Positions 1 through 39,066 of a DNA stretch of 39,066 nt are shown here, in pieces; positions within the stretch are counted from its first letter, which is position 1; every line of letters begins with the position of its first letter. This stretch comes from a virus, in IMG/VR virus record IMGVR_UViG_3300032070_000013, positions 1-39,066 of that record. One strand, written 5' to 3'. The notes beneath the pieces are model-generated. The model was not told the origin of the DNA. It saw only the letters and a program-made list of their open reading frames with translations, and did no database searches. A program made the translations under genes and the position numbers.

Positions 1-31
1 AAACCCTGACCCTGATGTTGACCACTTTTGC

Positions 32-103
32 GGGCTCGTAGCTCAGAGGCAGAGCGGGCGGCTCATAACCGCTTGGTCGTAGGTTCGAGTCCTACCGAGC
101 CCA
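32..103 (+). tRNA. tRNA with CAU anticodon (Met or Ile2)
   Basis: A full cloverleaf can be drawn. The acceptor stem pairs GGGCTCG (32-38) with CGAGCCC (96-102), with discriminator A at 103. The anticodon stem is 57-61/69-73 with loop CTCATAA, placing anticodon CAT at 64-66. The T arm is GTAGG-TTCGAGT-CCTAC (79-95). The first pair is a normal G-C and the anticodon stem lacks the three G-C pairs of initiators, so it is an elongator Met tRNA or a lysidine-modified Ile2 tRNA. These two cannot be separated from sequence alone. No CCA is encoded. It may be phage-borne or mark a host junction. Confidence 0.95.
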
Positions 104-202
104 CTTAACCTCATCTAAGTTTACCTAAATTTCTCCCAATGCCCGAGGGAAATCGGGAGCTAGAAGACCTGTTCTAGATATAAGCCATCGGATAGTATAG
201 GG

Positions 203-237
203 GGAGGGTGGTCTTTAGGCCACCCTCCTTCTTTGTT
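203..237 (+). terminator. Rho-independent terminator after the tRNA
   Basis: GGAGGGTGG (203-211) pairs perfectly with CCACCCTCC (220-228) around an 8-nt loop and is followed by TTCTTTGTTTT. It lies about 100 nt after the tRNA and probably ends its transcript. Confidence 0.8.
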
Positions 238-656
238 TTATAGCCTCATAAATAACCTCTATAACAGTGAAGTTGACATAATACGACTCTTTCTGACATA
301 ACACAACCTCCTAAGGAATTATTGGCGACTAGTTTTGTGCCTAAAATAGCCAGAATTAGAAAGATTAGCTGGCGAAGAGCAAATTTTACCCTGGTTTAGC
401 TGAGAACCTGGCTTTTTAAATAAGCAGCTATTAAAAGAGTAGACCTTTGGGAGGTCAAAGGAGCAGAAAAAGGTATTGCAAGCCTATCTAACTCTACATA
501 ACAACTATGGTTAGCATCCAGCCCAGATTGGATATAAAACTGCCATTAGCGGACATAACGTTGATGGCTTTTTGTTTTACCAGACATAAAAAGGAATCTC
601 TGTTTACAATCCCCCCAGAAGGCATACACTCGTCTTGAAGAGGGGAGGTGAATAAG
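238..656. other. Region without a convincing gene, upstream of the early operon
   Basis: I see no open frame with a plausible start and ribosome site here. It contains a possible promoter at 273, two alternative short hairpins at 442-461 (GACCT/AGGTC and CCTTTG/CAAAGG, which exclude each other), a weak TTAGCA-16-TATAAA pair at 511-538, and a strong ribosome site at 641-647 serving the next gene. It probably carries the early promoter and leader. Confidence 0.5.
273..301 (+). promoter_or_regulatory. Possible early promoter with tandem TGACATAA boxes
   Basis: TTGACA at 273-278 is a perfect -35 box, but the sequence 17-18 bp later (ACATAAC) is a poor -10. TGACATAA occurs at 274-281 and again at 294-301, exactly 20 bp apart, so on the same helix face. 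This could be an activator or repressor site rather than a plain sigma-70 promoter. Confidence 0.25.
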
Positions 657-1058
657 ATGAAACCGACAAGAACAATTTTAAAGCCATTCAAGAACGAAAT
701 CCTAAAAGAGACTGCCCTGCATGGGCAACAGTCGGGGATAAGCCTCGCCAACAAACTTACAGGTTGCAAGGGTTATGGCTTTCAGCGATGGCTAGAGGAG
801 ACAACGGGCGATGAACACTTTGGCTTGCATCCTACGAATCCTAAATCTATCCGGTCAAATTATTGGCTTATTCGCCAGAAGATTGAGCAGGCATTTCTAC
901 AAAGCATATCTAACCTTGAAGCTATCGCTGATAAACAACGGGAGAATGAGGAACTAGAAAGAGAGATACGGCTTCTCAAGTGGAAACTAATGGAAGCCAG
1001 GAGACAGGGAGCACCGGCAAACGAACTTAAACTTGCGGAGGTTAGCCAATGGCAATAG
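657..1058 (+). CDS. Hypothetical phage protein with coiled-coil C-terminus
   Basis: The product is 133 residues of unknown function. Start ATG 657 is preferred over the in-frame GTG at 648, because the GGGGAGG ribosome site (641-647) abuts the GTG but lies an ideal 9 nt from the ATG. The N-terminal half is basic and mixed. Residues about 70-125 are rich in Glu, Lys, Arg and Leu in a heptad-like pattern, suggesting a helical coiled coil. It is the first gene of the long plus-strand early cluster and overlaps the next small gene by 10 nt. Confidence 0.75.
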   Translation: MKPTRTILKPFKNEILKETALHGQQSGISLANKLTGCKGYGFQRWLEETTGDEHFGLHPTNPKSIRSNYWLIRQKIEQAFLQSISNLEAIADKQRENEELEREIRLLKWKLMEARRQGAPANELKLAEVSQWQ

Positions 1059-1159
1059 CTTGGGGTTACTTATCTGAGCAAGAAATAATCCAGCTTCTTA
1101 CTTGGCGTCCAGAGCTTAAAGAGGATTACCTAAAGTGGAAGAGAGGGGAAGATGGATAA
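1049..1159 (+). CDS. Small overlapping hypothetical protein (36 aa)
   Basis: A 36-codon frame starts at ATG 1049 inside the end of the preceding gene and stops at 1159 inside the start of the next (ATG 1152). It encodes a charged peptide with several Trp residues. The double overlap fits translational coupling as used throughout this cluster, and GCGGAGG at 1035-1041 could serve as ribosome site. The function is unknown. Confidence 0.6.
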   Translation: MAIAWGYLSEQEIIQLLTWRPELKEDYLKWKRGEDG

Positions 1160-1460
1160 ATTCTGGATGTGCTATGTAGAGGGAACAATGGGATGCCGTT
1201 TTAAGCATCCTAATAGGGAACAGGCAGTTAAAGAAGCAGAGCGACTGGCAAGATTACGAGGCAATGAAGGTAAGCAAGTATTTATCTTAGAGACAACCGA
1301 TTATTGCCAAGCTCCATATCCTCTAGTAACTTGGTATAAATTCAATTTTAGTACTGACCAAGCACTAATTGACAGCAAGGTTGACCTATTCTACCGGGAT
1401 AAGACAGGAAAATTTAGGCGGTTAGAGCCTTTTTCTAGGATTGGCTTCGCTCAGGAGTAA
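1152..1460 (+). CDS. Hypothetical phage protein (102 aa)
   Basis: The product is a compact 102-residue protein with no recognised domain. GAGAGGGGAAG just upstream of ATG 1152 is the ribosome site, and the gene overlaps the preceding 36-codon frame by 8 nt. Residues 20-40 form a charged amphipathic helix (EQAVKEAERLARLRG). The rest looks like alternating strands with aromatic residues. The size and composition are typical of accessory early phage proteins, and no function is proposed. Confidence 0.75.
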   Translation: MDKFWMCYVEGTMGCRFKHPNREQAVKEAERLARLRGNEGKQVFILETTDYCQAPYPLVTWYKFNFSTDQALIDSKVDLFYRDKTGKFRRLEPFSRIGFAQE

Positions 1461-1463
1461 GGG

Positions 1464-1595
1464 ATGAGAATACAGGTAATAAGGATGGTAGGTAAAGCCG
1501 AGCAAGTCTTTAAGGTTTGGGCGTTACTGGTAAAACGCCGGGGTGGTGAAACGCTAGGAGAAATCATCAAGGAAAGGAATAAAGCTCATGGCTGA
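1464..1595 (+). CDS. Small basic hypothetical protein (43 aa)
   Basis: ATG 1464 follows the previous stop by 3 nt with a CAGGAGTAAGGG ribosome site. The 43-residue product is basic (VKRRGGETLGEIIKERNKAHG at the C-terminus, shown in part by LVKRRGGETL) and could bind nucleic acid. Its end overlaps the next small frame (ATGGCTGA). The function is unknown. Confidence 0.5.
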   Translation: MRIQVIRMVGKAEQVFKVWALLVKRRGGETLGEIIKERNKAHG

Positions 1596-1665
1596 GGAAA
1601 TTGTAACCGCATTGCTGGTATCCCCTCTATACAGGGAATCAGGATTTATGATGAGCCAATTTTAA
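1588..1665 (+). CDS. Very small candidate frame (25 aa)
   Basis: ATG 1588 overlaps the preceding stop as ATGGCTGA. AAGGAAAGG at 1570-1578 is a plausible ribosome site. The 25-residue product is not recognised. It may be a real small protein or the decayed start of a longer gene, since the following 80 bp hold only another fragment. Confidence 0.35.
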   Translation: MAEEIVTALLVSPLYRESGFMMSQF

Positions 1666-1684
1666 CTGTGAGTGCGAGAGACTA

Positions 1685-1738
1685 ATGCCAATCTATGAAT
1701 CAGAGGCGACAACTAGAGAGGACTTGTTTATTAGGTAG
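1685..1738 (+). pseudogene. 17-codon fragment resembling the start of the RecT-like gene
   Basis: The frame ATG 1685 to TAG 1736 encodes MPIYESEATTREDLFIR. Its first 14 codons match the start of the gene at 2188 (MFIYEDENHTREDL) at 10 of 14 residues, with many synonymous differences, so the duplication is old or the parent was a relative. The frame stops where the zinc-binding segment should begin. It is interpreted as a 5' remnant of a related zinc-ribbon or RecT gene. Whether it is translated is unknown. Confidence 0.5.
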
Positions 1739-1748
1739 AAGGTGAAAA

Positions 1749-2183
1749 ATGCCACTGGCTAATTATACAACAAGCGTTGAAGCAGCAAAGACGGTGGGGG
1801 AAATCCAGCATATTCTAGTGGCTCACGGAGCCAGAGAAATCCTGATGAATTACGGCGATGATGGCGTCATTGAAAGTCTTTCATTTATCGTCAATACCGC
1901 TCATGGGAATATGCCCATTAAACTCCCAGTCAGCATTGAGCCGGTGTTGAAGATTATGCAAAGAGACTCCAAGATACCGAATCACTTATGCAATAAAGAG
2001 CAGGCAGTGAGAGTGGCTTGGCGCATACTGAAAGATTGGGTGAGGGCACAGATGGCGATACTGGAGACCGATATGGTGAGGTTAGAGCAGATATTCCTGC
2101 CCTATATGATAACCCCAGATGGCAAGACACTTTACGAGAATATGGTGGATAAGGGATTTTACTTGACGGAAGGCAAGGATTAA
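1749..2183 (+). CDS. Conserved hypothetical phage protein (144 aa)
   Basis: The product is 144 residues with an AAGGTG ribosome site 7 nt before ATG 1749. The N-terminal half (about 1-60) appears to be an alpha/beta domain around a buried strand (IESLSFIVNTAHGNMPIKLP). Residues 85-130 form a helix with the pattern AVRVAWRILKDWVRAQMAIL, which recurs in small phage proteins of this type as I recall them. It sits directly upstream of the RecT-like gene, so a role in recombination or replication is possible but not shown. Confidence 0.8.
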   Translation: MPLANYTTSVEAAKTVGEIQHILVAHGAREILMNYGDDGVIESLSFIVNTAHGNMPIKLPVSIEPVLKIMQRDSKIPNHLCNKEQAVRVAWRILKDWVRAQMAILETDMVRLEQIFLPYMITPDGKTLYENMVDKGFYLTEGKD

Positions 2184-2187
2184 GAGG

Positions 2188-3258
2188 ATGTTTATCTATG
2201 AGGACGAAAATCACACCCGAGAAGACCTGCAAGAATTACGCAGGAGGAATTTGTGCAAGGAATGTGGCGGAAGATTAAATGTCTTCTTGGATATGGAAAC
2301 TCACAAGGCTTATCTAGCCTGCAATACTGACCAATCCCATGAGGGCATAGTGAGAGAAGCTAGCGACTACGAACAACGAGGGATGGAATCCCTTAATATA
2401 CCAACAAGGAGGAAAATCATGGAACAAGAATTTGGTGCGGAAAGGTCAAGGGCACTGGAAAGATTTCACGGTGTAACCGCATTGAGTAAGGAGCAAGCTA
2501 AGGAAATCCTGAAGACAGTCTATCCCAATGCTCCTGAGACTGAGATGATGCGGGCAGTGCTACTTTGTGCTAGTTACCATCTTAACCCGCTTATGGGTCA
2601 TGTCTTTCTCATTCCCTTCAAGGGAAAAGAGGGAACATCTTGGGCTACTGTGGTCGGGATTAAGGCTAAGAGGTTGGTTGCTAGCCGGAACCATGCCTAT
2701 AGCTATGTAGATGATACCCCCAGATTGATGAACGAGGAGGAGCAAATAAAGGTCTTTGGCAAGGTTGACACGGAGCATTTAGTGGCAATCACCATACTTC
2801 AAGACCCGCATACCGGTGCTACAGCCAGAGGTTACGGCAAGTGGGGGAAAAGCGAAACAGTCTACGGCACCGATAAAGGGAACAGCCAAGAGAATATGGC
2901 TTTTATTCGGAGTGAGAGTCAGGCTCTTGACCGACTTGCTCCCGGGGAAATGCCCATAGATGTTGAGGTTGTGGATGAGCAGTTTGTGGCTGGGGCTATA
3001 AAAGGCGGGGTGATTGAGGATGAAGTTGGAGATATAACTGAACCCGATGTGGCCAACACCAGACCTGGACCCACTGTGTCCAAGTCCGCTCCCAGCGACC
3101 TCAAAGAACTCAAGGATATGATGAAGTTATGCAATTGGTCGGCAAAGGATTTTGGGCAATTCTGCGTTAGCAAGAACTGGAAAATTAAGGTATATGAAGA
3201 CCTGAAGCCCGAGCAGATTACCGAAGCCATAGACTACATAAGCAAGAACCCAAAGTAA
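2188..3258 (+). CDS. RecT/Bet-type single-strand annealing protein with N-terminal zinc-binding motif
   Basis: The product is 356 residues. Residues about 23-50 carry LCKECGG and a second Cys/His cluster (CNTDQSHEG), a likely zinc ribbon. The central part, about 85-265, fits the RecT annealase fold: a helical start (TEMMRAVLLCASYHLNPL), then strands including ATVVGIKAKRLVAS and a late conserved APGEMPIDVEVVDE. RecT proteins anneal complementary strands during phage recombination and replication. The C-terminal 60 residues look like a separate small helical domain. It has no adjacent RecE-type exonuclease, although a VRR-NUC nuclease lies 2.8 kb downstream. RecT is a plausible agent for the short-homology rearrangements seen in this cluster. 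Confidence 0.85.
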   Translation: MFIYEDENHTREDLQELRRRNLCKECGGRLNVFLDMETHKAYLACNTDQSHEGIVREASDYEQRGMESLNIPTRRKIMEQEFGAERSRALERFHGVTALSKEQAKEILKTVYPNAPETEMMRAVLLCASYHLNPLMGHVFLIPFKGKEGTSWATVVGIKAKRLVASRNHAYSYVDDTPRLMNEEEQIKVFGKVDTEHLVAITILQDPHTGATARGYGKWGKSETVYGTDKGNSQENMAFIRSESQALDRLAPGEMPIDVEVVDEQFVAGAIKGGVIEDEVGDITEPDVANTRPGPTVSKSAPSDLKELKDMMKLCNWSAKDFGQFCVSKNWKIKVYEDLKPEQITEAIDYISKNPK

Positions 3259-3273
3259 CTTAACAACTGAATA

Positions 3274-3406
3274 GCTGGTGTCAGAGTACAGTGGAGAACT
3301 GTAATCCTGACTTAAATAGGGGGAACTAGCCAGCAAGCACCTGCCAGCCACCTGACTAGCTTCGGCAAGGTGAAAGTCCAACAAGATAACATGGCAGAGA
3401 TGCCAT
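3274..3406 (+). ncRNA. Candidate structured RNA between recT-like gene and 3436
   Basis: The 177-bp gap folds in several compatible stems: P1 GCTGGT/GCCAGC (3274-3279/3329-3334), P2 GTCAG/CTGAC (3280-3284/3307-3311), P3 ACAGT/ACTGT (3288-3292/3298-3302), P4 CACCTGCC/GGCA-A-GGTG with one bulged A (3338-3345/3364-3372), and P5 ATGGCA-GAGA-TGCCAT (3391-3406), closed by a GNRA tetraloop. The segment GGTGAAAGTCC at 3369-3379 reminds me of domain I of bacterial group II introns, but no domain V or intron protein is present. It may be an intron remnant, a leader of the next gene, or a phage RNA. Confidence 0.4.
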
Positions 3407-3435
3407 CTGTGAAGTAATCTGGGAGGTGATACAAA

Positions 3436-4044
3436 GTGAGCAACCGCAAAGATGAATTAAGGGAGAAGATAGAATTTCAGGTGGCTATGGCAATGAATAG
3501 TCAACTTGAGATTGAGAAAAGCACACCCGTATCAATAAGGACGGCGGAGTGGCAAGACAGAACGCACAAACTACGAAAGGATATTACCGCCCAAATCCTC
3601 CAAGCCATTAAAGAAGCTGGAATGGTAATGCTTGCCGAAAGTGGAGACCCAACATATACCCTAACCTGCGATAATTGCGGACAATCTTATTTAAGCCAGA
3701 TAGCTTTTCCCGCACATCAGCTATGTCCTGCTTGTAAAAAGGGAACGCCGAAGCAGGATGAGAGATTGCCCAAAGAAAAAATAAATGATATAGCGGAGAT
3801 AGTTGCCGAGATATGGCGAAGCGGAAAAGAAACCTCAAGAGAAGGATGGGTAGCTAGATTAGTAGGTATATTCCTCGCCCAACTCGCTAAAGCCGACCCC
3901 ATTATAAGGGCAGAGGAGAGGCGGGAGATATTTAATCTGCTTGAGGGATATAGAACAGGCGATAATGAGAAGGGAATGCTATACACAATACCCTTTCATG
4001 TTTGGAAAGAATTTCGGGAAGCCCTAAAACAAGGGAGGAGGTAA
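3436..4044 (+). CDS. Hypothetical protein with central zinc ribbon
   Basis: The product is 202 residues. The start is GTG 3436, chosen for its GGGAGGTGAT ribosome site 5 nt upstream. Residues 76-98 hold CDNCGQ and CPACKK, a four-cysteine zinc ribbon. It is flanked by a charged N-terminal helical region and a C-terminal region of about 85 residues with a helix resembling IAEIVAEIWRSG. The function is unknown. It follows the foldable RNA segment and precedes small genes leading to the replication pair, so a DNA- or RNA-binding role is conceivable. Confidence 0.75.
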   Translation: MSNRKDELREKIEFQVAMAMNSQLEIEKSTPVSIRTAEWQDRTHKLRKDITAQILQAIKEAGMVMLAESGDPTYTLTCDNCGQSYLSQIAFPAHQLCPACKKGTPKQDERLPKEKINDIAEIVAEIWRSGKETSREGWVARLVGIFLAQLAKADPIIRAEERREIFNLLEGYRTGDNEKGMLYTIPFHVWKEFREALKQGRR

Positions 4045-4047
4045 ATA

Positions 4048-4215
4048 ATGGCTGACTATTTTCTTTGGATAGCATACGGAATGGTTATGTGCGGATTTAT
4101 ATTCTGCTTATCTAAATTCCTAAAGACTGAAGGATGGCGCAATAGGTGGGGACTTTTAAGTATTTACTTCCTTGTGCTAACCATTCTAATCGGGAAGGAG
4201 GTGTTTCGTGGCTGA
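4048..4215 (+). CDS. Small two-span membrane protein (55 aa)
   Basis: ATG 4048 has a GGGAGGAGG ribosome site. The 55-residue product has two hydrophobic stretches, about 4-22 (FLWIAYGMVMCGFIFCL) and 34-49 (GLLSIYFLVLTILIG), separated by a basic turn (KFLKTEGWRNRW), so it is predicted to be a membrane hairpin. Its end overlaps the next gene by 8 nt. The function is unknown, and membrane-located early phage proteins of this size often modify host functions. Confidence 0.65.
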   Translation: MADYFLWIAYGMVMCGFIFCLSKFLKTEGWRNRWGLLSIYFLVLTILIGKEVFRG

Positions 4216-4429
4216 TATATTGTTGACAGATGAGGAACTAGATGATTTAGGTTATCCGATATTGCCATTGGGAGACAGAACGGGTAGCCGAAGAGTTGCC
4301 CAAGCTCAGATAAAGAAGTTTTTGGAGTGGCTAAAAATTCGTGCCTCTTTCCATTCCGATGACCATATGGCTTATATGCGCCTGTCGTGGAATGAGTGGC
4401 GGGAACTTGAGGAGATAGGAAGTGCCTGA
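4208..4429 (+). CDS. Small hypothetical protein (73 aa)
   Basis: Start GTG 4208 lies 6 nt after a GGGAAGGAGG ribosome site and overlaps the preceding stop. The acidic 73-residue protein is probably mostly helical (AQIKKFLEWLKIRASF). No domain is recognised. It overlaps the DnaD-like gene by 8 nt and may belong to the replication operon. Confidence 0.65.
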   Translation: MADILLTDEELDDLGYPILPLGDRTGSRRVAQAQIKKFLEWLKIRASFHSDDHMAYMRLSWNEWRELEEIGSA

Positions 4430-5171
4430 GCGAGGATTTGACACAGGTTTCTGGACTGACCCCTTCGTTGTTAAAGCAACTAAAGATGCCAAGTTTCTTT
4501 TTGCTTATCTTTGGCTAAATGACCATTGTAATCAGGCTGGATTATATGTAATTGCTCCTGGGACCATTGCTTCTGAAACTGGGATTGCCGAGGCAGACCT
4601 TCCTGGTCTCTTTGAACTCATAAAAGAAAAGGTCAAATGGTATCCTGAGGCTAATCTTGTCTGGGTTAAGAACTTCATTAAACGGCAATCCAAGTCCTCA
4701 AAGTTTGTGCAAGGAGCAGCTAAATGCCTCACCCGTCTAAATCATGATGAGGCTATTCAGGAGTTACTTGATTACAACCATAAGAGATACAGCATTGATA
4801 TACCCTATAAATACTATATGGAGAAAATCTCTATGCCTTCTCCCTCTTCCCCTTTAGAAGGGGAAGTGAAGGAACCCAAAAGTCCCGTTGCCACTGAAGA
4901 TATTATTGACCCCAAACTAGCAGCAATCGTTAAGAGCTATGAAGACAATATAGGCGTGCTAACTCCCGCTCTTTTTGAGCGATTAAAGGATATAACTGAT
5001 ACCTACCCGGAAGGCTGGTTTGAGAAGGCAGTTGACGAAGCCTGCCGGCATAACACACGCAAACTCGGATACATTGAAGCAATACTTGACCGATGGGAAA
5101 GAGAGGGAATTAAACCCCTTGAACCTAAAGAGAAATCAAACAAGGTTGGAGGACTGGAGGTAGAGGAATGA
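4422..5171 (+). CDS. DnaD-like phage replication initiation protein
   Basis: The product is 249 residues from GTG 4422, which lies inside the end of the preceding gene. The N-terminal 130 residues look like a winged-helix region of phage replisome-organiser type (FLFAYLWLNDHCNQAGLYVI). The C-terminal part, about 165-230, matches the DnaD/DnaB2 domain pattern (YEDNIGVLTPALFERL, YIEAILDRWEREGI). Such proteins bind origin or replication DNA and recruit the helicase loader. The next gene, overlapping by 4 nt, is that loader. The linker (about 138-160) is Pro/Ser-rich. Confidence 0.8.
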   Translation: MPERGFDTGFWTDPFVVKATKDAKFLFAYLWLNDHCNQAGLYVIAPGTIASETGIAEADLPGLFELIKEKVKWYPEANLVWVKNFIKRQSKSSKFVQGAAKCLTRLNHDEAIQELLDYNHKRYSIDIPYKYYMEKISMPSPSSPLEGEVKEPKSPVATEDIIDPKLAAIVKSYEDNIGVLTPALFERLKDITDTYPEGWFEKAVDEACRHNTRKLGYIEAILDRWEREGIKPLEPKEKSNKVGGLEVEE

Positions 5172-6028
5172 CACAACCAGACATCATAAAGGAACTGAGG
5201 ACCTGTAAGAACCCGAAATGCGGAAAGGAATATGAGGCAAGCATAATGAACCTCTTGGACGCAAAGATTGTCCGAGGTGGTGGTTACTGTCCTGATTGCG
5301 CTAAGAAACTCTTTGAAAGGGAAGAGGCTATGGAAAAGGGGATTATAACCCCAGAAGAAATAAACCGCCAGAGACGACTATGGCGATTAAGATGTGGCGT
5401 ACCGCCTAAGTTTGCCAATGAGGACTTCAGCACCTTTGAAAAGGATAGGCAGCCGAAAGCCTTTAAGAAATGCTGGGACTATGCCGAGAATTATCCTCTG
5501 GGTGCTCCCCAGAGTTATCCCTCTTTGGTGCTTTTCTCTGAACACTCCTGGGGAGTAGGCAAGACACATCTAGCCTGCTCAATAGCTCATCGGATTCTGG
5601 ATAAATGGAATGGAGAGAGGATTAACTGCCCGGTATTATTTATCTCCGAGCCCGACCTCTATATGAGAATACAGGCTACCTATAATTACTCGCTGGAGGA
5701 GAAATACTCCAAGGAAGATGAATCGGATATTATCAGTCATCTTACCAGCGCTGGGCTACTAATTCTGGATGATGTTGGCAAGAGACGAGTCCATGACCCG
5801 CGCTTTGTCCAGCGCATTATGTTCTCTGTTATTGACGGAAGGTATAAGGCAATGTTGCCAATAGTCCTAACGGCTAACCTAAACCCGGAGCAGTTGAAGG
5901 TCTATCTCGGTGGTGGGGAGAAGGATGAGGCATCTTTTGATAGGCTATTAGAGATGACTGGCGGTATGGTTAGACCTGGGGTCATTAGGTTCCTGAAGCT
6001 AGAAGGGGACAGTTTTAGGCGGAAGTAG
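5168..6028 (+). CDS. DnaC-like AAA+ helicase loader
   Basis: The product is 286 residues and overlaps the DnaD-like gene (ATGA). The N-terminal zinc-binding segment has Cys13, Cys18, Cys41 and Cys44. The ATPase core has Walker A GVGKTH (129-134), Walker B LLILDDVGK at about 194-202 and a sensor-1 TAN. The first glycine of the usual GxxGxGKT is His126, a mild departure. It probably loads the host replicative helicase onto phage DNA at a site marked by the upstream protein. Family: DnaC/DnaI/IstB-like ATPases. Confidence 0.85.
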   Translation: MTQPDIIKELRTCKNPKCGKEYEASIMNLLDAKIVRGGGYCPDCAKKLFEREEAMEKGIITPEEINRQRRLWRLRCGVPPKFANEDFSTFEKDRQPKAFKKCWDYAENYPLGAPQSYPSLVLFSEHSWGVGKTHLACSIAHRILDKWNGERINCPVLFISEPDLYMRIQATYNYSLEEKYSKEDESDIISHLTSAGLLILDDVGKRRVHDPRFVQRIMFSVIDGRYKAMLPIVLTANLNPEQLKVYLGGGEKDEASFDRLLEMTGGMVRPGVIRFLKLEGDSFRRK

Positions 6029-6322
6029 ATGGAGATTAAGATAACCGAGAAGGTCTGGGGGAGTCAAGTCAAGGACTTAACAAAGGTTCTTCACTGTGAG
6101 AAGTATTACCACCCCTTCCTTTCCACATGGAGTGAAAAGGGGTTCCCTGATTGCACTATTATCAAGATACCCAGATTGATATTCGCAGAGTTGAAGAGCG
6201 AAAAAGGTAAATTGACACCAGCTCAGGAAGAATGGTTGGAATTATTAAAGCAATGCAAAACGATAGAAGCATATTGCTGGCGTCCAAGTCAATTTGAAGA
6301 GATTGCGGAGATACTGAGATGA
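6029..6322 (+). CDS. VRR-NUC domain nuclease
   Basis: The product is 97 residues, the size of stand-alone phage VRR-NUC proteins. The catalytic PD-(D/E)xK pattern is visible: Asp41 in GFPD, then Glu54-Leu-Lys56 (FAELKSEKG), then a TPAQEEWLE helix starting at Thr63. These nucleases cut structured DNA such as Holliday junctions in the known members. The start directly follows the loader stop, and the end overlaps the next gene by 4 nt. It could partner with RecT in recombination. Confidence 0.85.
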   Translation: MEIKITEKVWGSQVKDLTKVLHCEKYYHPFLSTWSEKGFPDCTIIKIPRLIFAELKSEKGKLTPAQEEWLELLKQCKTIEAYCWRPSQFEEIAEILR

Positions 6323-6582
6323 GAGACGAACTAGGTGAAAAAGAGGAACGCATCTACGACTTCATTGCTGACTTCATCTCAAAGAACGCTTACTCACCAA
6401 GCATCCGGGAGATAGCAGAGGGATGCTCTATGAGCAATCTCGCTCAGGTAAGAACTAAACTACGCCGATTAAGACGGCTAGGAATGATTGATTACAAAGA
6501 CCAGCAACCGAGAACGATTACCTTGATTAGATATAGCTTGACCGAGAAGGGGAAGGAGGTACTAAGACGAACAAGACTTTGA
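6319..6582 (+). CDS. LexA-type winged helix-turn-helix protein without peptidase domain
   Basis: The product is 87 residues. Residues 5-70 follow the LexA DNA-binding domain pattern (IYDFIADFISKNAYSPSIRE, then a second helix pair and a basic wing), but the S24 peptidase half is absent and the protein ends after a short tail. It could be a repressor or adaptor that cannot self-cleave. The operators it might bind are unknown; the palindromes at 14880-14927 are one candidate. Confidence 0.75.
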   Translation: MRDELGEKEERIYDFIADFISKNAYSPSIREIAEGCSMSNLAQVRTKLRRLRRLGMIDYKDQQPRTITLIRYSLTEKGKEVLRRTRL

Positions 6583-6665
6583 TTGAGTGGGTCAATTATA
6601 AATCACCTAAAACGGAATTTGCCTTTAACGAGGACGGTTATTACAGGCAGGAGATGCCGGAGTGA
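6579..6665 (+). CDS. Very small coupled frame starting with TTG (28 aa)
   Basis: TTG 6579 overlaps the previous stop as TTGA, and the frame ends at 6665, overlapping the next GTG start. The 28-residue acidic peptide is rich in aromatic residues. The GGAAGGAGGT ribosome-like site is about 18 nt upstream, rather far. The perfect chain of overlaps favours a real gene, but the evidence is limited. Confidence 0.4.
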   Translation: MIEWVNYKSPKTEFAFNEDGYYRQEMPE

Positions 6666-6922
6666 TTTGCCTAGAAGTTAGGACACTCTGGCAGGGTAAA
6701 GTCGCCATAAGAGACCGGTATGTCAAGGAAGCAGTCTCTAAGAGAGAAGGGCTATTGATAAAGCACGGCGAAGATAAAATGGCCATCCCTTATAAAAAGT
6801 TGAAGGAGTCAATCGTTGGCAAGTCGGACCGACGGTTTCAGGACCAAATCGGCAGAGACTTACCACATTATCTGATTTATTTTCATTGGGAGCCGATAGT
6901 TAAACAAGGAGTTTTGTGCTAA
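6662..6922 (+). CDS. Hypothetical protein (86 aa)
   Basis: GTG 6662 overlaps the preceding stop and the end overlaps the next gene by 7 nt. The 86-residue basic protein shows strand-like N-terminal segments and a central lysine-rich helix (KMAIPYKKLKESIVGKS). It has no recognised family. It sits in the replication-accessory cluster. Confidence 0.65.
   Translation: MICLEVRTLWQGKVAIRDRYVKEAVSKREGLLIKHGEDKMAIPYKKLKESIVGKSDRRFQDQIGRDLPHYLIYFHWEPIVKQGVLC
6906..6921 (+). repeat. 16-bp direct repeat, copy 1 (ribosome site plus GTG start)
   Basis: AAGGAGTTTTGTGCTA occurs here and at 7477-7492. Here it supplies the ribosome site (AAGGAG) and the GTG start (6916) of the next gene. The two copies bracket that gene. 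Confidence 0.7.
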
Positions 6923-7497
6923 AGATGGATGTTAAAGAAATTGATAACCTAAACTCTGCCCTGGCTTTTCTTCGGCAATGCTCTACTGATATTCCATTAT
7001 TGTTACTATTCTCGGGCGAGGGTGAAAGCCTTATCTTGGCAAAGTGGTTAAAGCGCCACACCTACAATTTCGTTGGAGTATTCTGCGTTACCCGATACGG
7101 AATCTTCTGGGAAGTGGAGAGGGCCGCTACTCGGAGGTGGGCAGAGATAATGGGAGGGGGCAATCCCCTGCTTATCCTAGAAGTGCAGAACGAAGACCCC
7201 ACCACCTTGTTTTACTTCGGCCATAATTTCAGTATTTTAGGGGAAAAAGCCTACTACAATGCCAATCCTAATATAAACAAATTTGCCAGAGACAAAGATT
7301 TTCGCAATATTGTAATGGGCTTCCGCCGAGATGATATATTTCGGCATTTTTACCGGAAAGATGATATTAAAAGAATCACCAAGACCTTTGATAGAGAGAT
7401 AGCCCAATCGGGGAAAGTCCCTACTGAGACTAGCCGCACCATCTGGTTCCCCTTCTATGATATGAAACAGGACCTAAAGGAGTTTTGTGCTAGATGA
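6916..7497 (+). CDS. Hypothetical protein (193 aa), possibly a degenerate PAPS-reductase-like fold
   Basis: The product is 193 residues from GTG 6916, with AAGGAG 4 nt before. A hydrophobic strand followed by SGEGESLILAKWLKR (33-47) resembles the SGGKDS loop of the PAPS reductase/N-type ATP pyrophosphatase fold, but the key residues are not conserved, so this is only a structural guess. The rest is mixed alpha/beta with many aromatic residues. An alternative reading is a phage-specific protein of unknown fold. Confidence 0.65.
   Translation: MLKMDVKEIDNLNSALAFLRQCSTDIPLLLLFSGEGESLILAKWLKRHTYNFVGVFCVTRYGIFWEVERAATRRWAEIMGGGNPLLILEVQNEDPTTLFYFGHNFSILGEKAYYNANPNINKFARDKDFRNIVMGFRRDDIFRHFYRKDDIKRITKTFDREIAQSGKVPTETSRTIWFPFYDMKQDLKEFCAR
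7477..7492 (+). repeat. 16-bp direct repeat, copy 2
   Basis: This is identical to 6906-6921. Here the embedded GTG (7487) opens only an 11-codon frame, while the annotated next gene begins at ATG 7494 in another frame. The repeat therefore looks like a copied translation start. Confidence 0.65.
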
Positions 7498-7757
7498 AAT
7501 ACCACCGATGGGAAAAGGTTGAAGGAAACTTTCGCTGCAAGCGTTGTGGTGTTTACCAACGGAAGAAATACCCTAGAGTGGTTCACTGCCCACCAACCTT
7601 ATTAGAATTGTCGCTTCTAAATGCCGCCAGACTCTTTTACGCCATACTCTATACTCGGATACAGCAAGGCGGGTTATCGGCGATTGACTACGGTAATTTA
7701 AAATTCCCGCTTTCGTTCACTCAGCAATATGAGACCTTGAAAAGAGATATGAGATGA
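7494..7757 (+). CDS. Chimeric small protein: zinc-binding N-terminus fused to a portal segment
   Basis: The product is 87 residues. The N-terminal part has CKRCGVYQRKKYP and a later HC, a possible zinc site. From about residue 43 to 70 the protein is identical to residues about 319-347 of the portal protein (NAARLFYAILYTRIQQGGLS and following), because 83 bp (7619-7701) are an exact copy of 18251-18333 in the same reading frame. The last 17 residues are unrelated to the portal. The gene overlaps both neighbours (ATGA type). It is either a recent natural chimera or an assembly artefact, and function cannot be assigned. Confidence 0.55.
   Translation: MKYHRWEKVEGNFRCKRCGVYQRKKYPRVVHCPPTLLELSLLNAARLFYAILYTRIQQGGLSAIDYGNLKFPLSFTQQYETLKRDMR
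7619..7701 (+). repeat. Exact 83-bp copy of an internal portal-gene segment
   Basis: Every base of 7619-7701 matches 18251-18333 in the same orientation and frame. The identity stops abruptly at both ends: T versus A on the left, and AA versus CC on the right followed by TTCCC in both. Confidence 0.97.
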
Positions 7758-7972
7758 GTGATAAGACAGGCATCAATCTAATTACTATCCAGGTTACACC
7801 TCTACAGGCCGCTTTACTTGATTGGGCTAAGACCCACCCCTACGGCAAGCTGAGAGAACTCCAGTTCCAAGATGGTGTGCCGGTTAGGGCGGAGATGTAT
7901 TCTGATGACGGCACAGGCACGGAGATAGTTCTGTTTGACAAGATAGCGCGGAAGGCAGGACTGATTAAGTAG
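7754..7972 (+). CDS. Hypothetical protein (72 aa)
   Basis: The product is 72 residues, starting in an ATGA overlap with the chimeric gene. Residues 12-40 contain a helix-strand unit (LQAALLDWAKTHPYGKLREL) and acidic turns. No domain is recognised. The next gene starts right after its stop codon. Confidence 0.7.
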   Translation: MSDKTGINLITIQVTPLQAALLDWAKTHPYGKLRELQFQDGVPVRAEMYSDDGTGTEIVLFDKIARKAGLIK

Positions 7973-8284
7973 ATGAAATTCCACCTAATTGATATTGTGG
8001 AGTGCGGAGATAGGCGGTATGAGGTTAATACTATCGGGATGGGCGGACTTGCTCAATTTTTTGACCCGATGCTTAAATTGCGTAATGACCTTTTCGGGAT
8101 TAACGGATGCGCTGAAACAATGATATGGGAGGTAGATGCCGACAATAATCGCAAGGATAAAATTCTCCACTGCCAGCGTTACCGCAAAATGGTTAGTGCC
8201 GTTAAGGGGCATACAAAGATAGTTAACTGGCTAAAGAATGGGTGTATTGACTTCTTTAATGGAGATGGCTTTCCGCAAAAATGA
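7973..8284 (+). CDS. Hypothetical protein (103 aa)
   Basis: The product is 103 residues, with ATG 7973 immediately after the previous stop. It contains three scattered Cys and a C-terminal helix (MVSAVKGHTKIVNWLKNG). No family is recognised. Its stop is overlapped by the ATG of the 13-codon methyltransferase-start remnant at 8281. Confidence 0.65.
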   Translation: MKFHLIDIVECGDRRYEVNTIGMGGLAQFFDPMLKLRNDLFGINGCAETMIWEVDADNNRKDKILHCQRYRKMVSAVKGHTKIVNWLKNGCIDFFNGDGFPQK

Positions 8285-8322
8285 AATTCTTTAAGGATAA
8301 TCACTGGGGGATATTGTTATGA
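8281..8322 (+). pseudogene. 13-codon remnant of a DNA-methyltransferase start (copy A)
   Basis: The frame MKFFKDNHWGILL begins in an ATGA overlap with the upstream gene and ends in an ATGA overlap with the deaminase gene. AAATTCTTTAAGGATAATC matches copy B (9014-9032) with one difference. MK(F/P)FxDNLIYNGD is the typical beginning of phage N4/N6 amino-methyltransferases, by recall. The remnant may still couple translation of the neighbours. Confidence 0.5.
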
Positions 8323-8699
8323 ACTGGAATAATAAAGAATTGCTTAAAAGGGCTTGGCTTGCAAGGGAAAACGCCTATCCTTGGAAATCCGCAACCAAAG
8401 TGGGTTGTGTGTTACAAATGACGAATGGCGATATTTATTCGGGATGGAATATTGAGGGGTTATGGATGACAAGTATTCACGCCGAAGTTTGCGCCATAAG
8501 CCACATCGGAAATTATAAAGATAAAATTAAAAAAGTTGTCATAGTTGCCGAGGTTGGATTTTTTACGCCTTGTGGGGCTTGCTTGGATTGGCTTATCCAA
8601 TTTGCCGAGGAAGATTGCGAGATAATTATTCAAAACAAAGACCGAATTATTTATAAGTTTGGATTGGGGGAATTATGCCCACACTACCCAAAAAAATGA
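8319..8699 (+). CDS. Cytidine/deoxycytidine deaminase family protein
   Basis: The product is 126 residues, the size of tetrameric cytidine deaminases. The zinc-dependent active site is complete: His54-Ala-Glu56 (SIHAEVCAI), Pro84-Cys85-Gly-Ala-Cys88, and a C-terminal LGELCPHYPK like the family's LLPHxF tail. The first ligand is His, as in HAE-type deaminases, rather than the Cys of most Cdd enzymes. The likely reaction is hydrolytic deamination of a cytosine nucleoside. Its place among methyltransferase genes suggests nucleotide-pool or DNA-base modification, which is an inference. Confidence 0.8.
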   Translation: MNWNNKELLKRAWLARENAYPWKSATKVGCVLQMTNGDIYSGWNIEGLWMTSIHAEVCAISHIGNYKDKIKKVVIVAEVGFFTPCGACLDWLIQFAEEDCEIIIQNKDRIIYKFGLGELCPHYPKK

Positions 8700-9007
8700 A
8701 AATATTGATAGCTTGCGAGTTTAGCCAAGTAGTATGTAGAGTCTTTAGAGATAGAGGGCACGATGCTTATTCTTGCGATTTACTTCCCACCGAGGGCAAT
8801 CCCGATTGGCATATTCAAGATGATGTATTAAAACATCTGAATGAAGGTTGGGATTTGATGATTGCCCATCCGCCATTGATGGCAACTTATATTCATACGG
8901 GGAGAATACCTAGGATACACCACGAACCGCCAGGAGAAAATCAGGCTAAAAATCGCAGTAGAACCTATTATGGTATAGCGGAAGCAATGGCAAAACAATG
9001 GGGATAA
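8696..9007 (+). CDS. Internally shortened methylase-like protein (103 aa)
   Basis: The start ATG 8696 forms an ATGA overlap. An in-frame ATG at 8675 with GGGGG upstream is possible. The N-terminus MKILIACEFSQVVCRVFRDR, then DLLPTEGNPDWHIQDDVL and WDLMIAHPP, matches a common phage protein usually near 200 residues with a methylase-like fold. The ending (RSRTYYGIAEAMAKQWG) matches that family's C-terminus. About 100 middle residues are missing, and the expected Cys after HPP is Leu. The protein is probably a deletion product and inactive. Confidence 0.6.
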   Translation: MKILIACEFSQVVCRVFRDRGHDAYSCDLLPTEGNPDWHIQDDVLKHLNEGWDLMIAHPPLMATYIHTGRIPRIHHEPPGENQAKNRSRTYYGIAEAMAKQWG

Positions 9008-9064
9008 GTTATAAAATTCTTTAAGGACAATCTAATCTATAATGGGGACGCAAGGGATATATGA
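9008..9064 (+). pseudogene. Remnant of a DNA-methyltransferase start (copy B)
   Basis: Directly after the preceding stop, in the same frame, the bases read IKFFKDNLIYNGDARDI and then TGA at 9062. The ATG has become ATA at 9011. This is the best preserved of three copies of a methyltransferase N-terminus (the others are at 8281 and 12695). The cytosine methyltransferase gene starts one base after it. Confidence 0.55.
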
Positions 9065-10267
9065 ATGGACATCAGATTTATAGATATGTTCTGCGGGATA
9101 GGAGGATTTAGGCTTGGATTGGAAAGGGCGACCGAAGAAAGGGTTTTGCGACAATCGGGTTTGCACCGATGTAGCTCCGACCTTAATGAGTGCAGGCAAT
9201 CCGATGGGGAAGCACCAAGCGGGGATAGGGGCGAGAAATCCTTTGGTTGTGTCTGGTCAAACGACAATAACAAATACGCCTGCCGAATCTACCGAAAGCA
9301 CTTCGGGGAAATCTGTGAAGGGGACATCAGGGCAGTTGATGCTGATGCCATACCAGAACACGACCTCCTCTGTGCGGGATTTCCTTGCCAGAGTTTCAGT
9401 ATTGCTGGAAAGCGGAGAGGATTTGAAGATACTAGAGGCACACTCTTTTTTGAGATATGCCGAGTCCTTCGGGCTAAAAGACCTAGTTATCTTCTCCTTG
9501 AAAATGTCAGGGGACTCCTATCACACGACTTGGGGCAGACATTTGAGGTCATCCTCTCAAGCCTTTCTGAACTTGGGTATGACTGCCAATGGCAGGTGCT
9601 TAACAGCAAGGACTTCGGTGTTCCGCAGAACAGGGAGAGGGTGTTCGTTATCGGACATACTAGAGGAAAGTCCAGACCCGAAGTATTTCCTCTCAGAGAA
9701 GATGTTGAAGGGTTTGCTGAAGGGGCAAATGAAACCGCAACTATTAGAACTTTGCAGGGCGGGGGACATAGCGGAGGGCATCATTCGGGAATGACAATAA
9801 TTGATATTTATAATCAGGGCATTAGGGCTAATCAAGAAGTGGCTGGAGCATTGAAAGGCGAAGGTATAGCGAATACCTCTTTGGGGACAGCATTGATATT
9901 TCACGAAAATATATCAGGCAAATGGACACCGCACAAAGAGGCGCAGGCGTTAAGGAGTGGGGCAAGCCATAATTATCAGACACTAGAGATTGCTAACGCC
10001 CTAGATGCTGATGGCTATTTAAGAACTGGTGCAAGACCCAGAGACGAAAATGGCAAACCACAATTACTACCAATCGGCTATCGTAGAATAAGGCGACTAA
10101 CCACCCTAGAGTGTGAAAGATTACAAGGATTTCCCGATGGATGGACAGAAGGAATATCAGATACGCAAAGATACAAGTGTCTCGGAAACGCAGTAACGGT
10201 AAATGTAATAGAGGCGATAGGCAGACAGTTTTTGCTTGCCCTTGAAAGAAATAAGGGGATGATATGA
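9065..10267 (+). CDS. dcm: Cytosine-C5 DNA methyltransferase
   Basis: The product is 400 residues. Ordered motifs are FCGIGGFRLGLE (motif I, 9-20), FPCQSFS with catalytic Cys108 (motif IV), ENVRGLL (VI, 146-152), QNRERVFVIG (VIII, 188-197), a variable target-recognition region to about residue 335, RRLTTLECERLQGFPDGW (IX) and a final LGNAVTVNVIEAIG (X). It transfers methyl from SAM to cytosine C5, likely protecting phage DNA from host restriction. An extra segment of about 37 residues (23-59) separates motif I from SNDNNKYACRIYRKHFGE, where relatives continue directly. A long second frame (9114-9794) lies inside it. Confidence 0.9.
   Translation: MDIRFIDMFCGIGGFRLGLERATEERVLRQSGLHRCSSDLNECRQSDGEAPSGDRGEKSFGCVWSNDNNKYACRIYRKHFGEICEGDIRAVDADAIPEHDLLCAGFPCQSFSIAGKRRGFEDTRGTLFFEICRVLRAKRPSYLLLENVRGLLSHDLGQTFEVILSSLSELGYDCQWQVLNSKDFGVPQNRERVFVIGHTRGKSRPEVFPLREDVEGFAEGANETATIRTLQGGGHSGGHHSGMTIIDIYNQGIRANQEVAGALKGEGIANTSLGTALIFHENISGKWTPHKEAQALRSGASHNYQTLEIANALDADGYLRTGARPRDENGKPQLLPIGYRRIRRLTTLECERLQGFPDGWTEGISDTQRYKCLGNAVTVNVIEAIGRQFLLALERNKGMI
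9114..9794 (+). other. Long +1-frame open frame nested in the C5 methyltransferase gene (226 codons)
   Basis: Frame 9114-9794 is open for 226 codons in a different phase from the methyltransferase. Two parts look like protein families I recall from phages. An early piece (CTDVAPTLMSAGNPMGKHQ) resembles the variable region of C5 methyltransferases. The end (GCSLSDILEESPDPKYFLSE) resembles stand-alone phage proteins found near such genes. The conserved methyltransferase motifs of this region are in the other frame, so expression here is unproven. It is reported as a possible overprinted gene. Confidence 0.25.
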
Positions 10268-10309
10268 AGTGTACTAGGTAACTTAGACCTCTGACTAGGG
10301 AAACTAGAG

Positions 10310-10354
10310 GAGGCGAACCTTGAGAGCTTAACGGCTCCGGGTTTGCCTCTTTTG
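10310..10354 (+). terminator. Rho-independent terminator after the methyltransferase
   Basis: GAGGCGAACC (10310-10319) pairs with GGTTTGCCTC (10340-10349) with one wobble, contains an inner GAG/CTC step, and is followed by TTTTG. It separates the methyltransferase from the phosphoesterase gene. A second hairpin of CTAG/CTAG type lies just upstream (10295-10307). Confidence 0.8.
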
Positions 10355-10367
10355 TTAAGGAGAATAA

Positions 10368-11474
10368 ATGGCAACGAATAAAACCTACCTACCAGACAAA
10401 ATTAGTCCAAAAGGACAGGCACTTGCCTTGGCGTATCCTACTACTTCAAATGAGCAACTAGATGAATGGGCAAAACAATACGGCTATCTAAATCGTGATT
10501 CTTTCAAAGCAGCTATGCGGAGGCGGTGGGGGTTGCAGAGGATTTGGGTGGCACCGGGGAGGAGGAACTCCCCAGAGCCAAAGGTTGAAGTCAGGGTTAT
10601 TACTCCTGAGATAATGCAATATAAGCCCTTGGTAACTGGCAAGGGAGACCCAGAGACGCAGGTTCTAATAATCGGTGATGACCATGCTGGCGAAATTACT
10701 CCTACTTTTAATGTGGAGGTTTATAAACAGCGATTTAAGGAACTATTCCAAAAGACACTCAGGATAACTAGCCTGCACAGGAATATGTATCCCCTTAATG
10801 ACTTGGTGATTATTGATGTTGGGGATAATGTTCAAGGCGAAAATCCATATCAGGGTGCTACTGTTGAGGCTGTCGCCTGTGGCGCAGTCAACCAGATTTA
10901 TGATGTAGCCTTGCCTGTTCTAATTGAACTTCTCGTATCTTTCAGGCAGGAATTTAAGACGGTTAAATTCTATGGAGTGAGAGGCAATCATGGTAGATAT
11001 TCCCTGACCGCACCCCGAACATCCAACTGGGATATGGCGCTATATCAATCACTTAAAGGGGCAAGTCTACCATCGGGCATTGAGATTAACTACTCAGACG
11101 ATTTCAAGGCGATAGTCAATATTGAGGGATTTGATTTCTTTGTCTTTCACGGCGACCAAGTAAGAACCACAATGGGCATCCCCTATTTTGCCCTTATTAG
11201 AAAAGTCAAAGACTGGTATAGCACCTTTGGAGGATTTCCCTACGCTGTCTGTGGTCATTTTCACAAAGAGGATTTTCTCCGAGTGTGGTCTAAGACTAAA
11301 CTCCTGATAAACGGCTCCCTTGTAACCGATGACCCTTACGCCTTGGAAGTTATCGGTACCTCATCTATCCCTACTCATTGGACTTTCGGTGTGCATAAAC
11401 ATACAGGTTTAACCTGGCTTTACAATTTGATTTTGGATAAATCTTTCCTGCCTGAAAGGAAGGTTAAAGAATAA
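10368..11474 (+). CDS. Calcineurin-like metallophosphoesterase
   Basis: The product is 368 residues with a clear AAGGAG ribosome site. The N-terminal 60 residues look like a small helix-turn-helix/DNA-binding part (TSNEQLDEWAKQYGYLNRDS). The catalytic domain has all metal-ligand motifs: GDDHAG (103-108), GDNVQG (152-157), GNHGR (205-209), HGD (260-262) and GHFH (295-298). The fold is shared by SbcD/Mre11 nucleases and by phosphatases. In a phage, a nuclease acting on DNA ends or a nucleotide phosphatase are both possible. The N-terminal domain favours DNA. Confidence 0.85.
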   Translation: MATNKTYLPDKISPKGQALALAYPTTSNEQLDEWAKQYGYLNRDSFKAAMRRRWGLQRIWVAPGRRNSPEPKVEVRVITPEIMQYKPLVTGKGDPETQVLIIGDDHAGEITPTFNVEVYKQRFKELFQKTLRITSLHRNMYPLNDLVIIDVGDNVQGENPYQGATVEAVACGAVNQIYDVALPVLIELLVSFRQEFKTVKFYGVRGNHGRYSLTAPRTSNWDMALYQSLKGASLPSGIEINYSDDFKAIVNIEGFDFFVFHGDQVRTTMGIPYFALIRKVKDWYSTFGGFPYAVCGHFHKEDFLRVWSKTKLLINGSLVTDDPYALEVIGTSSIPTHWTFGVHKHTGLTWLYNLILDKSFLPERKVKE

Positions 11475-11662
11475 TGATTGGCTACTGGGTTGGGATAATC
11501 GGGATGTGGATTTTCTCCGATGCTATTCTTAGTTGGACTTTATATCTTAATGCACCAAGTTATGAGGGTAGCAGGAAACAAACCTTTAAGCGAGACCATT
11601 GGGTTCGCTTAGTGAGGATGATTTGTGGATTGTTGCTCATCTGGTTAGGGACATTATGCTAA
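11474..11662 (+). CDS. Small membrane protein (62 aa)
   Basis: The start overlaps the phosphoesterase stop by one base. The 62 residues include hydrophobic segments at about 4-24 (YWVGIIGMWIFSDAILSWTL) and 46-62 (LVRMICGLLLIWLGTL) with a basic stretch between. It is predicted to be a two-span inner-membrane protein. The function is unknown. It overlaps the next gene. Confidence 0.65.
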   Translation: MIGYWVGIIGMWIFSDAILSWTLYLNAPSYEGSRKQTFKRDHWVRLVRMICGLLLIWLGTLC

Positions 11663-11844
11663 CGCCAATATGGTTCTTGATAACAGAAGAGATACGGGTA
11701 AAGTTGCGAGCTTTAATGCCGGCTGATTGGTTGCCACCAAGAGAGGACTTTAAGTCTCTCAATCTAAAGGTGAAACTAGAGGATTTAGAGGAACTCGCCA
11801 AAATTATGACTTGGAAACCTCGCGGGAGGAGGCTGCCGAGGTGA
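11656..11844 (+). CDS. Hypothetical protein (62 aa)
   Basis: ATG 11656 is preferred over an upstream in-frame start at 11599, because it lies in an ATGCTAA overlap with the preceding stop and has a TAGGG site nearby. The product has a short hydrophobic N-terminus followed by a charged region (LKVKLEDLEELAKIM). It is not recognised. Confidence 0.55.
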   Translation: MLTPIWFLITEEIRVKLRALMPADWLPPREDFKSLNLKVKLEDLEELAKIMTWKPRGRRLPR

Positions 11845-12020
11845 AGGCAGTACTCAATCCCAAGACCAACATTATTGACGACCCTATTCACCCCTGTTAT
11901 AAGGCACCGGACAAGGGACTGTGCCAGATGCGGGTATATCCTGAAAGCGAGGGGATTAAGTTTGAGTGTGCCAACGACCCAGAGTGGTGCAAGTACCTCA
12001 AGAAGGCAAAAGCGGAATGA
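11841..12020 (+). CDS. Small four-cysteine protein (59 aa)
   Basis: GTG 11841 makes a GTGA overlap with the previous stop and has GGGAGGAGG upstream. An ATG at 11811 in frame is less likely. Four cysteines (HPCYK, GLCQM, FECAN, EWCKY) could bind zinc or form disulfides. The function is unknown. Confidence 0.55.
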   Translation: MKAVLNPKTNIIDDPIHPCYKAPDKGLCQMRVYPESEGIKFECANDPEWCKYLKKAKAE

Positions 12021-12292
12021 CTACACTAGGGAATGATATAGACATTCTTAAATATATTCCTGCTGATAAGGGCTGTGAGTATGCTCCATCTTGTCTCAAC
12101 TGCCCATTGCCCCAGTGTATTTATGATGTGCCTGGTGGAATGCCAGTCCTTAGAAGAAAACAGCGTGATGCAGAGATTATAAGGCTTTGGAAAGAGGGGA
12201 AGAAGCCCAAAGAGTTAGCGCCTATGTTTAAGCTTTCTAGTAGAGAGGTATTAAGGATAATCAAGCGGGGTAGCAGGGATTCAAATGCTTGA
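12017..12292 (+). CDS. Cys-rich helix-turn-helix protein (91 aa)
   Basis: ATG 12017 forms an ATGA overlap. The N-terminal part carries CEYAPSCLNCPLPQC, a compact four-cysteine cluster. The C-terminal part (about 50-85) is a resolvase/homeodomain-like helix-turn-helix (RDAEIIRLWKEGKKPKELAP, then a recognition helix SSREVLRIIKR). This combination is familiar from small phage proteins. A transcription-regulating role next to the late-regulator gene is likely but inferred. Confidence 0.7.
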   Translation: MTTLGNDIDILKYIPADKGCEYAPSCLNCPLPQCIYDVPGGMPVLRRKQRDAEIIRLWKEGKKPKELAPMFKLSSREVLRIIKRGSRDSNA

Positions 12293-12698
12293 ACGCGAGT
12301 ATTACAAGTTTAATGAGCTTAATTTTAGTAGTCGCCAAATGCTCTGGCTCATTAAGCATCTGCCGACTCTTAAAGAAGGGCGGTACCCCCCGGACCCGGT
12401 GGGCGGCTCTAGTTATGTTGACCTCCAAGGGAAGAAGGCGGTAAGGCATAGGGCTACCTTTGAAAATCCAGTTCTTATCGCTGCCGAGGTAGAAGCAAGG
12501 CTGGCGATGTGCGGACTGGACGGCTTAATATTAAAGGCGGTTACTCTATGGGAAGAGAGCATTGAATATTTATCGCGGTGTCTAGGTATATCAGAGGACA
12601 TAATCATAAAGCGGAAGTCTAAGGCGCTGGGGTTTATCTCAGGCTGGAAACGGAAAAGAATTTCATATCGGGAATGGATGGGACATAGAAAACAATGA
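12285..12698 (+). CDS. Sigma-like/ArpU-type late transcription regulator candidate
   Basis: The product is 137 residues, starting in an ATGCTTGA overlap. The C-terminal half resembles sigma-70 region 4: helices over about 75-125, with a turn at LGISEDIIIKRKSKALGFIS and a basic recognition segment. Phage regulators of the ArpU/late-activator kind sit at the end of the early region and switch on packaging genes, as this one does. The gene is the last plus-strand early gene before a convergent terminator. Confidence 0.6.
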   Translation: MLEREYYKFNELNFSSRQMLWLIKHLPTLKEGRYPPDPVGGSSYVDLQGKKAVRHRATFENPVLIAAEVEARLAMCGLDGLILKAVTLWEESIEYLSRCLGISEDIIIKRKSKALGFISGWKRKRISYREWMGHRKQ

Positions 12699-12736
12699 AG
12701 CCATTCTTTGAGGATAATCTAATCTATAATGGGGCT
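12695..12736 (+). pseudogene. Remnant of a DNA-methyltransferase start (copy C)
   Basis: ATG 12695 overlaps the regulator stop (ATGA) and reads MKPFFEDNLIYNG before losing similarity. Over ATTCTTT-GGGG it matches copy B with two differences in 33 bp. The downstream frame runs through the terminator and the antisense of the minus-strand gene, so the rest of the original gene has been deleted. Confidence 0.55.
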
Positions 12737-12749
12737 GGGGGTATAAACC

Positions 12750-12798
12750 AAAGAGCCAGCTTTGAAATCAAGGTAGTCCAATACTCGCTGGCTCTTTT
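12750..12798. terminator. Convergent, probably bidirectional terminator
   Basis: AAAGAGCCAGC (12750-12760) pairs perfectly with GCTGGCTCTTT (12787-12797) around a 26-nt loop, followed by TTTT on the plus strand and, read from the other side, by a T-run. It separates the early plus-strand genes from the minus-strand operon. Confidence 0.75.
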
Positions 12799-12817
12799 AC
12801 CCACCCAGTTTTTGATT

Positions 12818-12994
12818 CTAGTGCTTCTTCCCTGTCTCTCCTTTCTTCCCAGCATTGCTAACAGTCAGGAAGTAAACCCACGCTTCATTCACCCAATCGC
12901 CAAACTTTTTATAACCCCTACTAATGGCATCGGCTCTAGCTTTTAGGTAAAGCTCTTGGTCCAGTCCCCGAATAGTTCTATTGATTTTGGGCAT
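12818..12994 (-). CDS. Ribbon-helix-helix-like DNA-binding protein (58 aa)
   Basis: The start at 12994 is chosen because AAGGAG lies 8 nt upstream and the ATG overlaps the preceding stop (TAATG). The 58 residues begin with a strand-like MPKINRTIRGLDQELYLK followed by two helices (ARADAISRGYKKFGDWVNEA), the pattern of CopG/Arc dimers. It is probably a small repressor of its own operon or of the control region. Confidence 0.6.
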   Translation of the reverse strand: MPKINRTIRGLDQELYLKARADAISRGYKKFGDWVNEAWVYFLTVSNAGKKGETGKKH

Positions 12995-13278
12995 TATCTC
13001 AACTCCTTGCGGAAGCCATCGGCATTCATATTTTTGTAGGCTTTCCAAGATTGGGGTTCTGCCACATCTAGAGCAACACCTTCTATTTTGCGTTCACCAA
13101 GATAGACTTGGAGCAATTGCCTATGCGAATCTAGTTCTTTGTAGAGTATATTAAGTGGCCTGCTTAATGAGAAACCCAAGTGGCTAGTAGAGGCTTGCTG
13201 GATATGGGTCATCGCTATAGTAACAAATTCTCTTGCCTGGTACAATTCCTCTTCCACGTCTTTGTTGCTCAGTTTCAT
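12994..13278 (-). CDS. Hypothetical helical protein (94 aa)
   Basis: The product is 94 residues with a GGAGG ribosome site. It is mostly helical in appearance (NKDVEEELYQAREFVTIAMT). It is coupled to the downstream ribbon-helix-helix gene by a one-base overlap. The pair recalls toxin-antitoxin or regulator pairs in layout, but no toxin motif is seen. Confidence 0.6.
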   Translation of the reverse strand: MKLSNKDVEEELYQAREFVTIAMTHIQQASTSHLGFSLSRPLNILYKELDSHRQLLQVYLGERKIEGVALDVAEPQSWKAYKNMNADGFRKELR

Positions 13279-13319
13279 TCTATTGCCTCCTATTTATTTA
13301 ACCCGCTGTTATTTTAAGC

Positions 13320-13487
13320 CTAAGTGATTTTGCTAAGCTGTTGTAAAGGTGCTATCACCCAATACACACAACAAGGGGGGAGACAGCCTTTGATATATTC
13401 GCCCTGCGATACTTTGTGAATACGGTGTGGCTTTCCGCAATCAGGACAAATAGCAGTTGTCTTGGATTTTTTAATAGCTCCTCTCAT
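13320..13487 (-). CDS. Small zinc-binding hypothetical protein (55 aa)
   Basis: The start at 13487 is supported by AGGAGGG 7 nt upstream. An ATG 15 bp earlier lacks a site. Cysteines in CPDCGKPH and CLPPCC suggest a zinc ribbon. The N-terminus is strongly basic (MRGAIKKSK). It is the first gene of the minus-strand operon, just below a consensus promoter. Confidence 0.6.
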   Translation of the reverse strand: MRGAIKKSKTTAICPDCGKPHRIHKVSQGEYIKGCLPPCCVYWVIAPLQQLSKIT

Positions 13488-13510
13488 CTTATCCCTCCTC
13501 ATTTGCCCTC

Positions 13511-13539
13511 ATTATCTTACAAGTCATCAATGTTGTCAA
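13511..13539 (-). promoter_or_regulatory. Consensus sigma-70 promoter of the minus-strand operon
   Basis: On the minus strand, TTGACA (13534-13539) and GATAAT (13511-13516) are separated by exactly 17 bp. Transcription would start near 13504 and read the three genes down to the terminator at 12750-12798. Confidence 0.8.
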
Positions 13540-13696
13540 GCCTCCCCCAGATATGACACCGGGACGACTTTTGATGATAATTGAAAACTCGTTAGCTCAA
13601 ATGTTCTAGTCTCTTGGAGAAGAGGGGGGACTATAGGGGGGTGATGAGGTTCCCTTTATTCTTCCGCATCCCAGATATAAACTGCGGAACTTCTTT

Positions 13697-13728
13697 TACC
13701 ACTTGACAATCCTTTTACCTTTGTGGTA
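13697..13728 (+). promoter_or_regulatory. Possible promoter/operator with inverted repeat
   Basis: TACCAC (13697-13702) and GTGGTA (13723-13728) flank TTGACA (13703-13708) directly. A -10 at the right spacing is weak (TAGTCT). The symmetry suggests a repressor site over a -35 box. A transcript from here would meet the terminator at 13758 after a few dozen nucleotides. Confidence 0.35.
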
Positions 13729-13757
13729 GTCTTGACATTAAGAGGAGTACTTCTGCT

Positions 13758-13786
13758 AAAGAGGGGCTGACGCTCCTCTTTTTTTA
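13758..13786 (+). terminator. Rho-independent terminator/attenuator before terS
   Basis: AAAGAGGGGC (13758-13767) pairs with GCTCCTCTTT (13772-13781) with one wobble, followed by a run of T. Lying between possible promoters and terS, it could act as an attenuator for antitermination control of late genes. Confidence 0.8.
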
Positions 13787-13905
13787 TTTAACTCTTTGAT
13801 TACTTACTAGGCTCTTTTATGCCTGTTTTTTATGCGAATTGTGAATCTTTATGCGATTTATAGTTCGGAATAGGACTTTGAAATGCTATCTAAGAGGTGC
13901 TTTTT

Positions 13906-14352
13906 ATGGGGGGTCCAGGTTCGGGAAGACCCATTAAGTTAAATATTGAAGGGATAGTATCTAGGGATACCCGCACTATAATAAAAGCAGCCGCTCCTCA
14001 TGCTGCTAAGTATTTCCTTGACATAGTACTACAAAGGGTCAAGAAGCCGTCATGGGCAAGGATAAGAGTCTGTGAGTTCATTATTGAGCAAGAAGTAGGC
14101 AAGGCGAGACAGAGGACAGAGCTCACCGGTGCTGATGGTGCCCCCCTCAACTGGCAGCAACTCAATATACTCGCAGAGAAGGCGGAGGTTCTTATTTTAG
14201 AGCAAGCGAAGACTGAAGGCATCTTACCCGAAGAGGTACGCACCAGGGTATTAGCCGAGCAAGCAGAGAAACCGCCGTCTGAGGAGCAAGTATCTAGCCA
14301 GGTGGAGCAAGAAAAGGAAAGAGGGGGCGGCGCCCCCTCTTTAATAGAATAA
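13906..14352 (+). CDS. terS: Phage terminase small subunit
   Basis: The product is 148 residues. ATG 13906 is preferred to GTG 13897 because the AAGAGGTG site lies 6 nt upstream and the protein then begins MGGPGSGRP, a start common in small terminases. The central part is helical, and a KARQRTELTGADGAPL segment is typical of this family. It recognises phage DNA for packaging with the large subunit. The C-terminal third is acidic and Gln-rich. Unusually, its last codons form a perfect terminator-like hairpin, and the large subunit gene is 1.2 kb away. Confidence 0.75.
   Translation: MGGPGSGRPIKLNIEGIVSRDTRTIIKAAAPHAAKYFLDIVLQRVKKPSWARIRVCEFIIEQEVGKARQRTELTGADGAPLNWQQLNILAEKAEVLILEQAKTEGILPEEVRTRVLAEQAEKPPSEEQVSSQVEQEKERGGGAPSLIE
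14318..14342. terminator. Perfect hairpin inside the 3' end of terS
   Basis: AAAGAGGGGGC (14318-14328) pairs perfectly with GCCCCCTCTTT (14332-14342) around a GGC triloop. It encodes the last residues of TerS (ERGGGAPSLIE). Because terS converges with the minus-strand gene ending at 14358, it may serve as a bidirectional terminator. The T-run is short (three). Confidence 0.6.
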
Positions 14353-14357
14353 GGTTA

Positions 14358-14834
14358 TTAAACGCTCTCAAGGTCTTCTTCTTTAAGAAGGGGAAGTGTC
14401 TCCTCCAAGGTGTCTAACTCACGATTAAAGGCAGACATAAATTCAGGGTTTTGAAGAGCCTGCTGCAATTTAATTCTTCCAGCCTCTCGGTAGGGTTTCT
14501 GGCGGTCATAATCCGAGAACTGGTATTTAGCCCAGTTGGTGATGCTTATGGTTCCGTTTGGCTCTACCGTTATGCGCCCTGACTCCTTAAATTTCTTTTT
14601 AGCCCGAGTCAAAAGAGACCCTGAAATGTTGAGGATTGCCGCCAACCTCTGGGGCGACATCGGGGTATTTTCATTGGCGGAAATGTTTCCAGGGGGTCTG
14701 TTGCGACCTGCAAGGAGCAGAAAATCATACCAAACCGAGCGTTCATCAGGGGTCAAATCTTCCCTGATAGTGCCTGTTAAGCACTCATCTATAAAGAGTT
14801 TAATCCATTTCCTCTTCCAAGTATTGGGGGGCAT
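14358..14834 (-). CDS. DnaD/replisome-organiser-type winged-helix protein
   Basis: The product is 158 residues with AAGGAGG 8 nt before the ATG. The sequence follows phage replisome-organiser N-terminal domains: WIKLFIDECLTG, a DERSVWYDFLLLAGRN helix, an LAAILNISGSLLTRAKKKFK helix-turn-helix and a wing (ITVEPNGTISITNWAKYQF). No C-terminal DnaD domain follows. It stands alone on the minus strand between terS and terL, under its own promoter with palindromic sites. It may be a DNA-binding regulator or a second initiator. Confidence 0.7.
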   Translation of the reverse strand: MPPNTWKRKWIKLFIDECLTGTIREDLTPDERSVWYDFLLLAGRNRPPGNISANENTPMSPQRLAAILNISGSLLTRAKKKFKESGRITVEPNGTISITNWAKYQFSDYDRQKPYREAGRIKLQQALQNPEFMSAFNRELDTLEETLPLLKEEDLESV

Positions 14835-14879
14835 AAGAGTTCCTCCTTAGCTTTATTTAAGCATCTTTGACGCTTATAA

Positions 14880-14928
14880 GTTACTGTAACACAAAATATA
14901 ACCTTTTGTCAATAGGGTTACAGTAACC
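14880..14928 (-). promoter_or_regulatory. Promoter with two GTTACWGTAAC operators
   Basis: On the minus strand, TTGACA (14907-14912) and TACAGT (14883-14888) are 18 bp apart. Palindrome GTTACTGTAAC (14880-14890) covers the -10, and GTTACAGTAAC (14917-14927, extended to GGTTACAGTAACC) lies just upstream of the -35. The centres are 37 bp apart. The layout implies tight repression, perhaps autoregulation, of the gene at 14358-14834. Confidence 0.65.
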
Positions 14929-14975
14929 TTTCTGATTAGTGGTTACACTATTAGTTATACCCATAAAAGCAGCAA

Positions 14976-15026
14976 AACCCCTCTACTCTACTCTACTCTT
15001 ATCTTAATCTTAATCTTAGAGGGGTT
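14976..15026 (+). promoter_or_regulatory. Hairpin with simple tandem repeats before gene 15043
   Basis: AACCCCTCT (14976-14984) pairs with AGAGGGGTT (15018-15026). The loop holds repeated CTCTA units followed by repeated TTAATC-like units. It sits right before the ribosome site of the next gene and could be a terminator for leftward or rightward transcripts or a translation-control hairpin. Confidence 0.45.
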
Positions 15027-15042
15027 GTTAAGGGGAGAGATT

Positions 15043-15312
15043 ATGATTAGCTTTCCACCAGGGACACAAATCAAGATTGACTTTGATGAGAAGGGCAATA
15101 TAGTCCTTTATGGCACTTATGAACTGCTAGCCGGGGAAGAGCGCCATTTTCTAATCCTCAGCCTTTCGGAACTGGATACTATGCTGGCTGTCGGCAGGGG
15201 GATAATAAAGTTTTGTGAAGAGCACCAAGCGAAAGTCCCAAGGGTCTTTGTGCAGGCGATGGAGCAGGATGACGAGCAGCATGGTCCTGGGGTAGACCTG
15301 CAACCTGCCTAA
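15043..15312 (+). CDS. Hypothetical protein (89 aa)
   Basis: ATG 15043 follows AGGGGAGAGA. The product begins with short strands (MISFPPGTQIKIDFDEKGNI) and continues with a helix, suggesting a small alpha/beta protein. The acidic, His-containing tail is probably disordered. The function is unknown. It precedes terL. Confidence 0.65.
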   Translation: MISFPPGTQIKIDFDEKGNIVLYGTYELLAGEERHFLILSLSELDTMLAVGRGIIKFCEEHQAKVPRVFVQAMEQDDEQHGPGVDLQPA

Positions 15313-15573
15313 GGGATAAGGAATCCACCCTAACGCCGTAGTTGACTTACTGTAGCGGGAGAGACCCTCGGGGTGGGGGACCCTGAGCCCGACTCTCTTG
15401 AATAGGGCAGGGTATATCTAGGTCAACCCCTATAGACTCCATCTTAAAAGAGCCACCTACCATTGGAACAAGCTTCGTTATTGTATATGTGCTATCCCCT
15501 TCTACAATGCCCATAAAACTCATTGTATGCAAGGCAGTTTTCAGTCCAAAGCAGATATAAAAATGGAGTATAA
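15313..15573 (+). other. Gap before terL without a recognised gene
   Basis: The 261 bp contain no plausible plus-strand frame. A GC-rich imperfect inverted segment at about 15359-15402 (GAGA...TCTC with GGGT/ACCC pairs) could be RNA structure or a packaging site. A TTGACT at 15342 lacks a matching -10. I see no other feature. Confidence 0.4.
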
Positions 15574-17034
15574 ATGACCTCTGAAACAGTAATTTCAGAT
15601 GCAGAATTAAAATCCTTAAAACGCCGTGAAGAAGCCAGGCTAAGACCTGACTGGTGGATAGAGAACATACTAGGATGCCAGCTAACGATACAAGAAAGGG
15701 AGCTAATAGAGTTAGTGGCGAGTTCCCCCAGAGTGGCGGTAAGGAGTTGCACGGCGAGTGGCAAGACCTGGACAGCGGGTAGGCTGGCGTTGTGGTTTTT
15801 GTGCAACTATAAGCCCAGCATAGTCCTAACAACAGCCAAGACATTCAGGCAGGTAGAGATTGAGATATGGAAAGAGATATGGACGGCATACAAGGGTAGT
15901 AAGTTCCCGTTAGGGGGAAGGTTACTAGCGACAAAGCTGGAAATGGATAAGGAATGGTTTGCGCTGGGGTTCAGCACAGATGATGCCGAAAATGTCCTGG
16001 GTATGCACTCGCCGAATATTCTAATAATAATAGATGAAGCACCAGCGATACCAGACACGGTTTATGATGCAATAGAAACACCGATGAGTACGGGGTATGC
16101 GAAGCTAGTGCTTTTGGGCAACCCCACTCAGCCCATTGGCAGATATAGGGATACTTTTGACTCCAACCTCTACAAGCACTTTCATATCTCGGCGTTTGAT
16201 ACACCGAACTTTACTGTCTTCGGAATAACGCTGGACGATATAAAGTCCGGGGCATGGAAAGATAAAATCGGCATAGCCCAATGGCAGATTGAAGACGGCT
16301 CTTGGCTCAAGAGGTTACCCCACCCTTATCTTATAACTCCGCTCTGGGTGAAGGAGAGACTGGATGCCTGGGGCGAGGGTTCACTCTCGTTTCAGGTCTA
16401 TGTCATGGGCAATTTCCCGGAGAAGGGCGTTAATAACCTTTTCAACCTACCGGAGGTTGAGGCAGCCATAAATCGCAAGGTTAATGATGAAGGGGAAGTG
16501 GTGGCTGCTGAAGATGTGGCCCGGTATGGCGATTGTGAGACTGTCTATGGCGTGAGACGAGGAGAAAGAGTCCTGAAAATAGAGACCTGGGGACATGAAG
16601 GCATCCATTACACAACGGGGCGGACTGCGCGGCACCTGAGAGAAGACAATCCCTCAATCATTCACATAGACGCTGGGGGTATTGGTGTTGACGACTGTGA
16701 GATTCTTGAAAAAGAAGGTTTCAATGTTAACCGGGTGCTATCAAATGCGCCAGCAGTGGACAAAGAGAGATTCCTAAATCGGCGGGCTGAACTTTACTGG
16801 CTATTATCAAAGAGATTTACCGATGGCAAAATCAATATCCCAAAAGATGAGAAACTAAGTGGTCAGTTGACCGATATACGATTTACCTTCAAACAGGGCA
16901 AGATGGCGATGGAGACAAAGGAAGAGATGAGGGCTAGGGGTTCAAAGTCCCCAGACCGAGCCGATATGCTTGCGATTCTTTTTTCTCCTGAAGAGGTTAT
17001 AGACACAAAGGCACCGGAACCATGGAGATGGTAA
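15574..17034 (+). CDS. terL: Phage terminase large subunit
   Basis: The product is 486 residues, the normal length. The ATPase half has Walker A SCTASGKT (58-65) and Walker B ILIIIDEA with Asp154-Glu155, followed by a GNPTQ coupling motif (182-186). The nuclease half has the RNase-H-like acidic residues Asp314 (AEDVARYGD), Asp366 (IHIDAGGIG) and Asp464 (DRADML). It powers DNA translocation into the prohead and cuts concatemers. It follows a short leader after gene 15043, not terS, which is an unusual arrangement. Confidence 0.93.
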   Translation: MTSETVISDAELKSLKRREEARLRPDWWIENILGCQLTIQERELIELVASSPRVAVRSCTASGKTWTAGRLALWFLCNYKPSIVLTTAKTFRQVEIEIWKEIWTAYKGSKFPLGGRLLATKLEMDKEWFALGFSTDDAENVLGMHSPNILIIIDEAPAIPDTVYDAIETPMSTGYAKLVLLGNPTQPIGRYRDTFDSNLYKHFHISAFDTPNFTVFGITLDDIKSGAWKDKIGIAQWQIEDGSWLKRLPHPYLITPLWVKERLDAWGEGSLSFQVYVMGNFPEKGVNNLFNLPEVEAAINRKVNDEGEVVAAEDVARYGDCETVYGVRRGERVLKIETWGHEGIHYTTGRTARHLREDNPSIIHIDAGGIGVDDCEILEKEGFNVNRVLSNAPAVDKERFLNRRAELYWLLSKRFTDGKINIPKDEKLSGQLTDIRFTFKQGKMAMETKEEMRARGSKSPDRADMLAILFSPEEVIDTKAPEPWRW

Positions 17035-17045
17035 GGATTTAATAG

Positions 17046-17282
17046 ATGCTGACGAAAGAAGAAAGAGCGACTATAGATGAAACCCGCCAAGGAGTAAGGG
17101 ACATCAAGAATCTTCTATTCGGTGTTAAAAACTCAGGCGATAAAGGATTCCTCGGCGAGTTCCAAGCACTAAAGAAGGATTATTACGGCTTCAAAACCAG
17201 GGCTTTGATTATCTTCGGGGTTTTGGTTGGCTCTGGTGTGCTGGTTAGCGGGATTTATGAAGTTTACCGGTGGTTTGATTAA
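17046..17282 (+). CDS. Small membrane protein with cytoplasmic coiled coil, possible holin (XhlA-like)
   Basis: The product is 78 residues. The N-terminal 50 residues are a charged helix (RATIDETRQGVRDIKNLL), and residues about 52-70 are a transmembrane segment (ALIIFGVLVGSGVLVSGIY). This plan is shared by XhlA-type holin partners and related phage membrane proteins. Its place between terL and portal is unusual for a lysis gene, so a virion or membrane-association role is an alternative. Confidence 0.6.
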   Translation: MLTKEERATIDETRQGVRDIKNLLFGVKNSGDKGFLGEFQALKKDYYGFKTRALIIFGVLVGSGVLVSGIYEVYRWFD

Positions 17283-17294
17283 GAGGAGCGAAAG

Positions 17295-19031
17295 ATGGCT
17301 GACGAATATAAACGGGTAGAGGAAAAGAAGAAAGACTTTACCGACCTCAACGCCAGGAGGGATAAGGACAAAGACCTTTACTTTATGAAGGCTTACCAGA
17401 TGATGCGCCTTGATAACCCATCAATAGCGATGGACAATGTAATCAATGTTACCCTCAATGACCCAACCACCTTCGCTATGCGTGCCATAGCCATTCTAGG
17501 GACTACTGAAAGACAGACAGTGGTTGAAGGGCGCGGGAGAGAGGATAAACAGAACACTCTCATTGAGAACTTCATTGACGATATAAGTTTCGTCGTAGAT
17601 GATTGGTTAGCCAATCAGGGTATTCTATCTTTAGATTCCTTTCTCAATGAGCAGTTCTGCATCAGGGGGACTGGAGTTGGGCGATGTTGCCTTCGTGAAG
17701 AGGAAAAGGATGGCAAGCGTGTTCTGGTTCCCGATGTCATACCTATAGATTCTCGCTTTGTTATTTATGATATGGACAGAAACGGCTTGAAGTGGGTTGC
17801 TCCTACCTTTAAGCGTGGCAAAGAGGATATTAAGGATGAGTATGGAATTACGATTACGGGTGAGGAAGGTGAGGTAATAGACTTCTGGGACGCCCAAAAT
17901 AATGTCATCTTTATTGGCGGGAAAGAACAAAAGAGGCAGAAAAACCCATACGGTTATCCGCCTTTTATTATTACCCAGACCCCTGCGGGTTCCATGCTTG
18001 CCGATAAAGACGCTTACCAGCATAGAGGGGAAAGTATCTTCTGGGCAAACCGAGATTTATTCCCTGAACTAAATAGGACAGCCAGCATCTTCCAGACACT
18101 AAATGTCGCCGCTTTTCGTCCTGGCTTACAATATGCCAGTAAAGCAGGTACTAAAGCCACAAAACCCAAGAAACCATTGCCTGGGGTTGATTTTGTTGTT
18201 CCCGTTGATGAGGGTGGTGGCTTCAAGTCAATGCCTATAACTGATATACAAAATGCCGCCAGACTCTTTTACGCCATACTCTATACTCGGATACAGCAAG
18301 GCGGGTTATCGGCGATTGACTACGGTAATTTAACCTTCCCCCTACCGGCAGTGGCGATTGCTCGGCTCACTTCTTCCCGCGACCAGATATTTCTTCCCCG
18401 AATACAGGGGAAGGCTATCTTCTACCAGCAACTCTTTAAGATGCTCATTAAACAATACCAGTTGGTTAATATCAAGGCTAAACTCGGTCAAGAAGGATGG
18501 ACAAAGGAATACAATCCAAAAGACCTTGAGGGCGATTATCAAATTGAGTTCAGGTTCTTCACCGAGTCCAAAGAACAGGAGATAGCCAACTACTCAGTAG
18601 CCAATGCTGCCAAAGGTTTCCTCTCTGAATCTACTATCAGGCGCAATATTCTCAATGTACCCGACCCCGAAGCCGAAGAGGAGAGGATAGCGATAGAACA
18701 AGCGGAGAAGGTGGATGAAGCCCTATTCCTCTACAATCGGTGCAAATCGCTCATTTTCCAAAGCAGGGTTATGGAATATAGAATACTGAAAAATAGATTG
18801 ATAGGGATATTAAAGGCAAGGCAGGGATTGGCTCAGTTGCCTACTGAAGACCATAGCAAAAAACTGGGCAAACCCGGGGGCAGGCAGATAATACCCCTAC
18901 TCGGTCAAGGCGATGCTGGCGGGACAGTAGCCCCAGAAGTCGGTACTGAGGAAGAGGAAATAGCAAAAGCCCAGAGAAAAGAAGAAACTACTGCCGCGGT
19001 TGGAACGGAAGCAAAACAAGGGAGAATATAA
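17295..19031 (+). CDS. Portal protein
   Basis: The product is 578 residues with a GAGGAG ribosome site. It was identified by position between terL and scaffold/capsid, by size, and by a portal-like pattern. There is an N-terminal helical region, a central part with strands (DVIPIDSRFVIYDMDR) and a long helix region after 350 (KAIFYQQLFKMLIKQYQLVN), with a charged disordered tail rich in Gly, Glu and Ala. Portal dodecamers form the DNA gate of the capsid. Residues about 319-347 are copied exactly in the small gene at 7494. Confidence 0.85.
   Translation: MADEYKRVEEKKKDFTDLNARRDKDKDLYFMKAYQMMRLDNPSIAMDNVINVTLNDPTTFAMRAIAILGTTERQTVVEGRGREDKQNTLIENFIDDISFVVDDWLANQGILSLDSFLNEQFCIRGTGVGRCCLREEEKDGKRVLVPDVIPIDSRFVIYDMDRNGLKWVAPTFKRGKEDIKDEYGITITGEEGEVIDFWDAQNNVIFIGGKEQKRQKNPYGYPPFIITQTPAGSMLADKDAYQHRGESIFWANRDLFPELNRTASIFQTLNVAAFRPGLQYASKAGTKATKPKKPLPGVDFVVPVDEGGGFKSMPITDIQNAARLFYAILYTRIQQGGLSAIDYGNLTFPLPAVAIARLTSSRDQIFLPRIQGKAIFYQQLFKMLIKQYQLVNIKAKLGQEGWTKEYNPKDLEGDYQIEFRFFTESKEQEIANYSVANAAKGFLSESTIRRNILNVPDPEAEEERIAIEQAEKVDEALFLYNRCKSLIFQSRVMEYRILKNRLIGILKARQGLAQLPTEDHSKKLGKPGGRQIIPLLGQGDAGGTVAPEVGTEEEEIAKAQRKEETTAAVGTEAKQGRI
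18251..18333 (+). repeat. Source copy of the 83-bp portal duplication
   Basis: This is identical to 7619-7701. Because the portal frame is intact on both sides of the segment here and it fits the protein, this copy is taken as the donor. Confidence 0.95.
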
Positions 19032-19205
19032 ATGTTAAAGAAACTAACGCAATCTGAAATAGATAAGTTGGTGGCAGAGTTAGATAAAGAAGTTTCCGAT
19101 GCCCTTGGAAAGGGCGAGGGCAAAAGCACGGATAAGTCAAGCGTATTAAAAAACCTCTTGAACATCGCCAGGGTAAAGAAGACTCAGACGGAAGCTGGAG
19201 AATAA
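19032..19205 (+). CDS. Small charged protein (57 aa)
   Basis: ATG 19032 follows AAGGGAGA shortly after the portal stop, and the stop abuts the next ATG. The 57 residues are Lys- and Glu-rich and helical in appearance (LTQSEIDKLVAELDKEVSDA). It is possibly a small head-assembly or chaperone-like protein. No family is recognised. Confidence 0.65.
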   Translation: MLKKLTQSEIDKLVAELDKEVSDALGKGEGKSTDKSSVLKNLLNIARVKKTQTEAGE

Positions 19206-22200
19206 ATGAGCAACGGCATTTCTGAACTGTTGAAATCTTACGGGACATCTTTAGGGGAAACACGCAAGTTAATGCCCCTGCTTACCGAAGAGATGACAAA
19301 GCAGAAAGAGGCTAGGCTTGCCCTTCCCCAGGTTCCTGAGTTCTTTACTCCTGCAGAAGTCGGAGGGCTAGGGCTCACAACCGAGACTGGTGAACCCTTT
19401 AAGTTAGATGAAGGTTGGTTGCTAAAGATGACTCCGGGTGCTAATGGAGCCGAGCCTGTCATGAGTTTCATCACACCTGAAAAGTGGGAGATAACCCAAG
19501 ACCAGACTTATATTTCTCCAGAGGGACAGCGCTTTACCCAAGAGGAGATACAAACTCAAATAGAGACACCAGAGATTCCTCTTCAAGTTGAAGATGTCTT
19601 TGGCAAGGTATTTCCTACAGGCTATTCGGGCAAAGATATTGAGCAGACCTTAACTTGGTTGAGGGGGACTGGGGGATGGTATGGAGAGAGAGACTGGGTA
19701 GCGGAGGCTCGCCAGCAGGAATTTGCTCAAGCCATCTGGGCTATAGGGCGAACGGAAGATACCGAGAGTTTGCTTTCGGGATTGGGAATGAAACCAGAGG
19801 AGATTACCCAGTTCTTTGCACCAGCCCCAACAACTGTGCCAGAAGAAAGCAAGGCAAAAGATATTTGGGATACAGCGAGGGTTGCTTTCACTAATATAGC
19901 CTATCAAACGAAACAGTTTTTTGTTGGCACTCTACCAAATTTACTGTTCAGAGATATTAAGCCTGGAGACCCAGTATGGGACCAAAGGACTGGGCGGAAT
20001 ATACCTTGCCCACCAGAACAGGTAGCGGCATATAACGAGAAGAGTAAGACGAGCCGAGACCAATATCGCCAGACCTATACTAAAAATGAGCAACAACACC
20101 AAGATTGGTTAAGTAAACACCCTGAACTAGAAACTCGTCCCGAATGGCAAGGTAATATTATTGATACGATTAAAAATCATCCTGAAGTAGCTAGGGATTG
20201 GGGCTATTGGGCAAATCAACTAGCGGCCGGAGCACCAGGGACACTGGCGATACTAGCTGGGATGGTGCTTAGTGCAGTCACGGAGAATCCCCTGCCTCTT
20301 ATAGCTAGTATTACTGCTCTTACCCCCGCTCAAATTGAAGAAGATAAAGACCTTATGCTGGCGCATGGAGCAACAGAAGACCAAGCTGCCAAACTTGGAA
20401 CAGCGGTTGGTATCGCAAGCAATGCCCTGTTGTTTATACCTGTCGGTAAGGTGCTGAATGGATTAAAACCAGAAGCGATGACTTTATTTAAGAGAACCGC
20501 TACGGAGGAGATAGCCAACCTCACTGCTAAAAGTGTCCTAAAGCAGGGATTAAAGCAATTTGGCGAGACAGAAGCCTTGTTTACTGTCTTTGGGGTAGCT
20601 CAACAAGCAATACAAAACGCTGCTATAAAACTCTTAGATACGAAGCAAGACCTTTTTGCTGGAATAGGTAATGCGGCAATCAGTTCTATGGTTCAGGGTT
20701 TGCCACTGGCTGTCTTCGGTGCGGCCGGTAAGATGATAAATGTTAGTAAGGAAAATGCTGCTCTTGTCCCCGATGCTCAAAAGAAGGCAGAGGGATGGAT
20801 TCAAGACCCCCAAACTAAAGACTGGCTGAAACCTATCAGGGAGTTTATTACTGAAGAAAGGGGTGGTATAGAGTTACCTCCCAAAGCTATGGCTGACTTC
20901 AATAAGTTTATTGAGTGGGCAAGAAAGGAAGGAATACCAGTCCGAGACCTTACCGTTACACCCAAGATTGAAGAGACATTACGGGCCGTGGAAGAGGCTT
21001 CGGGGGGAGTTAGAGAGGCTTATGAGGCGCAGGCAAAGATTGAGGGTTTAAAAGAATGGCTCTCTACTGAACCCGCCACTAAACTGGTGAACCTGATTAA
21101 AAAGACAGGTTGGTATAAGGGCGAGGTGGGGAATCTTAGCAAGGAACAGTATCAGAACATTACAGGTAAAGAACCAAGTGCCTCTATTCTAGGTAAAGAG
21201 ACACAAGTTATTACCGAAAAAGCACATACAACGAAGGCGGGCGAGTTTGTGCCTGAAAAAACATACAAGACTACAAAAGAAGTTGTCCGCTGGGAGTATG
21301 CCCTTGATGATGTAGCTACGGAGATGGGTTATGAGAGCGGGGATGCGCTCAAAGTAGCCATTGAGGGTGTTGGTAAAGCTCAAACTACAATTAAAGAACT
21401 GCAAACTGAAATCGCTACAATTGAAACAAAAACACCATTACCAGCATTGCCAGAACCTATTTCCGAAAAGGTCGCCGTAATACCTACTGGCGGGAAAGCC
21501 TTAACGCCAGCTCAGGTCTCCCGCACATTGGAATTATTTGGTAAATATATTGAGGACTCCTCTACTCTAAATGCCTGGGAACTGACAAGACAACTAAGGA
21601 CAGAAACAAGAAGTGGCAGGGCGGAGTTATTGAAGGTCAGGGTGCAAGAACTTATAGTTCAAGAAGGTATTTCAGCAGAAGACGCAATGAAACGGGCAAT
21701 TAGCGAAACACTATCTGGTAAATTGCCTGTTGTGAAAACTGATTATGTATCAGACCTCACAGACCGAATGAGGGATGTGCTCTTCAATAAAGTCTATCAA
21801 GTTCTAAGGGATGAACCCTTTGAGATGGCCTCTACTGTTACTGCCCTCACTAATGCTCTAACTGGCAAGGCGATACCGAGAGAACCAGGGGTAAAGGGTG
21901 GTTCTGCTTATACTAGGCTAGAACGTGTCTTCGGCGACCAACCAGAAGTTCTGAAATCCATAGACAAGATGGCTTCCGAGCAGAAACCATTGGAGAAAGT
22001 AGCAGAAGACCTATTCACGGAAGTTATTGTAGCTGGCGAAGAGTCTATACCCGTAGACCGGGGAACAGCCGAATACCTAAATAAACTGAAGGATATCCCA
22101 AACGGCTATAAAACATTCTTTGAACCTGACTTTGAAATGCCTAGAGCATCAGACCTTAGAACTCCTGCGGAAGTAGAATATGCCCAAGCAAAACTTAAAC

Positions 22201-25200
22201 TAGCGATAGACTTTTCGGAAGGTAAAATAACAAAGGATGCCTATGACATTGCTGTTTTGGAGGCCAGGGAGAAGGCATATCCGACCCCGCCAGTTACTAA
22301 GTATGAAGCACCCATTGAGGATGCTATTAAACAAATACCTTTGTGGCCAACACCAGCTAGAGATGCCGTTATCAGGGTACTTAAAGAAATGGCTTGGTCG
22401 CCAGTAGACATTGGCGGTTTTATTAAGGCAAATAAGTCCTCTTTTGATATGTCCTACCCGAGACAAGTAGCGCCGTTTATACCTGGTCATCCTACAGAAT
22501 TTGTATTATCAATGGTAGATGCTTTCAAGGCAACATTCAGCCAGAAGAGTACCGAGGCTTCTTGGGTGCGTATTACTCATGACCCTCTGTATGCAATTTA
22601 TGACGCTCTGCAGTCAAAGTTGGGCAGGGACTTCCTGCGTCCCCCTGATATGCCAAAGGGTACAAAACAATATAAAGGCGTTGAGGAATTTGGTTATCTT
22701 TTCCCGGACAGACTTATACCAAAACTGACCGCAAAGATACCCTGGGTAAAGTTGTCCAACCGCGGCTTTGTTACTGGTTGCAATTCTGATTTATGGCGTA
22801 TTTTTGAAAATACTTATAAAGGTGCCCTGAGAGAAGGAGAGAAATACGCCTCAGGAGAATTAAAATTAGAGCGAGGCAAGGCTTTTGATATTATGAAGAT
22901 TATGGATGCCGAGGCCACTAGGTTGGCAGATTGGTCGGGTAGAGCATCATTGGGTCCACTACAGAAGGCAGCCCCAATACTGGGTAATATCCTCTATGCT
23001 CCCAGATTTGCATGGGGTAGGGCTATTGGTTGGAGACAGTTGTTTTCGTCTAATTCCTATGTCAGAAAACAGGCATGGAGAGATGCAACAATACTCGTTG
23101 GTACAGTTGGCGGGGCACTCGTATTAGGAAATCAACTGGGTTGGTGGGACTTAGAGACGGATAGGAATAGTGCCGACTTCGGGAAAGCCCGCATCGGCAA
23201 TCTACGCATTGACCCTTGGGGTGGAGCACAGCAGTTTTTTGTCTTTTTCTCTAGAGTCTTTGACTTGGTGACGGCTCCGATTACAGGTAAGACAGCAATG
23301 GGTAAATCCACTACAACGGGTGCTGAGTATCCATTAAATATCTTAAATGTTGGAGAGAATTTCCTCAAGAGTAAGGAAGCGCCCATGGTTGGACTACTCC
23401 TTGAATATGTAACGGGAAAGACTTACAGTGGCGAAGAGGTAGATGTCAAGAACTTACAGCAGTGGGCAGATAGAATAAGTCCCATGGCTTTGATGGATGC
23501 CTATGAGGCGTTTGCAGAAAAACCCAGCAGTGCAATACCCGCTGGTATCCTGAGTTTCTTTGGGTTGGGTGTCCAAACCTATACAGGTGACTGGAAGGAG
23601 AACATTCCCAAATTAGGACTACCAAAATACTCAGACAATCTCTATTATGGGATGACTAAACCTGTATATGATTGGGCAGATTTCTACTCGGATACAGCAT
23701 CGCAATTTAAGGGCGTTGACCCGGCGACCCTGACTGAGGCGAAAGGCTATCCGCCAAAGGTAAGACTTATTGTTGAAACTGCCCGTAGTCTTGAGGAATC
23801 AAACATCATCCCGAATGTAAAACTAATCTCTATGAACGCTGACCCTGACAAGGGGAAAACCTATGTTGATAATTATAAGATATGGCAGGAAAGACAAAAA
23901 ATAATTGCCTCTGGTGATGAGAAGGCATTGAAAGCCTTTGATGCTGATGAAAGAAATAACCAAGCCTACTTAGGAAATATATCACAGAGACAATTCGCCT
24001 TACTAAGTGAATATTGGGCAATCACGGATAAAACCAAGCAAGCGGAGTTTTTGGAGACACACCCCGAACTTTCTCAAAATTCCAGAGAGGAATGGCTGAA
24101 GTCTCATCCAGAGGAAAACGCTAAGCAGGCTTTAGCGGGCAAGGCTAAGTTAATGACCCAGAAAGCCTATGACATAGCCCAGAAATTGATTAAGGATTAC
24201 GACATACCCGATAGTGCGGTAACTTCATATCTTCCGCCGCAAGATGTTGCTAAAGCCTACTTTGAAAGAATAGAGATAGTAGATAAGTGGGGAGCAAATA
24301 GTTGGGAAGACAAACTTCTGCGAGCAAAGAATCCCAATCTTGTGAAATGGCTGAATGAGAGTGGCAATCCATTGGACGAAGTGGATACTCCGATAGCCTC
24401 TTTGGAATTAAAAACCAATCCTAAATTCCGTGAAATTTATGACAAGATAGAATCTTTCAGTGATGAGGATTCTCCTGATTTTAAGGATGATAAAATAAAA
24501 GACAAGAATGGATTAACAGAGAGAGATAGAGCGGTCGCTGAACTGAAGGCTACTATGATTGAGGACGACCTAACCTACAGGGATACAGAAAGAAAGATTG
24601 AGGCTATTGAGAAAGGAACAAACGAGAATCCAGTAGATGATAAGCTGGTTAATGCCCATATTGAGTTTATGCGGATACAAGATAAAGAAGGTATTGGTTC
24701 CACCAGTGCTGAGGTGATGCTTTATCGTGTTGATAATCCTGAGTATAATGCCTGGCGAATGGACAAGAATATCTGGGGTGATAATGCCTTAAAACCAGTT
24801 GACGAGACTAGAATACCCATCTGGCGCATTGATGTTAAGTGGCAAGAGCAGGATAAGCAATATGATGCGATTGAGGGTGAGACGAGTGAGGGCAAACAAC
24901 AGAGGCAAGCCTTCCTCAAATCCAATCCTGAGTATGCTGATGATAGACTGAGAAGGGATGCTTATGGCAAAGACTTCCCTACTCCTTTAATTGAGACCTA
25001 TGTTGAATATTACAAGATACCTGATAAATCTACAGATGACTGGTATAAAGAGCATCCCTCTGAGTCTTACTACGAAGACGACTGGTTCTTAATGGAGCAT
25101 CCTGATTTCTATAAGGCAATGTTTAAATTGGGTATCTGGACTGAGCCGCGAGACTTTACGAAAGTCCCCTCAAGAGAAGTCTATCGGCTTTACAGGACAT

Positions 25201-25400
25201 ATCTCGGCTTGCCTAAAGGACAGGCTAAACTAGATTTTAGAGTCCAGCATCCAGAACTTGATGGTTGGTTGCTCTTAACAAAGAAGGTTACTAAGGCAGC
25301 CACAGACCGAGGTAAGAAGGAAGCCAAGAAGACAGAATGGGAGAAATTGGAAGAGAAGAGACGGTTTGAAGAGTGGCTTAAAGGATTGATGCCCAAATAA
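19206..25400 (+). CDS. Giant polyvalent-type virion protein (2064 aa)
   Basis: This is the largest gene of the window. Several hydrophobic or membrane-like stretches occur in the N-terminal quarter (APGTLAILAGMVLSAVTE, SNALLFIPVGKVL). Residues about 1265-1440 match, as I recall it, the large polyvalent protein domain LPD38 (FGKARIGNLRIDPWGGAQQF; STTTGAEYPLNIL). The C-terminal 450 residues carry at least nine short (N/H)P(E/N/D)-type repeats such as FLETHPEL, FLKSNPEY and FRVQHPEL, with an isolated WLSKHPELE near residue 300. Polyvalent proteins are packaged and injected with the DNA. It could form the internal ejection conduit. A tape-measure role is less likely given its position before the scaffold. 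Confidence 0.7.
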   Translation: MSNGISELLKSYGTSLGETRKLMPLLTEEMTKQKEARLALPQVPEFFTPAEVGGLGLTTETGEPFKLDEGWLLKMTPGANGAEPVMSFITPEKWEITQDQTYISPEGQRFTQEEIQTQIETPEIPLQVEDVFGKVFPTGYSGKDIEQTLTWLRGTGGWYGERDWVAEARQQEFAQAIWAIGRTEDTESLLSGLGMKPEEITQFFAPAPTTVPEESKAKDIWDTARVAFTNIAYQTKQFFVGTLPNLLFRDIKPGDPVWDQRTGRNIPCPPEQVAAYNEKSKTSRDQYRQTYTKNEQQHQDWLSKHPELETRPEWQGNIIDTIKNHPEVARDWGYWANQLAAGAPGTLAILAGMVLSAVTENPLPLIASITALTPAQIEEDKDLMLAHGATEDQAAKLGTAVGIASNALLFIPVGKVLNGLKPEAMTLFKRTATEEIANLTAKSVLKQGLKQFGETEALFTVFGVAQQAIQNAAIKLLDTKQDLFAGIGNAAISSMVQGLPLAVFGAAGKMINVSKENAALVPDAQKKAEGWIQDPQTKDWLKPIREFITEERGGIELPPKAMADFNKFIEWARKEGIPVRDLTVTPKIEETLRAVEEASGGVREAYEAQAKIEGLKEWLSTEPATKLVNLIKKTGWYKGEVGNLSKEQYQNITGKEPSASILGKETQVITEKAHTTKAGEFVPEKTYKTTKEVVRWEYALDDVATEMGYESGDALKVAIEGVGKAQTTIKELQTEIATIETKTPLPALPEPISEKVAVIPTGGKALTPAQVSRTLELFGKYIEDSSTLNAWELTRQLRTETRSGRAELLKVRVQELIVQEGISAEDAMKRAISETLSGKLPVVKTDYVSDLTDRMRDVLFNKVYQVLRDEPFEMASTVTALTNALTGKAIPREPGVKGGSAYTRLERVFGDQPEVLKSIDKMASEQKPLEKVAEDLFTEVIVAGEESIPVDRGTAEYLNKLKDIPNGYKTFFEPDFEMPRASDLRTPAEVEYAQAKLKLAIDFSEGKITKDAYDIAVLEAREKAYPTPPVTKYEAPIEDAIKQIPLWPTPARDAVIRVLKEMAWSPVDIGGFIKANKSSFDMSYPRQVAPFIPGHPTEFVLSMVDAFKATFSQKSTEASWVRITHDPLYAIYDALQSKLGRDFLRPPDMPKGTKQYKGVEEFGYLFPDRLIPKLTAKIPWVKLSNRGFVTGCNSDLWRIFENTYKGALREGEKYASGELKLERGKAFDIMKIMDAEATRLADWSGRASLGPLQKAAPILGNILYAPRFAWGRAIGWRQLFSSNSYVRKQAWRDATILVGTVGGALVLGNQLGWWDLETDRNSADFGKARIGNLRIDPWGGAQQFFVFFSRVFDLVTAPITGKTAMGKSTTTGAEYPLNILNVGENFLKSKEAPMVGLLLEYVTGKTYSGEEVDVKNLQQWADRISPMALMDAYEAFAEKPSSAIPAGILSFFGLGVQTYTGDWKENIPKLGLPKYSDNLYYGMTKPVYDWADFYSDTASQFKGVDPATLTEAKGYPPKVRLIVETARSLEESNIIPNVKLISMNADPDKGKTYVDNYKIWQERQKIIASGDEKALKAFDADERNNQAYLGNISQRQFALLSEYWAITDKTKQAEFLETHPELSQNSREEWLKSHPEENAKQALAGKAKLMTQKAYDIAQKLIKDYDIPDSAVTSYLPPQDVAKAYFERIEIVDKWGANSWEDKLLRAKNPNLVKWLNESGNPLDEVDTPIASLELKTNPKFREIYDKIESFSDEDSPDFKDDKIKDKNGLTERDRAVAELKATMIEDDLTYRDTERKIEAIEKGTNENPVDDKLVNAHIEFMRIQDKEGIGSTSAEVMLYRVDNPEYNAWRMDKNIWGDNALKPVDETRIPIWRIDVKWQEQDKQYDAIEGETSEGKQQRQAFLKSNPEYADDRLRRDAYGKDFPTPLIETYVEYYKIPDKSTDDWYKEHPSESYYEDDWFLMEHPDFYKAMFKLGIWTEPRDFTKVPSREVYRLYRTYLGLPKGQAKLDFRVQHPELDGWLLLTKKVTKAATDRGKKEAKKTEWEKLEEKRRFEEWLKGLMPK

Positions 25401-25413
25401 AATAGGGTCGTCT

Positions 25414-25445
25414 GGCTGGGTTAATCAATAAACTCAGCCTTTTTA
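25414..25445 (+). terminator. Rho-independent terminator before the scaffold gene
   Basis: GGCTGGGTT (25414-25422) pairs with AACTCAGCC (25431-25439) with one wobble, followed by TTTTTT. A second hairpin without a T-run (GCCTGC/GCAGGC, 25449-25473) follows. It may lower read-through from the giant gene relative to capsid expression. Confidence 0.75.
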
Positions 25446-25499
25446 TATGCCTGCTAAATCAAAGATGGCAGGCTCAATCATTTAAGGAGGACTTTTACG

Positions 25500-26243
25500 A
25501 TGCTTGACGAAACTGGAAAGACCGTACAGCACACTCCCCCGGGGGAAACTCCGGCGCAGTCTCCTGGCGGGGAATCTGGGACTACTCAAGAAGAAACCCC
25601 TGAAACCTTTACTAGAGAAGGATACATAAAAACCATCAGAGATTTGAAGGCAGAGAAAGGGCGCAGAGAGGAGCAAGGGCGCAAACTTGGTGAGCTAACT
25701 CGCCAACTCGGAGACGCAAAGACTCAACTGGATGTAAAGGATACGGAACTCAAGGAATCCTATCAACGGATGGTAGGTCTTGAAGACCGCCTAGATGAGC
25801 TTGAGCGTCAAGGACTTAGCGATAGCCCGGAGGGAGTGAAATTGCTCCAAGAGAGGCAAGAGCTTCGTAAGGCTCAACGGAAACTCCAACAGGAACAAGC
25901 CGATTTGAGTAAGGAGAAACTACAACACGCCGGGGACATCAAGGCAGTCCGTGAACATCAGTGGGAAGAGATTGTTTGGGAGATAGCTCACAGGTATAAC
26001 ATAGAATCCAATATACTTGAGGAGTTAAATCTTACCACTGCTGAACAAGTAGAAGCTGCCGCTAAAGCCATCGCTGGTGCAAAGACAGTTCCAGGACAAG
26101 GCACTGAAGGCAAGGAAGCCGGAGGTGTTACTTCTGCACTGAGAACCGACTCTACTAAGGGCAAAGGGGGTAGTCAACTTCCCGAAAAGGCGATTGACAA
26201 AATTCGCCAAGGATGGGAAGAAAGAGAAAGAGGGAAAAAATAA
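25500..26243 (+). CDS. Capsid scaffolding protein
   Basis: The product is 247 residues with AAGGAGG upstream. The N-terminus is disordered and Pro/Gly-rich. Residues 40-165 form a long coiled coil (KAEKGRREEQGRKLGELTRQ). The C-terminal part is helical then basic. This composition and the position immediately before the major capsid gene are typical for scaffolds that shape the prohead and are then removed. No protease domain is visible. Confidence 0.8.
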   Translation: MLDETGKTVQHTPPGETPAQSPGGESGTTQEETPETFTREGYIKTIRDLKAEKGRREEQGRKLGELTRQLGDAKTQLDVKDTELKESYQRMVGLEDRLDELERQGLSDSPEGVKLLQERQELRKAQRKLQQEQADLSKEKLQHAGDIKAVREHQWEEIVWEIAHRYNIESNILEELNLTTAEQVEAAAKAIAGAKTVPGQGTEGKEAGGVTSALRTDSTKGKGGSQLPEKAIDKIRQGWEERERGKK

Positions 26244-26256
26244 GAGGAGGAAGTAA

Positions 26257-27261
26257 ATGGCTATCATAGGACACTTTAACGACTTGGACGAGGCACAAAA
26301 ACTTGTTCAAGACAAACTGGTGGCTGGTGTCATCCAGCAAATCTACGAGGAAGGTCAACTCCTAAAAAGGCTACCTGTTACCCAGATTGATAGCAGGTCG
26401 CTTATTTACCGGAGGGAATCCACTCTACCTGCAGCCGCTTTCTATGGCATCGGGGATGAAATCCCCTGGACGGGCAGTGTAACCTTTACTAGCGCTCAGT
26501 GTTGGTTGAAACGAATGGCACTATCTGAACCCCTTGATAACTTTATGGCGAAGAATTACAAAAACCCCAATGAATACCGGACAGTAGTTCTCTCGCAGAT
26601 GGTTAAGGGTTCCTTGAGCACGCTTGAGACCAAACTGATTTATGGTAACGGTGCAACAGAGGCAGCCTATGAGTTTGACGGTATAGATAAACTCTGCCCG
26701 GCTACTGGCGACCATACCTTTGCTGCAGGATACCAAGACTACGATGCCGGCGGTTCAACGAATGGACTCACCATCGCCCTGATGAGACAACTAATAGATG
26801 CCGTTAAGCCTAAACCCCATGTTCTACTTATGACTAGAACTACGGCAAACGCCCTAAGTGCTGCCGCTTTTGAAAAGGGTATAAACACTAATGTACCCGG
26901 TGGGTTAATTGGTCTCACTAAGGCCGATTTCGGTGCTAGGGTAGAAGCCTTTGATAATATCCCCATCATAAGGTCTGATTATCTCGGCTACGAGAACGAC
27001 AATACTGGTGGGTATCTGGGGAGTGGTGGGTTGGTAAGTGTTTACGCCATCAGGTTCGGCCAGATTGAAGATGGTGGTCTTTGTCTGTGTGTCGGTGCCG
27101 ATACTGGTGGGGCAGACTTCTTCAAGGTTGTGGAGTTACCAGACCTTGAAAGTTATGATGCTACTGGCATCAGACTCGTTGCCTATGTCTGTTTGGCGTT
27201 GGGTTCTACAAAGGCTATTGCGAGAGTTCACAGTATATGTGAAGCCACCGCTGTAGCATAA
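26257..27261 (+). CDS. Major capsid protein (HK97-fold expected)
   Basis: The product is 334 residues with GAGGAGG upstream. Position after the scaffold, length and an N-arm/P-domain-like pattern (residues 45-60 strand-rich, a spine-helix candidate near ALMRQLIDAVKPKPHVLLMT) support the call. The C-terminal domain ends in strands and an Ala-rich tail. It forms the icosahedral shell. No cleavage site for a maturation protease is obvious. Confidence 0.8.
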   Translation: MAIIGHFNDLDEAQKLVQDKLVAGVIQQIYEEGQLLKRLPVTQIDSRSLIYRRESTLPAAAFYGIGDEIPWTGSVTFTSAQCWLKRMALSEPLDNFMAKNYKNPNEYRTVVLSQMVKGSLSTLETKLIYGNGATEAAYEFDGIDKLCPATGDHTFAAGYQDYDAGGSTNGLTIALMRQLIDAVKPKPHVLLMTRTTANALSAAAFEKGINTNVPGGLIGLTKADFGARVEAFDNIPIIRSDYLGYENDNTGGYLGSGGLVSVYAIRFGQIEDGGLCLCVGADTGGADFFKVVELPDLESYDATGIRLVAYVCLALGSTKAIARVHSICEATAVA

Positions 27262-27276
27262 GGAGGATTAAAAGAA

Positions 27277-28137
27277 ATGACTAGAACTACAAAAGTTTTT
27301 CAACCATTGGTTTGTGATAATGGTGCGGTGCTCTTTCTGCCGCCTTGCCCATTGGAAGACGAAGTTAATGTTAAGACACCCGACATCTTTGTTGAGAGTG
27401 CGACCCGGCAATATCCCATCGGGACTCTATGCTGGTTTCCTGGTATGGGCAAGAAGTTTCGCTACGCTAAGGCTGGTGGAGACCTAGTTGGTGTCAAGCA
27501 TTTGCACTGCAACGCAAACTATACAACTGGCGCGACCACTGCAAACACCAATGGCTTCTATGATGGTGGCGATTTGCATACCTGGGCTATAGGTGCGACT
27601 GAAATCACGTTCACTGACACCATCAACAGGGTTAAGGACTATTACGCAGGAGCACACCTGTTGCACTTTGATGGAGGACTGAATACATGCTACGAGGACT
27701 CATACATTATATCAGGCCCTCCTGCTGCAACAACTGACCCTTGGACAACTGTTGTTAAACTAGCTGAACCTACGAAGTATGCCAAGTTTTCAGGAGAAGG
27801 CATAGAGATTTGGCTCAATCCTTACAGCAATATCCAACAGTGTCCTGATGGTAATGAGGCTCATGTTACCTTCATGGGAGTTCCCCCGATACCGGTAGGT
27901 AGTGGGTACTACTTCTGGTTGCAGACCTCTGGCCCAGTCTTTATTACTCCTAATGGTTGGGGTAGCCTGATACCTGGGTATGCTGCTCACTCAAGGGTGT
28001 GTATGACTATTAGCGGTATCTTGACTACTCAGGCTGCAATGGGGGCTGGTAACCAAGTTATTGGCACGCTACTGTGTAGAACTTCCGATACTCACGGAGC
28101 TGCCTGGCTCAATATGAGTCTGGACTTAGGGGACTAA
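27277..28137 (+). CDS. Head-associated structural/decoration protein candidate
   Basis: The product is 286 residues with AAGGAGG upstream. It is beta-rich, with many Gly, Thr and aromatic residues, a conserved-looking IGTLCWFPGMGKKFRYAKAG early segment and several cysteines. Proteins of this look follow the major capsid gene in phages and often decorate the shell. The specific role is inferred from position. Confidence 0.6.
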   Translation: MTRTTKVFQPLVCDNGAVLFLPPCPLEDEVNVKTPDIFVESATRQYPIGTLCWFPGMGKKFRYAKAGGDLVGVKHLHCNANYTTGATTANTNGFYDGGDLHTWAIGATEITFTDTINRVKDYYAGAHLLHFDGGLNTCYEDSYIISGPPAATTDPWTTVVKLAEPTKYAKFSGEGIEIWLNPYSNIQQCPDGNEAHVTFMGVPPIPVGSGYYFWLQTSGPVFITPNGWGSLIPGYAAHSRVCMTISGILTTQAAMGAGNQVIGTLLCRTSDTHGAAWLNMSLDLGD

Positions 28138-28149
28138 AGGAGGTAGTAA

Positions 28150-28257
28150 ATGGCAGACACAGAGAAGAAAGAGAAGTCCAGGATTCCTATTTGGAAGGAT
28201 AGGGAGAATCCGAATCCTGTGATTCCACCTAAAAAGCCCAAGGAAGAACCAAAGTAA
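28150..28257 (+). CDS. Small Lys/Pro-rich protein (35 aa)
   Basis: ATG 28150 follows AAAGGAGGTAGTAA. The 35 residues are highly charged with repeated Pro and Lys (PVIPPKKPKEEPK) and are probably disordered. It lies between the decoration-like gene and a strong hairpin. Confidence 0.55.
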   Translation: MADTEKKEKSRIPIWKDRENPNPVIPPKKPKEEPK

Positions 28258-28265
28258 ATGTCTTG

Positions 28266-28297
28266 GGAGAGGCTGGGTAGAGATACCCAGCCTCTCC
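28266..28297 (+). promoter_or_regulatory. Perfect 14-bp hairpin with GAGA tetraloop, no T-run
   Basis: GGAGAGGCTGGGTA (28266-28279) pairs perfectly with TACCCAGCCTCTCC (28284-28297) around GAGA, a GNRA loop. The following bases (TAGAGAGGTG) include a ribosome site instead of a T-run, so RNA stabilisation, processing or partial termination is more likely than efficient termination. Confidence 0.7.
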
Positions 28298-28314
28298 TAG
28301 AGAGGTGAACCTTT

Positions 28315-28506
28315 ATGGCCAAAAGAACAGATGCAACAATCTTGTTAGAGTTTGATAAACTCGTACCAGGAAACTCCAATGAATTAGGGGGGAGTTCCAG
28401 TGCCGAGACTGTTAGAAATAGATTGTCGCTTGAAATTCTACTTGACTGCCGAGACTATCTACAAAAGATTAAAAAGGTTCTTGATGACATTCTGGTTAAA
28501 CCATAA
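28315..28506 (+). CDS. Small hypothetical protein (63 aa)
   Basis: ATG 28315 follows AGAGAGGTG. The protein has a Ser/Gly-rich middle and a C-terminal helix (LEILLDCRDYLQKIKKVLDD). It is not recognised. It begins a run of small genes between the head and connector genes. Confidence 0.6.
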   Translation: MAKRTDATILLEFDKLVPGNSNELGGSSSAETVRNRLSLEILLDCRDYLQKIKKVLDDILVKP

Positions 28507-28517
28507 GGAGCAACTAA

Positions 28518-28568
28518 ATGCCTCACCCTGGAGATAAAAAGAAAAAGGGACATAAAAAGAGGGGGTGA
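28518..28568 (+). CDS. Tiny basic peptide (16 aa)
   Basis: ATG 28518 has a TAAGGAG site 8 nt upstream and encodes MPHPGDKKKKGHKKRG. It is extremely basic and may bind nucleic acid or be a leader. Only its clean ribosome site supports it. Confidence 0.35.
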   Translation: MPHPGDKKKKGHKKRG

Positions 28569-28571
28569 ACT

Positions 28572-28739
28572 ATGCCATACGCAATAGAAAAAAGAGGGTC
28601 AAAGTGGGTCGTAATCAACACGGAAACCAAAGCCGTGAAGGGAACACATGATAGTGAGATAAAAGCTGAAAGGCAACGGCGTCTTCTTGAAGGTATTGAA
28701 CATGGATGGAAACCTTCGGGAGCTAAGGCGAAGAAGTAG
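28572..28739 (+). CDS. Small conserved phage protein (55 aa)
   Basis: ATG 28572 follows AGGGGGTGAAC. The sequence pattern MPYAIEKRGSKWVVINTET, then GTHDSEIKAE and a final GIEHGWKPS, matches a small phage protein type I recall from structural clusters. It is predicted to form a beta hairpin followed by a helix. The function is unknown. Confidence 0.65.
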   Translation: MPYAIEKRGSKWVVINTETKAVKGTHDSEIKAERQRRLLEGIEHGWKPSGAKAKK

Positions 28740-28743
28740 GTCA

Positions 28744-28893
28744 ATGGAAGTCAAGAAACTGGTAGTATTTCTAGTTGACCTCGGGATAGCGATTGCTGAA
28801 CTGGAAGAGAGTTTGGCACAGTTGAAGCAACTACACGCAAAGTTGACGAGTGATTATAGGCGTGAGCTTGGCTTGGAGGTAAAGGATGGGTAG
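28744..28893 (+). CDS. Small helical protein (49 aa)
   Basis: ATG 28744 is preferred to the in-frame ATG 28687, which lies deep in the preceding gene. It lies 4 bp after that gene's stop. The product is a long amphipathic helix (VDLGIAIAELEESLAQLKQL), probably a coiled coil. Its end overlaps the next gene by 8 nt. Confidence 0.5.
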   Translation: MEVKKLVVFLVDLGIAIAELEESLAQLKQLHAKLTSDYRRELGLEVKDG

Positions 28894-29704
28894 GAAAAAT
28901 CTATCGGCAGTAATAGCTGTTGTCCGGCAGCGCCTACGGGATGAGTTTGTCTTCGGCACAGAGTTTGAGTGGGAAGATGATGAGTTAAGCCTTTTAACTA
29001 ATGATTGTTTGGCTGAAATCTCTGAGTGTTCTCCGTATCAGGTAAAGGAGATGTTCTATATCGTGGCTAAAAGCGGGACGGCAACCGCAACTACGGCTAG
29101 CCATCTAGTAGACGCAACCGAAAGCCAGTTCGTTGCTGGGGATGTGGGCAAGACGGTCTATAACGCTACTGATGAGACCACAGCCAAAATCACCATCTAC
29201 AATAGTGCCTCAGATGTAACTCTGGATACGGACATAATGGCAAGTGGAGAGAGTTACGAAATCCACTGTGGGGATGGGACAAGTCCCAGAGACATCAATA
29301 TCGCCGATATAGAAGACCTACTTTATGTGGATAAGGCGGAATATCCGACCAGACAGAACCCCCAAGTCTTTAGGAATGTTGAAGTCTTCGGGGATATTTT
29401 GACCCTTGACATTAGTTCTACTCCTACTGATGGTGATGAGGTTTTTCTCTACTGTGCCAAGACCCATCAACTAACCGAAGCCTCATCTACGCTCAATCCC
29501 AAAGAGGAACGACTACTTATTCTGGGTGTTGTCGGTCAGGCTGCCATCAATAAAGCTCGCTCACTCATAAACAAAATCAACATCGGTGGCGCAAGAACTC
29601 CTGCCGATATGGAAGCCTGGGGGATTGCTCAATTAACTCTTTATCGGCAAGGACTAAGCGAATTAGTTCAGTCACGAATATCTATAGACTATCCGAGAAA
29701 CTAA
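28886..29704 (+). CDS. Head-tail connector/adaptor-like protein
   Basis: The product is 272 residues with TGGAGGTAAAGG upstream. The N-terminal helices (VIAVVRQRLRDEFVFG; DDELSLLTNDCLAEISECSP) and C-terminal helices (KEERLLILGVVGQAAINKAR) resemble gp6-type adaptors that attach below the portal. A beta-rich insert of about 120 residues lies between. Position after the head genes supports a connector. An accessory tail function is the alternative. Confidence 0.65.
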   Translation: MGRKNLSAVIAVVRQRLRDEFVFGTEFEWEDDELSLLTNDCLAEISECSPYQVKEMFYIVAKSGTATATTASHLVDATESQFVAGDVGKTVYNATDETTAKITIYNSASDVTLDTDIMASGESYEIHCGDGTSPRDINIADIEDLLYVDKAEYPTRQNPQVFRNVEVFGDILTLDISSTPTDGDEVFLYCAKTHQLTEASSTLNPKEERLLILGVVGQAAINKARSLINKINIGGARTPADMEAWGIAQLTLYRQGLSELVQSRISIDYPRN

Positions 29705-29722
29705 TCAAAAGGAGGAAACACG

Positions 29723-30238
29723 GTGAAACAAACACAGGTAAAGGAACAAGCAACGCACAAGACTATAACCACACTCAGTAAGTATGCTGAGGACATCGCA
29801 CCTTACAGAGGCAGGGAGGCAGAGTTCCATAAGCTCTTCAAGCCCTACGAGGTTATTCAGAGGGAGGGTAACTGCCTGCTCAACTCAGGCATTGACCAGA
29901 TGTGGGACCTAATTACTGGTGTTGATACTACCTACATCTATGATTACGCTAAAGCCTTCATAGGTGTTGGCGATAGCACAACGGCAGCTACTGCTACCCA
30001 GACTGACCTTCAGGCAGCGTCAAACTCCAAGTATAACGCTATGGAGACTGGTTATCCCACTTCTACCACCCAGAAGGCGACCTTCAAGGCTAGTTTCGCA
30101 ACAGATGAAGCTAACTTTGCCTGGAATGAGTGGGTGGTCAAGACAACAGGGGCTGAGTGTCTTAACCGCAAGGTTGAGAGTCTTGGCACGAAAACTACTG
30201 GCACCTGGACGCTAGAAGTCGCAATCACATTATCCTAG
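29723..30238 (+). CDS. Conserved phage structural protein, tail-associated candidate
   Basis: The product is 171 residues from GTG 29723, with AAAGGAGG upstream. The pattern GNCLLNSGIDQMWDLITG, AFIGVGDSTTAATATQTDLQ and FAWNEWVVK is one I recall from structural proteins in many tailed phages. It is beta-rich and Thr-rich. The location between connector and glycosyltransferase suggests a tail or neck component. Confidence 0.65.
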   Translation: MKQTQVKEQATHKTITTLSKYAEDIAPYRGREAEFHKLFKPYEVIQREGNCLLNSGIDQMWDLITGVDTTYIYDYAKAFIGVGDSTTAATATQTDLQAASNSKYNAMETGYPTSTTQKATFKASFATDEANFAWNEWVVKTTGAECLNRKVESLGTKTTGTWTLEVAITLS

Positions 30239-30250
30239 CGATAGTAAGGA

Positions 30251-30276
30251 TAGGGGAGGGCTTAGGTTCTCCCCTA
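30251..30276 (+). promoter_or_regulatory. 8-bp perfect hairpin without T-run
   Basis: TAGGGGAG (30251-30258) pairs with CTCCCCTA (30269-30276). It lies between gene 29723 and the methyltransferase-glycosyltransferase gene and is followed by AATTCC, not a T-run. It is probably an RNA-stability or processing element or a weak terminator. Confidence 0.5.
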
Positions 30277-30299
30277 ATTCCTATAGAAAGAAGGTAGTA

Positions 30300-31682
30300 A
30301 TGGAACTTGCCATAGGTGAGCTAGCCAGATTCCTTGGTATCAGCCAAGATGAGGCGAGAGAAAGAGTTGAGAGCTATCACCCAAAGCAACTTGCTGAGGA
30401 CTGGAATCGGCTTAAACCCAATACCCCAGAAGAGGTTAATGAATTCTATACACGGTCTGCTGATAAGTATCTGTATGAACTAATTAGTTGGAACTACAGT
30501 GAGACTTACTTCAAGCGCATAGAACCTCTACTTCATTATCATAACAGAAAGATACTGGAGATTGGAGCAGGTAATGGCTCTCTGTGCATCATATTGGCTC
30601 TTAATGGCAATGATGTAACTTACTGTGAGATTAACGAGTCTCTTTTTGCCTTTGCCCAGCAACGGTTCAGCAATAGACTCCTGCCTATTAAGATGGTTAG
30701 GAGTTTAGAGGAACTAGAGGATAAGGATTATGATATTGTAATAGCTATAGATGTATTGGAACATATCCATCCTGATTCACTGGGTTCACTACTAAAGCAT
30801 ATCGCTGGTTGTCTAAAGGACAGAGGATTCCTTTATCATCGGTCTAACTTCGGTCAACAGGATTTATTTCCTATGCACTTTGACCACAGTGAAAGTATAA
30901 AGGAATTGTTCAAGGATGCTGGATTGAGGCGAAGAGAGAATGGGGACTATGTAAAAGGTGGAGAAGATAGAGGAGTTCAGATTTCAGTCCCAATAGCTGG
31001 AGGTAGACATATATCTAGATTAACCTATGACCTGATAAATATGAAGACTCCACCTGGGACAGTCTTCGTTAAGGTAGATAACGAGTCCGACATAGGTAGA
31101 GCTAGGAATAAACTTGTGGAAGGTTTAACGCAGAGCTGGCTTTTCTTTGCAGATGCCGACCAGTCATTCCCGATAGAGGTGCTAGAAAGACTCCTATCGT
31201 GGGGTGTTGATATAGTTAGTGGTGTAACATTCAAGCGAACACAAGAGCCTGTCCCTATGGTTTACAGATACGCATATGAGAAAGAGAAAGAGGAGAGTAT
31301 GCAGTCTGGAGGATATTTTTATGCTCCTATGGTGGCAGAGATTAAAAATCATCTCACGCAGTATGGTGAGATATTGAGTAATGCTCCACCTGCCATATGC
31401 CTCCCACAAACAGGTCTTATTGAATGCGATGGGGTAAGTGCTGGTTGTCTACTTATCAACAGGCGAGTGTTTGATGCTCTTGAAAAGCCATACTTCCAAT
31501 GCTCAGAAGGCAAGAACAATGGTGAAGACTTTTACTTCTGCCGTAAAGCTCAACTAGCTGGATTCAAGATATATTGCGACCCGTCTGTTCTCTGCGGACA
31601 CTATGGAGAATATTGGCGAGGTCATAGACACTTCCTATCATTCGCACAGAATAAACCCTTTCCTTGGAAGGATGAGATTTAA
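30300..31682 (+). CDS. SAM methyltransferase fused to a GT2-like glycosyltransferase
   Basis: The product is 460 residues. Residues about 45-215 form a class I methyltransferase (motif I EIGAGNG 87-93, acidic Glu110 after strand 2, DVLEHI 151-156). Residues about 230-440 look like a nucleotide-sugar transferase of the GT-A fold: SDIGRARNKLVEG, DxD at 285-287 in FFADADQSFP, and a late GEDFYFCRKAQLAGFKIYCD typical of this group. It could add and methylate a sugar on virion proteins or host surface glycans. Its place among tail genes favours a virion target. Confidence 0.75.
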   Translation: MELAIGELARFLGISQDEARERVESYHPKQLAEDWNRLKPNTPEEVNEFYTRSADKYLYELISWNYSETYFKRIEPLLHYHNRKILEIGAGNGSLCIILALNGNDVTYCEINESLFAFAQQRFSNRLLPIKMVRSLEELEDKDYDIVIAIDVLEHIHPDSLGSLLKHIAGCLKDRGFLYHRSNFGQQDLFPMHFDHSESIKELFKDAGLRRRENGDYVKGGEDRGVQISVPIAGGRHISRLTYDLINMKTPPGTVFVKVDNESDIGRARNKLVEGLTQSWLFFADADQSFPIEVLERLLSWGVDIVSGVTFKRTQEPVPMVYRYAYEKEKEESMQSGGYFYAPMVAEIKNHLTQYGEILSNAPPAICLPQTGLIECDGVSAGCLLINRRVFDALEKPYFQCSEGKNNGEDFYFCRKAQLAGFKIYCDPSVLCGHYGEYWRGHRHFLSFAQNKPFPWKDEI

Positions 31683-31759
31683 TGGCTATCAAAGAAGTAA
31701 ACATAAGAAAAGGGCGTAAAGCCGTTGACGCTTATACAACTTCTCATTCCAACCTCTAG
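31682..31759 (+). CDS. Very small basic candidate frame (25 aa)
   Basis: The ATG shares its A with the preceding stop (TAATG). The 25 residues are basic near the middle (NIRKGRKAVDAY). There is no clear independent ribosome site, so it would rely on coupling. It may be real or a fragment. Confidence 0.35.
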   Translation: MAIKEVNIRKGRKAVDAYTTSHSNL

Positions 31760-31798
31760 TAGATGAAATAAGGCTAAGAACGGGGATTAAGAGGTTAA

Positions 31799-33397
31799 AT
31801 GGCAACTAAACTAATTGGCACTGATACCGCTGGTGATACAAACTGCAGTACGGGCTATGTGGAGGGTTCTCAATTTACCTGCGCCGTCAGTGGGACACTA
31901 GATACAATCAAAGTATATTGCCTTGTTAATTCCAATGTCAGGGTAGCCATCTATACCGACAGTGGTTCTAACACAGTAGGAAACCTCATTGCCGAGTCTG
32001 CCAGCACTGCGGTTACGAAAGATGATTGGCGGTCAATAGCCATAGCTGGGGGGGCAATAGTCGCAGGCACAAAATACTGGCTTATGGCTCAATGCGAGAC
32101 TACAGGTGGGACTTCGTATAGAAGTTTGGCTGGTGCTCTTGACAGTTGGAAGGCACAAGCCTACGGAGCTTTCCCCGCCAATGGCACAGGTTTTAGTTCC
32201 CCTTCCGCCTATGAGTATGCATCACAGGGCTGGGGGGAGGAGGTAATCCCAAAGACCTCATCTGATACTGGCTCTGGTGCTGATGCCAAAGTAACAGGTA
32301 ATCCAGTAGCCACTCAAGTAAGAGCAGAGACTGGCGCTGGAGCAGATGCTAAAAGTTCCAACAATCCTCTTGGATTTTTAGTTAAAACTGAAGCTGGGAG
32401 CGGAGCAGAAGCCCTTGTGGCATTATTGAACATCCTCATACGAGCCGAGACGGGTTCGGGAATTGAGTCTCTGCTGGATAGAGATTTAATTCTGACTGAG
32501 TTAGGCTCTGGGCTGGATGCAGTTGTTGTACTTGTTCAGAGTGAGAAGATTACCTCTGACAGTGGTGTGGGAACGGAGAGTCTTGGAGATAGGGTAATCG
32601 CCTTATCATCTGAGTCTGGCTCTGGTCTTGAGGTCGTGGCTCAATTTCTGCGATTCCTTAATGATGCTGGCTCTGCCAGTGAGGCACTTTCAATTATAGC
32701 AGCAGCCATCATAAAAGCAGATGTTGGTTCTGGTGGGGAGGAGATAAATATCTCGGCAACCCTCTTGGCTCAGATTGAGACTGCAACTGGTATAGATGCC
32801 TCAACTCTACTTGCTGCCTTCCTCAAGGCTGAGACTGGAAGTGGAACAGAAGAACTCTCTCAGATAATTACCAGTATACAGGGTTCAGACCTAGGGAGCG
32901 GTCTTGAAACCTTTATCAGCTTGCTGGCAAATATCTGGCTCTATTTAGGTGATAGTGGAGTAGGAACTGAACAAATCCTTGACAGAGCTATGGTGTTAAT
33001 CAGTGAGGCTGGACTTGGGGCAGATGCTTCAGTTCTTCTAGCTGGAATGACCGCTGACGATGTGGCAGCCGCCATAGATGCCTCAATAGCCATTGTCGCT
33101 GCTCTACAGAGGACTGAGGCTGGTAAAGGCGTTGATGCTGCCGTTGATTTGCTTGGTATATTATCAGCTAGTGATATTGGGACAGGAACGGAGTTATCCG
33201 TTTTGTTGGCAGCTTTAATAGTATCGCAGAGCGGGATAGGGACAGATGCTATGCTTTCACTTCTGGCAGTGCTGACTAAAACGGATGTCGGAAGTGGAAT
33301 TGATGCGACTGTTGAATTGCTTACAACTAGAATTCTCTCGGTGGCGGTAATCACCAAGGCTTATAGGAATGTTAAGGCTATAACCTATGGAGGGTAA
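31799..33397 (+). CDS. Tail/spike-like protein with jelly-roll and tandem GxG repeats
   Basis: The product is 532 residues. Residues 1-145 look like a beta-sandwich carbohydrate-binding-type domain (VAIYTDSGSNTVGNLIAESA; GTKYWLMAQCE). Residues 156-505 hold 18 clear copies of (D/E)x(G/A)x(G/A)x(D/E) units such as ETGSGIES, spaced about 20 residues and separated by hydrophobic segments. The C-terminus ends in a short basic strand. It is possibly an extended surface fibre or adhesin. There is no signal peptide, as expected for a virion protein. Confidence 0.6.
   Translation: MATKLIGTDTAGDTNCSTGYVEGSQFTCAVSGTLDTIKVYCLVNSNVRVAIYTDSGSNTVGNLIAESASTAVTKDDWRSIAIAGGAIVAGTKYWLMAQCETTGGTSYRSLAGALDSWKAQAYGAFPANGTGFSSPSAYEYASQGWGEEVIPKTSSDTGSGADAKVTGNPVATQVRAETGAGADAKSSNNPLGFLVKTEAGSGAEALVALLNILIRAETGSGIESLLDRDLILTELGSGLDAVVVLVQSEKITSDSGVGTESLGDRVIALSSESGSGLEVVAQFLRFLNDAGSASEALSIIAAAIIKADVGSGGEEINISATLLAQIETATGIDASTLLAAFLKAETGSGTEELSQIITSIQGSDLGSGLETFISLLANIWLYLGDSGVGTEQILDRAMVLISEAGLGADASVLLAGMTADDVAAAIDASIAIVAALQRTEAGKGVDAAVDLLGILSASDIGTGTELSVLLAALIVSQSGIGTDAMLSLLAVLTKTDVGSGIDATVELLTTRILSVAVITKAYRNVKAITYGG
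32264..33313 (+). repeat. Degenerate tandem repeats encoding (D/E)xGxGx(D/E) units
   Basis: Eighteen units plus one degenerate one fall at roughly 20-codon spacing, for example ETGSGIES, ELGSGLDA, DSGVGTES and DVGSGIDA. DNA-level identity is low, so the array is old and kept by protein selection. Confidence 0.8.
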
Positions 33398-33399
33398 GA

Positions 33400-33705
33400 A
33401 TGGGAATTAAGGTTCAGATTAGCTTTATCGCTAAGGCTACGGTTATTGTGAGGGCGTATGTAACAAATGACGAAACCGACGCATTAGAAAATCCCTCGGT
33501 TATTACCTGCACCATACTTGACCCTGATGGGGAAATAAAGGAAACGGGGGCTATGACCCTCATAACAACTGGGACTTATGATTATTATTTCTATACGACT
33601 ACGGCAACGGAGAAGGGGCAATGGAGAGGCGAAGTCCTTGTTACTGATGGAGTAGGAGAAACGGCAAAGATTACCCCTGTGCCATTTGCTTTTACAATCA
33701 ATTGA
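33400..33705 (+). CDS. Ig-like beta-sandwich phage protein (101 aa)
   Basis: The product is 101 residues, almost all beta strands (VQISFIAKATVIVRAYVT; GTYDYYFYTTTATEKGQWRG), a small Ig/BppU-like fold in appearance. It lies 2 nt after the repeat protein and just before the hub/fibre gene. It is a likely accessory baseplate or fibre subunit. Confidence 0.65.
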   Translation: MGIKVQISFIAKATVIVRAYVTNDETDALENPSVITCTILDPDGEIKETGAMTLITTGTYDYYFYTTTATEKGQWRGEVLVTDGVGETAKITPVPFAFTIN

Positions 33706-33714
33706 GGTTATTTA

Positions 33715-36108
33715 ATGCAGACACTTGATACAGAATTACTGGCTGAACAAAAAAAGACATCGGTAACTCCAGCCATAAAAATCACATTAACTCATGGCAT
33801 CACTGAGTATGTCCTTGACACTGACCGCATAAAGAGCCTCAAGCATTATTTTGACCCCGACCATGTTTATGCCAAGGAAGTTGAGTTTGACAACTCTGAC
33901 GGGTATTTCACTGACCTTGACCTTAAAGGATACACGGCAGTTGTCTCTCATGGTCTTTTAACTAAATCGGGCAAGAAATACGCGCCTACCTCTCCGATGA
34001 CAGTAACATGGCAGCAATTAAATTCCGCACCTGGACACCTTTCTTGTCTCTTAACCATGCTCGGTATTCCTGATATGATGGAGCTGGATGAGGCAAGCAC
34101 TGACTATATCCCCGCCGAGAGTGATACCAAATCAGTTAAGACTCTTTTAACTGAAATAGCCGGGGCGACCCTGGCCTGCTTCTCTCACTGTCAAGCTTAT
34201 GTGATTGTGTTTGACAGCGAAGATAGCCCGATGGGTTACTGCCCTAAGGACTCATTCCGAATCTATACAGGCGGGACCCGGTGGGCGGCATTTAAGAGAT
34301 TGATTGAACGAACTGGTTGCGCTTGGAAATTCCCAAGTGATGGGAAAATCCATGTGTTTGTGCCGGTTACTTCCGGGGAAACCTTTGACTACGAATATTC
34401 GCTTGATTCTGGACACCCCTTTCTGAGTAAGGCAAAGAGGGAAACTGTAGTCATTCCCAATTATATTGTGGTTCAATCCCAAAAGGATGATGACCCCTTT
34501 TATTCTGGGTATGCTAAAGACCAAGAAAGTATAGATGCGTTAAAAACTGATACCTTTAATGGAGAAAAGCGGGCTTATTACACGACTAGACTACAAGCTG
34601 GCGAGGCTGATACAATCGCCGCAACTATCCTCAAAAGGTATCAACTCAATTCTGAGATGGGCTCGGCTGAAGTCCCTATAGTAAACTGTGGTGCCGAGTT
34701 ATTTGATTTTATCAAGGTAACTGACAAACGAGAAGATGATTACCGAACAGGCAATATCGGCTCAATCTCCATAAGCTTGAACCCTGCCAAGCAAGATTAC
34801 TCAATGAGGTTCAGTCTGGGGGACCCGCCCATAAATCAATATATCAAGGAACTATATAGCAGCCTCAAATCTCAGTCCAGTATGAAGGATTTAGACCTTG
34901 AGCGATTACATGTCAAGGATGCCTATATTGAGAACCTCTCAATTGACAATATAGACGCCATCTGGATTGACCCAGAAGGCAATATTGACCTAGATAAAAT
35001 TGGGGATACCATAGATAGTCTGCTTGATGGAGAGTATTTTGCCCGTGCTCGCTCAATGCACCTAGACGCTGAGACGGGCTTAACACTGCAAGAGAACCAA
35101 GTATATTACATCAGGTTTACTCCCGATACCGAGGAAAAGTCTATACGGAGGCAGGATATTGCTCCAACTTCTCCAACGACAGGTGAATACTGGATAGATA
35201 CATCGGGAGTAGGTTCTGTAATCAAGCGGTGGACGGGTTCAGTCTGGCTCACGATTGACCAAGATGAGATAGATTTGCTAAATAGGGGCGTACTCACTAC
35301 CCACGCCAAACTTTCCAGCCTTTCGGTTGACGGGTTGGTTTTATTGGATAAGGTTTATGTGGATTCCGTAGCTGGTCAGTATGACCTCATTAACAGAACG
35401 GATATACAGGCAGGGCACTTGCTCCTTTCATCAGTGGTGCAAAGTGAATTCTACCGCACTCTTTCGGATACGGAGAAGGCAACATATCTTGCCAAAGCAA
35501 AGACATTCCGCCAAGCAACCGCACCAACAACGGGTATGGTCGCTGGCGACTTCTGGATTGATACGGATGACGGCGATAAACCCTACACTTATTCTGCTAC
35601 ATTAGGTTGGGTAGCGGCTTATACCCAAATCAGTGGCGGTTGTTTAACCACCGGGGTTATAGACTGCTCGTTGGTTACAATTCAGACTGCGGGTGGCACA
35701 ACGAGAGTAGAACTTACGGCTAATGGCTTAAGAGGTTATAACGCTGGTGTTCTTCAGTTTGAGGCGAAGACTTCAGACGGCAAGTTCTATGCGGGGGCGG
35801 GGGCGGTAATGCTGGATGCTAGTGGTTTAGAGATTAAAGGAACTAGCGCACTCAAGTTCACCTATGGTGGGCTTTATCCTGCTTATATTTACTCTGACTC
35901 GTATGGTAATTTGAACTTTGGACTTAGTGGTGGGACACGGGGAATTTTTTCAGGTGGCATAGGTTTCACGGAAAACGTAGCATATATTGACCTTCCTCAA
36001 AGAACCTCTCATCCTACGGGAGCAGAGGGAAGAATGTATCTTAACTCCAGCGACCACAATATTTACGCCTTTGTCAATAATGCTTGGCAGACACTACACA
36101 ATTATTAG
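33715..36108 (+). CDS. Tail hub/fibre protein (797 aa)
   Basis: The N-terminal 330 residues resemble tail-hub proteins of the gp27/prophage-tail kind (YFDPDHVYAKEVEFDNSDGY; WKFPSDGKIHVFVPVTSGE). After a helical linker (about 380-430) come two copies of a GxYWIDT/GDFWIDT motif with a following W (near residues 490 and 620). The C-terminal 180 residues are Gly-rich and probably beta-helical or triple-stranded (GGTTRVELTANGLRGYN), ending in a GRMYLNSSDHNIYAFVNNAW tip motif common in receptor-binding fibres. It likely contacts the host surface. It converges with the minus-strand lipoprotein gene. Confidence 0.75.
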   Translation: MQTLDTELLAEQKKTSVTPAIKITLTHGITEYVLDTDRIKSLKHYFDPDHVYAKEVEFDNSDGYFTDLDLKGYTAVVSHGLLTKSGKKYAPTSPMTVTWQQLNSAPGHLSCLLTMLGIPDMMELDEASTDYIPAESDTKSVKTLLTEIAGATLACFSHCQAYVIVFDSEDSPMGYCPKDSFRIYTGGTRWAAFKRLIERTGCAWKFPSDGKIHVFVPVTSGETFDYEYSLDSGHPFLSKAKRETVVIPNYIVVQSQKDDDPFYSGYAKDQESIDALKTDTFNGEKRAYYTTRLQAGEADTIAATILKRYQLNSEMGSAEVPIVNCGAELFDFIKVTDKREDDYRTGNIGSISISLNPAKQDYSMRFSLGDPPINQYIKELYSSLKSQSSMKDLDLERLHVKDAYIENLSIDNIDAIWIDPEGNIDLDKIGDTIDSLLDGEYFARARSMHLDAETGLTLQENQVYYIRFTPDTEEKSIRRQDIAPTSPTTGEYWIDTSGVGSVIKRWTGSVWLTIDQDEIDLLNRGVLTTHAKLSSLSVDGLVLLDKVYVDSVAGQYDLINRTDIQAGHLLLSSVVQSEFYRTLSDTEKATYLAKAKTFRQATAPTTGMVAGDFWIDTDDGDKPYTYSATLGWVAAYTQISGGCLTTGVIDCSLVTIQTAGGTTRVELTANGLRGYNAGVLQFEAKTSDGKFYAGAGAVMLDASGLEIKGTSALKFTYGGLYPAYIYSDSYGNLNFGLSGGTRGIFSGGIGFTENVAYIDLPQRTSHPTGAEGRMYLNSSDHNIYAFVNNAWQTLHNY

Positions 36109-36437
36109 TTGAACGGTGCTTCTGTCCCCTCACTCGCCTTCGCTACAATCAAAGAAGTATTGCTTGGGATTGATAGGCTGATGCTCTCCCCTGCGGGGAC
36201 TGAATAATATTTAACGAAAGAAATTGCCCTCGCTGGTAACATGGGAGAAGCATACATCGCAACCTCTATATCAGCCTCAATATTATCTAGGTTGGAAACT
36301 TTTAACTGCCCCCCGTCCTTGATGGCTTTTACCTCTCCAGCGGTTGTAATCCTTAAACCGACTTGGACGGATGAACCACAAGAACACAACACTAACACGG
36401 CACCAAGCAAAGTAAATATGACAATTCCTTTCTTCAT
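36105..36437 (-). CDS. Small lipoprotein, candidate moron
   Basis: The product is 110 residues with a GGGGGG ribosome site. The N-terminus MKKGIVIFTLLGAVLVLCSC is a lipoprotein signal, with lipobox LCSC and predicted lipidated Cys20. The mature part is a compact beta-rich domain. It is on the opposite strand to the late genes, under its own promoter, and its stop overlaps that of the fibre gene. Phage lipoproteins of this kind often block superinfection or alter the host envelope, which is an inference here. Confidence 0.7.
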   Translation of the reverse strand: MKKGIVIFTLLGAVLVLCSCGSSVQVGLRITTAGEVKAIKDGGQLKVSNLDNIEADIEVAMYASPMLPARAISFVKYYSVPAGESISLSIPSNTSLIVAKASEGTEAPFN

Positions 36438-36459
36438 TTTCCCCCCTTAATTCACTTAT

Positions 36460-36468
36460 AGTATACCA
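36460..36468 (-). promoter_or_regulatory. Extended -10 promoter of the lipoprotein gene
   Basis: On the minus strand, TGGTATACT (TGn plus TATACT, 36460-36468) lies 23 bp before the ATG. A TTGACA at 36488-36493 is 22 bp away, too far for normal spacing, so the extended -10 is the better explanation. Confidence 0.55.
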
Positions 36469-36556
36469 CCCTTATTCTAACACACCCTGTCAAGACCCTA
36501 TCAGACACGCTGTAGTCAAAATCTGGCTAGGTAAATAAGGAAAGGAGTATCAATCT

Positions 36557-36748
36557 ATGGACTATGCAGTAGAACTTGAAAAAGCCAAGGACCGAAGGCA
36601 GAAGGTAGTAGATGAGATAAACGAGCTCGCCGCGAACATTGAGCAAATTCAGGGGAAGAGGCAACTTTTGCTTCAGGAAGCACTCAAACTGGAAGGCGAA
36701 GTAAGGGTGCTTGAGAGAATATCTAAAGATGGAAAGAAAGGAGATTGA
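36557..36748 (+). CDS. Small coiled-coil protein (63 aa)
   Basis: ATG 36557 follows AAGGAAAGGAG. The whole product is an amphipathic, highly charged helix (DEINELAANIEQIQGKRQLL), with a basic tail. It precedes the membrane protein gene by one base and may be a lysis regulator or holin partner. Confidence 0.65.
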   Translation: MDYAVELEKAKDRRQKVVDEINELAANIEQIQGKRQLLLQEALKLEGEVRVLERISKDGKKGD

Positions 36749-36749
36749 G

Positions 36750-36950
36750 ATGGACATAGATATTTTCAAGGAAAGGATTAGGGCAACCACTAGACCGGTG
36801 CTTTTAGTATTGCTTCTGGTGGGGAGTTGGTATTTCATCGCCAATGGGCTTGAAGGAACTTGGGTAAATAGCTGGATAGGTCTTTTCATTGCCGGTTGTG
36901 GCGAGTGGCTTCTTGAACGCCCTGTCCTGAAGGCATTAAAGAGAGGGTAA
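36750..36950 (+). CDS. Small membrane protein, holin candidate (66 aa)
   Basis: ATG 36750 is chosen because GAAAGGAG lies about 7 nt upstream. Hydrophobic segments at about 17-32 (PVLLVLLLVGSWYFIA) and 40-52 (WIGLFIAGCGEWL) are separated by a short polar turn, and the tail is basic. The size and position next to the cysteine-enzyme genes fit a class II holin. Confidence 0.6.
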   Translation: MDIDIFKERIRATTRPVLLVLLLVGSWYFIANGLEGTWVNSWIGLFIAGCGEWLLERPVLKALKRG

Positions 36951-36957
36951 AGCGGGT

Positions 36958-37500
36958 ATGGAACTCAAAATAAAATCAGGGGATTTATTCGCTACTCCGC
37001 CAAAGGGATGGTTGGAAAAGCGACTTTGCGGAATTATCGGCGCCAAGACATATCATTGGGGGATGCTTATTGCCGAAGATGATAAGGGCTGGGTGATAAC
37101 GGAAAGTATAGGTAAGGGTGTTGCCCTAACTCGGTTTGATTATCCGGAGGCTTACATCTACCGCATTAAGGACATTGGGGAGGTCAACTGGAAGAGGTTA
37201 ATCAGTATTGTCGCTGACTACGGAGCCTATCCTTACGATTGGGAGGTAGTTCTTAGAACGGCTATCTGGTGGCTTGTCAAGCACTACTTGGGTAAGATTC
37301 TTCCTATAATCAAGGATAAAAAGGTCAACTGCCAAGAGTGGGTAGTCTTAATCGCTTATGAGCTTGGTGTCAAGATAATACCCGATGATGAATACCCTTG
37401 TTGTGAAAATCTTGAAAACAGTCCCTACTTGGAATATATGGGGCAGATAAAGGAGGTAAATAATGGAAAATGCATTAGTTTTGTGGATTGCAATATTTGA
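36958..37500 (+). CDS. Permuted papain-fold (NlpC/P60-like, YiiX-type) enzyme, endolysin candidate
   Basis: The product is 180 residues. The catalytic order is inverted, as in the permuted NlpC/P60 group: His33 in TYHWGMLIA near the N-terminus, Cys125 in VNCQEWVV near the C-terminus. The opening KSGDLFATPP is also typical. Such proteins hydrolyse amide or ester bonds in cell-wall peptides or lipids. Placed after a holin-like gene it may be the lysin, but no separate wall-binding domain or signal peptide is seen. Confidence 0.7.
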   Translation: MELKIKSGDLFATPPKGWLEKRLCGIIGAKTYHWGMLIAEDDKGWVITESIGKGVALTRFDYPEAYIYRIKDIGEVNWKRLISIVADYGAYPYDWEVVLRTAIWWLVKHYLGKILPIIKDKKVNCQEWVVLIAYELGVKIIPDDEYPCCENLENSPYLEYMGQIKEVNNGKCISFVDCNI

Positions 37501-37570
37501 GGTAATAGCCGCAGCAACAATTTGTGGAATTTTATCTCAAGGAAAGAAGGCAAAAAGGAGAAGAAAATGA
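37463..37570 (+). CDS. Tiny membrane protein (35 aa) overlapping two lysis genes
   Basis: ATG 37463 has an excellent AAAGGAGGT site 5 nt upstream. One transmembrane segment (about 4-24, ALVLWIAIFEVIAAATICGI) is followed by a strongly basic tail (GKKAKRRRK). It starts inside the previous gene and ends in an ATGA overlap with the peptidase. It is a possible antiholin or pinholin-like protein. Confidence 0.6.
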   Translation: MENALVLWIAIFEVIAAATICGILSQGKKAKRRRK

Positions 37571-38532
37571 GGGACTTTAATCTAAAAAAGAGACTGGGGT
37601 GTTTCGGGAGTCCCTGGGATAGGGAACGCTTGAGTTATATGATTCGGCAGCCAACATATCAGGAAGCCCAACAGATACCGGCTGAATATGATGGATTAGC
37701 AGAGTACCTTCCCTGCCAGGGAGACCAAGGGAATATCGGTAGTTGTTGCGGTTGGGCTGGCAAGGGATTAACTCACGCCATCGTGCTTCTAAACGAGAAA
37801 CGAAACATTGATGTCTCTGCAGGCAGTATTTATTTACATAGCCGAGAATATACATATGTTCCAGTGAATCAGGAAGGAAGTACACCGTTGGGTGTTATGA
37901 AGTTGCTCACCAAGGTAGGAGCAACTACTGAAGAATGTGCCCCAACAGATACCGAAAGCCCATTTGAGTTAAACGAGTGTATCAACTGGAAAGAAATCGC
38001 CGCCGATTTTAGGGTCTTTCAATATCATCAAGTTCCTACTGACCCAGAAAGTATAAAGGCTGCACTATATGGGATTACCTACATCCAACCATATACAATG
38101 CCTGATGGTAGTCCAGGCAAGTGTCCTTTGTATCTAGCTATTAAGGTTTACAAGTCATTCAAAGAGGCAAACACTAATGGAGGCGTGGTTCCGATGCCTA
38201 GCCCCGGAGAAACTTTGCTTGGTGGACACGCAATCTTAATCCGAGGCTGGAAAAACATTGATGGTCAGGATTATTGGATTTTGGTGAATAGTTGGGGGAC
38301 AGATATCGGGGATAAAGGGATTTATTATTTGCCAGTCGGATATACTATTGATGAGGCTTGGATGATAACCGATGATGAACCTCATCCCGGACCCGAACCC
38401 GCACCCAGAGATAAGAAACTCACTCCCATGCCTTCATCTTGCCCAGTCGGAAACGGTGCAGCAAGGCTTTTGAATATCCCCCTTAAATTTGCTAAGAGAA
38501 CTGGACGATTTTATTATCTCAATCCTCGTTAG
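37567..38532 (+). CDS. C1 (papain) family cysteine peptidase
   Basis: The product is 321 residues. ATG 37567 is preferred over 37522, because it overlaps the preceding stop (ATGA) and follows AAAAGGAGAAG. The C1 active site is present: QGDQGNIGSCCGWA with Cys60, GGHAILIRGW with His221 and VNSWGTDIG with Asn241. There is no signal peptide or obvious propeptide. It may cleave wall cross-bridge peptides, a virion protein or host proteins. Its neighbours suggest lysis. Confidence 0.8.
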   Translation: MRDFNLKKRLGCFGSPWDRERLSYMIRQPTYQEAQQIPAEYDGLAEYLPCQGDQGNIGSCCGWAGKGLTHAIVLLNEKRNIDVSAGSIYLHSREYTYVPVNQEGSTPLGVMKLLTKVGATTEECAPTDTESPFELNECINWKEIAADFRVFQYHQVPTDPESIKAALYGITYIQPYTMPDGSPGKCPLYLAIKVYKSFKEANTNGGVVPMPSPGETLLGGHAILIRGWKNIDGQDYWILVNSWGTDIGDKGIYYLPVGYTIDEAWMITDDEPHPGPEPAPRDKKLTPMPSSCPVGNGAARLLNIPLKFAKRTGRFYYLNPR

Positions 38533-38624
38533 GAAGCATCGCCTAAAGTACTAGAATTAAAAACTGGGCGGTCAAACCAAAAGATGAGTATCAGACTATT
38601 CAATAATGCAGTTTTGGATTATAA

Positions 38625-38657
38625 CCCCCTTCCCTTATTAAGGGAAGGGGGACTTTT
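38625..38657 (+). terminator. Strong Rho-independent terminator ending the late genes
   Basis: CCCCCTTCCCTT (38625-38636) pairs perfectly with AAGGGAAGGGGG (38640-38651) around ATT, and six T follow. It separates the late transcript from the last small unit. Confidence 0.9.
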
Positions 38658-38673
38658 TTGTTTTCTGAATAAA

Positions 38674-38732
38674 ACTTGTTAAGTCCCAGATATAAGGGGG
38701 GACTTGACAAGTGTTTAAGTATATGCTAGTGT
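38674..38732 (+). promoter_or_regulatory. Promoter overlapped by a 14-bp inverted repeat
   Basis: ACTTGTTAAGTCCC (38674-38687) and GGGACTTGACAAGT (38699-38712) form an inverted repeat with one mismatch and an 11-bp spacer. Its right arm contains a perfect TTGACA (38704-38709), with TAGTGT 17 bp later. A perfect TATAAT (38740-38745) lies further down. The repeat is a good repressor-site candidate. Confidence 0.6.
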
Positions 38733-38757
38733 GTATCTATATAATATGGTATAGCTA

Positions 38758-38910
38758 ATGATAAAAATATTGAGGATTTTTAGACCAAGAAAGGTAGAGC
38801 TTGTAGAATTTCACTGTTTGCGCTGTGGACATACTTGGATACCACGCAAACAAAGATACCCTCGCAACTGTCCTAATTGCCAATCACCAATGTGGGATGA
38901 GAAGCAATGA
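38758..38910 (+). CDS. Small zinc-ribbon protein (50 aa)
   Basis: ATG 38758 lies downstream of the promoter/operator. It has no strong ribosome site (a leaderless or weak start is possible). The 50 residues contain CLRCGHTW and CPNCQSP, a standard zinc ribbon preceded by a basic N-terminus. It is probably a nucleic-acid-binding or partner protein. It overlaps the next frame by 4 nt. Confidence 0.6.
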   Translation: MIKILRIFRPRKVELVEFHCLRCGHTWIPRKQRYPRNCPNCQSPMWDEKQ

Positions 38911-39020
38911 ACCTTATTATTTTTTTATCTATCTTAGGTTACATAACAACTATAGTGCGGCCCAAGACTACAAAAAGGCAATCAGGAAGGGATCACCTTT
39001 TTCCAATTCGTAGTCTCTAA
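38907..39020 (+). CDS. Tiny candidate membrane protein (37 aa)
   Basis: ATG 38907 forms an ATGA overlap with the zinc-ribbon gene. The N-terminal 15 residues are hydrophobic (LIIFLSILGYITTIV) and the rest is basic. It may be a small membrane protein or the fragment of a longer one. Nothing further is seen in the last 46 bp. Confidence 0.45.
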   Translation: MNLIIFLSILGYITTIVRPKTTKRQSGRDHLFPIRSL

Positions 39021-39066
39021 TTCCCAAATGAATAAGCAAATAACAGCAAATAGCTCAGGTAAGGCA

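Follow-up and report, generated by a model that had tools for sequence, protein, structure and literature searches.

How does a piece of a phage portal gene come to lie, letter for letter and in frame, within a small early gene 10.6 kb away? The question is raised by one virus record, taken from a metagenome collection (IMGVR_UViG_3300032070_000013), whose whole stretch of 39,066 bases is referred to here as the window. A sequence-only reading had claimed that bases 7619-7701 equal 18251-18333 without a single difference, in common orientation and reading frame, and this is borne out: a base-by-base check gives 83 identical bases out of 83, both copies lie on the same strand and both are in codon phase 2 of their open reading frames (ORFs), that is, (7619-7494) mod 3 and (18251-17295) mod 3. 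The exact match ends at both borders, left and right. It is the sole direct repeat in the window that is longer than 19 bp, the length of the runner-up, and a chance origin is out of the question. Among 84 other viral loci (1.18 Mb), two contain an exact direct repeat of at least 30 bp with a spacing of more than 1 kb, the longest being 58 bp; this baseline is a rough one, since many of these loci are barely longer, or are shorter, than 10.6 kb. A third near-copy at 23685 was discarded, as it amounts to 15 exact bp, which is at chance level given the size of the window. A diversity-generating retroelement was rejected as well: with zero differences in 83 bp there are no adenine-biased changes. 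No reverse transcriptase was recognised when the ORF list was inspected by eye.

Table 1. Coordinates in the window of the features that bear on the repeated segment
Feature	Coordinates	Strand	Basis
RecT-family annealing recombinase, candidate copying agent	2188..3258	+	Pfam RecT, E 3.3e-8
Recipient small gene, 87 codons	7494..7757	+	ORF listing
Native N-terminal part of the recipient, CxxC...HC zinc-ribbon-like pattern	7494..7618	+	Homologue searches negative
Exact 83-bp copy of portal codons, NAARLFYAILYTRIQQGGLSAIDYGNL	7619..7701	+	Sequence identity
Right edge, worn or microhomologous, FPLS; 10/14 bases as in the portal of the nearest relative (G001)	7702..7715	+	
C-terminal tail, clear portal similarity absent; doubles as leader of the next gene	7716..7757	+	
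Portal protein gene of the donor family, 578 codons	17295..19031	+	phrog_64 portal, E 1.4e-5
Donor-type copy of the 83-bp segment	18251..18333	+	Identical in G001 portal

The identification of the larger gene as a portal gene (PHROG 64) follows from the profile match and from its place beside the large terminase gene: it is preceded by a terminase-like gene with a weak Pfam match (15574-17034), and three of the five aligned family members also match phrog_64. No member of this portal family was found in bacterial genomes. The structure model of the portal is poor (mean pLDDT 38), and the 83-bp segment could not be placed on it. The segment falls in a part of the portal that is conserved across the relatives of this group, and wherever relatives carry it, it lies in the portal, with no second copy elsewhere. 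For this reason the direction of copying, from portal to small gene, as had been claimed, is well supported.

The recipient ORF overlaps both its upstream and its downstream neighbour by ATGA and is open from one overlap to the other, the following gene starting at 7754; a ribosome-binding-like AAGGAG lies upstream. The protein that it encodes, of 87 residues, is not itself a portal. Of the zinc-binding start that had been attributed to it, the C-x2-C ... H-C pattern is present in the first 42 residues, but profile searches returned no family above its cutoff. Convincing relatives of the N-terminus were found neither in phages nor in viral contigs or genome contigs, and the neighbouring genes, used as anchors, led to no sister genomes, the search with the DnaC-like gene giving just one relative at 32%. 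The proposed comparison of relatives carrying the zinc segment with and without the insert thus yielded none of either kind.

How old is the copy, and which allele was its source? The nearest relative, IMGVR_UViG_3300036760_000421 (G001), has a portal gene that is 98% identical in DNA; 18 of 1,056 bases differ between the two portals (1.7%, or 2.6% per synonymous site). At this divergence, a random 83-bp piece would show zero differences with a probability of about 0.24, and the G001 portal is also identical to the early copy at all 83 positions. The absence of differences therefore sets a loose bound on age, limiting divergence only to below about 3.5%, and "very recent" copying, as inferred at first, is an overstatement. 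The sole portal difference nearby is at position 18345, where the resident gene has C while both G001 and the early copy have T; the early copy accordingly has the serine codon TCG of G001 in place of the resident CCG. The donor may perhaps have been an older allele, or that of a relative, rather than today's resident one, a suggestion that rests on one base.

The two edges of the segment differ. On the left, the transition is abrupt and portal similarity is nil beyond 7619, whereas on the right 10 of the 14 bases past 7701, encoding FPLS, match the G001 portal (shuffle p about 0.0003; 32 of 38,628 control positions score as well). The statement that the rest of the two genes is unrelated thus holds on the left but has to be relaxed on the right, as far as 7715. 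When the segment is counted as 97 bp, all four differences from the G001 portal are confined to the final 14 bp, a clustering with p about 0.0003 under uniform change, and two of them are silent (CCC/CCG, CTA/CTT). Either the segment is about 97 bp long with a worn right edge, or copying stopped at an imperfect microhomology. Homologous or homeologous phage recombination would be accompanied by flanking similarity on both sides. Since such similarity is restricted here to 14 bp of the right edge, illegitimate or microhomology-driven copying is preferred.

The reading that we favour, and hold to be rather probable, is that of a genuine, one-off ectopic copy of 83 to 97 bp of portal DNA into the early gene, probably near-neutral. 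Most likely, the copying would have proceeded by template switching or by annealing-driven illegitimate recombination during replication, with a portal gene as donor that belonged either to the phage itself or to a close relative sharing its cell. At its right end a short imperfect match (TTCCC-CT-TCG) may have been used, or the end may later have been worn down. The insertion could have survived because neither the reading frame nor the translational coupling with the following gene was disturbed and because it lies behind the small N-terminal motif; in itself it is probably functionless. Among the routes listed by the sequence-only reading (RecT-mediated, template switch, other, artefact), the first gains some substance from the RecT-family protein encoded in the window, although one sequence does not permit a choice between them. 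Such recombinases are of relaxed fidelity, the annealing types working with short and diverged matches, and minimal pairing lengths are 23-27 bp for Red-beta and 31-34 bp for RecA (PMC3945230).

Some observations sit uneasily with this explanation. The insert is seen in one contig, and the early gene was found in no relative, with or without it. The clustering of the four differences is left unexplained if one simple copying event was followed by evenly spread mutation. Finally, an 83-bp direct repeat is an expected substrate for deletion, yet it is retained in the assembled consensus.

The foremost alternative, an unlikely one, is an assembly or amplification artefact in which chimeric reads or a strain-mixed assembly put portal sequence into the early gene. 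The window being a single metagenomic record, it speaks for such an artefact that the junction is absent from every further record searched, and that the G001 record itself has the look of mixed strains or of an unrolled circle, which is a warning for the assemblies of this group. Against this, a mix-up at a repeat swaps flanks only and cannot make a second copy, and a wrong pairing of flanks is disfavoured because the portal copy matches G001 on both its left and its right side, across about 1 kb at 98%; the early copy would thus require flanks of its own. Moreover, strand, frame and both gene overlaps are intact at the insert, and a clean chimera would not predict a partial match past the right edge. 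Chimeric reads may still lie behind the insert, but most likely it is present in a real genome.

That same partial match, with its four changes of which half are silent, would be accommodated by gene conversion, which is less probable again than an artefact: an older and longer piece of portal, already residing in the early gene, would have had its first 83 bp overwritten later from a portal copy. The length of the repeat, above the published pairing minima, is compatible with this, as is the serine codon that the early copy has in common with G001. However, the additional similarity extends over just 14 bp and is nil on the left, and a microhomology at the switch point is the simpler account. 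A functional capture, in which the early protein would mimic the portal and display a portal helix as a decoy that delays or poisons ring assembly, either as a timer for the phage itself or directed at co-infecting relatives, is very improbable: prediction from the one sequence places a helix at residues 36-58 with fair confidence, and the segment is portal-conserved, but the chimera has no homologue and is conserved in no relative. The birth of a gene by fragment capture, as proposed initially, found no backing in the searches, in which conservation and homologue were both absent; the 87-residue chimera might possibly be such a case.

The early region contains further signs of patchwork. An exact 16-bp direct repeat, AAGGAGTTTTGTGCTA, made up of a ribosome-binding site plus start, occurs at 6906-6921 and 7477-7492 and brackets the gene 6916-7497 at both ends in a cassette-like manner. 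Patches of about 30 bp at gene junctions are common to the window and G001 in otherwise different genes, those of 28-34 bp including 8302-8329 and 10234-10267, and a leader (K)FFKDN(LIYNG) is repeated at gene starts (8281-8302, 9011-9047 and 12698-12734, and also 23075-23110 of G001). The protein encoded by 8675-9007 has 110 residues and matches DNA-methyltransferase-like phage proteins, about 185 residues long, at either end, with an in-frame loss of about 75-80 residues from the middle. These signs of patchwork speak for the copying proposed above for the 83-bp segment. In the C5-methyltransferase gene 9065-10267 (Dcm), about 20-45 residues near residues 23-60 form a hypervariable insertion, which is also present, in a different form, in the displayed relatives from many viral contigs; as the variable stretch lies at the same place, the idea of a second pasted fragment was dropped, and no support was found for an other-frame resemblance to a methylase in this gene.

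Outside the early region, the portal gene is directly followed by a giant gene of 2064 codons without a family match (19206-25400), whose counterparts at the same place in relatives range from 1948 to 2816 codons. In G001 the giant-gene region occurs twice, once near either end of the record (984-7789 and 37678-44578; L015 and L017), with 91.5% identity between the copies, each of which adjoins a different portal, and this doubling seems to reflect a strain mixture, an unrolled circle or a duplication. Towards the right end of the window, 37522-38532 encodes a cysteine peptidase of the papain family (Pfam PF00112, E 5.4e-11).

Partial gene duplication can yield chimeric genes and has been described chiefly in eukaryotes. 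As there, part of one gene lies here in frame within another; unlike there, the donor piece is very short and a kept function is improbable. Another parallel is provided by the domain mosaicism of phage proteins, in which a near-identical piece is common to two otherwise different proteins (PMC10684548). That survey deals with protein families across phages and with regions of at least 50 residues, whereas here 27-32 residues are involved, within one genome, with a portal and a very small early protein as partners. Recently emerged mosaicism is defined there by an identity of at least 70% over 50 or more shared residues that make up no more than half of either protein; the present segment is 100% identical, but its 27 residues (32 if FPLS is included) fall short of that length. 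Illegitimate or relaxed, Rad52-like recombination (Red-beta, RecT, Erf) also generates patchwork without long flanking homology, and the RecT-family gene of the window is a trait in common with these mosaic-making systems (PMC3945230, PMC2327257). The exchanges described for them take place at matching regions of two genomes, in contrast to a copy at a non-equivalent place, within another gene.

The feature most likely adds one more case to the known mosaicism of phages, and as one event it leaves the picture of that mosaicism unchanged. Since the direct repeat is longer than the pairing minima published for recombinases, its stability in the population could be measured. If real, it would represent an ectopic, in-frame templated insertion in a phage genome, an early step by which small genes may gain foreign pieces.
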